Part shown: piece by piece, positions 1-64,000 of the stretch
How positions within the stretch are numbered: the first letter of the stretch is position 1
Layout of the letters: every line of letters starts with the position of its first letter
From: a candidate division WOR-3 bacterium
GTDB lineage: Bacteria > Hydrothermota > Hydrothermia > Hydrothermales > JAJRUZ01
Assembly (NCBI GenBank): GCA_039803925.1
Contig: JBDRZL010000006.1
Coordinates: forward strand, 1 to 64,000
Direction of reading: 5' to 3'
Length of the DNA stretch: 64,000 bases
Position numbers and translations under genes: made by a program
The notes under the pieces: generated by a model
The model's database searches: none
What the model saw: the letters and a program-made list of their open reading frames with translations, nothing else
What the model was told of the DNA's origin: nothing

Positions 1-113
1 ATAAATACAGTTTGACATTTTGGACATCGAATTTTAGAGTTTGGTTTAATTTTTTCAGTACTTACTTTATATTTAGTTTCACATCCTGGACATTTTATAA
101 TAAATACTGGCAT
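1..113 (-). CDS. MJ0042-type zinc-ribbon protein, 3' end cut by window edge
   Basis: The reverse strand from the ATG at 113 reads MPVFIIKCPGCETKYKVS and continues to a second CPKC knuckle at the window edge. Two CxxC pairs about 20 residues apart, with a KYKV...K..KIRCPKC pattern, match the short MJ0042-type zinc ribbon often found at the N-terminus of bacterial proteins of variable function. Only 37 codons are visible, so the rest of the protein and its role are unknown. No Shine-Dalgarno sequence is visible. A TATAAT box on the same strand ends 6 nt before the ATG, suggesting a leaderless mRNA. The gene is divergent from folK. Confidence 0.7.
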   Translation of the reverse strand, partial: MPVFIIKCPGCETKYKVSTEKIKPNSKIRCPKCQTVF

Positions 114-119
114 TTTTTG

Positions 120-125
120 ATTATA
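120..125 (-). promoter_or_regulatory. -10 box (TATAAT) of the zinc-ribbon gene
   Basis: TATAAT on the reverse strand lies 6 nt before the ATG at 113, so transcription would start at or next to the start codon. The -35 region is weak. Confidence 0.4.
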
Positions 126-179
126 ATTAATAATGTGATTAAAAAACAAGGAAAGTTTTATTGAAATGTTACTCTTAAT

Positions 180-701
180 ATGAATGAAGTTTTCCTTTCT
201 CTTGGTTCAAACAAAGGAGATAGATTGAAAAATATTCTTTTTTCTCTTTTTGAAATAAAAAAATATTTTAAGATAAAGGATTTCTCATCTATTTACTTAA
301 CAGAACCATGGGGAAATGCAGAAGGTGGAAATTTTCTTAATATGGTTATAAGAGGTTATACAGAATTATCCCCTTATGAACTTTTAATAAAAAATCAGGA
401 GATTGAAAAAAAATTTGGAAGAGTGAGAAAAAGAAAATATGAAGCACGAACACTTGACATTGATATACTTTTTTATGAAAAATTAATAATGAAAAATGAT
501 AAACTTATAATCCCCCATCCACTTTTACATAAAAGAAATTTTATTTTAATTCCCTTATCTGAAATTGCTCCTTTTTTTATTCACCCTGTTTTCAATAAAA
601 AAATAAAAGAATTTATTGAAAATAAAAAGGGAGTTTATAAAATTATTGATAAAAATTCAATAAAAGGGGTAATTGACTATGGAAATAATAAAATCAATTA
701 A
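180..701 (+). CDS. folK: 2-amino-4-hydroxy-6-hydroxymethyldihydropteridine diphosphokinase (HPPK)
   Basis: This enzyme transfers pyrophosphate from ATP to 6-hydroxymethyl-7,8-dihydropterin in cytosolic folate synthesis. The 173-aa length is usual for a stand-alone HPPK. Visible signatures are LGSNKGDR at residues 8-15, the YLTEPWG segment near 40, [10 protein letters not shown] at 88-97 with the two magnesium-binding aspartates D93 and D95, and [15 protein letters not shown] near 113-127. It heads a same-strand run of biosynthetic genes and overlaps panC by 23 nt. No other folate gene is in the window. Start ATG at 180; no clear ribosome-binding site. Confidence 0.95.
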
Positions 702-1530
702 AGAAATGCAGAAAAGATCAGAAGAATTAAGAAAAAATGGTAAAATAATAGGTTTTGTTCCAACAATGGGAGCTCTACATGAAGGGCATCTTGAACTTAT
801 GAGACAAGTAAGAAGAAAATGTGATGTTCTTGTTGTTTCAATTTTTGTTAATCCGATACAGTTTGGACCAAAAGAAGATTATAGGGAATATCCAAGAGTA
901 TTTGAAAAGGATAGAAATTTATGTGAAAGAGAAGGAGTTGATATAATATTTTATCCTAAGGAAAAGGAAATGTATCCTGAAGATTTTTCTACATATGTTG
1001 AGGTTGAAAAACTAACTGAAACTCTTTGTGGCAGGTATAGACCTGGTCATTTCAGGGGTGTTACTACAGTTGTTACAAAACTTTTTAATATAGTAAAACC
1101 CCATATAGCAGCCTTTGGATGGAAAGATGCACAGCAATTGATTGTTATAAAAAGAATGGTAGAAGACTTAAATATGGATATAGAAATATTACCCGTTGAA
1201 ACTGTTAGAGAAAAAGATGGGCTTGCGATGAGTTCAAGAAATATTTATTTAACCCCTGAGGAAAGAAAAGAATCACCGGTTATATATAAATCTCTTTTAC
1301 TTGCAAAAAAAATAATAGAGGAAGGAGAAAGGGATTCTGAAAAAGTTATAAAAGAAATGGAAAAATTCATTAAAGAAAATTCAAGATTAATAAAAATACA
1401 GTATATTGAGATTGTAGATATAAATAATCTATCACCACTTAAGGAAATAAAAGGTGAGATTCTTATTGGAATAGCCTGTTTCCTTGGAAGGGCAAGATTA
1501 ATAGATAATATAAGAATTAAAGTTGATTAA
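679..1530 (+). CDS. panC: Pantothenate synthetase
   Basis: It joins pantoate and beta-alanine using ATP through a pantoyl-adenylate, the last step of vitamin B5 synthesis. Family marks: [10 protein letters not shown] at residues 28-37 (the HxGH nucleotide-binding motif), [30 protein letters not shown] and DGLAMSSRN. The usual GEKD motif reads GWKDAQQ here, a mild variant. I chose ATG 679 rather than TTG 673 because AAGGGG lies about 9 nt upstream of the ATG. The start lies inside the folK 3' end and the stop overlaps the gmk start, so translation is probably coupled. Confidence 0.95.
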
Positions 1531-2137
1531 TTTAAAAAGGAAACCCTTTATATTTTTAATTTCAGGTCCCTCAGGAACTGGAAAAACCACAATTGTGAGG
1601 AGGTTAATGGAAAAATTTGGTAATGAACTTAAGTATTCAGTATCCTACACTACCCGAGAAAAGAGAGGGGGAGAAATTGAAGGTGTGGATTATTATTATA
1701 TAACAGAAGAGGAATTTAAAAAAAAGATTGAAAGAGGTGAAATGATAGAATGGACTTTTGCCTATGGTAATTACTATGGAACACCAAAAGAGCCTGTTCT
1801 TAAATGGCTCAAGGAAGGTTTTTATGTTTTATTTGATATGGATTCAAAAGGTCTTTTTAATTTAAAAAAATACTTTGATGATGTTGTCTCTATATTTCTT
1901 TTCCCTCCCTCATGGGAAGAGTTAGAAAAAAGATTAACTAAAAGACACCCAAAGGAAAAAGAACTTGTAAAAAGAAGATTGAAGGAGGCTAAAGAAGAAA
2001 GCAAAATGTGGAAATTTTTTGATTATGTTCTCGTAAATAGTGATATAGATTTTACAGTTAAAATGGTTGAAAAAATTTATCAAGCAGAAAAATTTAAATC
2101 AAGGTTAACGGATTTAATTGTTGAGGAGAAAATATGA
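1523..2137 (+). CDS. gmk: Guanylate kinase
   Basis: It phosphorylates GMP to GDP with ATP. The P-loop GPSGTGKTT sits at residues 15-23, followed by the GMP-binding [13 protein letters not shown] region and the YYGTPKEPV segment. The lid-like [10 protein letters not shown] replaces the usual DIDxQG. Length, 204 aa, is typical. The start is a TTG overlapping the panC stop codon; the P-loop position leaves no alternative ATG. It overlaps purB by 4 nt (ATGA), so panC-gmk-purB looks translationally coupled. Confidence 0.95.
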
Positions 2138-3384
2138 TTGAAAGGTACAAAATAAAAGAGATTGAAGAAATATGGAGTGAAGAAAATAAACTGAAATTAT
2201 GGCTTAAAATTGAGATCCTGACAATAGAAGGATTTGAGAAAAATGGGATTTTGCCAAAGGGGATATCAGATAGAATTAAAAAGAAAAATATTATAATAAC
2301 ACCCTTAGAGGTTAAAGAGAGAGAAAAAATAACAAATCATGATGTTGCTGCTTTTGTCGATGTTCTTGAAAAAAAAGTAGGTGAAGATATTGCGCCTTTT
2401 GTTCATTTTGGTTTAACCTCCTCGGATCTTCTTGATACTACAATTGCCATTCAGATGAGGGATACATTAAAAATTGTTTTGAATAGACTAAAAATTTTAG
2501 AAAAGGTTCTGGAGAATAAAATAAAGGAAAACAGGGGAATTTTAATAGCAGGTAGAACACATGGAATGTTTGCCGAGCCAATGACTCTTTCCCATAAATT
2601 TCTTTCTTATCTTTCAGAGGCGAAGAGAAATGAGAAAAGATTAAGGGAAATAATTAAAGAGGTTTCCTTTGGAAAAATTTCTGGATCTCTTGGAAATTAT
2701 CTCCATGTTCCACCTGAAGTTGAGTTTTATGTATTAAAAAAACTTAATTTAAAACCAGAACCAGTTTCTACACAGATAGTTCCGAGGGATAGACATGTTT
2801 TATTCCTTTTCGGTCTTGTTTTAATAGGGAATTTTCTTGAAAGGTTAGCAACTGAGATAAGGCTTCTTTCAAGAACAGAAGTTGGTGAATTAAGTGAGCC
2901 TTTTAGTGAAGGTCAGAAAGGTTCATCAAGTATGCCCCATAAGAAAAATCCAGTTATTTCAGAGAGAATATGTGGTCTTGCAAGGCTTTTAAGGGGTTAT
3001 CTTATTTCTATTCTTGAAAACACTAATTTATGGCACGAAAGGGATATATCCCACTCTTCTACTGAAAGAATTGTTTTACCAGATGCTTCCCATTTAACTG
3101 TTTATATGCTTGATAAGATGATTTTTATTTTGGAAAATTTATTAATAAATAAAGAAAAAATAAAAGAAAATTTCAAAAAATATGAAAAAGAACTTTTTTC
3201 TCAGGAATTTCTCTATTTTCTCTTAAAAAAAGGTAAAAAACGTTCTGAGGCTTATGACCATGTTCAGAAAAAAATATTTGAAGGGAAAATTCCAGTGGAT
3301 GAAAAAGATTTTGAAAAATTAAAAGAAGAACTTTATAATAAACTTATAGAAATAGAAGAAAAATTGATTGAGAGGCTATTATGA
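2134..3384 (+). CDS. purB: Adenylosuccinate lyase
   Basis: It catalyses two fumarate-releasing steps in purine synthesis (SAICAR to AICAR, adenylosuccinate to AMP). The fumarase/aspartase superfamily signature GSSSMPHKKNP is at about residues 263-273. TSSDLLDT and GRTHGMFAEPMT carry other active-site segments. Length, 416 aa, fits the short bacterial form. Starts at an ATGA overlap with gmk and ends at an ATGA overlap with the GGDEF gene. No other pur genes are nearby. Confidence 0.95.
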   Translation: MIERYKIKEIEEIWSEENKLKLWLKIEILTIEGFEKNGILPKGISDRIKKKNIIITPLEVKEREKITNHDVAAFVDVLEKKVGEDIAPFVHFGLTSSDLLDTTIAIQMRDTLKIVLNRLKILEKVLENKIKENRGILIAGRTHGMFAEPMTLSHKFLSYLSEAKRNEKRLREIIKEVSFGKISGSLGNYLHVPPEVEFYVLKKLNLKPEPVSTQIVPRDRHVLFLFGLVLIGNFLERLATEIRLLSRTEVGELSEPFSEGQKGSSSMPHKKNPVISERICGLARLLRGYLISILENTNLWHERDISHSSTERIVLPDASHLTVYMLDKMIFILENLLINKEKIKENFKKYEKELFSQEFLYFLLKKGKKRSEAYDHVQKKIFEGKIPVDEKDFEKLKEELYNKLIEIEEKLIERLL

Positions 3385-4670
3385 TTGATGAATTTCTAAA
3401 GGATAATGTATATTTAGTTTTAAGTTTTTTTCTTGCTTTTATTATTATCCTTATGATTGTAATCTTTGAGTTGAGGGGAAAATTAAGGGAAAGGGACAAA
3501 AAGATAAAAGAGTACGAAAGGAGATTGAAGGGGTTAAGAGAAACACATGAATTTATGGTTAAAGAACTTACTGCAAGAATTGATGAACTTAATGTTATGT
3601 TTTCGAAAAGAAAAAGAATAACTCAATCTGTTATTAATCTAGCAAGAGCTTTGAGTGAACTCAGAGAGGAGAAAGAGATTATATATCTCGTTCTTGAGCA
3701 AACAAAAAATATATTAAATGTTACAGATGTTTATTATTTTATCCCGCAGGACGAAGGTTTAAAATATGTGCTTTTTGAGCACAGGACGTTAAGTGATAAG
3801 GGAACTTTAAAGAGAGGTGAACTTGTTTATAATTTAGGGGAAGGTCCAATAGGTTATGTTGCAAAAAAAAGGTATATAATGGATAAAGATACCATGTTTC
3901 AGGATGCCCTTGTTGATGGGTTACCTGAAACTTATCTTGCTGATCCCTTTGGAATGGATTATGAGATAATTTCACCTCTTACTTACCAGGCAACAAATTT
4001 TGGAGTTATTGCTGTTTCAGGAATAAAGGAGGAAAAGATAGAGGGGGTCTCATATAGGGAAACAAAAGAGGAGGCATTAAGAACATCCATGGAAGCCCTT
4101 CAAATGATTTCTGAACTTACTTCTCTTGCTCTAAACTCAGCTATGCTCCTTGAGAAGATTCAGACAATGGCTGATACTGATGGTTTAACTGGAATTTATA
4201 ACAAAAGATATTTTATGGAAAGGCTTTCAAGAGAGCTTTTAAAGGCAAAACAGGATGGTTATAAGGTGGGTATCTTTATGCTTGATATAGACTTTTTCAA
4301 AAAATACAATGACACAAATGGACACCCTATGGGTGATAAACTTTTAAGAAGTATTGCAAAGATTTTGAAAAAAACAGCAGAAACACTTAATGGAATACCT
4401 GCAAGATACGGAGGAGAAGAGTTTGTAGTGCTTTTACCTGGAAGGAATAAGTTTGAAACAATGACCTATGGTGATCAAGTAAGAAAAATAATTGAAAAAA
4501 CAAGATTTCCTAAGGAAGAAAAACAACCGGGTGGTAAACTCACAATATCAGGTGGTGTGGCTGTTTTTCCTGATGATGCCCAGGATGAGAAGACTTTAAT
4601 TGATAAAGCAGATAAAGCTCTTTATAAAGCTAAAGAAAGCGGTAAAAACAGGGTATTGGCAGCTGGTTGA
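3381..4670 (+). CDS. Membrane-anchored GAF-GGDEF diguanylate cyclase
   Basis: Predicted to make cyclic di-GMP. One N-terminal membrane segment (about residues 8-30) is followed by a charged coiled coil (35-75), a GAF-like sensor domain (about 80-250) and a GGDEF domain with DTDGLTGIYNKRYF and RYGGEEF near residue 343. GGEEF is an active variant. The inhibitory RxxD site five residues upstream is absent, so product feedback is probably lacking. It sits just upstream of prepilin peptidase and about 7 kb before the pilus motor genes, a setting that suggests control of type IV pili or surface behaviour, though that is inference. Confidence 0.9.
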   Translation: MIDEFLKDNVYLVLSFFLAFIIILMIVIFELRGKLRERDKKIKEYERRLKGLRETHEFMVKELTARIDELNVMFSKRKRITQSVINLARALSELREEKEIIYLVLEQTKNILNVTDVYYFIPQDEGLKYVLFEHRTLSDKGTLKRGELVYNLGEGPIGYVAKKRYIMDKDTMFQDALVDGLPETYLADPFGMDYEIISPLTYQATNFGVIAVSGIKEEKIEGVSYRETKEEALRTSMEALQMISELTSLALNSAMLLEKIQTMADTDGLTGIYNKRYFMERLSRELLKAKQDGYKVGIFMLDIDFFKKYNDTNGHPMGDKLLRSIAKILKKTAETLNGIPARYGGEEFVVLLPGRNKFETMTYGDQVRKIIEKTRFPKEEKQPGGKLTISGGVAVFPDDAQDEKTLIDKADKALYKAKESGKNRVLAAG

Positions 4671-5412
4671 AATAATTTTTTTTATTCTGGGTTTGTGTTT
4701 AGGAAGTTTTGCAAATGTTATTATCTATAGGGTACCAAAAAATCTTTCAATAGTTTATCCTTCTTCTTTCTGTCCTTCATGTAAAAATAAAATAAAGTTT
4801 TATGATAATATTCCTCTAATAAGTTTTCTCTTATTAAAGGGAAAATGCAGATTCTGTGGAGAAAAAATAAGTTTTAGATACCCTTTTGTAGAATTTTTAA
4901 CAGGAGTTTTATTTCTTTTATCCTATATTAAATTTAAATTTTCTCCTTTAATGTTTGAAATGATATTTCTTAACTATTTTTTAATGATAATGGCTTTTAT
5001 AGATTATGAAACTGGGTATATATACGATGTTTTACTTTTTCCTTCCCTTTATACAGGTTTTATTATTTCTTTTTTGAATAATCATTTGATTTCTTCAATT
5101 TTCTATGCCCTTTTTGCATTTTTCTTTGGTCTTTTTTTAAGGTTAATTTTTGGAAGAATTTTTAAAAAGGAAGCACTTGGTGAGGGAGATCCCTATGTAT
5201 TTGCTTTAATTGCAATATATATAAGAGGTTTTGATCTATTTTTTGTTTTTTTCCTTTCTTTTTTAATAGGTTCTATTTTAGGTTTTATTTTAATTTTAAG
5301 AAAAAAAGAAAAATATTTACCTCTTTTACCCTTTCTCTTTACTGGCACCTTTCTTTACTATATAATCTATCCTTTTCCAAATAAAATAATCTTTAAACTT
5401 TTTTATCTATAA
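4600..5412 (+). CDS. pilD: Prepilin peptidase / N-methyltransferase (type IV prepilin leader peptidase)
   Basis: A polytopic inner-membrane aspartic protease that cleaves type IV prepilin leaders and methylates the new N-terminus. Visible features: GLCLGSFANVIIYRVP, a zinc-binding pair of CxxC motifs (FCPSCKNKI and CRFCGEKI), the catalytic aspartates in AFIDYETGYIYD and GEGDPYVF, and about seven hydrophobic segments. The start is unsure. ATG 4600 overlaps the preceding gene by 71 nt and adds an unusual charged leader; a CTG at 4663 would give a normal N-terminus directly before the first membrane segment. It supplies processing for the pilus machinery encoded at 11.9-16.7 kb. Confidence 0.9.
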   Translation: MIKQIKLFIKLKKAVKTGYWQLVEIIFFILGLCLGSFANVIIYRVPKNLSIVYPSSFCPSCKNKIKFYDNIPLISFLLLKGKCRFCGEKISFRYPFVEFLTGVLFLLSYIKFKFSPLMFEMIFLNYFLMIMAFIDYETGYIYDVLLFPSLYTGFIISFLNNHLISSIFYALFAFFFGLFLRLIFGRIFKKEALGEGDPYVFALIAIYIRGFDLFFVFFLSFLIGSILGFILILRKKEKYLPLLPFLFTGTFLYYIIYPFPNKIIFKLFYL

Positions 5413-5413
5413 C

Positions 5414-6019
5414 ATGGAAGACAGGTTCAAAAGGATAAAGAAAATCTATGATTATGTTAATTTTATTTTTTCTTTTGGAATAGACCATTTTTCAAGATGG
5501 TATTTATCAAGAAAAGTAAAAGGGATTATCTGTGATATAGGAACAGGTAAGGGTGAACTTGCTTTATATTTAAGCAAAAGAAAAAAGGTAAAAAGGATTT
5601 TTGCTATTGATATATCTAAGGATATGCTTGAAAAGAGAAAATTAAATGAAAAAATATTTTATTTAAGAGCTAATGCCTTCTTTTTGCCCTTTAAGGAAAG
5701 AAAATTTGATTTTGTTGTAAATAGTTTTGTTTTAAGAAATATAGGAATTAGTGGTGCCTTTTTTAATGAAATTAAAAGGGTTTTGAAAGATGGCGGAAAT
5801 ATATATATTCTTGATATGACAAGACCACTTTTCCCCTATTCTTTAATTTTTATTCCCTATATTTATATTTTTACAAAATTTCTCTCAATTTTTTATCCAG
5901 AATATAATTTTTTAAGGGAAAGTATTTTGTCTTTCAAAGCAAAAGATTTTGTAAAAAAATTTGAAATTAGAGAGTCTATTAACATATTCGGTACAATTTT
6001 CTATTTATTTAGGGTTTAA
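5414..6019 (+). CDS. UbiE/MenG-like SAM-dependent methyltransferase
   Basis: A class I methyltransferase with DIGTGKGELA as the SAM-binding motif I and FAIDISKDMLEKR as motif II. The N-terminus (YDYVNFIFSFGIDHFSR) matches the YDxxNxxxSFGxDxxWR opening of the UbiE/MenG family that methylates demethylmenaquinone. At 201 aa it is shorter than the usual 230 or so, with a reduced C-terminus. A menaquinone role is likely but no other quinone gene is here to support it. Starts 2 nt after pilD. Confidence 0.75.
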   Translation: MEDRFKRIKKIYDYVNFIFSFGIDHFSRWYLSRKVKGIICDIGTGKGELALYLSKRKKVKRIFAIDISKDMLEKRKLNEKIFYLRANAFFLPFKERKFDFVVNSFVLRNIGISGAFFNEIKRVLKDGGNIYILDMTRPLFPYSLIFIPYIYIFTKFLSIFYPEYNFLRESILSFKAKDFVKKFEIRESINIFGTIFYLFRV

Positions 6020-6021
6020 TT

Positions 6022-6027
6022 TATAAT
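6022..6027 (+). promoter_or_regulatory. -10 box (TATAAT) before deoC
   Basis: A perfect TATAAT ends 9 nt before the deoC ATG, giving a leader of only 2-3 nt. It may restart transcription inside the long + strand gene run. Confidence 0.35.
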
Positions 6028-6036
6028 AATTATGTT

Positions 6037-6683
6037 ATGGAAATCAGAAAGTATATTGAAGCAACTCTTCTAAGACCTGAAAAAACATGGAAAGAATACA
6101 AAGAGTTTATTGAAAAATCTATTGAAATTGGAGTGTTTGGAGTTTGTGTGCCTCCCACAAGGGTTATTCAGGCAAAGGAAATTTTGAAAAATACCAATTT
6201 AAAGTTAATCTCAGTATGTGATTTTCCCTTTGGGTATGGAAATAGTGATATAAAAAAAAGGGAAACAGAAAAACTTATTGAAAAAGGATGTGATGAGGTT
6301 GATATGGTAATGAATATACAGAAGTTCAAGGATGGGAATTACGAAGATGTAAGAAAGGAAATAGAAGAGGTAGTAAAGGTTGCATCAGGTAAACCTATAA
6401 AAGTTATTATAGAGTGTGGTCTTTTAACGCCAGAGGAAATTTCACTTGCAACAAAAATTGTCTGTGAATCAGGTGCAAATTTTGTTAAAACTTCAACAGG
6501 TTTTCTTTCAAGAGGTGTAAAACTTTCTGATATAAGAATAATTAAAAAATCTTTAAAAAATGATGTAAGGATAAAGGCATCAGGAGGAATAAGAACTTAT
6601 GGATTTGCAAAAATTTTAATAGAAATGGGTGTTGAGAGAATCGGAACATCAGATCCCTTTAATATTATAAAGGAGGGAAAAGA

Positions 6684-6687
<4 letters not shown>
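6037..6687 (+). CDS. deoC: Deoxyribose-phosphate aldolase
   Basis: It splits 2-deoxyribose-5-phosphate into glyceraldehyde-3-phosphate and acetaldehyde. Motifs in order: EATLLRP, VCVPPTRV, SVCDFPFG, CDEVDMVMNI, KVIIECGLLTPEEI, FVKTSTGF with the Schiff-base lysine, and RIKASGGIRTY with the second active-site lysine. Length, 216 aa, is normal. It overlaps the next small gene by 4 nt (ATGA). Confidence 0.95.
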
Positions 6688-9558
<2,871 letters not shown>

Positions 9559-9562
<4 letters not shown>

Positions 9563-10047
9563 GTGAATATAAATATATTGAGGAAAGCTTTAAGAAAGTA
9601 GAGACAATTTTGAAAAAATTAAAAGAAACTTCAAATTCAAATGCTGTTTTACTTATTGATAAAGCAGGACAATTAATTACCTCTATAGGTGATATAAGTG
9701 GTTTTGATTTAGTTTCTTTTGCTACTCTTTCAGCTGCTGATTTTGGTGCAACAAGTCAGCTGGCAGAACTTATAGGAGAAAAAAGTTTTTCTTCCCTTTA
9801 CCATCAGGGTGAAAAAAACTCCTTGTTTATTTCTCTTGTAGCAAATAGAGTTATTCTTGCTGTTCTTTTTGATTCCAAGACAACACTGGGACTTGTAAAA
9901 GTTAGAACCAAACATGCTTCTGAAGAACTGGAAAAAGTTCTTGATGAACTATTTGAGAAACTTAAGGTGGCACCTACAAAGGAAGTTTTTGATAAAAGTT
10001 TTATAAAAGAAGCAGAAGAAGAACTTGATAAACTTTTTGGACCTTAA
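9559..10047 (+). CDS. Roadblock/LC7-domain protein, MglB-like
   Basis: A 162-aa protein with one roadblock fold: a leading helix, then SNAVLLIDKAGQLITSIG and later NRVILAVLFD. In polarity systems MglB is the GTPase-activating partner of the Ras-like MglA. The gene immediately downstream encodes an MglA-type GTPase 6 nt away, which supports that reading. The C-terminal acidic helix (about 130-162) extends beyond the core domain. It overlaps recR by 4 nt. Confidence 0.85.
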
Positions 10048-10053
10048 GAAAAA

Positions 10054-10647
10054 ATGGCTCTTATAAATTACGCTGCAAGAGAAATTAATGTTAAAATAGT
10101 GTATTATGGACCTGGGCTATCCGGGAAGACGACAAATATAAAATACATATATGAAAAACTTTCACCTGATCTTAAAGGGCAATTAGTTTCTGTTGCAACA
10201 GAACAGGAAAGAACCTTGTTTTTTGATTTTCTTCCTATAGATCTTGGAAATGTTAGAGGATTTAAAACAAGATTTCACCTATATACAGTTCCAGGACAGG
10301 TTTTTTATAATGCTTCAAGAAAGCTTATTTTAAAGGGTGTTGATGGTATAGTTTTTGTGGCAGATTCTCAGATAGAAAGGATGGATGAAAATATTGAAAG
10401 TTTTGAAAATATGATAGAAAATCTTGAGACCTATGGGTTAAAATTAGAGGATATACCCTATGTAATTCAATACAACAAAAGAGATTTACCCAATGCTGCT
10501 TCAATTGAAGAACTTCAAAAGAATTTAAATAAAGATAGTGTTCCCTATTATGAAGCAGTCGCAACAGTTGGAAAAGGTGTTTTTGAAACTTTAAAAGAAA
10601 TAGCAAAGATGGTTATAAGACACTTATCAAGTAAAACTCCTGCGTGA
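10054..10647 (+). CDS. mglA: MglA-type small GTPase
   Basis: A Ras-like GTPase of the bacterial MglA family, a switch for cell polarity and type IV pilus motor placement. Motifs: P-loop GPGLSGKTT at 19-27, G3-like [13 protein letters not shown], which has the MglA-type T/P in place of the Ras DxxG aspartate, G4 NKRD near 145, and [14 protein letters not shown] near the C-terminus. It follows an MglB-like gene and precedes cinA by a GTGA overlap. PilB and PilT, likely clients, start about 1.2 kb downstream. Confidence 0.9.
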
Positions 10648-11837
10648 ATTTTAAAATTTCCTGTATTACAACAGGAAGTGAAATTTTAAGAGGTTTTAGA
10701 GTTGATTCAGACTTTTATTATCTTGCAAAAAAACTTGGGGAAATAGGAAAAGAAATTAGTTTTCATTTAACTGTTCCTGATTCAAAAGAGGAAATAAAAG
10801 AGGCTCTTTCTATTTGTTTAAAAAAGAGTGATATAGTTTTTATAATTGGTGGTCTTGGTCCAACTGTAGATGACTTGACAAGAGAAAGTATTTCTGAACT
10901 TTTAGAAATTCCTCTTATTTTTAACGAAGATGTTTTTAGAGAACTAAAAAAGAGAGAAGAAAGTTTATCTGAAAAGGAACACAGAAAGTATGGTCTTTTT
11001 CCTGGGGGTTCTAAATTATATATAAACGAAGTAGGTCTTGCTCATGCTTTTCTTATAGAAAAAGATGGAAAAAAAATATTTGCTTTACCAGGTCCAAAAA
11101 ATGAATTTGAGTATACTCTGAATAAAATTTTGAAAGATTTTGAAGTTGATGAAAGTTATTTGGTTTTGTATTTTGATTTACCTTTTAAAAAAGAGATTGA
11201 GATTCAAGATAGATTAAAGGATAAAATAGATTTAAATTTTCTTTTTTTCCTTCCCTATACAGGTGGTGTTATTCTTGGAATCAAGGGAATTAAAGAAGAG
11301 GTATTAAAAATTAAAGAGATTATTAAGGATGAATTTAAAGAGGAGATTTCTTCAGAAGGTCCCCTTATGTTGGAGGAAGTTGTTGGAAAATTATTAAAGG
11401 AAAAAAGTAAAACTATAAGTGTAGCAGAAAGTTGTACAGGTGGTCTTTTAGCTTCAAGGATTACAGATGTTCCAGGAAGTTCAGAATATTTTATAGGTGG
11501 GGTGGTTGCTTATTCAAATGAAATAAAGAAAAAAATTTTGAAAGTTAAAGAAGAAGATCTTTTAAAATTTGGTGCTGTTTCTGAGCCTGTTGTAAGGGAT
11601 ATGGCAAAGAATGTAAGAGAAATTTTTAATTCAGATTTTGGGCTTTCTATTTCAGGTATAGCAGGTCCTACCGGGGGAACAAAGGAAAAACCAGTGGGAA
11701 CAGTTTATTTTTCAATTTCCTATGAAAAAGAGAATTTAGTTTTTAAAAAGTTATTTAAAGGAACAAGGGGAGAGATTAAATTTCAGAGTTCTCATTTTAT
11801 ATTGAATGAGTTGAGAAAATTGCTTTTAAAACTTTAA
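10644..11837 (+). CDS. cinA: CinA-family protein (MoaB-like domain plus nicotinamide-nucleotide amidase)
   Basis: Two domains: an N-terminal MoaB/MogA-like domain (about 1-170) with [15 protein letters not shown] and [13 protein letters not shown], and a C-terminal PncC-type NMN deamidase domain (about 240-397) with [20 protein letters not shown] and [10 protein letters not shown]. CinA proteins recycle pyridine nucleotides. The start is GTG overlapping the mglA stop. Length, 397 aa, is normal. It is the last gene of this tightly packed run. Confidence 0.93.
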
Positions 11838-11864
11838 TATTTATATATAAAGTAGTAAAGAAAA

Positions 11865-13709
11865 ATGAAAAGGATAAAAAGAATCGGTGAAATGCTTATA
11901 GATGCAGGAGTTATCAATGAGGAACAGTTAAAAAAAGCTCTTGAGATGCAGAAAAAAAATGGTAAGAGGCTTGGTTCTATTTTACTTGAACTTGGATATG
12001 CTTCTGAGGATGATATTTTAAAAGTTTTAGCAGAGCAGTATGGGAATGTTCCGGTAGCAAAAGCCAAGCATTTTGAAAACATTCCAGAGGATGTGATAAA
12101 ACTTATTCCTCCTCATGTGGCTGCAAGGTATGATGTTATACCACTTGCAAAAAAGGGGAATAAGTTATTCCTTGCAATGGCTAATCCGGATGATCATTTT
12201 GCAATTGAGGATGTCAGGTTTTTAACAAAGCTTGAAATTGTTCCTCTTATTAGTCTTGAAGATTACATTAAAGATGCAATTAAAAAATATTATAAGGTTG
12301 AAGATATGATGGATCAGATAGTTAAGATTGAAAGTGAGGATATGGGAATAGAGGTAATTAGTGGAGGATCCGGGATAGAAAAGAGAACAGGTTCTGGAGC
12401 AATAGAAGAATCATTTGATAATTTAACTGGTAAAAATCTTGATTTAAGTATAGAAGAAGTTCTTTTAACTTCTGATGATGATAAAAGTTTGACTCATGAT
12501 AAAGTAGAGGATGAAGCAGAAGATATTACGAGCATAAAGGATGAAACATCACCTGTTGTAAAACTTGTAAATGCTATTCTTCTTGAGGGAATAAGAAGAA
12601 AAGCTTCTGATATACATATTGAACCCTACGAAAAAGATTTAAGGGTTAGATATAGGATTGACGGTGTATTGCAGGAGGTTTTAAAGAGGGATGTAAAATT
12701 AATAAGACCTATTGTAGCAAGAATAAAAGCAATGGCGAAAATGAAACTGGAAGAAAAGAGAAGACCACAGGATGGAAGAATAAGGCTAAAGTTGGGAGAT
12801 AAGAGGATTGATGTTCGCGTTGCTACTGTTCCAACGGTTTATGGAGAAAAAGTTGCTATGAGAATCTTGGATAGGTCTGCAATAGAGTTAAATTTAGATG
12901 CTCTTGGATTTGAGGAAGAATCCTTAAAAATTTTCAGAAAAGCTCTTAAAAATCCCAATGGAATAATTCTTGTTACAGGACCTACTGGAAGTGGAAAAAC
13001 AACCACCCTATATTCTGCTCTTCAGGAACTCAACTCAATAGATGTTAATATTTCCACTGTGGAAGATCCTGTTGAGTTTACACTTCATGGTATAAATCAG
13101 GTTCAGGTAAAGGAAGAGGTAGGTATGACTTTTGCTGCTGGTCTAAAAGCTTTTTTAAGACAGGACCCTGATATAATAATGGTAGGAGAAATTCGTGATC
13201 TTGAGACAGCAGAAATCGCTATAAGGGCATCTTTAACAGGTCACCTTGTTTTATCCACTGTTCATACAAACACAGCTGCTGCAACTGTTACCCGTCTTGT
13301 AAATATGAATATTGAACCTTTCTTAATTGCCTCAACTCTTTTAGTTGTGGTTTCTCAGAGACTTATCAGAAAAATTTGTGAGAATTGCAAGGAGGAATAT
13401 AAACCAGAAGATATAGTTTTAGATTTATCTCCTGAAAACCCAGATAGATTAAAAGGGGCTAAATTTTACAGGGGAAAAGGGTGTGAGAAATGTTTTAAAA
13501 CAGGATATAAAGGAAGAACTGGACTCTATGAAGTGATGCCAATAACAAGGAGAATAAGGGAACTTATATTAAAAAAGGCTCCTACCTTTGAAATTGAAAA
13601 AGCTGCAGTGGAGGAAGGTATGATTACTCTAAGAGAGGCAGGAATAAGGAAAGTTTTGAGAGGTATAACGACACCGGAAGAAGTTTTAAAAGAAACAAAA
13701 ATTGAATAA
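11865..13709 (+). CDS. pilB: Type IV pilus assembly ATPase PilB, copy 1
   Basis: A GspE/PilB-family hexameric ATPase that powers pilus extension. At 614 aa it has an MshEN-type N-terminal domain (about 1-150), a linker rich in acidic residues, then the ATPase core with Walker A GPTGSGKTTTLY near residue 372, Walker B DPDIIMVGEIRD, a GHLVLSTVHTN histidine box, and a C4 zinc site (CENC...CEKC). Start ATG after a short AT-rich gap; TATATA-like promoter sequence lies upstream. It is followed 3 nt later by a paralogue of the same layout. Confidence 0.93.
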   Translation: MKRIKRIGEMLIDAGVINEEQLKKALEMQKKNGKRLGSILLELGYASEDDILKVLAEQYGNVPVAKAKHFENIPEDVIKLIPPHVAARYDVIPLAKKGNKLFLAMANPDDHFAIEDVRFLTKLEIVPLISLEDYIKDAIKKYYKVEDMMDQIVKIESEDMGIEVISGGSGIEKRTGSGAIEESFDNLTGKNLDLSIEEVLLTSDDDKSLTHDKVEDEAEDITSIKDETSPVVKLVNAILLEGIRRKASDIHIEPYEKDLRVRYRIDGVLQEVLKRDVKLIRPIVARIKAMAKMKLEEKRRPQDGRIRLKLGDKRIDVRVATVPTVYGEKVAMRILDRSAIELNLDALGFEEESLKIFRKALKNPNGIILVTGPTGSGKTTTLYSALQELNSIDVNISTVEDPVEFTLHGINQVQVKEEVGMTFAAGLKAFLRQDPDIIMVGEIRDLETAEIAIRASLTGHLVLSTVHTNTAAATVTRLVNMNIEPFLIASTLLVVVSQRLIRKICENCKEEYKPEDIVLDLSPENPDRLKGAKFYRGKGCEKCFKTGYKGRTGLYEVMPITRRIRELILKKAPTFEIEKAAVEEGMITLREAGIRKVLRGITTPEEVLKETKIE

Positions 13710-13712
13710 ATT

Positions 13713-15467
13713 ATGGCTCTAAAAATTGGAGAACTTTTAATAAAACACGGTCTTATAACAAAGGAGCAACTTGAAGAGGCATTAAAAAAACAAAAAGAAC
13801 TTGGTAAAAGGCTCGGTTCAACCCTTGTAGAACTTGGTTATATTACTGAAAAACAGCTTGTTGAGGTTCTTGCAAAACAGCTTGGTGTCCCTGCCATTGA
13901 TCTTTCTGATATAAAAATTCCTGATGAAGTTTTAAAACTTTTACCTCCTGATATCTGTTTTCAGTATGAGGTTCTTCCCCTTGCAAGAAAAGCAAATATT
14001 CTATTTCTCGCTATGGTTGATCCCTCAAATATTCAGGCTCTTGAGAATGTTAAATTTATAACAGGACTAGATGTAGAACCAGTTATTGCTGCAGAATCAG
14101 CTCTTAGAAGATCTCTTGAAAAGTTTTTCCCGGCTTATAAAAAGGAAATAGCAAAGATAGAAGAATTGAAGAAAAAAGAAAAAGAAGAGGAACTCATAGG
14201 ATTTGATTTAGAAGATGTGGAAGTAGAGGATTATGAGGAAAATCTTGATGAAAAAGAGATTTTAAAGTTAAGTAAAGATACCCAGATAACGAAAATTGTT
14301 AATAAAATAATAAAAGATGCTGTTACAAAAAGAGCCTCTGATATTCATATTGAACCTTTTGAAAAGGTTTTAAGAGTTAGGTTGAGAATAGACGGTGTTT
14401 TGCAGGTTTATGCAGATCTCCCCCAGAGATTGAAAACAGGAGTTGTTTCAAGGATAAAGCTTATGTGCAGTCCTAATCTTGACATATCGGAAAGAAGAAA
14501 GCCACAAGATGGGAGAATTCAATTAAAATTAAAGGATGATAATGGTAATGAGAGAATGATTGATTTTCGTGTTTCAGTTGTTCCTACGGTTTTTGGTGAA
14601 AAGGTGGTAATGAGGATTCTTGATAAATCAGGGCTTAGTCTTGATCTTAAGGTGCTTGGGTTTGAGGAAGATGATCTTCAAAGATTTTTAAAAGCAATTC
14701 ATTCACCTTATGGAATAATACTTGTAACAGGTCCTACAGGAAGTGGCAAAACAACAACTCTATATTCAGCTCTTTCTACCATTAATACCCCTGATAGACA
14801 AATTATAACGATAGAGGACCCTGTTGAATATAACATAGAAGGGATAAATCAGGTTCAGGTTAATAGAGAAGTTGATCTTGATTTTGCAAATGCTTTAAGG
14901 GCTTTTTTAAGACAGTCTCCTGATGTTATTCTTGTGGGAGAGATAAGAGATTCAGAAACAGCTGAAATAGCAATAAGAGCTGCACTAACAGGTCATCTTG
15001 TTTTTTCAACAATACATACAAATGATGCTCCAACAACGATTGACAGGTTAGTTGATTTAGGTATTCAACCTTATTTGATTGCCTCTTCTGTGATATTAAT
15101 TCAGGCTCAAAGACTTGTAAGAAGAATCTGTCAGAAATGTAAAAGAGAAGTTACTTATGATCCTGAACTTATAAAAGAACTTGGAATATCGGAAAAAGAG
15201 ATTCCAAATATGAAATTTTATAAAGGGGAAGGTTGTGAAGTCTGCAATAATACAGGTTATAAAGGAAGGATAGGTATATACGAGGTTATGACAATATCAC
15301 CAAGAATAAGAGAGATGATTTTAAATCGTGCGACATCGGACCAGATAAGGGAGGTTGCAAGAGAAGAAGGTATGCATACTTTGAGGGAGGATGGAATAAG
15401 AAAAATTTTAAAGGGTATAACAACTCTTGAAGAAGTTTTGAGAGTTACAGCAGGAGGAGAAGAATAA
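13713..15467 (+). CDS. pilB: Type IV pilus assembly ATPase PilB, copy 2
   Basis: A tandem paralogue of the preceding gene, 584 aa, with the same order: MshEN-like N-terminus (GELLIKHGLITKEQLEEALK), acidic linker, Walker A GPTGSGKTTTLY near residue 340, Walker B SPDVILVGEIRD, histidine box GHLVFSTIHTND and C4 zinc site (CQKC...CEVC). The linker is shorter than in copy 1 and the sequences have diverged throughout, so this is an old duplication. One copy may serve a pilus and the other a second pilin-based machine; nothing here decides that. Confidence 0.93.
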   Translation: MALKIGELLIKHGLITKEQLEEALKKQKELGKRLGSTLVELGYITEKQLVEVLAKQLGVPAIDLSDIKIPDEVLKLLPPDICFQYEVLPLARKANILFLAMVDPSNIQALENVKFITGLDVEPVIAAESALRRSLEKFFPAYKKEIAKIEELKKKEKEEELIGFDLEDVEVEDYEENLDEKEILKLSKDTQITKIVNKIIKDAVTKRASDIHIEPFEKVLRVRLRIDGVLQVYADLPQRLKTGVVSRIKLMCSPNLDISERRKPQDGRIQLKLKDDNGNERMIDFRVSVVPTVFGEKVVMRILDKSGLSLDLKVLGFEEDDLQRFLKAIHSPYGIILVTGPTGSGKTTTLYSALSTINTPDRQIITIEDPVEYNIEGINQVQVNREVDLDFANALRAFLRQSPDVILVGEIRDSETAEIAIRAALTGHLVFSTIHTNDAPTTIDRLVDLGIQPYLIASSVILIQAQRLVRRICQKCKREVTYDPELIKELGISEKEIPNMKFYKGEGCEVCNNTGYKGRIGIYEVMTISPRIREMILNRATSDQIREVAREEGMHTLREDGIRKILKGITTLEEVLRVTAGGEE

Positions 15468-15469
15468 AA

Positions 15470-15514
15470 ATGGGTTCAAACCCTTTATTAAAGAAAGGAA
15501 TAAAAAATGGCTGA
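15470..15514 (+). CDS. Possible 14-aa upstream peptide overlapping the pilT start
   Basis: An ATG at 15470 preceded by AGGAGGAG opens MGSNPLLKKGIKNG and stops at a TGA that overlaps the pilT ATG by 8 nt. It could couple pilT translation to a short leader. It contains the GGGTTCAAACCC element. Real translation is uncertain. Confidence 0.25.
   Translation: MGSNPLLKKGIKNG
15472..15483 (+). promoter_or_regulatory. GGGTTCAAACCC leader element before pilT
   Basis: It lies 23 nt before the pilT ATG, in the only gap of the pilB-pilB-pilT run. It can fold as GGG-TTCAAA-CCC and belongs to a family of similar sites upstream of other genes in this window. No strong promoter is seen here, so it may act as an internal RNA element. 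Confidence 0.4.
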
Positions 15515-16655
15515 AAATGTACCCAAAAGAGCGGAAGTTAAAAAACCTGAAGTAACACCGGAGGCTGAGGATAAAAAAACAAAGGTTCAAATGCTTTCTC
15601 TTTTACAGGAGATGGTTCAGAGAGGGGCAACCGACCTTCATATTTCTGCTGGTGCACCACCTATGTTTAGAATTGATGGTGTTCTTATTCCTTCTTCGTA
15701 CCCACCTGTTACTCCTGAACAGGCACAGGCTCTTGCTTATTCAGTTATGAGAGATGAGCACAAGAAAAAATTTGAGGAGGAATGGGAATGTGATTTTTCT
15801 TTTGGAATTTCAGGACTTTCAAGATTCAGGGCGAATGTATACAAACAGAGAGGAACAGTTTCAATTGCTATAAGAACTATACCTTTCAGAATCAGAAGTT
15901 TTGAGGAACTTGGAATACCACCTGTTATTCCAGAACTTGCAACAAGACCAAAGGGACTTATTCTTGTAACAGGTCCAACAGGTTGTGGTAAATCAACAAC
16001 CCTTGCAGCACTAATAGACAAAATTAATTCAGAAAGAAGATGTCATATTATTACAATTGAAGACCCTATAGAATATCTTTTTGCAAATAAAAAAGCTTTA
16101 ATCTCACAGAGACAGGTTGAAAGTGATACAAAATCTTTTAAAGCTGCTTTAAAGTATGCTTTAAGACAGGATCCAGATGTTGTTATGATAGGTGAGATGA
16201 GAGATTATGAAACAATAGCTGCTGCATTAACTATTGCAGAAACAGGACACTTAACACTCGCTACATTACATACTAATTCAGCTGTTGAATCTGTTAACAG
16301 GATTATCGATGTTTTTCCACCACATCAACAACAGCAAGTAAGAGCTCAACTTGCCTTTGTTTTGCTCGGTGTTGTTACTCAGGCTCTTTTACCAAAAATT
16401 GGAGGTGGAAGAGTTCTTGCCTGTGAAGTTCTTGTGGCAACACCTGCAGTTAGGGCTTTAATAAGGGATAATAAATTGCATCAGATTTATGGAGTAATTC
16501 AGGCTTCTCAGAAATTTGGAATGCAGACAATGAATCAGTCTATATTTAAACTTTATATGGAAAGAAAAATTACATTAGAGACAGCACTATCTTTTTCGCC
16601 CAACCCTGAAGAACTTGAGCAGATGATAAAAGAAAAATTGCCATCAGTGAGATAA
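15507..16655 (+). CDS. pilT: Type IV pilus retraction ATPase PilT
   Basis: It powers pilus retraction and twitching. At 382 aa it carries Walker A GPTGCGKST near residue 156, the Walker B DPDVVMIGEMRD, the GHLTLATLHTNSA box, and a C-terminal AVRALIRDNKLHQI that matches the AIRNLIRE retraction motif. A 25-residue lysine/glutamate-rich leader precedes the usual start. AAAGGA lies 8 nt before the ATG. Confidence 0.95.
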   Translation: MAENVPKRAEVKKPEVTPEAEDKKTKVQMLSLLQEMVQRGATDLHISAGAPPMFRIDGVLIPSSYPPVTPEQAQALAYSVMRDEHKKKFEEEWECDFSFGISGLSRFRANVYKQRGTVSIAIRTIPFRIRSFEELGIPPVIPELATRPKGLILVTGPTGCGKSTTLAALIDKINSERRCHIITIEDPIEYLFANKKALISQRQVESDTKSFKAALKYALRQDPDVVMIGEMRDYETIAAALTIAETGHLTLATLHTNSAVESVNRIIDVFPPHQQQQVRAQLAFVLLGVVTQALLPKIGGGRVLACEVLVATPAVRALIRDNKLHQIYGVIQASQKFGMQTMNQSIFKLYMERKITLETALSFSPNPEELEQMIKEKLPSVR

Positions 16656-16661
16656 AATTTT

Positions 16662-18746
16662 TTGGAGAAAGGACTTTTTGAATCCTTACTCTACTCAGAG
16701 TCTTTATTAAAACCCTATAAGATTATTTATGATATTGAAGATTTTGTTTATGAAGTCTTGTCAGAGGAATTAAAAAGTTTAATTAGTAATTTCAAAAGGG
16801 AATTTGATTCTCCTCTTGTAATTTTTGATGTAGAGAAGATTTCAGATTATGATACTTTAAAGAAGATTTATGATGAATATAAAAAAGAATTGAAAGGTTT
16901 TTGGAAGGAATTGCTGGAATATCTTTTTTATAAAATATCAAGAAAACTTTTTAATGGTAAGAGAAAATTTGGAACAAAATGGGATGAATTTTTAGAATTA
17001 AGTCAAAGTTTTGAACTTCTTGATATAACTTCCTTAAGTGAAATATTGACTAAAGAAGAACTTTCAATTAGTCTTTTTACCCTATTTATTACCTTTATTA
17101 TTTATGAATTACAAAGATATGAAATTATAGATAGGTTAAGTGTACAAGAAAAGGAAGTATGTAAAAAAATTGTAAAATGGAATCAGAGAGTTTTTAAATT
17201 ACTTGAACCAGAAATTAATAAAAATGAAAAAGATGATAAAATTTTGGAGACAAAAAGAGAGTTATTGAAATTTTTTGATGAAAAGATAAAGGAGATTAAA
17301 GATGACCTTGAAAAAGAAAATATATTTGAACTTTCAGATAAATTAAGCCGAGAATTTACAAAAATTCTTAGATTTACATCTATCACTTTAAAGGATAGGT
17401 TAAAGGATTTAATTAAAAAAGAAAATCCCTTACCCCTAATTCCTGAGAATCATATATTCTATATTTTGAAATTTTTTAGAGCTTTTGAAAAATTACATCT
17501 TGATTTTAAGGATTTCGAAAAAGATTTAAAATTATTATTTGTTGAGGGGTATAAATTTTTTAAAGGAGAATCTTCTCCTTTTTTTGATAGATTTTTGGAA
17601 AGAAAAATTCTTGGAATAGATATTAATCTAACAGAATTTTATTCAAAAAATGTTCATTTTGTAAAGGATATTCTTCAAAAAATTTTTGAATTGAAACTGA
17701 TGGAGAAAAAAATTTTAATAAGACCTCTTGAAAATCCTTATGAAGATGCTAAAAAAAGTGATTCTTTTGTTTATTTTTCTTTGATTCCAAGAGGAGCTTT
17801 TATAAAACTTAAAAATTTAAAAAGAATAAAAGTAAAAATTGAGGAACCTAAAAAATTTAAAGATTTTTTAAAGAAATATAAAAATGTAATTTCAGTTTTA
17901 GTATATGATATAAGGGGTTCAACATTTATGTCTCTGACTCTCTTTAATGCTGAAAAAGAACTATCACTAAAAAAGAAATTTCAAGAAATAATGAAAAACT
18001 CTATAATTTCTTATGGGGGATTTCCAGTTAAGGAAACAGGTGATGGAGGTATTGCCTTTTTTTCTGAAAACTCAGGAAAATTATATAAGGAAGTTTTTGA
18101 GGAAAGTGTTTTGAGCGGACATAGAATGAGATTCCAAAAGGCTGTTTCAGAACAGGTGCTCATAAAGCCTGGCGAAAATTCAGGTGAAAGAGCTCTTTTA
18201 TGTGCCCTTGAACTTCTTGAAAAATCAGAGGAATTTATAAGAAAAAATTATTCTGAATACAGGGGATTTTTCCCCGATGCTCTCGGTATAGATAAACCCT
18301 TGAAGAGCCTATTTAGACTCGGAGTCGGAATTTTTTCCGGTAAACTGGAAAAGGATATTTATTTATCTTTTAATTCATATGGTGATTTTGATATTCAGGG
18401 ACCAGTTCCAAACCTTGCTTCAATTCTCTCAGAGATAAGATTTCCTGAATTTTCAAGCATTCTTTTTGATATTGGGACTTTGGCCAATGTTCTTATTAAT
18501 TCAAATATAATTGAAGTAGAGGAGGATATTAAAGAAATTGATTTAAAAGATTTACTTTTAGAGGGTAAAACTTTTAAAATAAAGAATAAAAATTTTTTAA
18601 TAAGTAATCTGGGGTATATTGATCTTGAAGAAGGAAATAAGGATAAAATTTTTAAGATGGAAGAAATCAAAGAAATTGATTTTTTAAATGATTTATTTGT
18701 AATTGAAAATAAAAAAGGGATTCCAATTTATGGCGGAAGAAGATAA
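16662..18746 (+). CDS. Large protein with a C-terminal class III nucleotidyl-cyclase-like domain
   Basis: 694 aa. The first 400 residues are alpha-helical and charged and match nothing I recognise. Residues about 405-640 resemble the class III adenylate/guanylate cyclase homology domain: VLVYDIRGST with metal aspartate D416, KETGDGGIAFF with the second aspartate D461, then LGVGIFSGKLE and a VPNLASIL segment matching the VNLAARL helix. The arginine expected there is replaced, so activity may be altered or lost. There is an insertion of about 60 residues between the second aspartate and the GIxSG strand. Start TTG 6 nt after pilT. Its position between pilT and a GGDEF gene suggests a pilus signalling role. 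Confidence 0.65.
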   Translation: MEKGLFESLLYSESLLKPYKIIYDIEDFVYEVLSEELKSLISNFKREFDSPLVIFDVEKISDYDTLKKIYDEYKKELKGFWKELLEYLFYKISRKLFNGKRKFGTKWDEFLELSQSFELLDITSLSEILTKEELSISLFTLFITFIIYELQRYEIIDRLSVQEKEVCKKIVKWNQRVFKLLEPEINKNEKDDKILETKRELLKFFDEKIKEIKDDLEKENIFELSDKLSREFTKILRFTSITLKDRLKDLIKKENPLPLIPENHIFYILKFFRAFEKLHLDFKDFEKDLKLLFVEGYKFFKGESSPFFDRFLERKILGIDINLTEFYSKNVHFVKDILQKIFELKLMEKKILIRPLENPYEDAKKSDSFVYFSLIPRGAFIKLKNLKRIKVKIEEPKKFKDFLKKYKNVISVLVYDIRGSTFMSLTLFNAEKELSLKKKFQEIMKNSIISYGGFPVKETGDGGIAFFSENSGKLYKEVFEESVLSGHRMRFQKAVSEQVLIKPGENSGERALLCALELLEKSEEFIRKNYSEYRGFFPDALGIDKPLKSLFRLGVGIFSGKLEKDIYLSFNSYGDFDIQGPVPNLASILSEIRFPEFSSILFDIGTLANVLINSNIIEVEEDIKEIDLKDLLLEGKTFKIKNKNFLISNLGYIDLEEGNKDKIFKMEEIKEIDFLNDLFVIENKKGIPIYGGRR

Positions 18747-19668
18747 ATTGAAAATTTTACTCGGTAATTTCCCTTATATTTTGAATTTTTTGTGGAATAA
18801 GAATAAAACAAAATTGATACTTAAAGAAATATTAAATTCTAATAAAAAGAGTTTTTTTCTTTATAAAAAAATTAAAGACAAATATGTTCTGATTGAGTGT
18901 ATGAATTTAGATAAAAGTCTTCTGCCCGAAGAGATTGAATACAGGGATATACATTTTAAGGAAGTTCCTTATGTTTCTTCTTTAATTTTTGAAGAGTTAA
19001 AGGATTCAATAATTTTTCCCTTTTTTAGTTACGACAAAACAATAGGTTTTATAGGAACAAGGGAAAAGGATTTGAAAGATGATGAAATTTTGTTTTTTTA
19101 TTTCCTTTCACTTTTATACGAATTAATTGATTTTCAGGAAAAAATAGAGAACCTTGTTACCAAGGATGATCTTACAGATTTAAGCAATTCAAAGTTTTTT
19201 CTTGTCTCTTTAAGAACACTTTTAAGTGATAGGAGTAATTTTCCAGTAACGGTTATCTTTATGGACCTTGATAATTTTAAGGAGATAAACGATTTACACG
19301 GTCATTTTGTGGGTGGAAGGGTTTTGCAGAAGGTGGGGGAATTTTTAAAGAACTTTTTCATTTCCAGTGATTATTCTTATGCAATAATTTCAAGATATGG
19401 TGGTGATGAATTTTCTTTTATTTTTCCAAAAACTTCCCTTGAGGAGGGTGTTGTTATTGCTAATACTATACGAAGGGAACTTGAGGAAAATAAAATTTAT
19501 GTGAGGGAAGATCTTTCATTCAATATTAAAGCAAGTTTCGGTGTTTCAAGTTTTCCTGTTTCTACTGATAAACCTGAAAAACTTCTTGTTCTTGCAGATA
19601 GGGCTCTTTTTGAAGCTAAAAAGATGGGAAAAAATTCCGTTTTTTCTATACCACCAGTTGAAAAATAA
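18730..19668 (+). CDS. GGDEF-domain diguanylate cyclase
   Basis: 312 aa. An N-terminal domain of about 140 residues, possibly a reduced GAF fold, is followed by a GGDEF domain with TKDDLTDLSNSKFF, FMDLDNFKEIND and RYGGDEFSFIFP. There is no membrane segment and no RxxD inhibitory site. I chose ATG 18730, which has AAAGGGA about 9 nt upstream and overlaps the preceding gene by 17 nt. It ends the pilus-linked gene run. Together with the cyclase-like neighbour it makes a two-gene nucleotide-signalling pair. Confidence 0.85.
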   Translation: MAEEDKLKILLGNFPYILNFLWNKNKTKLILKEILNSNKKSFFLYKKIKDKYVLIECMNLDKSLLPEEIEYRDIHFKEVPYVSSLIFEELKDSIIFPFFSYDKTIGFIGTREKDLKDDEILFFYFLSLLYELIDFQEKIENLVTKDDLTDLSNSKFFLVSLRTLLSDRSNFPVTVIFMDLDNFKEINDLHGHFVGGRVLQKVGEFLKNFFISSDYSYAIISRYGGDEFSFIFPKTSLEEGVVIANTIRRELEENKIYVREDLSFNIKASFGVSSFPVSTDKPEKLLVLADRALFEAKKMGKNSVFSIPPVEK

Positions 19669-19686
19669 CAAGTTTAAAATTATATT
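19658..19686 (+). promoter_or_regulatory. Promoter of the HU/IHF-priA operon
   Basis: TTGAAA at 19658-19663, a 17-nt spacer and TATATT at 19681-19686. The GGGTTCAATTCC element begins 6 nt after the -10 box, so the mRNA would start at or next to it. Confidence 0.6.
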
Positions 19687-19692
19687 ATTATT

Positions 19693-19704
19693 GGGTTCAA
19701 TTCC
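19693..19704 (+). promoter_or_regulatory. GGGTTCAATTCC leader element at the HU mRNA start
   Basis: It sits directly after a good promoter and 21 nt before the ATG of the HU/IHF gene. It is one of the recurring GGTTCAA leader elements in this window. Confidence 0.5.
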
Positions 19705-19725
19705 TTAAAAATTTGGAAAAAAATA

Positions 19726-19998
19726 ATGACAAAGCATCAAATTATACAGATAATACATAAAGAAACTGGTCTCCCGAGAAAAGATGTAAAGATTGTGGTT
19801 GAAAAGTGTATAGATATAATAAAAAATTCCCTTTTATCAAAGGAAAAAGTATCCTTAAAGGGATTTGGTATATTTAAGGTTAAATGGAGAAAACCAAGAA
19901 CAGGAAGGAATCCTGCTACAAAAGAAAAAGTTCCAATTCCTGCAAGGTGGAGAATAGTTTTTGAACCTTCACCTAAAATGAAAATACCTGAAGAATGA
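19726..19998 (+). CDS. HU/IHF-family DNA-bending protein
   Basis: A 90-aa nucleoid protein. The family signature GRNPATKEKVPIPA lies in the DNA-inserting arm, and VSLKGFGIFKVKWRKPRTG precedes it. The N-terminus (MTKHQIIQIIHKETGL) and dimer helices are in the expected places. A proline follows the arm as in HU/IHF. It leads an operon with its own promoter and a GGTTCAA leader. Confidence 0.93.
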   Translation: MTKHQIIQIIHKETGLPRKDVKIVVEKCIDIIKNSLLSKEKVSLKGFGIFKVKWRKPRTGRNPATKEKVPIPARWRIVFEPSPKMKIPEE

Positions 19999-20000
19999 AA

Positions 20001-20013
20001 GGGTTTAATTCCC
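20001..20013 (+). promoter_or_regulatory. GGGTTTAATTCCC hairpin between HU and the AURKAIP1-like gene
   Basis: AAAGGG-TTTAATT-CCCTTT spans 19998-20016 and is followed by further T residues. It could be a weak terminator or attenuator after the HU gene, or a variant of the GGTTCAA leader element. It is 23 nt before the next ATG. Confidence 0.4.
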
Positions 20014-20036
20014 TTTTTAATAATAAATAAAAAAAT

Positions 20037-20129
20037 ATGCCTTGCGGAAGAAAAAGGAAACTTAAAAAAATAAAAAAACATAAACTAAAAAAAAGAAGAA
20101 AAAAGATGAGACATAAAAAGAAAAAGTGA
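20037..20129 (+). CDS. Very small basic protein, AURKAIP1/COX24 (mS38-like) family
   Basis: Reads MPCGRKRKLKKIKKHKLKKR and on to RHKKKK, 30 aa, about three quarters lysine, arginine or histidine. The opening MP(S/C)GxKRK and the repeated KKHKxKKR pattern match the tiny AURKAIP1/COX24-domain proteins known in Bacteroidetes-type bacteria, related to mitochondrial ribosomal protein mS38. It probably binds ribosomal RNA. The stop overlaps the GTG of the next gene by 4 nt. Genes this short are commonly missed. Confidence 0.8.
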   Translation: MPCGRKRKLKKIKKHKLKKRRKKMRHKKKK

Positions 20130-20617
20130 AGAAATTTGTAATAATTTCAGATACTCATATACCTAAGAGAGCAAAGGAATTGCCAAAAGAAGTTTTGAAA
20201 GAAATTGAAAAAAGTGAAGGGGTTATTCATGCAGGAGATTTTGTTTCAGAAGAATTTTATAGGTTTCTCGAAAAAAATTTTTTACTCCATGCGGTTTTTG
20301 GAAACATGGATGAACCCTTTTTATTTAAAATTTTACCCGAAAAAAAAATTTTTGAAATTGAAAACTTGAAGGTTGGGCTTTATCACGGAACAGGTGCACC
20401 TTTTGGAATAGAGAAAAGAGTTTTAAAAAAGTTCGAGGGAGATAATGTTGACCTTATTATATTCGGACACTCCCACCGAGTTTTTAATAAAAAAATGGGA
20501 AATATTCATCTTTTTAACCCAGGTTCAGTTTGTGATAAATTTTTTTCTTTTGTAAATACATATGGTATAATTGAGGTTGAAGGAAAAAAATTTGATATAA
20601 AGTTAATAAAGCTCTAA
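20126..20617 (+). CDS. MJ0936/YfcE-family metallophosphoesterase
   Basis: A 163-aa calcineurin-like phosphodiesterase. Metal-binding motifs in order: SDTHIPKR near the start, HAGDFVSEEF, FGNMDEP, LYHGTG and FGHSHRVF, with NPGSV closing the core. The family hydrolyses small phosphodiesters; its natural substrate here is unknown. GTG start overlapping the AURKAIP1-like stop. Confidence 0.9.
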   Translation: MKKFVIISDTHIPKRAKELPKEVLKEIEKSEGVIHAGDFVSEEFYRFLEKNFLLHAVFGNMDEPFLFKILPEKKIFEIENLKVGLYHGTGAPFGIEKRVLKKFEGDNVDLIIFGHSHRVFNKKMGNIHLFNPGSVCDKFFSFVNTYGIIEVEGKKFDIKLIKL

Positions 20618-20628
20618 AATAAATTTTG

Positions 20629-22743
20629 ATGATATTTTACGATTTTCTTGTTACAGGAATACCCACACCTTTAACTTATAAAAGTGAAAAAAAACTAACT
20701 AAGGGTTCATTATTTTATTTAAAAGTAAAGGGTAAAAAGAGAATCGGAATTACTCTTAAAGAAAATAAAAATCCGAGTATTGACTTTAGTAAAATCATAG
20801 ATGTTAAAGAAGAGGATTATTTTGGTTTTACCTATCCAGAAAAAGTAGTTGATTTTATTTTATGGTGTAAAGATTATTACAGAACAAGTTTTGATAAGGT
20901 GCTTCAATTTTTTATACCTTCTTCATCGAGTTTTATTGAAAGGGAATTTTATGTTTTCAAAAAATTTGAAAAAAATCTTGAGGAAAAAGAAAAAATTATC
21001 CTTGAATTTATAAAAATTAAAAAAAGAGTTTCAAGGAAAAATTTAATTAAAAAATTCAAAAGTGGTGTTATAAGTTATCTCAAAAAATTAGAAAAGAAAA
21101 ATTTAATTGAAAGGGAATTTTTATTCAAGAACAAAAAACAAAAATTTTTTGATTTTAAATTAAGTGAAATAAATTTACCAGATAAACCAACTGAAATTCA
21201 GAAAAGAATAATAGATGAATTTTTTGAGGAGAAGGATAAAAAAATTTTTTTAATCCATGGTGTAACAGGAAGCGGAAAGACTTTCATCTATAGAGAAATA
21301 GTAAAAAGATTTTTAAAGGAAGGTAAAAAGGCACTTATCCTTGTGCCTGAAATTTCCCTTTTACCTCAGATTGCTCCTTACTTTTTATTTAAAGATTTTA
21401 AGCTTTTTCTCTATGCCTTTATTCTTAATCCTGATGAAAAATGGGATGTTTTACATCATATACTTTCTGATGAACCCTGTGTAGTTGTTGGAGCAAGGTC
21501 AGCAAGTTTTCTCCCTTTTAAAGATCTCGGTGTTATTATAGTAGATGAGGAACAGGAAGAAAGCTATAAAGAAAAGGAAAGAGAACCATTTTATCATACA
21601 AGAGATATTTTAATAAAAAGGTCAGAGCTTGAAGATATACCTATAATTTTTGGAACGGCAACTCCTTCATTAGAAATTTATAATAAATCAAAAGTTGAAG
21701 GAAAATATTTTTTTATACCTGAAAGAATATCCGGCTATAGAAATCCTAAGGTAGAGATTATCTCCTTAAGAGCTGAACCAGGTCGTTTTTATTTAACAGG
21801 TAAATTACTTCAAGATATTGAGGAAGTTTTAAGCGAGAATAAAAGGGTGATTTTATTTATAAATAAAAAGGGATTTGCTCATTTTATGCAATGTAAAACA
21901 TGTGGATTTATACCTTTTTGCCCGAATTGTTCCATTTCACTTACCTACTATAAAAGGAAAAATTTACTTTTGTGTCACTTTTGTTCATGGAAAGAGGAGG
22001 CTCCGCAGGTTTGTCCAAATTGTAAATCTATAAATTTAAAAACTTCTTCTTTTGGAACTGAGAAAATTGAAGAGGAATTAAGATCTTTATTTCCCAAAAG
22101 AATTATTAAAAGAATGGATAGGGATGCAATATCTGGAAGAAAAAAAGTATTTGAAGTTTTTGATGATTTTATTAAAGGAAATATTGATATACTTGTAGGA
22201 ACCCAGATGGTTATAAAGGGGCTTGATAATCCAAGTGTCGGACTTGCTGCCTTTTTATGTGCAGATGAAGATTTGAATTTTCCTGATTTCAGAGCAAGGG
22301 AAAGGATGTTTCACAGATTAATTCAATTAATGGGTAGAGTCAGAAAGGAAGGTAAAACAATTATTCAAACCTATAATCCTGATGAAAAAATTTTTGAAAA
22401 GGTTTTGAATTTTGATATTGAAGGTTTTTATAAAGAGGAACTTGAAGAAAGGAAAAAATTCAAATACCCACCCTTTTCAAATCTCATTTTAATAGAAACA
22501 AATACAAAAATTCCTGAGGATGGTGAGGATATATTGAGATATATAAAAGAGAAAATTAAAAAAAGTTCCCTTCCCCTTGAAATTTTAGGTCCTTCTGTAC
22601 CCCCGATAGCAAAAATCAAAGGCTTTTACAGGAATAGATTGATATTGAAAGTGGAAGATAAAAATTTAATTAAAAAGGTTTTAGACCTTGTTCCTTTAAA
22701 TTCAAAAATTAAGCTGGATTTAAACCCCTATGATTTTCTTTAA
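20629..22743 (+). CDS. priA: Primosomal protein N' (replication restart helicase PriA)
   Basis: It recognises stalled forks and reloads the replisome. 704 aa. N-terminal 3'-OH-binding domain, helicase core with Walker A GVTGSGKTFIY, DEEQ box (VDEEQEESYKE) and a zinc region with four CxxC pairs (CKTC, CPNC, CHFC, CPNC), then motif VI in LMGRVRKEGK. ATG 20629 is chosen over TTG 20626. The 3' end overlaps the convergent DUF255 gene by 24 nt. Confidence 0.93.
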   Translation: MIFYDFLVTGIPTPLTYKSEKKLTKGSLFYLKVKGKKRIGITLKENKNPSIDFSKIIDVKEEDYFGFTYPEKVVDFILWCKDYYRTSFDKVLQFFIPSSSSFIEREFYVFKKFEKNLEEKEKIILEFIKIKKRVSRKNLIKKFKSGVISYLKKLEKKNLIEREFLFKNKKQKFFDFKLSEINLPDKPTEIQKRIIDEFFEEKDKKIFLIHGVTGSGKTFIYREIVKRFLKEGKKALILVPEISLLPQIAPYFLFKDFKLFLYAFILNPDEKWDVLHHILSDEPCVVVGARSASFLPFKDLGVIIVDEEQEESYKEKEREPFYHTRDILIKRSELEDIPIIFGTATPSLEIYNKSKVEGKYFFIPERISGYRNPKVEIISLRAEPGRFYLTGKLLQDIEEVLSENKRVILFINKKGFAHFMQCKTCGFIPFCPNCSISLTYYKRKNLLLCHFCSWKEEAPQVCPNCKSINLKTSSFGTEKIEEELRSLFPKRIIKRMDRDAISGRKKVFEVFDDFIKGNIDILVGTQMVIKGLDNPSVGLAAFLCADEDLNFPDFRARERMFHRLIQLMGRVRKEGKTIIQTYNPDEKIFEKVLNFDIEGFYKEELEERKKFKYPPFSNLILIETNTKIPEDGEDILRYIKEKIKKSSLPLEILGPSVPPIAKIKGFYRNRLILKVEDKNLIKKVLDLVPLNSKIKLDLNPYDFL

Positions 22744-24717
22744 GATTAAATTTTTATCAAAAGTTTTTAAATCACAACTAAAGTTTTTACATAAAAAATA
22801 GGTTGTTTTCTCATCTATTTTTTTATAAATTTCATCCTCTTTTTGTTTCAAAATTAAGAGTATAAAAGGCTCAAATATCTTATTGATTTTTAAATTTAAT
22901 TCAATTGCATCTTCTTTATTACCTAATATCACAAGTTGAGTATTTTCATTAAAATAAAAAATGTTACTTAAAAGAAAAGAAAAAGCATAGGGGGCTTCTT
23001 TTAAAAAATTGAATAGTGTTTTTAATGTTTTATGAGAGAAATTGTAATATTTTTCTTCACCTGTTATGAAATATAGTTTTATTAAATTGGAGAGCATAAC
23101 AGAGTTTCCGGAAGGGTAAGAAGATTCAAAAATTGATTTATTTTCAAAAGGCAAATCATTTTTTTCTGTTTCTGTAAAATTAAATATGTAATTTTCTTTA
23201 TTTAAGAATTTTTCAATAACATAATCTGTATAATAAACAATCTCATCAATTAGTTTATCATCAAAAATTGTTTCATATAATTCAATAAGTGCCCATATGA
23301 AAAAGGAATAGTCATCTAAGAATCCTTCTAAATTTGTTTCTCCCTCTATGTTTTCATGAAATATTTTTTTATTTTTGATTAAATTGTTTTTTATGAAGTT
23401 ATAGATGTTAAGTGCAGAATTTAAAAATTTTTCTTTATCTGTAACCTTGTATAATTTCAAAAGTGAAATCATTAAAAGAGAGTTCCAGTCAGTTAGAATT
23501 TTATAATCGGTAAAAGGTCTTATTCTTTTTTCCCTTATTTTTAAAAGTTTTTTTCTTATATTTATCCATTTTTTTTGATTTTCTTCCTCAATTAATTTTT
23601 TTGAATGAAAAATAATTTTATTTTCAAAATTTCCTTCATTATTTATTTCAAAGTATTTTTTTATAAAATCAAATTCTTCTTTATCTAAATTCTTTTCTAA
23701 TTCTTCATAATTCCATAAGTAATATTTTCCTTCAATTCCCTCTGAATCTGCATCAATACTTGTAAAATAAGCTCCATCCTTATTTTTCATTTCCCTTTCA
23801 AGAAATTCAAAGATCTCAAGAGCTGTATTTAAATAAAAATTATTTTTTGTAACTTGGTATGTTTCAATGTAAGATAAAATTAAAAGTGCTTGGTCGTATA
23901 ACATTTTTTCAAAATGTGGGACTCTCCATTCCTTGTCCACTGAGTATCTGAAAAAACCAAAGCCTATCTGGTCAAATATTCCCCCTTTCCTCATATTTTT
24001 AAGGGTTTCTTCTACCATTAAAATTGCCTTTTTTTCTCCTTTAACTTTATAATACCTTAAAAGAAAATAGTTATTTTGTGGTGTGGGAAATTTAGGTGAA
24101 TATCCAAATCCACCATTTACTTCATCAAAATTTTCTTCATAATATAAAAATAATCTGTCAAAAATACACTTAAACTCTTCTTTTTTTATTTCAATTTCAA
24201 GTGGAAATAATTTTTCTTGCCTTTCAAAATTTTTTATTATGTTATCAGCATAGGTTTTTATTTCCTCTTTTTTTTCTTCCCATAATTTTATTATTTCTTC
24301 TAAAATATCAATAATTCCTCTTAATCCGAATTTCTGAGTTTTAGGAATATAGGTAGAGATAAAAAAGGGTTTTTTATCAGGAGTCATAATAATTGTGAGT
24401 GGCCATCCGCCTTTATTTGTCAGGTAGAAGGATAAATTCATATAAAAGTTATCAATATCTGGTCTTTCTTCTCTATCAACTAAAATTGATATAAAGTTTT
24501 CATTCAATATTTTTGCAACTTCTTCATCATAAAAACTTTCCTCTTTCATGACATGACAAAAGTGACAGGAGGAATACCCTATGGATAAAAAAATTGGTTT
24601 ATCTTCTTTTAAAGCTTTTTCAAAGGCTTCATAAGACCAAGGATAGAAATTAACAGGTGAATCAGCGTAAGACCTTAGGTAGGGACTTTTTTCTTTTTTT
24701 AATTTATTTAGCTTCAA
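22720..24717 (-). CDS. DUF255 thioredoxin-domain protein (YyaL/SPATA20 family)
   Basis: 665 aa. The N-terminus KEKSPYLRSYADSPVNFYPW and GYSSCHFCHVMKEESF match the thioredoxin-like DUF255 domain, with a CxxC pair at about residues 51-54. The rest is an alpha/alpha toroid resembling N-acylglucosamine 2-epimerases. Biochemical role unknown across the family. It follows a thioredoxin-like gene by 9 nt, so the two probably share a redox-related task. Confidence 0.88.
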   Translation of the reverse strand: MKLNKLKKEKSPYLRSYADSPVNFYPWSYEAFEKALKEDKPIFLSIGYSSCHFCHVMKEESFYDEEVAKILNENFISILVDREERPDIDNFYMNLSFYLTNKGGWPLTIIMTPDKKPFFISTYIPKTQKFGLRGIIDILEEIIKLWEEKKEEIKTYADNIIKNFERQEKLFPLEIEIKKEEFKCIFDRLFLYYEENFDEVNGGFGYSPKFPTPQNNYFLLRYYKVKGEKKAILMVEETLKNMRKGGIFDQIGFGFFRYSVDKEWRVPHFEKMLYDQALLILSYIETYQVTKNNFYLNTALEIFEFLEREMKNKDGAYFTSIDADSEGIEGKYYLWNYEELEKNLDKEEFDFIKKYFEINNEGNFENKIIFHSKKLIEEENQKKWINIRKKLLKIREKRIRPFTDYKILTDWNSLLMISLLKLYKVTDKEKFLNSALNIYNFIKNNLIKNKKIFHENIEGETNLEGFLDDYSFFIWALIELYETIFDDKLIDEIVYYTDYVIEKFLNKENYIFNFTETEKNDLPFENKSIFESSYPSGNSVMLSNLIKLYFITGEEKYYNFSHKTLKTLFNFLKEAPYAFSFLLSNIFYFNENTQLVILGNKEDAIELNLKINKIFEPFILLILKQKEDEIYKKIDEKTTYFLCKNFSCDLKTFDKNLILKKIIGV

Positions 24718-24726
24718 ATTTTTAAT

Positions 24727-25275
24727 TTAAACCCATTTTATAGAACAACCTATTGAGGGTTTTTGAATCTCAGGGGGTTTTTCATCATTAATGAGTTTGA
24801 AACAGGCTTCTTTTAATTCTTCTCTTGTTACAAGATTTTCATCCTTCCAGTTGTCATCAAATCTTCCGTGGTAAAAAAGTCTCATGTTTTTATCAACTAA
24901 ATATATATCAGGGGTGCATTGAGCTTTATAACTTTTTGCTATTTCCTGAGTTTCATCAACAAGGTAGGGAAAAAAAATTCCCCATTCTTTTATTTTATTT
25001 TTCATTTCTTCAACAGAATCCTCGGGATATTCAGAATTTTTTGAGTTAGGATTTATTGCTACTGTGTTTATCCCTTTACTTTTTATTTCTCTTCCAAGTT
25101 TTAAAAGTCTTGGCCATATAGCCCTTGCGTATGGACAGTGATTACAGGTAAAAACAATTAGTAATCCCTTTTCTCCCATTAGTTCTTTTGAGGAAAATTT
25201 TTTTCCAAAAGGGTCCTTTAATTCAAAATCAGGCATTTCTGTTCCTATTGGAATTATATAAGATTCTACTGCCAT
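24727..25275 (-). CDS. Thioredoxin-family protein (AhpC/TSA-like redoxin)
   Basis: 182 aa with a redoxin fold: MPDFELKDPFGKKFS, then LLIVFTCNHCPYARAIWPRL carrying a CxxC pair, GINTVAINPNSKNSEYPEDS, and a later QCTPDIYLVDKN. No signal peptide, so it is cytosolic. An AAAAGGAG ribosome-binding site is visible. It is first in a two-gene operon with the DUF255 gene and has a good promoter followed by a GGTTCAATTCC leader. Confidence 0.9.
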   Translation of the reverse strand: MAVESYIIPIGTEMPDFELKDPFGKKFSSKELMGEKGLLIVFTCNHCPYARAIWPRLLKLGREIKSKGINTVAINPNSKNSEYPEDSVEEMKNKIKEWGIFFPYLVDETQEIAKSYKAQCTPDIYLVDKNMRLFYHGRFDDNWKDENLVTREELKEACFKLINDEKPPEIQKPSIGCSIKWV

Positions 25276-25306
25276 TTTAAACTCCTTTTAAATTTTTAAA
25301 GAATAT

Positions 25307-25317
25307 GGAATTGAACC
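25307..25317 (-). promoter_or_regulatory. GGTTCAATTCC leader element before the thioredoxin gene
   Basis: It starts 8 nt after the -10 box and 31 nt before the ATG on the reverse strand. Flanking bases extend the hairpin to TGG...CCA. Confidence 0.5.
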
Positions 25318-25325
25318 AATTTATA

Positions 25326-25354
25326 AATATAATGGAAATATTTTTATGTTTCAA
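25326..25354 (-). promoter_or_regulatory. Promoter of the thioredoxin-DUF255 operon
   Basis: On the reverse strand: TTGAAA (25349-25354), a 17-nt spacer, TATATT (25326-25331). Same boxes and spacing as the HU promoter. Confidence 0.6.
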
Positions 25355-25365
25355 GGTTTAAAAGT

Positions 25366-26829
25366 TTATTCTTTTTTTATTTCCGTTTTACCTGGAATAT
25401 ACCCCCAGAGTTCCTTTATTATTTTCCTTATTCTTTCAATGCATCTTTCTTTTCCCAGAAGCTCCATCAATTTGAAAAGAGAGGGTCCAACTTTTCTACC
25501 TGTCATTGCAAGTCTAAGTGGATGGATTAAAAAGGCATGTTTCTCTCCAAGATTATCAGCCACTTTTCTTACCACTTCTTCTATTATCTTTTCATTCCAT
25601 TCTGAGAGTTTTGCAAATTCACTTTTTATTTCCTCAAGACCTTCGAATACCTTTGGATTTCCGAAGTATCTTTCAACTGCTTCAATATCGTATCCAAATT
25701 CATCTTTATAAAAGTATTCGATTAAATAAGGTATATCTTTTAAAACTTTTGCCCTTTCCCTTGTGAGTTCTATTGCTTTTTTTAAATAATCTGTATCTTT
25801 TTCAAATTCCTTTTTCCACCATTTTTCTTTTCTTAAAAATTCAATAGAAATTTTTATAAGTTCATCCAGATCCTTTCTTTTTATATATTCTGAATTAAGC
25901 CACAATAATTTATTCCTATCAAAAATACTTGCACTTTTTCTGCAATCTTTTATATCAAATATTTTTATCATTTCTTCCTTTGATATTATTTCTCTGTCCT
26001 CACCAGGAGACCAGCCAAGGAGTGCAAGAAAGTTAAATAAAGCTTCGGGTAAAAATCCTTCTTCCTTATATTCAAGAACAGAAGTTGCCCCGTGCCTTTT
26101 TGATAATTTTTTTCTGTCAGGTCCTAAAATCATTGGTAAATGTGCAAATTCTGGAATCTTAAAACCAAGGGCATTGTATAAAAGTATTTGCTTGGGCGTA
26201 TTTGAAATATGGTCATCACCTCTTATAACATGGGTTATGCCCATATAGTTATCATCTATTACACAGGCAAAATTGTAAGTGGGGGTTCCATCGCTTCTTA
26301 ATATTATGAAATCTTCAATTTCCTCATTTTTAAAGACAATTTCTCCGTGAATTAAATCAATAAATTTTGTTTCACCTTCAGGTATATAAAATCTAATAGT
26401 TTTTTCTTTTCCTTCCTTTAAAAATTTTTCAATTTCTTCCTTTTCCCTTTTTAAACATTTTCTTGAATATTTAATTGGTTTTTTTTCAAGTTTCTGCAAA
26501 TTTCTTTCTTCTTCAAGTTCTTTTTCTGTGCAGAAACAAAAGTAGGCTTTCCCTTCTTTTACAAGTTTTTCTGCGTATTCTTTATAAATATTAATCCTTT
26601 TACTTTGAAATACTATTTCTTCGTCCCATTCAATTCCAAGCCACCTAAGACCATCAAGTATTATAAGAGTCCATTCTTCTTTTGATCTTTCAACATCTGT
26701 ATCTTCTATTCTTAATAAAAATTTTCCTCCTCTATTTTTTGCATATAGGTAATTATATATAGCAGTTCTAACTCCTCCTACATGAAGAACACCTGTTGGT
26801 GAAGGGGCAAATCGTAGTCTTACACTCAT
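25366..26829 (-). CDS. gltX: Glutamate--tRNA ligase
   Basis: It charges tRNA-Glu in the cytosol. 487 aa. Class I motifs: RFAPSPTGVLHVGGVRTA (HIGH region), FLLRIEDTDVERS, and KLSKRHGA (KMSKS). The anticodon-binding helical domain fills the C-terminal third. A tRNA-Glu gene is present at 52.7 kb. It is transcribed away from gcvPB with overlapping promoters, and its -10 box is 7 nt before the ATG. Confidence 0.96.
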   Translation of the reverse strand: MSVRLRFAPSPTGVLHVGGVRTAIYNYLYAKNRGGKFLLRIEDTDVERSKEEWTLIILDGLRWLGIEWDEEIVFQSKRINIYKEYAEKLVKEGKAYFCFCTEKELEEERNLQKLEKKPIKYSRKCLKREKEEIEKFLKEGKEKTIRFYIPEGETKFIDLIHGEIVFKNEEIEDFIILRSDGTPTYNFACVIDDNYMGITHVIRGDDHISNTPKQILLYNALGFKIPEFAHLPMILGPDRKKLSKRHGATSVLEYKEEGFLPEALFNFLALLGWSPGEDREIISKEEMIKIFDIKDCRKSASIFDRNKLLWLNSEYIKRKDLDELIKISIEFLRKEKWWKKEFEKDTDYLKKAIELTRERAKVLKDIPYLIEYFYKDEFGYDIEAVERYFGNPKVFEGLEEIKSEFAKLSEWNEKIIEEVVRKVADNLGEKHAFLIHPLRLAMTGRKVGPSLFKLMELLGKERCIERIRKIIKELWGYIPGKTEIKKE

Positions 26830-26833
26830 AATT

Positions 26834-26862
26834 TTGATTATAAGTTATAAAAATCTTAAAAT
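26834..26862 (+). promoter_or_regulatory. Leaderless-type promoter of gcvPB, overlapping the gltX promoter
   Basis: TTGATT (26834-26839), 17-nt spacer, TAAAAT (26857-26862), then 6 nt to the ATG. The gltX -10 box TATAAT lies on the other strand at 26837-26842, directly over this -35 box, so polymerase can probably use only one promoter at a time. Confidence 0.55.
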
Positions 26863-26868
26863 TAAATT

Positions 26869-28296
26869 ATGGGAAATATATTTTCACAATTTAAAAATAG
26901 AATCAGGGAGGGGGATTTTGAGATTCCTTCTACAATTCCTGAATACCTTAAAAGAAAAAGACCCCCTCGTATTCCTGATTTAAAGGAAAATGAAGTTATA
27001 AGACACTTTGATAGACTTGGAAGAAAAAATTATTCTGTAGATTACGGGTTTTATCCTCTTGGTTCCTGTACAATGAAATATAATCCAAGGTTAAATGAGG
27101 AGCTTGCAAGTATCCCAAATTTTACAGAACTTCATCCCCTTCAGCCTGCTTTTACAGTTCAGGGAATTTTGAAAATAGCTAAAGAACTTGAAAATTTTCT
27201 CTCTTTAATTTCAGGTATGGATGCAATTACATTACAACCTGCTGCAGGTGCTCATGGCGAGCTTGTAGGAATGTTAATTGTAAGGAAATATCATACAGAA
27301 AAAGGTAATCCGAGAAAATTTGTTTTAATTCCGGATTCAGCACATGGAACAAATCCAGCCTCAGTGACTCTTGCAGGTTACACAGCTTTAGAAATAAAGT
27401 CAAATTCTCAAGGTCTTGTTGATATTGATGAGCTAAGAAAAAAGGTAAATGAAGATGTTGCTGCCTTTATGATAACAAATCCAAATACCCTTGGTTTGTT
27501 TGAATCCAATATAAAACTTATATCTGAGATTTTACATGAAAAGGATATTCTCCTTTATATGGATGGAGCAAATTTAAACGCACTGCTTGGTATAACAAGA
27601 CCAGGAGATTCAGGAGTTGATATTTTGCACTTTAATTTACACAAAACTTTTTCTACACCTCATGGAGCAGGAGGTCCTGGTTCAGGTCCAATAGGTGTTA
27701 AAAAGTTTCTTGAAAAATATCTTCCAGTTCCAAGAATTGTTGAAAGAAAAGGTAATTTTGAACTTTCCTATGATTTTCCCCATTCAATAGGTAAAGTTCA
27801 TGCTTTTTACGGTCATCCACTTATATGGATAAGAGCCTTTGCCTATATTTTAAGAATAGGCAGGGAAAATTTAAGAAAAATTGCTGAATTTGCAATTTTA
27901 AATGCCAATTATTTAAGAAGGAAACTTGAAAAATATTTTGAAAATCCTTATTCTGATAGACCATCAATGCATGAGTTTGTTTTATCTGCTGAAAACATTA
28001 AAAGAAAATACGGTGTTAAAGCACTTGATATTGCTAAAAGACTCCTTGATTATGGATTTCATGCTCCAACTATGTATTTTCCTTTAATTGTTAAAGAAGC
28101 TTTAATGATTGAACCCACTGAAACAGAATCCCTTGAAACTCTTGATGCTTTTGCTGAAGTGATTGAAAAGATAATGAAGGAGATTGAGGAAAATCCTGAC
28201 CTTGTAAAAAATGCTCCTCATAATGCTCCGGTAAAAAGGTTAGATGAGGCAAAAGCAAATAAGGATCTTGATGTAAGGTATACTTTTAGTGAGTAA
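26869..28296 (+). CDS. gcvPB: Glycine dehydrogenase (decarboxylating) subunit 2
   Basis: The pyridoxal-phosphate subunit of the two-subunit P-protein of the glycine cleavage system. 475 aa. YPLGSCTMKYNPRLNEE, DSAHGTNPAS and the PLP-lysine motif NLHKTFSTPHGAGGPGSG are intact. The partner gcvPA, gcvT and gcvH are not in the window. Directly followed (8-nt overlap) by a 95-aa gene and then a MutL-family gene. Confidence 0.95.
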   Translation: MGNIFSQFKNRIREGDFEIPSTIPEYLKRKRPPRIPDLKENEVIRHFDRLGRKNYSVDYGFYPLGSCTMKYNPRLNEELASIPNFTELHPLQPAFTVQGILKIAKELENFLSLISGMDAITLQPAAGAHGELVGMLIVRKYHTEKGNPRKFVLIPDSAHGTNPASVTLAGYTALEIKSNSQGLVDIDELRKKVNEDVAAFMITNPNTLGLFESNIKLISEILHEKDILLYMDGANLNALLGITRPGDSGVDILHFNLHKTFSTPHGAGGPGSGPIGVKKFLEKYLPVPRIVERKGNFELSYDFPHSIGKVHAFYGHPLIWIRAFAYILRIGRENLRKIAEFAILNANYLRRKLEKYFENPYSDRPSMHEFVLSAENIKRKYGVKALDIAKRLLDYGFHAPTMYFPLIVKEALMIEPTETESLETLDAFAEVIEKIMKEIEENPDLVKNAPHNAPVKRLDEAKANKDLDVRYTFSE

Positions 28297-28576
28297 TAAT
28301 TTAAATAATAAAGAAATTTATGATGACCTTATAGAAAAAATTGCAAGGAGAATTTGTGATTTAAGATTAGAGACAATTTTTATAATTATATTTGAGTCAA
28401 TAAAACCTCTTTCCTTTATTGCTTCAAGTGCTCTTGTTGCTTTTGAACCGATAATAAATTCAATTTTTTCTTTTAAGGATTACGAAAGGTTTTACAGAAT
28501 GCTTGAGGATAGAGAAAATATTGAGAAACTCATAAGAAAAATTGAGGAGCTTTCAGAAAAAAAAGTGAAAAATTGA
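28289..28576 (+). CDS. Small conserved-looking protein of unknown function (95 aa)
   Basis: A GTG start overlaps the gcvPB end by 8 nt. The protein is helical, with a mildly hydrophobic centre (ESIKPLSFIASSALVAFEPI) and a charged tail (KDYERFYRMLEDRENIEKLI). I have a recollection of similar KPLSFIASQ proteins beside B12-dependent mutase genes, and a MutL-family gene does follow. This is memory, not a search result. Confidence 0.65.
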   Translation: MSNNLNNKEIYDDLIEKIARRICDLRLETIFIIIFESIKPLSFIASSALVAFEPIINSIFSFKDYERFYRMLEDRENIEKLIRKIEELSEKKVKN

Positions 28577-28602
28577 AATAATAATATAATAAATTTTAAA
28601 AT
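28573..28602 (+). promoter_or_regulatory. Promoter of the MutL-family gene
   Basis: TTGAAA (28573-28578), 18-nt spacer, TAAAAT (28597-28602). The GGGTTCAAACCC element begins 5 nt later. Confidence 0.55.
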
Positions 28603-28607
28603 AAAAA

Positions 28608-28619
28608 GGGTTCAAACCC
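28608..28619 (+). promoter_or_regulatory. GGGTTCAAACCC hairpin leader of the MutL-family gene
   Basis: AAAAGGG-TTCAAA-CCCTTTT forms a 7-bp stem with a 6-nt loop, at the predicted mRNA start and 21 nt before the ATG. The longer A/T flanks make a weak terminator for the upstream gene an alternative. Confidence 0.5.
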
Positions 28620-28640
28620 TTTTAAAAATATTAATTTAAT

Positions 28641-30461
28641 ATGGAGAGAGAACTCAGACGGATCCTTGCAACTGATTGTGGGAGTACCACGACAAAGGCT
28701 ATTTTAATTGAAAAAAGAGGTGATAGATATTGTCTTGTTGCAAGAGGTGAGGCACCTACTACAGTAGAAAAACCTTTTGAGGATGTTACAAAGGGAGCTT
28801 TAAATGCTTTTAGGGAACTTGAAGAACTAACAGGAATTCAGATTCTGGATGGAGAGAAAATAATAAAAGGAGCAGAAGAAAAAAGGGGTGTTGATTTATA
28901 TGTTTCAACTTCTTCAGCAGGTGGGGGACTTCAGATGATGGTTGCAGGGGTTGTAAAGAGTATGACAGCTGAATCTGCAGCAAGAGCAGCTCTCGGTGCA
29001 GGTGCTATTGTAATGGAAACAATTGCTTCAAATGATGGAAGATTGCCTTATAAAAGGGTTGAACTTATAAGAGAGCTAAGACCTGATATGATACTTCTTG
29101 CAGGTGGAATTGACGGAGGAACAAAAAAACATGTAATTGAACTTGCAGAGTTAATAAGAGCTGCTGAACCAAAACCAAGATTTGGAATAAGCTACAAGTT
29201 ACCTGTAATTTATGCAGGAAATAAGGATGCAAGGGAAGATATAAAAAAAATTTTAGATGATAAAACAGCTCTTTCTCTTGTTGATAATATAAGACCTGTT
29301 CTTGAGGTTGAAAATTTAAAGCCAGCAAGAGATAAAATTCATGACCTTTTTCTTGAACATGTTATGGCTCATGCTCCAGGTTATCCAAAACTTATGAGTT
29401 GGACTGATGTTCCAATAATGCCAACACCTGGGGCAGTTGGACTTTTAATGCAGAAAATAGCTGAAATGGAAGGTATAGAAGTTCTGGGAGTTGATATAGG
29501 TGGTGCAACTACTGATGTATTCAGTGTATTTCAGGGAATATTTAATAGAACTGTAAGTGCTAATCTTGGAATGAGTTATTCGATTTCAAATGTAATGGTT
29601 GAGGCTGGTATGGAAAATATACTTAGATGGATTCCATTTAAAATAAAGGAAAGTGAATTAAGAAACAGAATAAGAAATAAGATGATAAGACCAACAACAA
29701 TACCTCAAACTCTTGAAGATCTCATAGTTGAACAGGCAATAGCAAGAGAGGCTTTAAGGCTTGCTCTTTTACAGCACAAGCAAATGGCTGTTGGTTTAAA
29801 AGGTATTCAGCAGGAAAGAACAATTTCTGATGTTTTTGCTCAGACAATGACAGGAGAAACACTTGTGAATATGATGACTTTGGGTATGATTATCGGTTCA
29901 GGAGGAGTTCTTTCTCATGCTCCGAGAAGAAATCAGGCTGCTTTAATGATGATAGATGCCTTTCAACCAGAAGGTTTCACTTATTTAACAGTGGATTCAA
30001 TCTTTATGATGCCCCATCTCGGTGTTCTTTCAACAGTTCATGAAAAATCAGCTATGGAAGTTTTTGAAAAGGATTGTCTCATATGGCTTGGAACCTGTAT
30101 AGCACCAAAGGGGATAGGTAAAAAGGATAAAAAAACATGTTATTTAAAGATAATAAAAGAAAATGGAGAAGAAATAGATATAGAAATTAAATTTGGTGGA
30201 TTAAAAAGAGTTCCACTTGGAATAGGTGAAAAGGCTAAGGTGATAGCAGAACCAGAGAAAGGGTTTGATCTTGGAGAAGGTCCTGGAAAGAAAGTGGAAA
30301 GAGAGATAAGGGGTGGGGTGGTTGGAATTATACTTGATGGAAGGGGAAGACCTCTTGAAATTCCGAAAGATGAAGGGGAAAGGGTTAATATGTTTTCAGA
30401 ATGGATTTTATCCCTTGATGTTTATCCAAAAGAAAGTTTCATTGAACTTTTAAAAAGATAA
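28641..30461 (+). CDS. MutL/GlmL-family protein (adenosylcobalamin-mutase-associated ATPase)
   Basis: 606 aa. The N-terminus carries the ASKHA-type phosphate loop ATDCGSTTTK, with a second nucleotide-binding segment LGVDIGGATTDVFSV in the middle. This is the family first named from glutamate mutase operons (GlmL/MutL), thought to protect or reactivate B12-dependent aminomutases. No mutase subunit gene is in the window. It starts a separate transcript with a GGTTCAA leader. Confidence 0.9.
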   Translation: MERELRRILATDCGSTTTKAILIEKRGDRYCLVARGEAPTTVEKPFEDVTKGALNAFRELEELTGIQILDGEKIIKGAEEKRGVDLYVSTSSAGGGLQMMVAGVVKSMTAESAARAALGAGAIVMETIASNDGRLPYKRVELIRELRPDMILLAGGIDGGTKKHVIELAELIRAAEPKPRFGISYKLPVIYAGNKDAREDIKKILDDKTALSLVDNIRPVLEVENLKPARDKIHDLFLEHVMAHAPGYPKLMSWTDVPIMPTPGAVGLLMQKIAEMEGIEVLGVDIGGATTDVFSVFQGIFNRTVSANLGMSYSISNVMVEAGMENILRWIPFKIKESELRNRIRNKMIRPTTIPQTLEDLIVEQAIAREALRLALLQHKQMAVGLKGIQQERTISDVFAQTMTGETLVNMMTLGMIIGSGGVLSHAPRRNQAALMMIDAFQPEGFTYLTVDSIFMMPHLGVLSTVHEKSAMEVFEKDCLIWLGTCIAPKGIGKKDKKTCYLKIIKENGEEIDIEIKFGGLKRVPLGIGEKAKVIAEPEKGFDLGEGPGKKVEREIRGGVVGIILDGRGRPLEIPKDEGERVNMFSEWILSLDVYPKESFIELLKR

Positions 30462-30473
30462 GGAGGTTTTAAA

Positions 30474-30674
30474 ATGGAAAAAATTAAGATAAAAATTGAG
30501 GGAATGACCTGTCAGGGATGTGTGAGAAGTATAACAAAAGTTCTTGAAAGAATGGGAGCAAAGGAAATAAATGTATCCCTTGAAAAAAGTGAAGCAGAAT
30601 TTATTATTGATGACATAGAGAAAATTGAAAGAATCAAAAAAGAAATAGAATTGATCGGATATTTGGTAAATTAA
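30474..30674 (+). CDS. Heavy-metal-associated (HMA) domain protein, CopZ-like
   Basis: A 66-aa single ferredoxin-like fold with the metal site GMTCQGCVRS (C13 and C16). Likely a cytosolic copper chaperone. AAGGAGG lies 7-8 nt before the ATG, one of the best ribosome-binding sites in the window. No P-type ATPase partner is nearby. It ends 12 nt from the convergent pbpC stop. Confidence 0.88.
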   Translation: MEKIKIKIEGMTCQGCVRSITKVLERMGAKEINVSLEKSEAEFIIDDIEKIERIKKEIELIGYLVN

Positions 30675-30686
30675 AAAATCTATAAT

Positions 30687-32984
30687 TTATTCTCTTATAA
30701 CCTGAATACGAACTACTTCAGTATTACCAATCCCATCCTGACCTGCAATTACAATTTCTTCTTCATTGGGTTCTATTTCAAGAACTTCTCCTGACCTTGT
30801 CCTGCCAATAAATTTTCCATTTAAAAACCAGAATATAGTATCTTTTTTTGATGAGGTAAAACCCATTAAGGGAATTTTTGATGCCCTTTTTATCCCCTTT
30901 GGAATTAAATATAAGGCATTATCAATAGGACTTACTATTTTCAATTTTTCCTTTTTTTCAACAATTTTAAAATCAGGGGGAAATTCAGGGGGTTTACCCT
31001 TACCACCTAAAATTTTCTGAACCGGTGGAGGAAATACAATAAAGGTTTTTTCAACAATTTCATTTTCCTTATAATTTTTATAAGGATTTGCTCTGTATCC
31101 TGTTTTCTTCTCTATAATAAACTTCTTATGAAATGGACATTCTATATAAGTGTGAGCATTCCTTAACATTGGTGCAAGTTTTGTTTCACTGCAAGCATTT
31201 CCTTTTTTATATCCTGAAAAGGCACATACCTCAACTGAATCTATTTCATTAATTGCTTCATATTCCCATTCAAAGAATCCATTAAAAGGTTTTTCTATTG
31301 CTTTTATTATATCAAACATTATCGGTGCAGCTAATTTTACTCCAATAATACTGTCAGAACCTTCACCACTAAAATTTCCAACCCATACACCAACTGTGAA
31401 GTCTTTCTCAAATCCAATTGACCATGCATCCCTTCTACCAAAAGAGGTTCCTGTTTTCCAGCATACCCTTCCTGACGGCATGACAAATCTTTTTAAATTT
31501 GGAGCCTCAGGTCTTTCTCTTTTTGATAATGATTTTAATGCTAAAAAACATGCCCCTTTGTTAAATAGTTCCTTTTCTTCTGTATTTTCATCCTCAATTA
31601 AAACATATTTACCATGCATACCACCTTTTGCAATTGTTACATATAAATTTGTTAAATCTAAAAGTCTAACATCCATACCACCTGTTATTATTGGAAGCCC
31701 GTATTTTTCAAAACTTAGAGGGCCTTCTAAACCAGCTTCCATTAATTTTTTAACAAATCTTGAGTAGCCGTATCTTTTTAAAATTAATATAAAGGGGATA
31801 TTTAAAGAATTAGAAAGGGCTTCCTCAGCTTTTACAAGACCTTTAAAATCTTTCAAAAAATTTACAGGTTCAAAATCACCAAATTTGTAAGGTGCATCTT
31901 CAATAAGTGATAAAGGGTTTATTAGTCCATCTTCTATTGCAAGAATATAAAGAAAAGGTTTTAAAGTAGAACCAGGGGACCTGTAAGCATAAAAACCTCT
32001 CACCTCACCCTGATTTTCCTTATCAAAATAATCAAGAGAACCTATAACCCCCCTTACTTTTCTTGTTTTATTTTCAATTACAACTACACTTAAATTTGTC
32101 GCCCCCATATCCCTTATTCTCTTTTTGTAAGATTTTGCAATATTTTCAATTTTTTGTTGGATTTCCTTATCAATAGTGCTTTTTATATCGTTTTGAGAAT
32201 AATTCAAAACAAGAAAATCACTTATATGTGGAGCATAAAAGGGAGTCTTTTTTAATTCAGGTATTTGTGCTTTTATTCCTTCAAGATAATCACTTTCACT
32301 TATTAGACCCTTATCAAACATAATTTTTAAAACCCTGTTTCTTCCTGTAATTTTATCTTTTTCCTTTTGAAATCTTATTGAAGGAGACTGGGGGAGTGAA
32401 ACTAAAAAAGCAACCTCCTCAGGTGTCATATTAATAGGTAATCTTCCATAATAGAAAAGCATTGCAGCACCTATACCTTCAATGTTTCCTCCATAAGGTG
32501 CAATATTTAGGTATAGTTCAAGTATTTTCCTTTTACCGAGCCTTAATTCAAATTGAATTGCTCTAAAAATTTCAATCAATTTGTTTATTATTGTTCTTTC
32601 CTTTGGTTCAAGAATCCTTGCTAATTGCATTGTTATTGTTGAACCACCTGAAACAATTTTCCTTTCCTTTATGTTCTGAATGAGTGCCCTTAAAAGGGAA
32701 AAGGGATTAAAACCAGGATGATAATAAAAATATTTATCCTCATAGAGTATTGTTGTTTTAACAAAGAGTGGATCAATTTTTTCAAGGGGTATAAAGATTC
32801 TCCATTTTTCATCAGAGGTTATATAAACCCTCATTGGGGAACCATCTCTGAACCTAACAATTTTTGACCATTCAGGATTTATATTTTCAGGTAAGGGAAT
32901 AGCATAAATTAAAAGAAGGAAAATAGAAACAAAAATTAAAAAAATTAAATATTTATTTTTTGTTAACTTTAAAATAAAAGGCAT
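30687..32984 (-). CDS. pbpC: Penicillin-binding protein 1C
   Basis: A bifunctional periplasmic murein synthase with an N-terminal membrane anchor (about 10-30). GT51 transglycosylase motifs include SGGSTITMQLARIL and GGNIEGIGAA. The transpeptidase domain has SPGSTLKPF (SxxK), SNSLNIP (SxN) and KTGTSFGRRDAW (KTG). A C-terminal beta domain of about 90 residues closes the protein, as in PbpC. 765 aa. It overlaps the upstream alpha-2-macroglobulin gene by 32 nt; this pairing is the same as E. coli yfhM-pbpC. Confidence 0.95.
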   Translation of the reverse strand: MPFILKLTKNKYLIFLIFVSIFLLLIYAIPLPENINPEWSKIVRFRDGSPMRVYITSDEKWRIFIPLEKIDPLFVKTTILYEDKYFYYHPGFNPFSLLRALIQNIKERKIVSGGSTITMQLARILEPKERTIINKLIEIFRAIQFELRLGKRKILELYLNIAPYGGNIEGIGAAMLFYYGRLPINMTPEEVAFLVSLPQSPSIRFQKEKDKITGRNRVLKIMFDKGLISESDYLEGIKAQIPELKKTPFYAPHISDFLVLNYSQNDIKSTIDKEIQQKIENIAKSYKKRIRDMGATNLSVVVIENKTRKVRGVIGSLDYFDKENQGEVRGFYAYRSPGSTLKPFLYILAIEDGLINPLSLIEDAPYKFGDFEPVNFLKDFKGLVKAEEALSNSLNIPFILILKRYGYSRFVKKLMEAGLEGPLSFEKYGLPIITGGMDVRLLDLTNLYVTIAKGGMHGKYVLIEDENTEEKELFNKGACFLALKSLSKRERPEAPNLKRFVMPSGRVCWKTGTSFGRRDAWSIGFEKDFTVGVWVGNFSGEGSDSIIGVKLAAPIMFDIIKAIEKPFNGFFEWEYEAINEIDSVEVCAFSGYKKGNACSETKLAPMLRNAHTYIECPFHKKFIIEKKTGYRANPYKNYKENEIVEKTFIVFPPPVQKILGGKGKPPEFPPDFKIVEKKEKLKIVSPIDNALYLIPKGIKRASKIPLMGFTSSKKDTIFWFLNGKFIGRTRSGEVLEIEPNEEEIVIAGQDGIGNTEVVRIQVIRE

Positions 32985-35900
32985 CGGAGTTACCCATTAT
33001 TTCTGGATTATACATAACAAATCCTCTAACAGGAGAGGTATAGAATTTTCCAGGTGTTACAGCACGAGCTAAGTAGTAATAACAGAGAGTGTCACTTGTA
33101 ACACTTCCAAATAAAATTATTCTGTCATCCCTTATATCCACATATGTAGGTGTCATTATATTTCTTCTTTTTACCCAGAAAGGTAAGCTTGTTTCCTCAA
33201 TTCTTGGATTTACAATTTCAAGACCTGCCGGAATGGGTGATTCTATTGCAACATTTTCATAATATCCTGTTGATTTAACTAAAATTTTTATAACAAGTAA
33301 ATCACCCTGTTCTGCGGTTTCAGTTTTTTCTCCTTTAAAGGTAAAAATTTTTCTCTTTAAATGAAGACCCTTTATTTCCTCTTTGAAATCTTCTTCTCTT
33401 TTAGAAAATCCAGAGTTTTCAATACATAGATATAAGTTTTCCTTTGATTTTATCTCAAGAAAAACTTTTTTACCACCTATATTTTTTAAGAACCATGAAT
33501 AAACACCCTTTTTCTCATAGGGTTTATATTTTTTGCTATCAATTGAAATTTGAGCTTCATACTTTTCTCTTTCAAATCTTTCCATATACATTCCTAATCC
33601 TGCCAAACACCATGCAAGTTCTTGTGTTGTATAGTAAAAACTTTTTTTGGAAAGAGCTTCTCCAATTTCTATTAATAGTCTTTCTATTTCAGAATTAGAA
33701 GGGTCAATAGTCTGTGTAATAAATAATTTCATTCCTTTGTATTGAAGGGGACTATAAAAATCTTGGGAATATCTTCTTGTTTTTGGTTCTTCTTCCTTTA
33801 AAACCTTTTCAAGGAGATTTTTTGCCTCTTCTTTTTTACCTGCTTCATTTATTGCTCCACAAACAAAAATTCCGCTTGGAACATCAAATTTTTCCTTTCT
33901 TGAAAGAGCTATAATTCTATCTAAATATTCTTTCTTTTTAGAAAGATAACCACCTCTTGCAAGAACATAGTATGTAAGCCCGTTTTTATCTTGAATTGCA
34001 TCAAGGTAATTAAGCGCAGCTTCTATAACTCCTTCAGGAACAAAAAATCCTTCTTTTTCGCTTTCAATTAAAACAAGTGTAGCATAAGCACTTGCCCAAG
34101 GTTCTGGATCTCCTCCTCCAGGCCAGAAGGCAAAACCACCTGAAGGAGTTTGCATTGATATTATCCTTCTTATTCCTGAATTTACCATATCCGTATATTT
34201 ATCTTGTGTGATTTCAGGGTTTATAAAGGGTAAAAGATTTTTAAGTTTAATTAGGAGAAAGGTTTTTGTTGATGTTTGCTCTATACAGCCGTAAGGATAG
34301 GAAATAACATATTTTAAATGATTTAGTCTTGTAAGACCTGGTATTGGAGCAAGTATTAGATTTACTTCATGGGCTTTTGGATAAAATTCCTCAAAATATT
34401 GTGATAAATCATTTTTATCAGGAGTAACCTTTACATACTCTGTTTTAGTTATATAAGGCGTATTTGGATAAAGTGGAATTTCAAAATCTTCATAGTACCT
34501 TTCTCCCTCACTATTTCCTTCAATTTTTATTTTAATTGAACCTGGCATATTATCTGCCTTGCAATTTATCCATATAATATTTTTTTCCTCAGCCGGAGTT
34601 GTAACAATAAATTTATCTTCTTCAGCTTTTGCTCCTTCAAGAAAAACTTTAATTTCCGTTTTTTTAATTAATTTAGTTGTATTTATAATTGTAACTGGGA
34701 AACTGAACTCATCCTTTGTGCACATGAATCTTGGAATTGTTGGAGAAACAATAACATCACTTTTTACTATTACTTCCTTTTCAGCATTTCCAAGTTTATT
34801 CTCATTAACTCCTGAAATCATTATTCTCAATTTTCCATTATATTGAGGAATTTTAACTTTATATTCAATTTTTCCATCAGGGGAGCTTTCAATTATTCCG
34901 CTCCAGTAGGAAACAAGTTTTGTAAATCTTGGTGATACAAATTCTTCTTCTCTTTCAGTAAGTCCACCTCCTGTTTTTTCTAAAAATTTCTTTATAATCC
35001 ATCCAAAAGATTCTGCTGTATTTAAAATTAATCTTAAATCTTTCAAAATACCATTATAAGGGTCAGGTGTCTTAAAGGAAGTAATCTGGAGAATTCCCTC
35101 ATCCACAATTGAAATAGTTCCTTTAAATTTTTCACCCCCTTTAACTTTGATTAAAAGTTCTTCTCCTGGTTTTATCTTTTCCGGAACTTCTACTTTTAAA
35201 TCAAGATGAATTTTTTTAGGTCTTATTCTTATTTTCTGAATTCCATAAGCCCTTTGAACGAGATAATTTTCTCCTGATCTTATGAGAAGGGCACTTACAT
35301 AAACATTTGAAACTCCCCGGGGAGCCTTAAATGACCACTTTGCAAGTTCTCCCTTATATTCTTTAACTTCCCTAATATAAATAGAATCAAGTTCCACTGT
35401 CCATAAAATTTTTCCCTCAAAGGGTAAAAGTGCTTCAACATTAACAATTTCACCTTCATCATATTCCTTTTTATCGACGCTTATAGGAATTATTTCAGGT
35501 GATTCCACAACCTCCCTTTCCTCATACCACCAACCCCACCCTGATATTTTTAATTCACTAAAGGCAAGATTTTTTTCATCAGAAACCTCAATAAGATAAT
35601 CATAATAGGATGCTTGTGGAGTAAAGGTAAAAGAAAATTTTCCATCCTCAGCAATTATTTCCTTTTCTTCTGAAACAGGTATTTTGAGAAATCTCGATTC
35701 CCAGTAACCATCACCCTCATAGTATTCATATTCTTCCTCGTAGTAATAATAGCTGTAAGACCATTTTAACATATAAACTCTGTAAGTAAGTTTTGTTCTA
35801 TTTGTATAAAAGGAGCCATCAGGTTTTAAAAGAACCCCCTTTATTTTTACAGGGATACCTTCTCTTATTCTTTTTACATCTGAAATAAGCCCTATATAAA

Positions 35901-38298
35901 AGGGTCTCTGATGAATTATTTTACTTAAACTTTTTGAACTTACCCTGCCGCTTCCCCCTTCTGTAACTTCCACACTGATATCTAAATTGATAGGTTCGTA
36001 AAAGATAATATCCTTTGGGATTTGCATAAAAACTTCAGCTTCACCTTTTTCATCAAGTTTTCCATAAATTCTTTCTGATTGATAATAGGGTAAAGCCTTA
36101 TCTTGTGTTTTTATAGTTCCAAAGGAGTATCCGTAATATCCTGAAGGTTTAAATTCAATTTCACTTGCCTTTATCCAGATTGAATAACTTTCATTAGAAG
36201 CAGGAGCCCCGAAGAGATATTCTGCTTTTATATTTACAGGGAATTTTTCGTAAATATTTATCTTTTCAGGAATCTTAATATCTATACTCATTTTTTCTGG
36301 AACAAAAGTTTCAACAAAAACATAACTGTTGGTAAGGATTCTATCACCAATTTGAAGGTCAATCATATACTTTCCAGTTGGTGATGCAGGAGTTGTTGGG
36401 AAAGAAAATTCAGCAATACCCGATTGATCTGTATTACCGGTTAAGGAAAGTGCATTTTTACCTCTCGGATCCCTGATAATAACTTTAAGGGGAATTGAAA
36501 CTCCTTTAAAGGTTTTTGGTTCTCTTACAATTACTGCGAAATGAATTTCTTCACCTGGTCTATAAAGATTTCTTTCAGGATAAATATAGGCAAGATAAGG
36601 AATATAAGGGTCTTCTCCGTATATTTCAAACTCTTCTTTCTTTAACCTAAGGGAAGGAATATGCATGTATGTCCATTCCTTATCCTTTTCTGCAAAAACT
36701 ATATAGGGTTCTCTTTCCTTTTTTAAAATAGGTATTTTACAAAAACCATTAATATCTGTTATACCTTTACCTGTTAAGAAATTTTTACTTGATCTTATTT
36801 CAATATTAACATTCTGTTCAGGTTCAAGGGTTGAGGATGAAAGTGCCCATACATATATGTATTTATCACTCCACTTTACTATAAGGGAAATATCAGATAT
36901 GCATACAACAATTCTATCACTTAAGAATCTATTTTTCTTTGTTTTTCCAAAAACTTCAACTAAATAAATTCCCTTTTCAATTTCCTTTAAAAAATCTTTA
37001 AGGTCAATCCATAACAATTTTTTATTTTCCTCTACCTCTAATTTATAATTTTTTACTACTTCCTCTCCGTAGCTTCTAAAAGAATAAATTTCTCCCCAGT
37101 CTCTTGAATACCAGAAAAGAACATTCTGGGGTGGCACATAAACTATATCCATTTTTAAAGAATCTATTTGTGAAATTTTTAAAGGTAGCTTCCAATCTCC
37201 TTTTTTCCCAAAATACCTTCCCCTGTAAAGAAATTGAAGAACCTCCTTTTTCTCGGGAATTTTTATTTTAACTTTATAATCAGATAAAAGAGCACTTTTT
37301 TCGCTCTTTATTCCTGATTTAAGAATTACTTCATATTCCCTATCAGGGCTGAAATTCCCTAAAATGTATATGTAATTTTGAGAAGTTTGTGCTTTAAAAG
37401 AAATTGGCGGATTAATTCTTATTAGTGCCGAAAGGTTTTTATTAATAATTTTAAATTTTTCTTCTCCTGGAGCTGAAAGATTAAAGGTAATCATAAATCC
37501 CTCTTCTATTTCTTCTACATTGTAAGACAAGACACTTATTGGATTTTCATGAAATCCAATTGGAATCTCAAACTCGTAATCTTCCTTTAAAGGGAAACCT
37601 CTTGTGCTTTTAAGTCCTTTTAAAACAACTAATCTATACTTTTCTGGTGCCTTTGTGATAGAAAAGGTTAAGAGGATTTCTTCAAGGTTATGTTGAACTC
37701 TTTGTATATCAACAATCTCAACCTCATTATTTTTTGAATCAATAACTTTTAAAAATTTTTTTATCTCTTTATTGAGTATTTCTTTAATATTTAGAGATTC
37801 ATTAAATTCAAGTTTTACACTTGCCTTTTTATTTTCAACTGAGAGAAGAGAGGCATTTAAAACTTTAAAAGGTGGTGTTTTAAAACTTATTTTAATGGGA
37901 GTTATTGATTCTACCTCAGTTTTTAGAGGGATTTTTAATACTTTTAAAGTATAATCTCTATCAAGTTCAGGTCTTTCTGAAAAATAAATTATAAATGTAT
38001 TTTCAGATACCCACTTTCCATAGGACTTTATAAAGGGTTCAATTTGGATAAAATTATTAATTTCTTCCTCTTCAATAACTATTCCCTCAGCCCCTAAGAA
38101 TTTTCTGGAAAATTGAACAGGTATTTCATTAGGAATATAATCCAGTTCCCCCTGAGTTTCAATTTGAACCTTTATTAAACTTTCCTTTATTTTTTTTTCT
38201 TTTCCAGGTTTTGAGAGGATAATCGAAAGCGATATACCCAAAATTATTAAAATAAAAAATGACGATAATAAAATAAAAAAAATTTTTTTATCCTTCAT
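32953..38298 (-). CDS. Bacterial alpha-2-macroglobulin with intact thioester
   Basis: 1781 aa periplasmic protease trap thought to guard the cell wall together with PBP1C. N-terminal membrane anchor (about 7-28) without a lipobox cysteine. MG-type beta domains follow, including a YRPGEEIHFAVIVREP segment. The thioester motif CIEQ is at residues 1338-1341 within YPYGCIEQT, followed by helical TED repeats such as GGFAFWPGGGDPEPWASAY. The bait region is not identifiable by eye. A promoter with 5 nt between the -10 box and the ATG suggests a leaderless mRNA. Confidence 0.95.
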   Translation of the reverse strand: MKDKKIFFILLSSFFILIILGISLSIILSKPGKEKKIKESLIKVQIETQGELDYIPNEIPVQFSRKFLGAEGIVIEEEEINNFIQIEPFIKSYGKWVSENTFIIYFSERPELDRDYTLKVLKIPLKTEVESITPIKISFKTPPFKVLNASLLSVENKKASVKLEFNESLNIKEILNKEIKKFLKVIDSKNNEVEIVDIQRVQHNLEEILLTFSITKAPEKYRLVVLKGLKSTRGFPLKEDYEFEIPIGFHENPISVLSYNVEEIEEGFMITFNLSAPGEEKFKIINKNLSALIRINPPISFKAQTSQNYIYILGNFSPDREYEVILKSGIKSEKSALLSDYKVKIKIPEKKEVLQFLYRGRYFGKKGDWKLPLKISQIDSLKMDIVYVPPQNVLFWYSRDWGEIYSFRSYGEEVVKNYKLEVEENKKLLWIDLKDFLKEIEKGIYLVEVFGKTKKNRFLSDRIVVCISDISLIVKWSDKYIYVWALSSSTLEPEQNVNIEIRSSKNFLTGKGITDINGFCKIPILKKEREPYIVFAEKDKEWTYMHIPSLRLKKEEFEIYGEDPYIPYLAYIYPERNLYRPGEEIHFAVIVREPKTFKGVSIPLKVIIRDPRGKNALSLTGNTDQSGIAEFSFPTTPASPTGKYMIDLQIGDRILTNSYVFVETFVPEKMSIDIKIPEKINIYEKFPVNIKAEYLFGAPASNESYSIWIKASEIEFKPSGYYGYSFGTIKTQDKALPYYQSERIYGKLDEKGEAEVFMQIPKDIIFYEPINLDISVEVTEGGSGRVSSKSLSKIIHQRPFYIGLISDVKRIREGIPVKIKGVLLKPDGSFYTNRTKLTYRVYMLKWSYSYYYYEEEYEYYEGDGYWESRFLKIPVSEEKEIIAEDGKFSFTFTPQASYYDYLIEVSDEKNLAFSELKISGWGWWYEEREVVESPEIIPISVDKKEYDEGEIVNVEALLPFEGKILWTVELDSIYIREVKEYKGELAKWSFKAPRGVSNVYVSALLIRSGENYLVQRAYGIQKIRIRPKKIHLDLKVEVPEKIKPGEELLIKVKGGEKFKGTISIVDEGILQITSFKTPDPYNGILKDLRLILNTAESFGWIIKKFLEKTGGGLTEREEEFVSPRFTKLVSYWSGIIESSPDGKIEYKVKIPQYNGKLRIMISGVNENKLGNAEKEVIVKSDVIVSPTIPRFMCTKDEFSFPVTIINTTKLIKKTEIKVFLEGAKAEEDKFIVTTPAEEKNIIWINCKADNMPGSIKIKIEGNSEGERYYEDFEIPLYPNTPYITKTEYVKVTPDKNDLSQYFEEFYPKAHEVNLILAPIPGLTRLNHLKYVISYPYGCIEQTSTKTFLLIKLKNLLPFINPEITQDKYTDMVNSGIRRIISMQTPSGGFAFWPGGGDPEPWASAYATLVLIESEKEGFFVPEGVIEAALNYLDAIQDKNGLTYYVLARGGYLSKKKEYLDRIIALSRKEKFDVPSGIFVCGAINEAGKKEEAKNLLEKVLKEEEPKTRRYSQDFYSPLQYKGMKLFITQTIDPSNSEIERLLIEIGEALSKKSFYYTTQELAWCLAGLGMYMERFEREKYEAQISIDSKKYKPYEKKGVYSWFLKNIGGKKVFLEIKSKENLYLCIENSGFSKREEDFKEEIKGLHLKRKIFTFKGEKTETAEQGDLLVIKILVKSTGYYENVAIESPIPAGLEIVNPRIEETSLPFWVKRRNIMTPTYVDIRDDRIILFGSVTSDTLCYYYLARAVTPGKFYTSPVRGFVMYNPEIMGNSDAFYFKVNKK

Positions 38299-38303
38299 AG
38301 TAA

Positions 38304-38333
38304 ATTTTACAATTCTTAATTAAATTTTTTCAA
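38304..38333 (-). promoter_or_regulatory. Leaderless-type promoter of the alpha-2-macroglobulin operon
   Basis: Reverse strand: TTGAAA (38328-38333), 18-nt spacer, TAAAAT (38304-38309), 5 nt to the ATG at 38298. Confidence 0.6.
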
Positions 38334-38334
38334 T

Positions 38335-38568
38335 TTAATGTAGAATACCATTTTCTGTTATGAATATACCAAGTCCAGGAAGTTTTGCCCTTAAAAGAAC
38401 CTCTTTTGCAAATTCTCCTTTAAAATTCTGAATCTGCCCAAGATTTTTTTCAAATCCTATATAATCATTCGTCCAGCTTTTCACCATTTTTTCCGGAATA
38501 CCAGATTGATTACCTTCAAGGGCATAAAGCCCTATTATCGCTAATAGCATTGCTACCATTTTTTTCAT
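38335..38568 (-). pseudogene. Truncated secreted protein, N-terminal part of a DUF7948-like domain
   Basis: 77 aa: an N-terminal signal peptide (MKKMVAMLLAIIGLYALEG), then IGFEKNLGQIQNF, VLLRAKLPGLGIFITENGIL. That pattern (FEKNxGQ...VLFRA...G..xFlTxxG) opens the DUF7948 domain of very large secreted beta-propeller-type proteins. The protein stops where the parent family continues for hundreds of residues, so this is probably a surviving 5' fragment. It has the strongest promoter and ribosome-binding site (AAGGAGG) of the window, as expected for an abundant surface protein. A 16-bp direct repeat covers its last codons and a point just upstream of its promoter. It could still be expressed as a short secreted peptide. 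Confidence 0.6.
38336..38351. repeat. 16-bp direct repeat, copy 1
   Basis: TAATGTAGAATACCAT, identical to 38647-38662. It covers the last codons and stop of the truncated secreted-protein gene. Confidence 0.85.
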
Positions 38569-38616
38569 TTTATAACCTCCTTTTTGTTTTAATTTTAATT
38601 TTGAAATAATTTTTAT

Positions 38617-38644
38617 ATTATATTAAAAAAAAAGTTTTTGTCAA
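38617..38644 (-). promoter_or_regulatory. Consensus promoter of the truncated secreted-protein gene
   Basis: Reverse strand: TTGACA (38639-38644), 16-nt spacer, TATAAT (38617-38622). Both boxes match consensus exactly, unlike any other promoter in the window. The gene also has AAGGAGG 7 nt before its ATG. Confidence 0.7.
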
Positions 38645-38646
38645 GA

Positions 38647-38662
38647 TAATGTAGAATACCAT
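38647..38662. repeat. 16-bp direct repeat, copy 2
   Basis: TAATGTAGAATACCAT, 311 bp from copy 1, between the promoter of the truncated gene and the decayed transposase. It may mark a duplication or rearrangement boundary linked to the insertion sequence. Confidence 0.85.
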
Positions 38663-38729
38663 AACATTTTAGACTGATAAGGATTATTAATATATGTTTT
38701 TAAAAAATAATCAAGGGGAGAAAAATTAT

Positions 38730-39485
38730 TTAAAGATTTATGGGGTTTACATTGAATTTTTCTGGCTCAATAAGATTATAAGGAGTGCCTCCTACAAAAT
38801 GTTCTTGTATAGTCCTCTTTAAATCTTTCAACATAAGCATTACTTTGTGGGTCTTTTGGGTAATTATAGAAATGTATAATTCCCTTACTCCGCAAGAATT
38901 TTTCAAAGCTTCCAGCAAACTCACTTCCGTTACCCTTCTGAACCCTTTTTACTTTAAAAGGGAGAACCTTTAAAAATTTCTTCATAAAATCTTTTGCATT
39001 TCACCTCTAAAAGATTTGTAAGCATAAGCAAAACCAAAATTCGTCTTTAAAAGAGCTGCACAGAAAATATACCTTTACTTTACCCGTTTTTCCATAAAAA
39101 GATATTTTTGCTTTTGGATTTGGTATTTTAATAGTTGATGCAGAAAGAGATTTTATTTTTCTTTCCTTACAAAATTCATCAAGAAGCACTTTCAAAGTAT
39201 CCTGCCCCATTCTGGTACACTTTCCACCTTTTCCTTTTTATAAATTCAACTATTTCAGGATAAAAAGTCTTTGTCTTCTCCTTATAGGTGCTTTTGATTT
39301 AGGAATAAGGGATTCTATTTTACCTTTGCGATTCCCTAAATTTCTTTTTCCATAAATATACAGCAATCCTTCTAAACTCCAAAAGCATCCTTTGTTGCCT
39401 TGTCGCCATATTTTTCAAAAAATTTGATAATTTCCCTCAATTTTTCCTCTCTATCATTATTTTTTAAACTTTTTTTCTTTCTCAT
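38730..39485 (-). pseudogene. Decayed IS481-like (DDE integrase-core) transposase
   Basis: Pieces in three frames along the reverse strand assemble into one transposase. An N-terminal helix-turn-helix starts at the ATG at 39485 (EKLREIIKFFEKYGDKAT), then VYLWKKKFRE, KIESLIPKSKAPIRRR and EIVEFIKRKRW. The integrase core follows (GSEFAGSFEKFLRSKGI, PQSNAYVERF), and RTIQEHFVGGTPYNLIEPE closes it. Several frameshifts and a premature TAG break the frame, and the catalytic aspartate of DNGSEF reads GNGSEF. It cannot be active. No clear terminal inverted repeats were found. This is the only mobile-element trace in the window. Confidence 0.8.
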
Positions 39486-39563
39486 ATTTTAATCTTTAAG
39501 TATTTTTAATCTACTTTTCAAATTATCTAATATCTTTTTAAAATTTTTCATTTAAAAGTTTTT

Positions 39564-40361
39564 TTAAAATATGTTATAGGGGAAGAAATTTTTTATATCT
39601 TCAAATATGTTGTTGTATTCATTTATATTTTTGTCTTCTGACTCCTTTAAATTTATTTCTTTTACCCTTAAAACTTCATTATTAGAGTTTGCTCTTGCTA
39701 TTATTTTACCCGAGGGTGAAACAATCTGACTTTTTCCTGTGAAGATATACTTTTCCTTCCCGCAACTTTCCTCTCCAATCCTGTTACATGTCAAAGTAAA
39801 AATTCTATTGATAACAGAATAAATTCTCATTGCCCTCTGTGACCATGGTAAAACAAGATTTGCGCAATGTAAAATCATATTTACACCTTTAAGTGTCAAA
39901 TACCTTATCTGTTCAGGAAAAAACCAATCAAAACATATAATTATTCCAAATTTAAATCCCTTATATTCAAATACACCATCGAGAGGATTATTTCCCCTTT
40001 CAAAATATAATTTTTCTTTATAAAATAAATGTATTTTTCTATAAACACCATATTTACCATCAGGTAAAATATATAAGGCAGAGTTATAAAATTTTCCATT
40101 ATTTTTTTCAGGAAAACCTGTTACTAAACCTGTTCTTGTTTCTTTGACAGTTTTTAAAAGAACTTCAAATTCCTTGCTTTCAGGAACAGAAAAGGAGTTT
40201 TTTTCTAAAAAATTTTTATCAGGAACAAGATATCCTGATGTAGCAAGTTCCGGAAAAACAATTAGTTCAGCTTTACTTTTTCTTATTATTTCTTTTATTA
40301 TTTCAAAATTTTTTTCTTTATTTCCATAATAAGGTTTAAACTGAAAAAATCCTATTTTCAA
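39564..40361 (-). CDS. Carbon-nitrogen hydrolase (nitrilase superfamily)
   Basis: 265 aa with the full catalytic triad: E38 in FPELATSGY, K109 in YRKIHLFYKEK and C143 in GIIICFDWFFPE. The family hydrolyses amides or nitriles; the substrate cannot be told from sequence. It is cytosolic and overlaps the upstream sigma factor gene by 4 nt, an unusual pairing that looks like simple operon packing. Confidence 0.9.
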   Translation of the reverse strand: MKIGFFQFKPYYGNKEKNFEIIKEIIRKSKAELIVFPELATSGYLVPDKNFLEKNSFSVPESKEFEVLLKTVKETRTGLVTGFPEKNNGKFYNSALYILPDGKYGVYRKIHLFYKEKLYFERGNNPLDGVFEYKGFKFGIIICFDWFFPEQIRYLTLKGVNMILHCANLVLPWSQRAMRIYSVINRIFTLTCNRIGEESCGKEKYIFTGKSQIVSPSGKIIARANSNNEVLRVKEINLKESEDKNINEYNNIFEDIKNFFPYNIF

Positions 40362-41593
40362 ATTTCGACTTTTTCCTTTTTAAATTTTTCCTTAAGTTCT
40401 TTCATTGTTCTTTCTTTTATCTGTCTCACCCTTTCTCTTGAGATGTTTAATAAGTCTCCTATAAATTCAAGTATCTGTGGATAACCTGAATCAAGAGCAA
40501 AGTAAAGTAAAAATACGTTTCTTTTATCTTTTTCTGGTAAAACCTCTTTTGTCCATTTTAGGAAGATCTTTTTTCTTTCTATATCATCCTCTATATATTT
40601 CCAGAACCTGTGAATAAGAACAGCTTCTTTTATATCAATTTTATCTGATTGAAATATTTTTTCAATAAGAGATTTATTTTTAGCAATTTTTTTCCATAAT
40701 TCAAGATCACCTGTTTTTTTAAGGTTATTAAGGAAATCATAACATCTCTCACCTAATTTATTAAGCTCATTTAGAGAATCATTTATAACTTTGTGGACTG
40801 TATCAATTATTAATTCTTTTGGATTAAAGTCATAACCCATCATTTTCATATATTCCTTAACTATTTTCAGTATCTCGTAGCAGGAAAATTCAGTGCCTGT
40901 ATAAAGATAAATTATAAGTCTTTCTCTTAAAGGTAAATTATTTAATATTCTTCTTATTTTCAATTTTCTCTTTTCTTCAGCAAATTCCACTTCAGGTGAT
41001 GGAAGGGATTTTTGCTCTACTATCTCTTCCCATGAAGATTTTTCTTCACCTTCAATTGTCAGTTGGTCAAGGGAAAATTCCTGACTGATTATAGATTTTG
41101 CAAATTTTATTTCCTCCAGAGGTAAACCTGTTAGTTTCGCTATTTCCTCATCTGTTATTTCCCCTCTTTTAAAACCCAGTTCCTCTTCGGCTCTTTTTAT
41201 TTTTCTTATTGCTGTCCTATGTTCTGAGGGAATTCTAACAGTTGTGGATTGTTCATCAAGAGCCCTTGTTATTGCTTGTTTTATCCAGTAAGGAGCATAA
41301 CCTATAAAGTGAACTTTTTTAGTTGGGTCAAATTTCTCAATTGCTCTTAAAAGACCAAGGTTACCTTCATTTATTAAGTCCTGAACAGGTACTCCAAAGT
41401 CTCTATACTTCATTGCTATACTGACAACCATTCTCAAAAGAGAATGAACAACTTTTTCTTTTGCAATTTTATCTCCTTTCTGTGCTTTTATCACAAGTTC
41501 ATCTATTTCATCAGGAGGGAGAATCGGATACCTTGATATTTCTTTGAAATATATTTCAAGAACCTTATCTCCGTATGATTTTTTATCTGACAT
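40358..41593 (-). CDS. Sigma-70 family sigma factor with a large insertion before region 4
   Basis: 411 aa. Region 1.2 (about 8-37), region 2 with NEGNLGLLRAIEKFD and the -10-reading helix (YWIKQAITRALDEQSTTVR, ending near 120), region 3 (about 125-200). A helical stretch, RILNNLPLRERLIIYLYTG, then looks like the opening of region 4 but is followed by about 100 residues with no sigma similarity (about 246-350). A complete region 4 follows at about 350-405, with NVFLLYFALDSGYP and ISRERVRQIKERTMKEL. It is the only sigma factor in the window and could be a principal or second housekeeping type. The operon also holds asd and sucC. Confidence 0.85.
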   Translation of the reverse strand: MSDKKSYGDKVLEIYFKEISRYPILPPDEIDELVIKAQKGDKIAKEKVVHSLLRMVVSIAMKYRDFGVPVQDLINEGNLGLLRAIEKFDPTKKVHFIGYAPYWIKQAITRALDEQSTTVRIPSEHRTAIRKIKRAEEELGFKRGEITDEEIAKLTGLPLEEIKFAKSIISQEFSLDQLTIEGEEKSSWEEIVEQKSLPSPEVEFAEEKRKLKIRRILNNLPLRERLIIYLYTGTEFSCYEILKIVKEYMKMMGYDFNPKELIIDTVHKVINDSLNELNKLGERCYDFLNNLKKTGDLELWKKIAKNKSLIEKIFQSDKIDIKEAVLIHRFWKYIEDDIERKKIFLKWTKEVLPEKDKRNVFLLYFALDSGYPQILEFIGDLLNISRERVRQIKERTMKELKEKFKKEKVEI

Positions 41594-42518
41594 AATACTC
41601 TCCTATTTGTATTGCGTTGGTTGCAGCCCCTTTTCTTAAATTATCCATACAGGAGAAAAATTTAACAATTTTACCATTTACTTTTATCCTTCCTATTCCA
41701 ACAATATCTTTATCTATATAATTAATTGGGGAGGGAATTTCCTCATATTTTAAATAACTTTTACTATTAATTTCATCTATTATTTCCTCTTCTTTTAAAC
41801 TTTTTGAAATTTCAAGGAAAACAGACTGGGAATGAACATAGGGAACAGGAACTCTTACACATAAGGGGTAAATTTCTATATCCCTTCTGTTTAAAATTTT
41901 TTTACTTTCTTCTTTTATTTTTCTTTCTTCAACAGTTTCACCTTCTTTTATTTCTCCTATGTAAGGAAATAGGTTTTCAAAAATCCTATAAGGGAAAGGG
42001 CTTTCCTTATATATTTCACCTTTTTTTTCATAATTATAAGATAAAAGCCCCTTTTTACCTGCCCCTGACACCGATTGATATGTTGATACAAAAATTTTTT
42101 TAATTCCGAATTTAAAAAATGGGGAAATTGAAAGTAAAAGTTGAATTGTGGAGCAATTGGGATTTGCAATTAGAAGGTCTTCCTTTTTCAGCACATTTAT
42201 ATTTATTTCAGGTATCACAAGGGGGACATTCTCTTTTAGTCTGAAGGCTGAAGAATTATCAATAACTCTTTTTCTCATTTTTACTATTTGGGGAACAATT
42301 TGAGTTGCTTCATCTGTATCAAGACAGGAGAAAAAAAGTTCACATTCAGGTAATTTTCCTTCAAATTTTTCTATTTTAAATTCTTTTCCATTTATTTTTA
42401 TTTCTTTTTCTTCTCCTCCAAAAAGAATGATTTCTTTAAAGGGGAATTTTCTCTCGTCTAAAACTTTTAAAAGAGTTTTTCCAACAAGTCCACTTGCACC
42501 AAGGACACAGATTTTCAT
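41583..42518 (-). CDS. asd: Aspartate-semialdehyde dehydrogenase
   Basis: It makes aspartate semialdehyde for lysine, threonine, methionine and diaminopimelate. 311 aa, with an NADP-binding GASGLVGKTLLKVL start, catalytic C122 in NPNCSTIQ and the active-site histidine segment VRVPVPYVHSQSV. Shorter than the 330-370 aa norm but complete in its motifs. It overlaps the sigma factor gene by 11 nt and follows sucC by 9 nt. Confidence 0.95.
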   Translation of the reverse strand: MKICVLGASGLVGKTLLKVLDERKFPFKEIILFGGEEKEIKINGKEFKIEKFEGKLPECELFFSCLDTDEATQIVPQIVKMRKRVIDNSSAFRLKENVPLVIPEININVLKKEDLLIANPNCSTIQLLLSISPFFKFGIKKIFVSTYQSVSGAGKKGLLSYNYEKKGEIYKESPFPYRIFENLFPYIGEIKEGETVEERKIKEESKKILNRRDIEIYPLCVRVPVPYVHSQSVFLEISKSLKEEEIIDEINSKSYLKYEEIPSPINYIDKDIVGIGRIKVNGKIVKFFSCMDNLRKGAATNAIQIGEYYVR

Positions 42519-42527
42519 AAATAAGTT

Positions 42528-43673
42528 TTACATCTTCTCAGCCATTTCAACTGCTAATTTTGCTCCTTCATCCATGCTTTTTGCAGTAAAAAGTTTAAGT
42601 CCTGAATTTTCAATTATTTTTCTTCCTTCCTCTTCATTTGTTCCTGTAAGTCTTATTACAATGGGTACATTGGGTTTTAACTCTTTAAAAGCACTAACAA
42701 GACCATTTGCTACATCATCACATCTTGTTATACCTCCAAATATATTTAAAAATACAGATTTTACATTTGTGTCAGAAAGAAGAATTCTCATAGCAGCCTT
42801 TACTTTTTCAGGGGATGATGAACCGCCTATATCAAGGAAATTAGCGGGTTCACCCCCAAATTTTTTAAGGGTATCCATGGTTGCCATTGCAAGACCAGCA
42901 CCATTTACAACACAACCAACTTTCCCGTTAAGTTTAACATAGGATAATCCGTATTCCTTTGCCTCAAATTCTTTCAAGTTTTCGTAATCCATGTCCCTTT
43001 CTGGAACAAAATCAGGATATTTATAATAAGCATTATCATCTAAGATTATTTTTGAATCAATAGCCCACAGTTTCCCATCATCACAGAGAGCAAGAGGATT
43101 GATTTCCACAAGGTTTACATTACATTCTCTAAATAATTTATACATTTTTAAAAGTATTGATTCAGCCTCTTTCCTTAAATTACTGTTATCAGGAAAAAGA
43201 AAACTTGAAAACTTTCTTAATTGATATGGTGATATCCCTCTTAATACTGGTATAAAATCTGTGTAAATACTTTCGGGTCTTTCTCTTGCAATTTCTTCAA
43301 CTTCAATTCCACCTTCCCTAATTGCCATTAAAAGAATTTTAGAACTTTTTCTGTCAAGTGTAAGAGATAAGTACATTTCCTTTTTAATTTTTGCACTTTC
43401 AGCCACAAGAACCTTTTTTACTGGATATGATTTTATAGTTAAGGAAAGTATTTTTTCTGTAAGTTCCTTGGTCTTTTCGGGTGAATCGGAAATTTTTATT
43501 CCACCCGCTTTTCCTCTTCCACCAACCGGAACCTGGGCTTTTATAACCACTTCCCCTCCTATTTTTTTGTGAATTTCGTATGCCTCTTCAGGTGTTTTTG
43601 CCACATCTCCCTTTTTAACAGGGATTCCATACTTTTCAAATAAAATCCTTCCTTGATATTCAAGTAGTTTCAT
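42528..43673 (-). CDS. sucC: Succinate--CoA ligase (ADP/GDP-forming) beta subunit
   Basis: 381 aa: an ATP-grasp domain with VPVGGRGKAGGIKIS and NLVEINPLALCDDGKLWAID, then a CoA-ligase-like C-terminal domain with LDIGGSSSPEKV and FGGITRCDDVANG. The alpha subunit sucD is not adjacent, which is unusual. A GGTTCAAATCC element lies 19 nt upstream of the ATG, inside the end of the preceding gene. Confidence 0.95.
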   Translation of the reverse strand: MKLLEYQGRILFEKYGIPVKKGDVAKTPEEAYEIHKKIGGEVVIKAQVPVGGRGKAGGIKISDSPEKTKELTEKILSLTIKSYPVKKVLVAESAKIKKEMYLSLTLDRKSSKILLMAIREGGIEVEEIARERPESIYTDFIPVLRGISPYQLRKFSSFLFPDNSNLRKEAESILLKMYKLFRECNVNLVEINPLALCDDGKLWAIDSKIILDDNAYYKYPDFVPERDMDYENLKEFEAKEYGLSYVKLNGKVGCVVNGAGLAMATMDTLKKFGGEPANFLDIGGSSSPEKVKAAMRILLSDTNVKSVFLNIFGGITRCDDVANGLVSAFKELKPNVPIVIRLTGTNEEEGRKIIENSGLKLFTAKSMDEGAKLAVEMAEKM

Positions 43674-43678
43674 TTCTT

Positions 43679-45379
43679 TTACACTTTTTCAGGGATTTGA
43701 ACCTTTATTAAAAGATTTTCGCAGATTTTTTTCAGTTTTTTGTAGATTTCTTCATATTCTAAAGGTTTTTGATTATAAGATAAAAATATTAAATAAGCAA
43801 TAAAACCAAGGTCATCAAATCTCAAAGCAGAAATTTCTTTTCCTCTGAATTCATCAAGAATCTTTTCAAATATCTTTTCTGAATGCTCTCCACAGAAAGT
43901 TATTATTGAGGTTTTTTTTGCATTTTTCAAATTGCATATAAATTCATGTTTACTAATATATTTATTAATATTGTCCCAGAATATTTTAAAACCTACGAAA
44001 AGATCATCTATTTCCGCTTGAACTCTGAAAAATTCATCTAAGGAATAAAAGAGTCTCCTTAAAAGATGGGATTCAATACCAGAACCTGCCATTTTTTCTT
44101 CAAGTTGATTAAATTTTGTCTGTTCTATATTTCTTAATCCTTGATCAAAATCCCTGAAAGATCCTATTAATTCCCTTAAAATTTCATTTAACCTCTTATA
44201 AACATCCTCCGGTGTATCATATATAATTGTTTCAGAACATATATTAATAATTATTATTTCGAATTCATGGGAAAAGGTCGGGGCTTTTGAAGATAAAACC
44301 CTTATGCCTTCTTCTTTATCAAGGAACTTTATAATATCATCGGTGTATGAACCTTCCTCTTTTCTTGGCACAACTCCCATTATTTTAAAGTAGTAGTTTT
44401 CTTCAGTTATACCCGTTAAAGAAATATAAATCTGTGGTATTTTTGTATTTCTTGCTTCTTGAATAAGAGATGGAATTATTATTCTTCCGATAATTTCAGG
44501 ACTTATTCTCATTCTTTCACTCAATATTTTTCTTCTTCTTAATTTAAGATGTTCAATTAAGTAGTTTTCAATTAAAAGATGTTTTTCTTCAGGATACCAT
44601 GTTTCCTCTGGTGTTTGAATTTCAAGTCTTATAACAGTAACTCCCTCTTCTGTGAAGACTTTTTCAAACTTCCTTCTAAAATCAGGTATTATATCCCTTA
44701 AAACATCCAAAACCTGATCTAAAAAAAGTTCTCTTGCTGGACCTGCTATGAAAATACCAGTTAACTCCTCTGAAACTGTTCTGAAATTTTTAATATGAAC
44801 ATGAATACCCCCTTTTTCCTTGACTAAGTTTCTAAGTTCAATCTGCATTAAAATCTGTTGAGCTAAATCCTGAGGTTTTCTGTCTCCTATATAAGCCCAG
44901 GATCTTGAAGAAAAGAATTTTTCAGTTTCAAGGACCATTTCCTTTATCAATTTTTTCTTTTTAACCTCTTTTCTTAATATTCTTAAAACCTCTCTGAAAA
45001 TTCTCAATTTTGAAGCTGTTGAATCAATTAAACTTTTCATCCATGGGTCAAATTTAGCAATATCAGGTAAGTAATGCTTTAAAAATTCCTTTTCTTTGTT
45101 AAACTTTTCTCTTATTTTTTTATCTCTTATATCTACCTCTGCAATTATACCGGCTAAATCCTTCTCAAGAACAAATCCCATAAAGAACTTAAGATTAAAC
45201 CCCCTTTCATGTATTGCTGTTGAAATTGCATCCTGAAGACCAGGCCAATCTTTTGCAACTATAAATATTCTACCTCTTTCATCATCTTCTATAATTTTTA
45301 AACAAACCCCCTTTTTATTAGCAATTCTAATCATCTTATTCAAATATTCTTTTTCATCTTGTAAAAGTCTTTTTTCCAT
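43679..45379 (-). CDS. Large unknown protein with an ACT-like N-terminal domain
   Basis: 566 aa, cytosolic, no membrane segment. Residues about 20-95 read like an ACT fold (RIFIVAKDWPGLQDAISTAI, then GFNLKFFMGFVLE), the small-molecule sensor domain of GlnD and large glutamate dehydrogenases. The remainder is mostly alpha/beta with helical C-terminal parts and matches nothing I recognise. It leads the sucC-asd-sigma-nitrilase operon, so a regulatory or metabolic role is possible. A -10 box lies 7 nt before the ATG. Confidence 0.7.
   Translation of the reverse strand: MEKRLLQDEKEYLNKMIRIANKKGVCLKIIEDDERGRIFIVAKDWPGLQDAISTAIHERGFNLKFFMGFVLEKDLAGIIAEVDIRDKKIREKFNKEKEFLKHYLPDIAKFDPWMKSLIDSTASKLRIFREVLRILRKEVKKKKLIKEMVLETEKFFSSRSWAYIGDRKPQDLAQQILMQIELRNLVKEKGGIHVHIKNFRTVSEELTGIFIAGPARELFLDQVLDVLRDIIPDFRRKFEKVFTEEGVTVIRLEIQTPEETWYPEEKHLLIENYLIEHLKLRRRKILSERMRISPEIIGRIIIPSLIQEARNTKIPQIYISLTGITEENYYFKIMGVVPRKEEGSYTDDIIKFLDKEEGIRVLSSKAPTFSHEFEIIIINICSETIIYDTPEDVYKRLNEILRELIGSFRDFDQGLRNIEQTKFNQLEEKMAGSGIESHLLRRLFYSLDEFFRVQAEIDDLFVGFKIFWDNINKYISKHEFICNLKNAKKTSIITFCGEHSEKIFEKILDEFRGKEISALRFDDLGFIAYLIFLSYNQKPLEYEEIYKKLKKICENLLIKVQIPEKV
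43693..43703 (-). promoter_or_regulatory. GGTTCAAATCC element before sucC
   Basis: It lies in the last codons of the upstream gene, 19 nt before the sucC ATG, exactly the spacing seen at htrA. Because it is coding (KVQIP) it may be chance. Confidence 0.25.
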
Positions 45380-45386
45380 ATTTTTA

Positions 45387-45392
45387 ATTTTA
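45387..45392 (-). promoter_or_regulatory. -10 box (TAAAAT) of the 566-aa gene
   Basis: Ends 7 nt before the ATG on the reverse strand, predicting a leaderless mRNA for the sucC-asd operon. Confidence 0.4.
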
Positions 45393-45406
45393 ACTTAAAA
45401 ATGGTA

Positions 45407-45412
45407 TATAAT
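45407..45412 (+). promoter_or_regulatory. -10 box (TATAAT) of the macro-domain gene
   Basis: Perfect TATAAT ending 6 nt before the ATG at 45419. No ribosome-binding site is present between them. Confidence 0.5.
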
Positions 45413-45418
45413 TAAAAA

Positions 45419-45952
45419 ATGACCCCTGAAATTTTAAAGGAGAAAGAAATAAATAAAAGAAAAGTATATGTTTTTCATGGTGATATTACTGAACTTGAAG
45501 TTGATGCAATAGTAAATGCTGCGAATGAGTACTTGAAACATGGGGGAGGACTTGCAGGAGTTATTGTGAAAAAAGGTGGAAAAATTATACAGGAAGAAAG
45601 TAACAAAATTGGATATTGTCCTGTAGGAAGTGCTGTTGTAACAAGTGCAGGAAAACTGAAGGCTAAATATGTAATACATGCCGTTGGTCCAAAGTGGGGT
45701 GAGGGTGATGAGGAAAAAAAGTTAAAAAGTGCTGTTAGAAGCGCATTAAAACTTGGTGAAGATAAAAAAATAAAAAGTATTGCTTTTCCTGCTATTTCAA
45801 CAGGTATTTTCGGTTTTCCAAAAGAAAAGGGAACTAAAATAATAGTTGAGGAAGTTAAGGATTTTCTCATCAGGGATGTAGATTCAATTAAAGAAGTTTA
45901 TCTCTGTGATATAAACTTAGAAACCTGTAAGTATTTTGAAGAGTTTTTATAA
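45419..45952 (+). CDS. Macro-domain ADP-ribose-binding protein
   Basis: 177 aa, a stand-alone macro domain of the kind that removes O-acetyl-ADP-ribose or ADP-ribosyl groups. Motifs: [45 protein letters not shown] and [15 protein letters not shown]. It is first in a two-gene + strand unit with a YbbR gene 3 nt after it. No ADP-ribosyltransferase or toxin partner is adjacent. Confidence 0.93.
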
Positions 45953-45955
45953 TTA

Positions 45956-46861
45956 ATGAAAAAAAGAGATATATTAGAAATTTTAATTTCTCTTGTTTTT
46001 GGAATTTTTATCTGGTTTTTTTCTGTTACCAGTAAAACTTATAAGGTGGAAAGAGATTTTGAAGTAATTTATGAAGGTATTCCTGATTCTCTTACTTTTC
46101 TTGAACCTCCCCCTAAAAAAATAAAGGTGGAAGTAGTAGCAGATGGTAGGTCTCTTATCTTTACTAATTTTTTCAGACCCAAATTTTTAATTAATCTTGA
46201 GAATCCCAAAAGGGGTAAAAATATCTATAAAACTTCTGATATAAAATTCGTAATACCTCATTTTGTAAAAATAAACGAAATAAAATTCAAACAGGATTTT
46301 TTAAATTTAAGATTTGATAAAAAATCCGAGAAGGAAGTTCCTGTAAGCGCAATGATAACAGGAAATCCAAGATCTGGTTTTACTATTAAGTTAAAAAAAG
46401 CTGAAGGTTATGTAAGAATAACAGGTCCTCTTTCAATTTTAAAAAATATAGATAGTATAAAAACCAATTATGTGTCAGTGGAAAAAAGAGAAAAAAGTTT
46501 TAGAGAAAAGGTTAGTCTTTTAAAACCCTCAGAAGTTATAAATATCTCACCTGATTCAATAGATGTTTATGTAGAAATAGAAAGACTTGAAGAAAGAGAT
46601 TTTACAAATATCCCTTATATAGTTTTAGCTCCAAAAGAGTATATGATTGAAACTGAACCTTCAAAATTGTTTTTAAGATTAAAGGGACCTGAATCTGTTT
46701 TGAGAAATTTAAATAGAGAGGATATTAGTGTAATTGTAAATGCTTTGAATTTTTCAGAAGGTGAATTTTTTCTTAAACCCAAATTGAGGCTTCCAGATAA
46801 TGTGAGTGTAATAAAACTGGAACCAGAAAATGTTAGGGTTAAACTTTTTAAGAAAAAGTAG
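45956..46861 (+). CDS. YbbR-domain protein
   Basis: 301 aa: one N-terminal membrane segment (about 7-25) followed by three extracytoplasmic YbbR repeats of about 80 residues, each with a pattern like VRITGPLSILKNIDSI or LRLKGPESVLRNL. In Firmicutes and relatives such proteins (CdaR) regulate the cyclic-di-AMP synthase CdaA, which is not present here. Its 3' end overlaps the convergent 374-aa gene by 14 nt. Confidence 0.88.
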   Translation: MKKRDILEILISLVFGIFIWFFSVTSKTYKVERDFEVIYEGIPDSLTFLEPPPKKIKVEVVADGRSLIFTNFFRPKFLINLENPKRGKNIYKTSDIKFVIPHFVKINEIKFKQDFLNLRFDKKSEKEVPVSAMITGNPRSGFTIKLKKAEGYVRITGPLSILKNIDSIKTNYVSVEKREKSFREKVSLLKPSEVINISPDSIDVYVEIERLEERDFTNIPYIVLAPKEYMIETEPSKLFLRLKGPESVLRNLNREDISVIVNALNFSEGEFFLKPKLRLPDNVSVIKLEPENVRVKLFKKK

Positions 46862-47972
46862 AGTTTATTAAATCTAATATTTTTTCTTTTTCAAAAAAGA
46901 AAAAAGGGAAATCCCTTCTCTCTATATTTTCTAAGAAAAGGGTTAAGCTTATAACTCCTGTAACAGGTGCGGAAATTCCAAAAAGTTTTTCTATAAAAAT
47001 ATCCGTTGCCCTATCATAATTTTTACCTGAAATGCCATGATAAAAAAGGTCAGATTCAAAGATTTTATAATACATTGATAAAATTAAACTTCTTGGTCTT
47101 ATTGGTAATGTAATTGAGTTAAATAATACATCTTCTTTTTCCCTACCAAGATAAATTTCAAATTTTTCAGTGTATAGATTATCCTTCTTTTTAAAAATTC
47201 TAAATCTTTCTTTTAAATTTAAGAAAAAGGGGAGTTCTATTAAATCATTCTTTTTTTCTAAAAGAAGGGCTGGTTCAGTTTTATTCTTTATATTAAATTT
47301 TTTCCTATACTCAATTATTGCTTCATTATAACATTCATAAACTTTATCGGCGTTAATAAAAAAATAGGAAAAAAGGGAAAAAAATTCTTTTGAATTTAAG
47401 ATATCTGAAAGAAAAAAGTTTTCATATAGTGCTTCTTGTTCAAATTGAATTCTTGAATTTGAAAAGGCTTCTGAAAAAAATTTTTTTGTTTCAAGATTTT
47501 TTAAAAAAATTTGAAAAAATTTTTCAGCTCTTATTTTTAGATTTACAGGGAGTTTCTCAAGAAAATTTTTGATTAGACTTTTATTTTTTTCAATTTCTTT
47601 ACTTTCAATATATTCAAGGGCAATTTTAAAAGGACTGTAAAATAAAAATTCTCTTTTTATATTAAATTCTTTATCAGGATAATAAAAAAAAATTCTATCA
47701 GTCCCGTCTATGTCATTTTCATAAAATCTTGTTTTTATTCCTCTTTTTCTTAATTCAGTCATAAAGAGGGGTTTTATCCATATTCCTGGATGATAAAAAA
47801 CTGTTTGATGGGAGGATGAAACAATAAACTCACCTTTAATTTCAAAATCAAAAAATTTTTTAAATTTCTCTCTTTTTTTTCTATTTTCATCACATAATTT
47901 TAAAATTTTCTCAATATTTAAAGGTTCAATTATAAATTCACCAGATTTTTCAGGTATTTTATATAATTCCAT
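46848..47972 (-). CDS. Conserved unknown protein with a (R)PR(S/A)L...HGI(S/G)G..YD..TD motif
   Basis: 374 aa, cytosolic. An N-terminal SSSHQTVFYHPGIWIKP and a C-terminal PIRPRSLILSMYYKIFESDL followed by YHGISGKNYDRATD are its clearest marks. I recall the same RPRAL...DLFIHGIGGAKYD.VTD pattern in uncharacterised proteins of other phyla, and the HQxxxxHPGxxxK opening is loosely like BshC, the cysteine-adding enzyme of bacillithiol synthesis. It lies 6 nt after a BshB1-like deacetylase gene. Function unproven. Confidence 0.65.
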   Translation of the reverse strand: MELYKIPEKSGEFIIEPLNIEKILKLCDENRKKREKFKKFFDFEIKGEFIVSSSHQTVFYHPGIWIKPLFMTELRKRGIKTRFYENDIDGTDRIFFYYPDKEFNIKREFLFYSPFKIALEYIESKEIEKNKSLIKNFLEKLPVNLKIRAEKFFQIFLKNLETKKFFSEAFSNSRIQFEQEALYENFFLSDILNSKEFFSLFSYFFINADKVYECYNEAIIEYRKKFNIKNKTEPALLLEKKNDLIELPFFLNLKERFRIFKKKDNLYTEKFEIYLGREKEDVLFNSITLPIRPRSLILSMYYKIFESDLFYHGISGKNYDRATDIFIEKLFGISAPVTGVISLTLFLENIERRDFPFFFFEKEKILDLINSTFS

Positions 47973-47978
47973 TTTTTA

Positions 47979-48668
47979 TTACTCAAAGAGAAAATCAAAA
48001 CTCTTAATAGGAAGAGGTTCTTCAATAAAAAGAATTTCACCGTATTTTACACCTATTAGTCTTCCATAAAATCTATTAAATATTTCTATTATGTTTAAAA
48101 ACTCCTTTCTTTTTTCTTCATAAAAACCAAATTGGGATTTATAGGCATCGCATGCTTTCATTTTTATTTCAAAAGTATCTGTTATATCTATAACTAAATG
48201 AGGATGAAAAATTTTTCTTTTATGGGAGGCGTGAAAGAATAGAAGTTTTGGCGGATAAAAGGGCTCTCCCTTCCAGTCCACTTTTGTTAATTTTGAATAA
48301 AATCTTGCAGCCTGAACAATTTTCCTTGTTTCAATATGATCAGGATGCTGATCCTCTCCATGATGAGTTAATATTATTTCAGGTTTAAATTCTCTCATAA
48401 CCTCTGCAACTTTTATTCTTGCTTCCACAGAATCCATCAAGAACCTGTTTGGCAGGTCAAGGGTTATTCTTTCTGCTTCAAGAATTTTTGCTGCTTCCTC
48501 TGATTCTCTTTTTCTTATTTCGGGATTTCCAAAGGGTGTTGGTTCACCATTTGTTAAATCACATATTATAACTTTATACCCTTTTCTTGAAAGTTTTGCA
48601 ATAAAACCACCTATGGAGAGTTCCACATCATCAGGATGGGCACCAAAGGCAATTATAGTTTTTTTCAT
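47979..48668 (-). CDS. BshB1-like LmbE-family zinc deacetylase
   Basis: 229 aa N-acetylglucosaminyl deacetylase fold. Zinc and catalytic motif GAHPDDVELSIGG near the start, LTNGEPTPFGNPEIR, THHGEDQHPDH carrying the other zinc histidine, and a C-terminal RFYGRLIGVKYGE that is typical of BshB1 (bacillithiol biosynthesis deacetylase). Sugar-amide deacetylation in cell-surface or thiol synthesis is the likely reaction. Neighbours are a glycosyltransferase and the HGIxG unknown. Confidence 0.85.
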   Translation of the reverse strand: MKKTIIAFGAHPDDVELSIGGFIAKLSRKGYKVIICDLTNGEPTPFGNPEIRKRESEEAAKILEAERITLDLPNRFLMDSVEARIKVAEVMREFKPEIILTHHGEDQHPDHIETRKIVQAARFYSKLTKVDWKGEPFYPPKLLFFHASHKRKIFHPHLVIDITDTFEIKMKACDAYKSQFGFYEEKRKEFLNIIEIFNRFYGRLIGVKYGEILFIEEPLPIKSFDFLFE

Positions 48669-49411
48669 ACTTTTTCTTTTAAATATTTTTTAAAAAGCTC
48701 AATTCCCTTTTTAATAATTTTTTTGTTAAATTTTTTTTCTATTATTTTTAAGTAGTATTTTAATCTAACTTCAGAGTCTTTTATTTCATTTGGAAAATCC
48801 CTTTTGACAGGATAATAAAGTTCAACTGGAATTTCATCATATTTAAATTTGTGTTTGTAAATGTGATACCATAATTCAAGTGGAAATCCGTAACCTTTAT
48901 CCTCAGGGTAAAATCCTTCAAATATAAAACTTCTATAACACCTGTAACCACAGAAGGAATCAGTGATTCTGTAACCTGTTAATTCATTTAAAATTTCTGT
49001 TATTATTTTATTTATTATTTTCCTTTCAAATGGAGGTTCTGATAATTTAAGGGAAAGGGGATGATATCTTGTTCCTGAGACAATATCATTTTTTTCAATT
49101 TTTTTCAAAAATTCAGGTATTCTTTTTGGAAAGTGCTGTCCGTCTGAATCTATTGTTAGAATTATTTCAGCCCCCTCTGAGATTGAAAAATTTATGCCAT
49201 TTATTAAAGTATAGCCATAACCTTTATTTTCATCATGCCTTATAAGAATCAATTTAGGGTTTTTTATAAGTCTTACGGGTGGATCTGATCCATCGTCAAC
49301 TATAACTATATTTGCTTCAGGTAGAATGTCCTTTGTTTCTGCGATAATTCTATAAAGAGTTTCACCTTCATTGAAAACAGGTATTACCACAAAAATTTTT
49401 TTATCTTTCAT
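48665..49411 (-). CDS. Family 2 glycosyltransferase (polyprenyl-phosphate mannose synthase-like)
   Basis: 248 aa with a GT-A fold: FVVIPVFNEGETLYRII, NIVIVDDGSD and ILTIDSDGQHFPKRI as the metal/nucleotide-sugar aspartates. No C-terminal membrane segments, so it resembles soluble DPM1-like enzymes. The acceptor is unknown. Overlaps the deacetylase by 4 nt and ttuA by 11 nt. Confidence 0.88.
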   Translation of the reverse strand: MKDKKIFVVIPVFNEGETLYRIIAETKDILPEANIVIVDDGSDPPVRLIKNPKLILIRHDENKGYGYTLINGINFSISEGAEIILTIDSDGQHFPKRIPEFLKKIEKNDIVSGTRYHPLSLKLSEPPFERKIINKIITEILNELTGYRITDSFCGYRCYRSFIFEGFYPEDKGYGFPLELWYHIYKHKFKYDEIPVELYYPVKRDFPNEIKDSEVRLKYYLKIIEKKFNKKIIKKGIELFKKYLKEKV

Positions 49412-50336
49412 TTACCTTTAATTCAATTTTAAAAGGGTGTTTTTCAAAGGTTGTGCAAAAGGTGCATATATCTCTTTTTGTAGGCATTCCACACTCCCTG
49501 CATTTTTTTGTTCCCTTAAAACTTTTTAAATCATTTTTATTTATTTTGCTTTTAAATTCATAAAATCCCTTAAGAAATCTCAATTTTGTTCCCGGTGAAT
49601 CATTTTCAAGATTATTTAGAATACTTTTATATTTTAAAGTTTTGGCACCAATTGAGTAAGGACATTCATCCCTTATGTATGGAATTCCTTTTAAAATAGC
49701 ATATAAGGCAATTTCCTTTTCACTGAAAAAAATAAAGGGTTTAATTTTTTTGAGTAAACCTTCTTCTTCTTTTAAAACCAATTCCTGATGTTCGATATGT
49801 TCTTCCTGCCAGTAGAGAATATTTCCGAAGAGTCTTGCTGATTCATCATCAAGGTTGTGTCCTGTAGCTAAAACATTACAGTTATTTTTGAGTGCAAGAA
49901 TGTTCATTAAATATCTTTTAACCATACCACAAACTGAACAGGGTTTTTCTTTCCATCTATTTTTAATAAGGTCTTCAATTCCCTTTTCCTGATTTTTCTT
50001 TATATCATAAATTAAAATTGGTATATTAAATTTATCTTGAAAATTTCTAACAAATTTCTCAGAATTTAAAGAATAATTTTCACTATATATACCAAGGTTT
50101 AAATGTATTCCAAGTACATTGTATTTTAGTTTATGAAGAACATATAAAAGGGAGAGGGAATCTTTACCTCCTGAAACTGCAACTGCTACCTTATCTTCAT
50201 TTTTTATCATTTTGTATTTTTTAATTATTCTTTTAGTTTCAGACTCAAATCTTTCTAAAAAGTGTTCTTTACAGAGCGGTAAGTTATGTGTTCTTATATT
50301 TATGACAGCTCTTTCCTTACATATTCTGCATCTCAT
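49401..50336 (-). CDS. ttuA: tRNA m5U54 2-sulfurtransferase, TtuA family
   Basis: It thiolates position 54 in the T-loop of tRNA (s2T/m5s2U54), a heat-stability modification of thermophiles. 311 aa: N-terminal zinc knuckle (CRIC...LCKEH), PP-loop SGGKDS at 55-60, the Fe-S cysteines C133, C136 and C225 (CSVC and DECPYS), and a C-terminal zinc knuckle (CREC...CTFC). These positions closely parallel Thermus TtuA. The sulfur carrier could be the ThiS-like protein at 59.9 kb. Overlaps lepB by 20 nt. Confidence 0.9.
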   Translation of the reverse strand: MRCRICKERAVINIRTHNLPLCKEHFLERFESETKRIIKKYKMIKNEDKVAVAVSGGKDSLSLLYVLHKLKYNVLGIHLNLGIYSENYSLNSEKFVRNFQDKFNIPILIYDIKKNQEKGIEDLIKNRWKEKPCSVCGMVKRYLMNILALKNNCNVLATGHNLDDESARLFGNILYWQEEHIEHQELVLKEEEGLLKKIKPFIFFSEKEIALYAILKGIPYIRDECPYSIGAKTLKYKSILNNLENDSPGTKLRFLKGFYEFKSKINKNDLKSFKGTKKCRECGMPTKRDICTFCTTFEKHPFKIELKVNER

Positions 50337-51048
50337 ATCTTTTTCTCCATAGAAAAGGGAACTGGAACAATCTATTCCATCTTATACTTTTAAATATGTT
50401 ATAAAAAGGAACACTTCCATCCCAGGAAAAATAAATAAAAAATGGGATACCTTTTAAATATTTTTCAGGAACAGGTCCAAAAAATCTTGAATCAGAAGAA
50501 AAATCTCTATTATCCCCCATAACAAAATATGTTTTGGGTGGAACAACAATAGGTCCAAAATTATCCCTTAGATTTATATCATCAATAAAAACTCTTCTTT
50601 CCCATTCTTTTTGGAAATATTCAATAAATACTTTGTTATCTAACTTGTAAGGGGACTGTATTATTCTTTCATCCTTGTGAATTGCATATTCTTCAATAAG
50701 TAATTTACCGTTAACATATACTCTTTTATCCCTTATCATTATTGTGTCACCCTCTAAACCTATTACTCTTTTAACAAAATCTTTTGATATGTCAAGTGGG
50801 TATCTAAAAACAACAATATCACCCCTTTTAGGTTTTATAAATTGAAAAAACTTTATTTCTGTATAAGGAATTTCAAATCCGAATATTGGTTTAAAAACAA
50901 AAAGAAAATCACCTGGTAAAAGGGTATCTTCCATTGAGCCGGATGGTATTCTGTAAGCTTGAAGAAAAAAGGGTCTAATTACAAAGAATACAACAATAAA
51001 AGCCCATAACCATTCTTCAATATGTTTTTTTAAAGGTTTTTTATCCAA
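50317..51048 (-). CDS. lepB: Signal peptidase I
   Basis: It cleaves signal peptides at the outer face of the inner membrane. 243 aa with one N-terminal membrane anchor (about 13-30), catalytic serine S38 in YRIPSGSMEDTL, catalytic lysine K93 in FVKRVIGLEGD, and the C-terminal box MGDNRDFSSDSRFFGPVP. Lies 1 nt after htrA, so secretion and quality control share a transcript. Confidence 0.95.
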   Translation of the reverse strand: MDKKPLKKHIEEWLWAFIVVFFVIRPFFLQAYRIPSGSMEDTLLPGDFLFVFKPIFGFEIPYTEIKFFQFIKPKRGDIVVFRYPLDISKDFVKRVIGLEGDTIMIRDKRVYVNGKLLIEEYAIHKDERIIQSPYKLDNKVFIEYFQKEWERRVFIDDINLRDNFGPIVVPPKTYFVMGDNRDFSSDSRFFGPVPEKYLKGIPFFIYFSWDGSVPFYNIFKSIRWNRLFQFPFLWRKRYEMQNM

Positions 51049-51049
51049 A

Positions 51050-52546
51050 TTACTTTTTAACTGCTATAATAGTTTTAATTCCCTTTCTCATCACAGTGAA
51101 TAAAATTACCTTTTGCTTTTCGTATTTTTCTTTTGCTTTTTCAAAATCTTCATAATCTTTTATTCTCATATCTTCAACTTTTACAATTAGGTCACCTTCT
51201 CTAATTCCAGAATCATAAGCAGGAGAATCAGGTTCAATATCAACTACAACAACACCTTCATCTTCTTCAATTCCATATTTATCCTTTAATCTTTCATCAA
51301 TTGTTTCAACCTTCATTCCAAGCCAGGTATATTCTTCTCTTTCTTCTTGAGTTTTTGCTATTTTTTCTTCTTTAAGTTCAGCAAGGGTAACTGTTACTTC
51401 CCTTTCTTTTCCTTCTTTATTTATAAGTTTAATTTTTACTTTATCTCCAGGGAAATGGGAACCGATTTTGAGCCTTAAATCTTCTACATCCTTTACAGGT
51501 TCTCCATCCACTTCAATAATTATGTCACCTTCATTTATTTTTGCCTTTTCAGCAGGTGTTCCCTTTTCCACATTTGTTACAAGTGCTCCCATAGGCTTTT
51601 TTAATTTGTACCTTTCAGCAATACTTGAACTTACTTCCTGTATCCTTACACCAAGATAACCTCTTTTTACAACACCTTTTTCTATAAGCTGTTCTGCAGT
51701 TTTTTTAGCAATATTTATGGGAATAGCAAAGCCTATACCCACATTTCCAGCAGTCGGAGAGGTTATAGCTGTGTTTACACCTATCACTTCTCCTTTCATA
51801 TTTATAAGAGGTCCGCCTGAATTACCAGGGTTTATAGCAGCATCAGTTTGTATGAAGTCCTGATAAATTTCTCCGCCGGGTAAGTTTATTCCTGATCTGT
51901 GTTTAGCTGAAACTACACCGAAGGTTACTGTTCCGTTTAATCCAAATGGGTTTCCAACTGCGATCACCCAGTCACCGATTTCAATTTCATCGGAATTTCC
52001 CAGTTTTAAAACAGTTAATTCATCTTTTGACTCCACTTCAAGAACTGCAATATCTGTTAATTTATCCTTTCCTACAATTTTTACTTCCTCAGGGTCAAAT
52101 TCTCTTTTATCCCATAATATTATTTTTATTTTGTCAACTTCTCTGATTACATGGTAGTTTGTCATAATGTAATATTTATTTCCATTTTTCCTGAAAATAA
52201 AACCAGAACCTAAAATATCTGTTTCATATTCCTGCTCTCTTGGTGGCTGAAATTTAAAGAAATCTTTAAAGAATTCCCTGAAAAATGGGTCTTCAAAATG
52301 GAATGTAGGGAGTTTTACTTTTTTTGTAGCCCTTATATTAACAACACCTGGTATAACATCTTTTGCGAGTTCAGAAAAAGAAAAATTTGAACTTGTTGAA
52401 ATTTCTATATTTTGGTTTTTTTCTGATTCAGATGTTTTTACTTCTGCTTCCAGTTTATTTGCTTTTTCAAGTTTAAAAAGTAAAATACTTGCAATAACAA
52501 AGCCTGCAAAAAGGGATATTATTGAAGCAATAAAAATCTTTTTCAT
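51050..52546 (-). CDS. htrA: HtrA/DegP-family periplasmic serine protease
   Basis: 498 aa. N-terminal membrane anchor (about 4-24), trypsin-like domain with H132 (TNYHVI), D165 (LTDIAV) and S243 (INPGNSGGPL), then two PDZ domains (about 275-375 and 395-490). I set the start at ATG 52546 because the open frame further upstream runs through a tRNA gene. It heads the htrA-lepB-ttuA-GT-deacetylase-unknown operon and has a -10 box plus a GGTTCAAATCC leader. Confidence 0.95.
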   Translation of the reverse strand: MKKIFIASIISLFAGFVIASILLFKLEKANKLEAEVKTSESEKNQNIEISTSSNFSFSELAKDVIPGVVNIRATKKVKLPTFHFEDPFFREFFKDFFKFQPPREQEYETDILGSGFIFRKNGNKYYIMTNYHVIREVDKIKIILWDKREFDPEEVKIVGKDKLTDIAVLEVESKDELTVLKLGNSDEIEIGDWVIAVGNPFGLNGTVTFGVVSAKHRSGINLPGGEIYQDFIQTDAAINPGNSGGPLINMKGEVIGVNTAITSPTAGNVGIGFAIPINIAKKTAEQLIEKGVVKRGYLGVRIQEVSSSIAERYKLKKPMGALVTNVEKGTPAEKAKINEGDIIIEVDGEPVKDVEDLRLKIGSHFPGDKVKIKLINKEGKEREVTVTLAELKEEKIAKTQEEREEYTWLGMKVETIDERLKDKYGIEEDEGVVVVDIEPDSPAYDSGIREGDLIVKVEDMRIKDYEDFEKAKEKYEKQKVILFTVMRKGIKTIIAVKK

Positions 52547-52565
52547 TTTAATTAAAATTTTTAGA

Positions 52566-52576
52566 GGATTTGAACC
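52566..52576 (-). promoter_or_regulatory. GGTTCAAATCC leader element of the htrA-ttuA operon
   Basis: Reverse strand, 4 nt after the -10 box and 19 nt before the htrA ATG. It is identical to the T-arm core of the tRNA-Glu gene about 160 bp upstream. Flanks extend the stem to AGG...CCT. Confidence 0.5.
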
Positions 52577-52580
52577 TTTA

Positions 52581-52586
52581 ACTATA
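52581..52586 (-). promoter_or_regulatory. -10 box (TATAGT) of the htrA operon
   Basis: The -35 region is poor. A short inverted repeat, GTCTTTAAGAC (52591-52601), lies just upstream in the spacer and could be a regulator site. Confidence 0.4.
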
Positions 52587-52633
52587 CTTGTCTTTAAGAC
52601 GTTAAAAATTAAATTTAGGTTCCAATTAAAAAC

Positions 52634-52704
52634 TGGGGGACAGGGACTCGAACCCCGATTATCTGGTCCAGAGCCAGACGTCCTGCCAATTAGACGATCC
52701 CCCA
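52634..52704 (-). tRNA. tRNA-Gln (anticodon CTG)
   Basis: 71 nt on the reverse strand. Acceptor TGGGGGA pairs with TCCCCCA, the anticodon stem TCTGG/CCAGA encloses loop CTCTGGA (anticodon CTG), and the T-arm is CGGGG-TTCGAGT-CCCTG. No encoded CCA follows. It reads the CAG codon. Confidence 0.95.
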
Positions 52705-52714
52705 GTTTATAAAC

Positions 52715-52789
52715 TGGCGCCACCGGGATTTGAACCCGGGTTTCCTGGCTGAGAACCAGGTGTCCTTGACCTTGCTAGACGATGGCGCC
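52715..52789 (-). tRNA. tRNA-Glu (anticodon CTC)
   Basis: 75 nt on the reverse strand. Acceptor GGCGCCA pairs with TGGCGCC and the anticodon stem CCTGG/CCAGG encloses loop TTCTCAG (anticodon CTC). The T-arm is CCGGG-TTCAAAT-CCCGG. It reads GAG, and is transcribed first of the two tRNAs, ahead of htrA. Confidence 0.95.
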
Positions 52790-52799
52790 TTTTTTATTA

Positions 52800-52828
52800 A
52801 TTATAAAGTTTCTCTTTTAAAAAATCAA
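52800..52828 (-). promoter_or_regulatory. Promoter of the tRNA-Glu/tRNA-Gln pair
   Basis: Reverse strand: TTGATT (52823-52828), 17-nt spacer, TATAAT (52800-52805), 10 nt to the tRNA-Glu 5' end. Confidence 0.65.
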
Positions 52829-52833
52829 TTGGC

Positions 52834-52862
52834 TTGAAAATTGAATTTTGAAATGTTATAAT
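52834..52862 (+). promoter_or_regulatory. Promoter of the pal-tol operon
   Basis: TTGAAA (52834-52839), 17-nt spacer, TATAAT (52857-52862). Only 5 bp separate its -35 box from that of the divergent tRNA promoter. Pal has a full AAAGGAGG ribosome-binding site, so this is a leadered transcript. Confidence 0.7.
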
Positions 52863-52884
52863 AAAAAACAACAAAGGAGGAACT

Positions 52885-53364
52885 ATGACAAAGAAATTCT
52901 TATTTTTAGCTGGTGCTATATCAATTTTATTTATGTGTGCACCAAGAAAAACGGTTAAGCCTGAACCTGTTAAAGAAGAATTTCCTAAACCGGTTGAAGA
53001 AGTAAAAGAAGAAATTAAAGAAGAAACACCTCAAAGACCTCCTTTTATTCTTGAAACAATACATTTTGATTTTGATAAATATGATATTAGACCTCTTGAT
53101 GCTGAAATTCTTAAAAAGAATGCTGAAATCTTAAAGGCTTATCCTGAGGTTAATGTAATAATTGAAGGACATACCTGTGATATAGGAACTGAGGAATACA
53201 ATATGGGTCTTGGTGAAAAAAGAGCAAAATCTGCAAGAGATTACCTAATAAAACTTGGAATAGATCCCAAAAGGCTTTCAACCGTCAGTTATGGTGAAAC
53301 AAGGCTTATAGACCCGAATAATAAACCAATTAACAGAAGAGCTGAATTTAAGGTAAAAGAATAA
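52885..53364 (+). CDS. pal: Peptidoglycan-associated lipoprotein Pal
   Basis: 159 aa. Signal peptide with lipobox-like LFMC (C18), then a proline/glutamate-rich linker and an OmpA-like peptidoglycan-binding domain with IHFDFDKYDIRP, IEGHTCDIGTEEYN and LGEKRAKSARDYL. It tethers the outer membrane to the wall and binds TolB. First gene of the tol set. AAAGGAGG precedes the ATG. Confidence 0.93.
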   Translation: MTKKFLFLAGAISILFMCAPRKTVKPEPVKEEFPKPVEEVKEEIKEETPQRPPFILETIHFDFDKYDIRPLDAEILKKNAEILKAYPEVNVIIEGHTCDIGTEEYNMGLGEKRAKSARDYLIKLGIDPKRLSTVSYGETRLIDPNNKPINRRAEFKVKE

Positions 53365-53367
53365 AAA

Positions 53368-54048
53368 ATTAAAAGATTAATTTTTTTATTTTTAGTTTTA
53401 AATCAATGTGCTTCTATAAGGAATTTCAGAAACGAACTTAATAGAGTTAGGGATGAAATTGATGAAATTTATGTAAGAACTCAGAAAATTGATACTTTGC
53501 AGAGAAGGGAATATAAGGAAATAAAAGAATTAAAGGCAGATATAACATATAGACTTGAAATTCTTGAAAGGAAGCTCTTATCCCTTGAAACAAGACTTTC
53601 TGATATAGAAAACTCTATCAGAAAATCAAGAAGTAAAGTGATTGAAAGTGAGGAAAAATCTCGGTCTTATGAAGAATCCTTTCTTTATTCTCAAGCTTTA
53701 AGAGATTATACCCTTGGTGAATATAATTTGGCAAAAGATGAATTTGAGGAGTTTATAAGGAAATTTCCTGAAAGTGATCTTCTTATAGATGCGAAGTATT
53801 TTCTTGGTGATTCCTACCTTTTACTCGGTGACAGAGAAAAGGCAAGGTTAAATTTTGAAGAAATTGTTAGAAGCTATCCAAATTCTCAAAGGTCTAAAGA
53901 ATCTCTTTTGAAACTCGCAGATTTAGAGGAAAAGGAAGGAAATATAAAAAAGGCTAAATTTTATTACAAGGAGATTATAAAAAAGTTTCCTGATTCTGAA
54001 GAGGCATTGAGGGCAGGTGAAAGGTTAAAGTTTTTAGAAAATGAGTAA
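53368..54048 (+). CDS. cpoB: CpoB/YbgF, Tol-Pal system lipoprotein with TPR repeats
   Basis: 226 aa if read from ATT 53368. The frame right after the pal stop gives KRLIFLFLVLNQC, a short lipoprotein signal ending in a cysteine, then a coiled coil (about 20-85) and three TPR-like repeats such as ALRDYTLGEYNLAKDEF and AKFYYKEIIKKFPDS. No ATG, GTG or TTG opens the frame before a TTG at 53497, which would delete the signal and half the coiled coil. I infer an AUU start; a base error is the alternative. CpoB trimerises, binds TolA and coordinates septal wall synthesis. Confidence 0.75.
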   Translation: MKRLIFLFLVLNQCASIRNFRNELNRVRDEIDEIYVRTQKIDTLQRREYKEIKELKADITYRLEILERKLLSLETRLSDIENSIRKSRSKVIESEEKSRSYEESFLYSQALRDYTLGEYNLAKDEFEEFIRKFPESDLLIDAKYFLGDSYLLLGDREKARLNFEEIVRSYPNSQRSKESLLKLADLEEKEGNIKKAKFYYKEIIKKFPDSEEALRAGERLKFLENE

Positions 54049-54715
54049 TTTAAATCTTGATATTATTGTAAGGGGATTTAAGACCGCAAGTCCCTTTGCA
54101 AAATTAATCCTTATAATACTTTTTTTTCTTTCAGTTATTTCCTGGGCAATATTTTTTAAAAAATTTTTTGAATTTTTATTTTTGAAAAATAAAACAAAAA
54201 AATTTATTAATAATTTAAAAAATTATAGTTTTAAAGAGTTAATGGAAAAAAACCCTCTCTTTTTGGGAGAAGAGATTTTACCCTCTTTAATTTTTAAAGA
54301 ACTTAAAAATGAAGCTAATAAAATTAAAGAAAATGACGAAAAAAATAATTACCTTTCAATTATTTTTGATAACATTGATAATATTTATAAAAGGGAAATA
54401 AAAAAATTTGAAAAATATGTCCCAATTTTAGCAACAATAACAAGTGTAAGCCCCTTCCTTGGACTACTTGGAACTGTATGGGGAATTATGGAATCCTTTC
54501 TTGAGATAAAGAGAACCGGTTCTGCCCATATAAGTGTTCTTGCTCCTGGAATTGCTGATGCTCTTGTAACAACAATAGCAGGTTTACTTGTTGCTATACC
54601 ATCACTTATCTTTCACAATTATTTTATAAATCAGATAGAGAAATATGATTCACTATGCAATAATTTTCTTGCTGAGATGAAAATAAAATTTAAAAAATAC
54701 ATATATTTTAGTTAA
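54041..54715 (+). CDS. tolQ: TolQ (ExbB/MotA family proton channel subunit)
   Basis: 224 aa with three membrane segments (about 18-38, 125-160, 165-195) and the family core TSVSPFLGLLGTVWGIMESF and ALVTTIAGLLVAIPSL. With TolR it uses the proton gradient to energise TolA. It overlaps cpoB by 8 nt and tolR by 1 nt. Confidence 0.92.
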   Translation: MSNLNLDIIVRGFKTASPFAKLILIILFFLSVISWAIFFKKFFEFLFLKNKTKKFINNLKNYSFKELMEKNPLFLGEEILPSLIFKELKNEANKIKENDEKNNYLSIIFDNIDNIYKREIKKFEKYVPILATITSVSPFLGLLGTVWGIMESFLEIKRTGSAHISVLAPGIADALVTTIAGLLVAIPSLIFHNYFINQIEKYDSLCNNFLAEMKIKFKKYIYFS

Positions 54716-55098
54716 TGAATAGAAAATATATTTCAGAAATAAATATAACCTCCCTTGCCGATGTTAGTATAACATTACTTGTTATATTTTTGATAACAAG
54801 TCCACTTCTTCAAACAGGTTTTGAGGTAAATTTACCTAAGTCAAAAAAAGTGGAAGAAATAAAGGATGAGGAAATTACAATAACAATAAGGAATGATAAA
54901 AAAATATTTGTAGGAGAAGAAGAGGTTGAATTTTCAAAACTCCCTTTATATCTTGAACTTCTTAAAAAGAAGGGTAAAAAAAGAGTTTTTATAAAGGCTG
55001 ATAAGGATTTATCTTACGGCTTTGTTATGGAGTTTGTTGGTGAGTTAAGAGAAAAGGGTTTTGAAAAACTCGGATTTATAATTGAACCAAGAAGATAA
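54715..55098 (+). CDS. tolR: TolR (ExbD family)
   Basis: 127 aa: single membrane helix containing the proton-carrying aspartate in ITSLADVSITLLVIF, followed by a periplasmic ExbD fold ending ELREKGFEKLGFIIEP. Packed by 1-nt overlaps between tolQ and the tolA-like gene. Confidence 0.92.
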   Translation: MNRKYISEINITSLADVSITLLVIFLITSPLLQTGFEVNLPKSKKVEEIKDEEITITIRNDKKIFVGEEEVEFSKLPLYLELLKKKGKKRVFIKADKDLSYGFVMEFVGELREKGFEKLGFIIEPRR

Positions 55099-55670
55099 TG
55101 TTAAGGGAGTTTTTAATTTCCTTTTTTTTACATATTATTTTTTTTAATTTTCTTTTATTAAAAAAGGAAAGAGAAAAATTTTCTTTATCTCCCACAGTTT
55201 TTTATATGGAATTTAAGGAAATAGAAGGTGAAAGTAAATTTATTGAGAAAGCTCCTGAAGAACCTCAGGTTGTTGAAAAAGTAAAAGAATTTAAAAAGGT
55301 ATCAAAGAAGAAAGAGCAAAAGAAAAAAGTAAAAAAGGAATCTTTGAAAGAACTTCCATTGAAAGGTGGGGGGAAAGCAAAGATAAATTTAGATATGCCT
55401 TATTCCTATTATTTTGATATTCTTTTAAGGAAAATAGGTGAAAATTGGAGTTATGGATATGTAAACAGAGATACTTTAAGAACAACAATTTTCTTTGTTA
55501 TTTTAAAGGATGGAAGTATAAAGGATATAAAGATAGAAAAAACTTCAGGTAACACAATTTTTGACCAATCAGCATACAGAGCAGTTGTTCTGACAAAAAA
55601 AGTTCCCCCATTACCTATAGAGATGAATATGGAATTTTTAAGAGTTTATCTTGAATTTGAAGTTCCATGA
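55098..55670 (+). CDS. tolA: TolA/TonB-like energy transducer
   Basis: 190 aa: short N-terminal membrane helix (about 5-20), a lysine-rich linker (about 60-85) and a TonB C-terminal domain with NWSYGYVNRDTLRTTIFFVI, DGSIKDIKIEKTSGN and FDQSAYRAV. Much shorter than E. coli TolA. Given its place in the tol set it is almost surely the TolA analogue. Confidence 0.85.
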   Translation: MLREFLISFFLHIIFFNFLLLKKEREKFSLSPTVFYMEFKEIEGESKFIEKAPEEPQVVEKVKEFKKVSKKKEQKKKVKKESLKELPLKGGGKAKINLDMPYSYYFDILLRKIGENWSYGYVNRDTLRTTIFFVILKDGSIKDIKIEKTSGNTIFDQSAYRAVVLTKKVPPLPIEMNMEFLRVYLEFEVP

Positions 55671-56935
55671 AAAAATTAATAATTTTTATTTTACCAGTTC
55701 TTGTATTTTCACAAGGTGAAGTTTATTTGAAATTAAAAGGTGGAGAATTTAAGAAACTTGATATAGGTATTTTCCCCTTTGGTTTTTTTGAAGAAATTTC
55801 TGATGAACTTAAGATGAATTTAAGGGAGATAGAGAAAGTTGTAATAAGTGATCTTGAATTTTCCCTTTATTTTACTCTAACTGTTTTAAATCTGGATATT
55901 ATAGAAAAAAAGCATTATTCTGATTTTGGTTTCTGGAGAACACTTGGAACAAATATTCTTTTAAGGTCTAAGGTAGATATAAGAAATAACAGTTTAATTA
56001 TTGAGCTTTTAGATGTTATTCTTGAGAAAAAAGTAGCGTCAGAGAATTTTTCTTTGAACCTGGAAAAAAGAAAATTAGCTCATAAAATCAGTAATTTTGT
56101 TGTGGAAAAATTAGTAGGTGAAAAGGGAATATTTGAAACATATATTGTTTTTACCCGTGATATAAATGGAAGTAGGGAACTTTATATTATGGATTATGAT
56201 GGTTATAATTTGAGTAAGATAAATTCTTCTGGTGAGAAAAAGCTTTTCCCAAGAGTTTCTTTCTGTGGTAAGAAGATAGTTTATTCCACATATATAAAAA
56301 GGGATTTAATGGGTATTTATTTAATAGATCTTGAAAAGAATAAAAGTTCTCTTTTATTACAAGGTGAAAATCTTCTTCTCCCTGGTGGATTTTTTCCAAA
56401 TTCAAAAGAGTTATGTGTAACCCTTTCAAAAGATGGAGACCCTGAAATATACATTTTAAATATTGAAAATAAAAAGTTAAAGAGACTAACTTTTTCCCCC
56501 TTTATAGATATATCTCCCTCTGTTTCAGGAAATGGAAATGAGATAGCTTTTGTATCAGATCGTTTGGGTTCTCCTCATATTTTTATTATGGATAGAGACG
56601 GATTGAATTTAAGGAGAATCACTTATGAGACAAGTTATAATACTTCTCCCAATTTTTCTCCAAAAGGTGATTATATTGTATATGTAGGACTTGATGATGA
56701 AGGCAAAAATCAAATATATCTGACTGATAATTTTGGTGAAAAAGTTTATAAATTAACATATGAAGGGGTAAATGAGGACCCCTGTTTTTCTCCTGATGGT
56801 CTTCATATCGTATTTGTTTCTAATAGAGAGGGAAAAAATGATGTTTATGTAATGAATATAGATGGTTCAAATGTAAAAAAATTAACAGATCTTGGAAATT
56901 GCCATTTTCCCTACTGGTCTGGTATACTAAAGTAA
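55667..56935 (+). CDS. tolB: TolB beta-propeller periplasmic protein
   Basis: 422 aa with an N-terminal signal (KKLIIFILPVLVFSQG), the TolB N-terminal domain (about 20-140) and six or so WD40-like PD40 repeats, for example DGYNLSKINSSGEKKLFPRV, GNEIAFVSDRLGSPHIF and DGLHIVFVSNREGKNDVYV. It binds Pal. Last gene of the operon. Its end overlaps a small ORF on the other strand. Confidence 0.92.
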   Translation: MKKLIIFILPVLVFSQGEVYLKLKGGEFKKLDIGIFPFGFFEEISDELKMNLREIEKVVISDLEFSLYFTLTVLNLDIIEKKHYSDFGFWRTLGTNILLRSKVDIRNNSLIIELLDVILEKKVASENFSLNLEKRKLAHKISNFVVEKLVGEKGIFETYIVFTRDINGSRELYIMDYDGYNLSKINSSGEKKLFPRVSFCGKKIVYSTYIKRDLMGIYLIDLEKNKSSLLLQGENLLLPGGFFPNSKELCVTLSKDGDPEIYILNIENKKLKRLTFSPFIDISPSVSGNGNEIAFVSDRLGSPHIFIMDRDGLNLRRITYETSYNTSPNFSPKGDYIVYVGLDDEGKNQIYLTDNFGEKVYKLTYEGVNEDPCFSPDGLHIVFVSNREGKNDVYVMNIDGSNVKKLTDLGNCHFPYWSGILK

Positions 56936-56991
56936 TTTCCTTCTAAACCAGGGCCCCCTCCTGCCCCAGTTTTTTTACTTAATCCCTTCAT
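56911..56991 (-). CDS. Possible 26-aa glycine-rich peptide
   Basis: Reverse-strand ATG at 56991 with a perfect AAGGAGG 7 nt upstream gives MKGLSKKTGAGGGPGLEGNY and ends FSIPDQ. An in-frame ATG at 57018 would add nine residues. It overlaps the tolB 3' end by 25 nt and lies downstream of the hyp genes, after their hairpin. The GC-rich patch it creates is unusual for this genome. Unrecognised; a small protein or peptide precursor if real. Confidence 0.4.
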   Translation of the reverse strand: MKGLSKKTGAGGGPGLEGNYFSIPDQ

Positions 56992-57074
56992 AACTTTACC
57001 TCCTTTTAGAGTTTTCATAAAATGCAAATTTTGTTCCAGAATTAAAAACCTTTAAAATAGAGGATTTTTTATAT

Positions 57075-58124
57075 TTAAAAGTGTCTCAATGAGACAGGTT
57101 TATGGGACAGATGAAAATCAGCAGATTCTTGGTAAGGATCAGAGTAGGGCATATCAAGAATTCTTGTAACACCTAATTTTGTTTTTAATTTAAGGATGCC
57201 TTTATGTTTTTTTTCTTTTACTTCACCTATTATTTCACTATCTCTTCCCTTCTCACATTTCCTTAATATTTCAACTGCCTTTTCTGCATCTTTTCTTTTT
57301 ACAAAGAATATCATTTTCCCCTCATTTGCCATTAAAAGTGGATCTATCCCAAGTATTTCAGAAAGTCCTTTTACTTCGTCTGTAACAGGGATTTTTTCTT
57401 CAAAAAGAATTATATCAAAACCTGATTCCCTTGCAATTTCATTTAAAACTCCCTGAACACCTCCCCTTGTTGGGTCTCTCATAAAGTGAACCTCTATTTT
57501 ATTTTCATATAATTTTTCCCATAATTCATTTAAAGGTGCTGTATCGCTTTTCAATTCACTTTCAATTTCAATATTTTCCCGTGAAACAAGAATTGAAAAA
57601 CCATGAAGTCCAATGGGTCCATTTACTATTAAAAGGTCTCCCTCTTCAATTTTTTCGTATCCAATTTTAACATCCTCTGGAATAAATCCTATTCCTGAAG
57701 TATTTATAAAAATTCTATCTCCTTTACCTTTTTCAACAACCTTTGTATCTCCTGTAACAATTTTAACTTTTGCTTTTTCAGCTGAAATTTTTACTGAATC
57801 AAGAATTTTTCTTAAATCTTCAAAAGGTAATCCTTCTTCTATTATAAGGGATAAGGATATAAACTCAGGAAATGCGCCAACTGCAACAAGATCATTAACA
57901 GTGCCGTTTACAGCAAGTTCTCCAATATTTCCACCAGGGAAAAAAATAGGAGACACAACATAGGAATCAGTAGTAAAGGCAATTTTTTTGTTTTTATTTG
58001 ATAAAATGGCTGAATCTAATAATTTTTCTAAAAAAGGATTTTTGAATCTTTTTTTTATTTCATTTTCTATGAATTCTCTCATCAAAATTCCGCCTGAACC
58101 GTGAGCAAGTTCAATTTTATCCAT
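57075..58124 (-). CDS. hypE: HypE, carbamoyl dehydratase of NiFe-hydrogenase maturation, with a C-terminal frameshift
   Basis: It dehydrates the carbamoyl group on its own C-terminal cysteine to make the cyanide ligands of the NiFe site. ELAHGSGGILMREFI, FTTDSYVVSPIFFPGGNIG and MRDPTRGGVQGVLNEIA are normal. The reading frame runs past the family end as YQESADFH and beyond, without the required PRIC tail. Shifting frame at about 57135 reads LPRIC then TGA at 57118-57120, so one base appears to be missing, or the ribosome slips. A hairpin (57082-57096) just after that TGA supports the shorter end. Confidence 0.85.
   Translation of the reverse strand: MDKIELAHGSGGILMREFIENEIKKRFKNPFLEKLLDSAILSNKNKKIAFTTDSYVVSPIFFPGGNIGELAVNGTVNDLVAVGAFPEFISLSLIIEEGLPFEDLRKILDSVKISAEKAKVKIVTGDTKVVEKGKGDRIFINTSGIGFIPEDVKIGYEKIEEGDLLIVNGPIGLHGFSILVSRENIEIESELKSDTAPLNELWEKLYENKIEVHFMRDPTRGGVQGVLNEIARESGFDIILFEEKIPVTDEVKGLSEILGIDPLLMANEGKMIFFVKRKDAEKAVEILRKCEKGRDSEIIGEVKEKKHKGILKLKTKLGVTRILDMPYSDPYQESADFHLSHKPVSLRHF
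57082..57096 (-). terminator. Hairpin terminator after hypE
   Basis: TGTCTC-ATT-GAGACA on the reverse strand followed by CTTTT. It lies 22 nt beyond the frame-restored hypE stop. Short stem and T-run, so only moderately strong. Confidence 0.5.
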
Positions 58125-58177
58125 AATTAATAATGTCCAAGAACACCCAATTTTTTTGCTTTAAATTCATAATTAAA

Positions 58178-59272
58178 TTAATCTGCTATTTTTTTATATT
58201 TATAATAGGCTGCACAAGCGCCTTCTGATGAAACCATTGGAGCACCAAGGGGATTTAGTGGAGTGCAATCTTTTCCAAATAAAGAACATTCAAAAGGTTT
58301 CTTCTTTCCCTGTAATATAAGTGCCGCAATACATCCTTCCTTTGTTTCCTCTATTTCTTCAATTTTTTCCTTAAGCAGGTTCAAGGCATCAAATTCTCTA
58401 AATTCTTCCCTCAAAATCCATCCACTATCAGGAATTAAACCAATCCCCCTCCATTTTTGAGGTCCTATTTTAAAAACTTTTTTCATTATCTCCTTTGCTT
58501 TTAGATTACCTTCAGGTTTACAGGACCTTTTATATTGAATCTTTACAGCATTTTCACTTCTTTCAAGCATTTGAATTAGCATAAAAATTCCCTCTGCTAA
58601 ATCAACAGATTCAAAACCTGTGACAACAATTGGAACCTTATATTTTTCTGATATAGGGATATATTCCTCTATTCCCATTACAGTGCATACATGACCTGGT
58701 GCTAAAAATCCCTGAATCTTATTAAAGGGATCCTTTAAAATTGCTTCAAGGGCAGGTGGAACTCTAAATTGACTGAGTAAAACAAAAAAGTTTTTTAAAT
58801 TCAATTCCCTTGCTTTTAATATTACACTAGCATGGCTCGGAGTCGTTGTCTCAAATCCAATACCCAAAAATACACATTTTTTTTCTTGATTATTTTTAGC
58901 AAACTCTATAACCTCAAAGGGTGAATAGACCATTTTGATTTTTGCTCCATCTCCTTTTGCCTTGAAAAGAGATTCTTTTGAACCAGGAACCCTTAACATA
59001 TCTCCGTAAGTAAAAAGTATTGTATCTTTCTTTTTGGAAAGTAAAATCGCTGTATCAATTATTTCCTTTGGAGTAACACAAACAGGACAACCTGGTCCAT
59101 GAACAAGTGTTATATTTGGAGGCAAAAGTTCATCAATCCCTGAACTTAATATTGAATGAGTCTGAGAACCGCATACTTCCATAATAGTCCATTTTTCCCT
59201 TGCTATACTTTTTGTTTTTTCTATAAATAATTTTGTCTTTGAAGCTTCTCTGAATTCAGAAAGATACTTCAT
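58178..59272 (-). CDS. hypD: HypD, Fe-S protein of NiFe-hydrogenase maturation
   Basis: 364 aa. It builds the Fe(CN)2CO unit with HypC and HypE. Conserved cysteine segments MEVCGSQTHSI and HGPGCPVCVTP, then GFETTTPSHASVIL, a GHVCTVMG segment and a C-terminal Fe-S region CSLFGKDCTPLNPL followed by SSEGACAAYY. It overlaps hypC by 17 nt. Confidence 0.95.
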   Translation of the reverse strand: MKYLSEFREASKTKLFIEKTKSIAREKWTIMEVCGSQTHSILSSGIDELLPPNITLVHGPGCPVCVTPKEIIDTAILLSKKKDTILFTYGDMLRVPGSKESLFKAKGDGAKIKMVYSPFEVIEFAKNNQEKKCVFLGIGFETTTPSHASVILKARELNLKNFFVLLSQFRVPPALEAILKDPFNKIQGFLAPGHVCTVMGIEEYIPISEKYKVPIVVTGFESVDLAEGIFMLIQMLERSENAVKIQYKRSCKPEGNLKAKEIMKKVFKIGPQKWRGIGLIPDSGWILREEFREFDALNLLKEKIEEIEETKEGCIAALILQGKKKPFECSLFGKDCTPLNPLGAPMVSSEGACAAYYKYKKIAD

Positions 59273-59507
59273 TTTCCTCTAATTTCTCTAAATACTCCTC
59301 ATAGGTTTTTAAACTTTCTTTCGCTTCTTTTTCATCAAGAATCTGTATAGCAAAACCAACATGAACAATCACATAATCTCCTTCCTTTGCTTCAGGGGTT
59401 AGGTCAAGACATACCTCCCTTTTTATTCCTCCAAATTCAACTTTACCAAATTTTGAACCATCTTTTTCATATATATTTACTATCTTCCCTGGGATTCCGA
59501 GACACAT
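59256..59507 (-). CDS. hypC: HypC hydrogenase maturation chaperone
   Basis: 83 aa beginning MCLGIPGKIV, with the essential N-terminal Cys2, and EVCLDLTPEAKEGDYVIVHVGFA. It carries the iron centre between HypD and the hydrogenase large subunit. First gene of hypCDE; hypA, hypB, hypF and hydrogenase genes are outside the window. A -10 box is 5 nt before the ATG. Confidence 0.95.
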   Translation of the reverse strand: MCLGIPGKIVNIYEKDGSKFGKVEFGGIKREVCLDLTPEAKEGDYVIVHVGFAIQILDEKEAKESLKTYEEYLEKLEENEVSF

Positions 59508-59512
59508 TATTA

Positions 59513-59518
59513 ATTTTA
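59513..59518 (-). promoter_or_regulatory. -10 box (TAAAAT) of hypCDE
   Basis: Ends 5 nt before the hypC ATG on the reverse strand; leaderless-type arrangement, divergent from the TauE promoter. Confidence 0.45.
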
Positions 59519-59528
59519 AGATAAATTA

Positions 59529-59557
59529 TTGAACTAAAAAAAATTTTTTAATATTAT
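59529..59557 (+). promoter_or_regulatory. Leaderless-type promoter of the TauE gene
   Basis: TTGAAC (59529-59534), 17-nt spacer, TATTAT (59552-59557), then 5 nt to the ATG. The gene itself opens ATGGTTCAAATC, so the mRNA 5' end again carries GGTTCAAAT. Confidence 0.6.
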
Positions 59558-59562
59558 TAAAT

Positions 59563-59925
59563 ATGGTTCAAATCACAGGTTTTGTCTTAATAGGATTACT
59601 TGCAGGTATTTTGTCTGGTTTATTTGGAATAGGAGGTGGGCTTATAATAATCCCTGCCTTAATTTTGTTTTTTAAAATGAATCAGCATCTTGCACAAGGA
59701 ACTTCTCTTGGTGCTCTCCTTCTCCCTGTGGGTCTTTTAGGATTTCTTGAATACTGGAGAAATGGAAATGTTCACATTAAAGGGGCACTTCTTATTGCTC
59801 TTGGACTTTTTATAGGTGCTTTTTTTGGTGCCTATATTGCTAATATTATTCCTACTAAAACCCTTTCTAAGCTGTTTGCCCTTTTTTTAATTATAGTTGC
59901 ATTAAAACTCTTTTTTGGAAAATAA
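59563..59925 (+). CDS. TauE/SafE-family membrane transporter, half-length
   Basis: 120 aa with four hydrophobic segments. GLLAGILSGLFGIGGGLIII is the family GxxxGxGGGxxxxP-like opening. Full-length members have two such repeats and about 250 aa, so this is a single-repeat form that would act as a dimer. Substrate is probably an organic or sulfur anion. A sulfur-carrier gene follows 8 nt downstream. Confidence 0.88.
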   Translation: MVQITGFVLIGLLAGILSGLFGIGGGLIIIPALILFFKMNQHLAQGTSLGALLLPVGLLGFLEYWRNGNVHIKGALLIALGLFIGAFFGAYIANIIPTKTLSKLFALFLIIVALKLFFGK

Positions 59926-59933
59926 TTATATCT

Positions 59934-60128
59934 ATGAAAGTTAAAATAGGTAAAGAAGAAAAAATTTTTAATGAAGAAATAAAAAGGGTTTCAGATATTT
60001 TTAAAAAACTTTCTCTTAACCCTGAAGAATATATTGTTGTTAGAAAAAATGAGGTTTTAACTGAAGATGAAATTTTAAAAGAAGATGACGAGATAGAACT
60101 TATAAGGGTTATTTCAGGTGGAATTTGA
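59934..60128 (+). CDS. ThiS/MoaD/TtuB-like sulfur-carrier protein
   Basis: 64 aa ubiquitin-like fold with DDEIELIRVISGGI at the end. These proteins carry sulfur as a thiocarboxylate on a C-terminal Gly-Gly. Here one isoleucine follows the GG, so either it is trimmed first or this is a variant. Candidate partner of TtuA, or of thiamine or molybdopterin synthesis. Its stop overlaps the TTG start of a subtilase by 4 nt. Confidence 0.8.
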   Translation: MKVKIGKEEKIFNEEIKRVSDIFKKLSLNPEEYIVVRKNEVLTEDEILKEDDEIELIRVISGGI

Positions 60129-62665
60129 TAGCAGAAATTTTATTTTCAGTTAATTTACTTATCTCACTTGGAAAGCCTGATTATAACTTATCATATAAAG
60201 AATTAAGAAAAGAAATTGAAATAAAAAAGGAGAGATTTTTAAATAATTTTAAATTTTTAAAAAATAATATAAAAATTAAAAAAACTCTTATTCTTTCCCA
60301 GAAAATTCTTATTGAAATTCCCGATTCTCTTTTAAATTATTTTAAAATTAATTCTATTCCTTATACCCCTGATTATCTTCTTCCTGTTCCAAAGCTCATG
60401 TTTTCGGGTTTTGATAGATCTTTCTGGCACAAAAAATTTATAAAGGCTGACACATTTTATAAAATTGGTATTAAGGGGAAGGGAAATGTAGCTGTTATAA
60501 TTGATACTGGAATTGATACGACGCATCCTGATTTAAAAGGTAAGGTTATTATTTTTAAGGATTTTGTGAATTATGGACCACCTTCTGATCCCATAGGTCA
60601 CGGAACTTTTGTTGCATCACTTATTGCAGGCGATTCAGCAGGAATTGCTCCTCTAACAAAACTTATTGTTCTAAAGGTTTTTTCAGAGTTCGGGGGATTA
60701 ATATCAGATATTCATGAAGCTTTTGATTATGTTGCAGAACTTATTGAAAATGGAATAAATGTAAAAATATTGAATGGTTCTTTTGGAACTCATCCCCTTT
60801 TTGATGAATTTTTTCCAGATTTATTTTATTTAAAAAATAAAGGTGTATTTCTCTGTTTTGCTGCAGGTAATGAGGGACCTTCTTCAGGAACAACTTCCTC
60901 TCCTTCTAATTATCCTTTTGTTTTCTCTTCTGGTGCTTGTGATTCAAATTCAAATGTTACTAATTTTTCTTCAAGAGGACCTTCTCCCTTTTCTTATCCC
61001 TGGAGTGATACAATTTATTATTTTTTTAAAGACTGGAATTTTACCTCACCTTTTTTAATTGCTCCTGGAAAAGACATAAAGGGTGCTTTTCCTTTAAATC
61101 AGTATATAATAGCAGATGGAACAAGTGCCTCTTCACCAATTTTAGCAGGTAGTATTTCCCTTATACTTCAATATAGTCCCTTTTTAACACCTGATTCTCT
61201 TGCAAAAATTTTTAAAAATAATTTGAGAAGAAAACCTTTTATTAATTATCCCAATTATGAGGAGGGTTTCGGTTTTCTTGACTTAAAAAAAATAATTAAA
61301 GTTTTAGAAAGAAAGGATACTCTTTTATACTCAATTCAGAATTTTTCCCTTAATTCAAAAAATTTTCCCCTTTTTCAAAATGATACCTTTATAATTAATG
61401 TATCCTTAATTTCAAATAAATTTTTTAGTGACAGTATAAAAATAAAACTTTTAAATAAACCTTACTATATTCTCCTTGATACTATTTTTAAATTTTATTC
61501 ACAGGATATTTTAAATTTTTCTTCAAGGGGAGTTCTTCTAAATTATCCTGATAATGACACACTTAAATTTAACTTTCTATTAACTTTTTCAAATTTTTCA
61601 AAAACTTATGAAATGAAAGTTTTTCTTTCTGATTCCCTTTTAACAATAAAAAATAAGAATTATGAGTTTTCCATTTCTTCAACAGGTTCTATTGGATTTT
61701 TAAGTTCAGAGCAGAAAAAAGGAAAAGGTTTTATTTTTAAAAATTACGGAAATTTACTTTATTACGGAAGTTTGGCTTTTGGAAATTCTTTTAACTATAT
61801 TGTTGATAGATTTTATGAAAAATTTAATCTTGATGATAGAGATACAAGACCTTTAAAGGAAAATAAATTTTATTTTAAAAAAGAAAATAATTTCTATACT
61901 TTTAAATTCAGAGATGATTATTCTCAACATCCAAAGGGAAATATATTGAAAGTAAAATTAAAGGATTTTGATGAGGGTTTTTTATTTATTTTAAAACCTG
62001 AGAATTTTTTTGAGGAAATGCACTTGGCTTCTTTTTTTGACCCAGATATTTTAAATCCCCTAACAAATTTTGCAGATTACGACAGTGCTTCAAGAATAAT
62101 TTTTACTTCAAAACAGGGAGGTCCTGTTTTTGGAATACTTGATATAGATAATTTTACACTTTGCGGTGTTATAAAAAATGAAATATATGCTTATTCATAT
62201 GGAGGACTTCCTGATTCACTCCAATATCTTTTTATGAAAGGAGATATAAGGGATTTTAGCAAGGATTTAGGTGATTATTCAATTTATATTTCAAAGAAAG
62301 TAAATCCATTAGATTCTCTTTTATTTTTTATTTTTGCAGGAGAAAATTTTGATACACTTTTATCAAAGAGGGAAAGAATTTTGAATAAATTAAATTTAAT
62401 TCAGAGAAATAATTTTAGAGGAATTTCAAGAATCTATCCAAATCCATTTATAGACCCTTATCAAAAAGATTTAAAGATTATAAATTACGGTAAGGGAAAA
62501 ATAACTTTTTATGATTTAACAGGTAGAAAAACTTATGAAACCCAGATTTTAAAGGATGGTTTAAATGTTATTAAATTAAATAATTTTAAAAATTCAGGTG
62601 TTTATTTTTTAAGGTTTAATGATAAGAATAAAATTTATAAACTTGTATATCTTAATTTAAGATGA
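60125..62665 (+). CDS. Secreted subtilisin-family (S8) protease with C-terminal sorting-like domain
   Basis: 846 aa. TTG start and a short hydrophobic leader (AEILFSVNLLISLG). Catalytic triad D127 (IIDTGIDTTHPD), H159 (GHGTFVASLIAG) and S334 (DGTSASSPILAG). A long beta-rich region (about 400-765) follows. The last 80 residues, SRIYPNPFIDPYQKD, FYDLTGRKTYET and SGVYFLRFNDKNKIYKLV, match the type IX secretion/FlgD-like C-terminal domain. Exported and probably surface-attached. Confidence 0.9.
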   Translation: MIAEILFSVNLLISLGKPDYNLSYKELRKEIEIKKERFLNNFKFLKNNIKIKKTLILSQKILIEIPDSLLNYFKINSIPYTPDYLLPVPKLMFSGFDRSFWHKKFIKADTFYKIGIKGKGNVAVIIDTGIDTTHPDLKGKVIIFKDFVNYGPPSDPIGHGTFVASLIAGDSAGIAPLTKLIVLKVFSEFGGLISDIHEAFDYVAELIENGINVKILNGSFGTHPLFDEFFPDLFYLKNKGVFLCFAAGNEGPSSGTTSSPSNYPFVFSSGACDSNSNVTNFSSRGPSPFSYPWSDTIYYFFKDWNFTSPFLIAPGKDIKGAFPLNQYIIADGTSASSPILAGSISLILQYSPFLTPDSLAKIFKNNLRRKPFINYPNYEEGFGFLDLKKIIKVLERKDTLLYSIQNFSLNSKNFPLFQNDTFIINVSLISNKFFSDSIKIKLLNKPYYILLDTIFKFYSQDILNFSSRGVLLNYPDNDTLKFNFLLTFSNFSKTYEMKVFLSDSLLTIKNKNYEFSISSTGSIGFLSSEQKKGKGFIFKNYGNLLYYGSLAFGNSFNYIVDRFYEKFNLDDRDTRPLKENKFYFKKENNFYTFKFRDDYSQHPKGNILKVKLKDFDEGFLFILKPENFFEEMHLASFFDPDILNPLTNFADYDSASRIIFTSKQGGPVFGILDIDNFTLCGVIKNEIYAYSYGGLPDSLQYLFMKGDIRDFSKDLGDYSIYISKKVNPLDSLLFFIFAGENFDTLLSKRERILNKLNLIQRNNFRGISRIYPNPFIDPYQKDLKIINYGKGKITFYDLTGRKTYETQILKDGLNVIKLNNFKNSGVYFLRFNDKNKIYKLVYLNLR

Positions 62666-63330
62666 CTGTAATTATAAAAACTTCCTTTTATTATGGTCCC
62701 CTTGAAATTCTTTTAAAGTGGCTTTTATCAAAGGAACTTGATCCTTTTAAAATTAAAATTTCTGTTTTAGCAGACGAATTTTTAAATTATTACTTGAAAA
62801 ATCACCAAGTTTCATTTAAAGATGCTCTTGAATTTTTATATGCTTTAACTTTTTTCCTTGTTTATAAAACACACCACCTTTTTGAAAGATTTGATGGTGA
62901 AGAAGAAGAGGTGGAAAAAAAAGAAGAAATTACTTTCTCTTTTATTGAAATTATTGAATTTTTAAATGAAAGATATGAGAAGATGTCAAAAATGTATGGA
63001 AGGGAAGGGGAAGAGAGTTTAGATTATGATGAGGGTTTTGATCCTTCTCTTTTGTTTTCTCTTTTTACAAAATTAATTCAGAAATTACCAGAATTAAAGG
63101 AAAAACTTGAGGAAATACCAAAAATAGAAGAAAAGATTGATTACATACTTAAGGAATTAGAGAAAAATGAAAGTATTTCTTTTAGTAATCTCATCTTAGG
63201 TTTAAAGAGTAAAATAGAGGCTATTGTTATGTTTCTTGCACTTCTTGAACTTATAAGATTAAGAAAAATCTTATGTATACAGGAAAAAATTTTTGATGAT
63301 ATAATTATTAAGAGGAGAAATGAAGTTTAG
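62662..63330 (+). CDS. scpA: Segregation and condensation protein A
   Basis: 222 aa kleisin of the SMC-ScpAB complex. The opening YYGPLEILLKWLLSKELDPF is the family FDGPLDLLLxL segment that binds the SMC neck. A C-terminal winged helix (about 165-222) binds the SMC head. A charged middle (EEEEVEKKEEI) links them. scpB and smc are not in the window. ATGA overlap with the subtilase. Confidence 0.9.
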   Translation: MTVIIKTSFYYGPLEILLKWLLSKELDPFKIKISVLADEFLNYYLKNHQVSFKDALEFLYALTFFLVYKTHHLFERFDGEEEEVEKKEEITFSFIEIIEFLNERYEKMSKMYGREGEESLDYDEGFDPSLLFSLFTKLIQKLPELKEKLEEIPKIEEKIDYILKELEKNESISFSNLILGLKSKIEAIVMFLALLELIRLRKILCIQEKIFDDIIIKRRNEV

Positions 63331-64000
63331 TTATACTTTAAGAGATAAATTTTTATTTTTTTTAAGTTACTTATTTTATAAGTTAATAGTTCCCTTTGAA
63401 GTTAAAAGACCAAGAATAAAGATGTTTATTTATGAAATGATTTATTCCTTTTATAAACTGATTGATTACAAGAAAAATTTACCTTATTTTTTTAAGGATA
63501 ATTTAATAGTGACAAAATTTGGGAAATTTAAAATAAGAAGCAAAACTGCTGATGCAGCTTCTGTTTCACCTGCTTATGAAAGAAGGGATGTAAATTTTTT
63601 AATTAAAAAAATTGATGAAAAAATAAAAGAAAATAAAAAAGTTTTATTTTGCGATATAGGTGCTGATATCGGTTACTATTCTATTTTGATAGGTAATAAG
63701 TTTAAAAGGAAAATAAAAATTTTTTCCTTTGAACCATTAAAAGAAAGTTTTGAATTATTGAAGGAAAATATTAATATAAATAATCTCTCAGATACTATAG
63801 TTCCCTTAAATTTTGCTCTATCAGATTCTGAAGGTGAGTTTTACATAAATGTTAATATCTTATCACCTGGTGATAGTTCTTTGATTTATAGTTTTGATAA
63901 TGGAGTTAAAATTAAAGTAAAAACAAAGAAACTTGATGATATTCTCGGAGATTATGTCAGGGAATTTGATACTGTTTTTGCTAAAATTGATGTGGAGGGT
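63320..64000 (+). CDS. FkbM-family methyltransferase, 3' end beyond the window
   Basis: ATG at 63320, preceded by AGAGGAG and overlapping the scpA end by 11 nt. Visible 227 residues: an N-terminal helical part, motif I FCDIGADIGYYSILI, FSFEPLKESFELLKENI and KLDDIL, ending in AKIDVEG at the window edge. FkbM enzymes O-methylate sugars or natural products. Acceptor unknown. Confidence 0.88.
   Translation, partial: MKFSYTLRDKFLFFLSYLFYKLIVPFEVKRPRIKMFIYEMIYSFYKLIDYKKNLPYFFKDNLIVTKFGKFKIRSKTADAASVSPAYERRDVNFLIKKIDEKIKENKKVLFCDIGADIGYYSILIGNKFKRKIKIFSFEPLKESFELLKENININNLSDTIVPLNFALSDSEGEFYINVNILSPGDSSLIYSFDNGVKIKVKTKKLDDILGDYVREFDTVFAKIDVEG

Follow-up and report, generated by a model that had tools for sequence, protein, structure and literature searches.

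We find that a 694-residue protein encoded directly behind the pilus motor gene pilT in a WOR-3-type bacterium belongs to an undescribed protein family, here called CYC, which on its predicted structure is of the class III cyclase fold, and that the conserved partner of CYC is the neighbouring GGDEF gene, not pilT. From sequence comparison across the phylum, it is well supported that CYC and this GGDEF protein constitute a co-inherited nucleotide-signalling module. The gene lies in the window (the whole stretch of 64,000 nucleotides that was analysed) between pilT and the GGDEF gene, as an earlier note on this DNA had described (Table 1), and the in-frame ATG of the GGDEF gene at 18730 falls inside the last CYC codons, such that the two genes overlap. 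Upstream of pilT are genes for two PilB-type ATPases, cinA, genes for a small GTPase and a Roadblock protein, recR and ligA.

Table 1. Features of the operon that carries CYC (positions within the window; CHD, cyclase-homology domain)
Feature	Position	Strand	Remarks
Roadblock/LC7 protein, MglB-like	9559..10047	+	PF03259, 5e-13
Small GTPase, MglA-like	10054..10647	+	Arf/Gtr1/Ras family matches
PilB-type ATPase 1	11865..13709	+	MshEN domain, two c-di-GMP motifs 29 residues apart
PilB-type ATPase 2	13713..15467	+	MshEN domain, two c-di-GMP motifs 29 residues apart
pilT	15507..16655	+	TIGR01420, E=7e-148; PilT/PilU family
CYC, 694 aa	16662..18746	+	TTG start; begins 6 bp downstream of pilT; helical N-terminus (~5-350), class III CHD (~400-610) with extra segments, C-terminal beta region
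CHD region, residues 398-612 of CYC	17853..18497	+	D416 and D461, metal Asp; K457 and D577, adenine-type base residues; N584, Asn1025 position; I588, Arg1029 position, Arg replaced
Partner GGDEF protein, 312 aa	18730..19668	+	ATG 18730; mechanical ORF from 18703

Several other features of the window were noted. The Roadblock and small GTPase genes (9559-10647), which resemble an MglB/MglA pair, head the same gene run as pilB-pilB-pilT and might encode a polarity switch for pili; the name MglA was assigned from the size of the GTPase and its pairing with the MglB-like gene. Between the GGDEF gene and the phosphoesterase gene lie a 90-residue HU/IHF-like ORF (19726-19998, +) and a very basic 30-residue ORF (20037-20129, +), both of which are conserved in a second genome (L036), as well as a 114-residue minus-strand ORF that is probably spurious. 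A second GGDEF protein (3381-4670) is ordinary, with GGEEF and an Asp at the D344 position (PleD numbering). Farther along, a bacterial alpha-2-macroglobulin of 1781 residues (30687-38298, -) adjoins a PBP1C-like transglycosylase, and these two proteins are a known pairing.

The cyclase fold of CYC emerged from profile and structure comparisons. No Pfam or NCBIfam family matched CYC, and the Pfam cyclase model matched none of 26 CYC homologues. Among solved structures, the CYC family profile matched CyaB of P. aeruginosa (E=2e-5). An AlphaFold model of CYC computed from 76 homologues had a mean pLDDT of 75, with the strands and helices of the CHD mostly at 80-94 and the loops lower. Foldseek searches with this model gave 116 matches at E<=0.001, and the 50 matches listed were all class III cyclases, among them adenylyl cyclases such as CyaB (3r5g, E=1.8e-7), onto which CYC residues ~400-610 are placed. 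Thus, the structural check proposed in the earlier note did find a class III cyclase fold, and the AlphaFold and Foldseek match together with conservation across the phylum argues that the cyclase likeness is not due to chance. The N-terminus is helical at residues 5-350, in line with that note, and matched nothing known. Relative to the adenylyl cyclases CyaB and CyaC, CYC shares the fold, the pair of metal Asp residues, and the adenine-specifying Lys and Asp, but it adds two segments (~35 and 20-35 residues) and the long helical N-terminus, and escapes the Pfam cyclase model. We set aside three other sets of matches: intein, toxin and other weak Pfam matches, which scored far under the cut-off; RpL28-like PDB matches to the CHD profile, which are chance given the CyaB match and the structure result; and helical-bundle PDB matches to the N-terminus (apolipoprotein, designed bundles), which reflect composition only.

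CYC is confined, as far as our scan reached, to genomes of WOR-3/Hydrothermota, Stahlbacteria, Edwardsbacteria, TA06 and the like. A scan of 84,980 species recovered 62 CYC loci, which carry the labels WOR-3, Stahlbacteria, Hydrothermus, Edwardsbacteria, TA06, UBP2 or unnamed bacteria, or else come from relatives that are probably mislabelled; since the scan used two conserved peptide patterns, more distant kin of CYC could escape it. Within the phylum, 59 of 147 genomes reached E<=0.001 with CYC, although a few of these matched weakly and probably through canonical cyclase domains. The CYC tree separates type A, which is mostly GGDEF-adjacent and includes the window protein, from type B, which stands first in tandems or before valS, and this deepest split is weakly supported (75/89). 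Type B genes directly precede valS at 11 loci (L030, L032, L040, L049, L050, L052, L080, L086, L099, L101 and L106), and several of these valS-linked loci stand downstream of a ribosomal-protein/rpoA operon.

We examined the genes that follow CYC. Downstream DNA was available for 81 of 87 CYC genes, and the next gene was GGDEF in 40 cases, a second CYC in 18, valS in 11, a KaiC-like gene in one and other genes in 11. Since the next gene is valS in 11 cases and some other gene in 12, CYC can exist apart from a GGDEF neighbour. In the KaiC case (L053:8524-11405), the CYC is short, and a gene for a KaiC-like ATPase takes the place of the GGDEF gene. The CYC-GGDEF pair itself occurs in at least five neighbourhoods, next to pilB-pilT, mltG (YceG), pyrB-pyrC, or tldD/pmbA, with a fifth in Edwardsbacteria-type genomes, and unpaired CYC genes stand beside ribosomal protein/valS genes. 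This survey rules out pilT as a general partner of CYC and, with the pair beside housekeeping genes elsewhere, pilus retraction is not the general role of the family.

The partner GGDEFs also share a common history with CYC. They form a single clade when compared with the remaining GGDEFs from five of these genomes (37 versus 25 rows, support 99/98); the window genome has only six GGDEF genes. Distances among CYC proteins and among their GGDEF partners were strongly correlated (Mantel r=0.94, 0/2000 permutations; 0.50 among distant pairs), in a comparison made without species-tree control. This co-inheritance could reflect co-regulation alone, without contact between the two proteins. Neither the CYC family nor the CYC-GGDEF pair was found described in the literature, consistent with the suspicion in the earlier note that the module was new.

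The partner GGDEF protein (PF00990, E=5e-35) departs from strict diguanylate cyclases at specific positions. In the window enzyme, the RYGGDEF motif, N335 and both Asp residues of DxD are intact, but the D344 position is Gly (GHFVGG), the cross-dimer Arg position is Ser, and the inhibitory site is missing, as previously claimed, with YSYA in place of RxxD. In PleD, N335 makes the second guanine contact. Asn339 of GacA is in line with this role of N335 (PMC6456294), and D344 of PleD touches GTP and is retained by enzymes that make strictly c-di-GMP (PMC9140294). In Hypr enzymes, Ser or Thr at the D344 position admits ATP and non-Arg cross-dimer residues favour cGAMP; moreover, natural Ser/Thr Hypr enzymes use GGDE[F/Y] exclusively (PMC9140294, PMC6456294). 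We found that all 39 partners have lost the Asp at D344 (Ser in 24, Gly in 14, Ala in one), compared to Asp in 26 of 26 non-partner GGDEFs. All 38 partners that reach the motif have GGDE[F/Y] and no other form; an initial view of the partners outside the order as degenerate, without GG[DE]EF, was wrong, as their motif is GGDEY. The cross-dimer position (the first Arg of N-R-R), located by motif spacing, is non-Arg in 39 of 39; 30 of the 39 partners show the exact spacing of 35 residues, and the window enzyme shows 33. N335 is replaced by Asp in 20 of the 39, and 23 partners show all three Hypr features. The window enzyme has the metal Asp residues with GG[D/E]EF, GGDE[F/Y] and a non-Arg cross-dimer residue, and has neither Asp344 nor the Ser/Thr of Hypr enzymes.

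From these residues, the partner clade is probably shifted in specificity and resembles the cGAMP-making Hypr GGDEFs, with the reservation for the window enzyme that it has Gly at a position where known Hypr enzymes have only Ser or Thr. Like Geobacter GacA and Bdellovibrio Bd0367, which govern surface behaviours (metal respiration and gliding), the partner clade has lost the guanine-specifying Asp, retains GGDE[F/Y] and has no cross-dimer Arg. It differs from these enzymes in the Gly of the window protein, in the replacement of N335 by Asp in about half of its members, and in having a CHD protein as partner. We considered that the partner might instead be a plain diguanylate cyclase that tolerates the change from Asp to Gly at D344 and makes only c-di-GMP, for ordinary local control of a PilB with an MshEN domain. 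The intact N335, DxD and GGDEF of the window enzyme fit this idea, as do the preference of MshEN for c-di-GMP (PMC5013675) and the finding that a D-to-S mutant of GSU3350 remained a pure diguanylate cyclase (PMC6456294). However, the loss of Asp in every partner and in no non-partner marks a clade-wide shift; the same clade has no cross-dimer Arg and uses GGDE[F/Y] exclusively, which is the Hypr combination. We consider a plain diguanylate cyclase unlikely.

Since the earlier note had proposed that the module acts on pilus retraction and that homologues linked to pilT be sought, we examined the link to the pilus motors. The gene order pilB-pilB-pilT-CYC-GGDEF is present in all five genomes examined of the order (G000-G004), which span two families and CYC identities down to ~30%, and at no other locus examined outside these five. 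Thus, the proposal stands insofar as there is a nucleotide-signalling module that is coupled to pilT in this order, but not as a statement about the family, in which the pair elsewhere adjoins other genes, nor in its choice of PilT, since PilB is the likelier receiver. The window genome has only two MshEN domains, both in the PilBs of this operon, and it has no PilZ domain; PilT carries no MshEN-type c-di-GMP motif. MshEN has a pair of 24-residue motifs with 5 residues between them and binds c-di-GMP (PMC5013675). Both PilBs in all five genomes have paired motifs of this type in the relaxed published form, with copies 29 residues apart and a 5-residue spacer, and the window motifs do not match the strict form (PMC5013675). 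Given that MshEN occurs only in the PilBs, that there is no PilZ domain and that PilT has no motif, a dinucleotide would most likely target PilB and thereby extension, and would touch retraction indirectly. The operon PilBs thus resemble the MshE/PilF/PilB ATPases that read c-di-GMP, with two differences: their motifs in the window are of the relaxed form only, and a dinucleotide synthase is encoded in the same operon. The affinity of V. cholerae MshEN for cGAMP is ~660-fold below that for c-di-GMP (PMC5013675), so PilB would be a poor receiver if cGAMP were the sole product. No paper that joins WOR-3, adenylate cyclase and type IV pili was found in the literature searched.

Other parts of a dinucleotide circuit were also surveyed. 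The window genome encodes possible signal degraders, namely one EAL domain and two of HD-GYP type (HD_5); no GEMM-I riboswitch receivers were found in it. Six of the 147 phylum genomes (L146-L151) do have riboswitches of GEMM-I type, and all six also have the CYC family; four of the six have the variant class c-di-GMP-I-GGC (RF03167), and in the riboswitch of L148 the putative ligand-reading position is A. In one genome of the same family as the window (L036:5101-6972), pilB1 reads as two separate ORFs of 249 and 355 residues, owing either to an assembly error or to a real break.

The place of the module behind pilT might be an accident of operon mixing, unrelated to pili, as could be suspected from the pairs beside the housekeeping genes pyrBC, mltG and tldD/pmbA elsewhere in the phylum and from the unpaired CYC genes beside ribosomal protein/valS genes. 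We think this unlikely, based on the retention of the gene order in five genomes from two families down to ~30% CYC identity, and on the finding that the PilBs of the operon hold the only MshEN domains of a genome without PilZ.

We then consider whether CYC itself is a cyclase, with residue roles assigned from earlier work (PMC9223806, PMC4215837). Eight residues are invariant across 76 CYC sequences (Y415, D416, R418, K457, D461, N571, D577 and G580), including the two metal aspartates that the earlier note had named exactly. When CYC was aligned with hhalign to the three canonical cyclase domains that the window genome encodes, N584 paired with their Asn and I588 with their invariant Arg, which confirms the replaced arginine of the earlier note; among the 76 members the residue at this position varies between L, I, F, V, M, T, Y and A and is never Arg. 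The Asn at 584 is kept in 23 of 76 and lost in the other 53. CYC thus has the class III fold, the metal Asp pair and the adenine-type Lys/Asp, and lacks the Asn-Arg pair; CyaB and CyaC, in contrast, have the transition-state Arg that no CYC member has and the Asn that most have lost. The two types differ here as well: all 43 proteins of type A carry R552 and none has Arg at 584; of the 33 in type B, 32 have Q552 and every one has R584, which lies a single helical turn away from the Arg position.

These residues leave some room for an active nucleotidyl cyclase with altered catalysis, in which another positive residue replaces the lost Arg and the product is cAMP or another cyclic nucleotide; in genomes with both types, an A/B heterodimer could supply that residue through R584 of type B. 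Such an enzyme would agree with the invariance of all metal- and adenine-binding residues, with the position of R584 in type B, with the six cNMP-binding domains encoded in the genome, and with the tolerance of Asn loss in some class III enzymes (Ma1120, PMC4215837). Yet both Arg and Asn are described as essential to the reaction of mammalian adenylyl cyclase (Yan 1997, as cited in PMC4215837), the only CYC of the window genome is a type A protein without R584, and the three canonical class III domains of the genome can account for the cNMP receptors; we therefore hold an active cyclase to be unlikely. That CYC is a pure pseudoenzyme or scaffold, which binds no nucleotide and positions or localises the GGDEF enzyme, is suggested by the loss of the catalytic Arg in all members and of the ribose Asn in 53 of 76, but is quite improbable because four nucleotide- and metal-site residues are unchanged in 76 diverged sequences, although a site without function should have accumulated changes.

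The explanation that we tentatively favour, as possible but short of probable, is that CYC is an ATP-binding, non-canonical CHD protein that regulates a specificity-shifted GGDEF enzyme and is wired to pilus motors in this order. CYC and the GGDEF protein would be two halves of one signalling module, in which CYC would hold ATP-Mg without carrying out the ordinary cyclase reaction and would sense nucleotide and regulate the GGDEF enzyme. The latter may take purines beyond GTP alone to make a cyclic dinucleotide, c-di-GMP and/or cGAMP, and in this order the MshEN domains of the two PilBs of the same operon could read that signal and bias extension against PilT retraction. Direct input from a nucleotide-binding partner, as proposed here, would parallel E. 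coli DgcE, which is reported to be a diguanylate cyclase that takes such input from a GTPase partner system (PMC6510439); here the partner, CYC, has a cyclase fold instead. A bolder version, which we consider very doubtful, is that CYC and GGDEF form one hetero-enzyme, in which an ATP-holding class III fold and a relaxed-base GGDEF together produce or gate a dinucleotide of mixed purines, either cGAMP or a new compound; this signalling system would be widespread in WOR-3 and wired to type IV pilus motors in one order.

If the favoured explanation is right, the window holds a cyclic-nucleotide module of two proteins: a cyclase fold that still serves to bind nucleotide but no longer performs its customary reaction, and, tied to it, a member of a GGDEF clade whose base specificity has shifted. 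Signalling of the cGAMP type would then reach an uncultured phylum, beyond the small number of Hypr lineages known so far. The operon is compact, with a proposed signal maker, regulator and MshEN receivers next to a retraction motor, and may offer a model for how pilus extension is set against retraction. The presence of this module in a pilus-motor operon hints at an unexplored control of surface behaviour.
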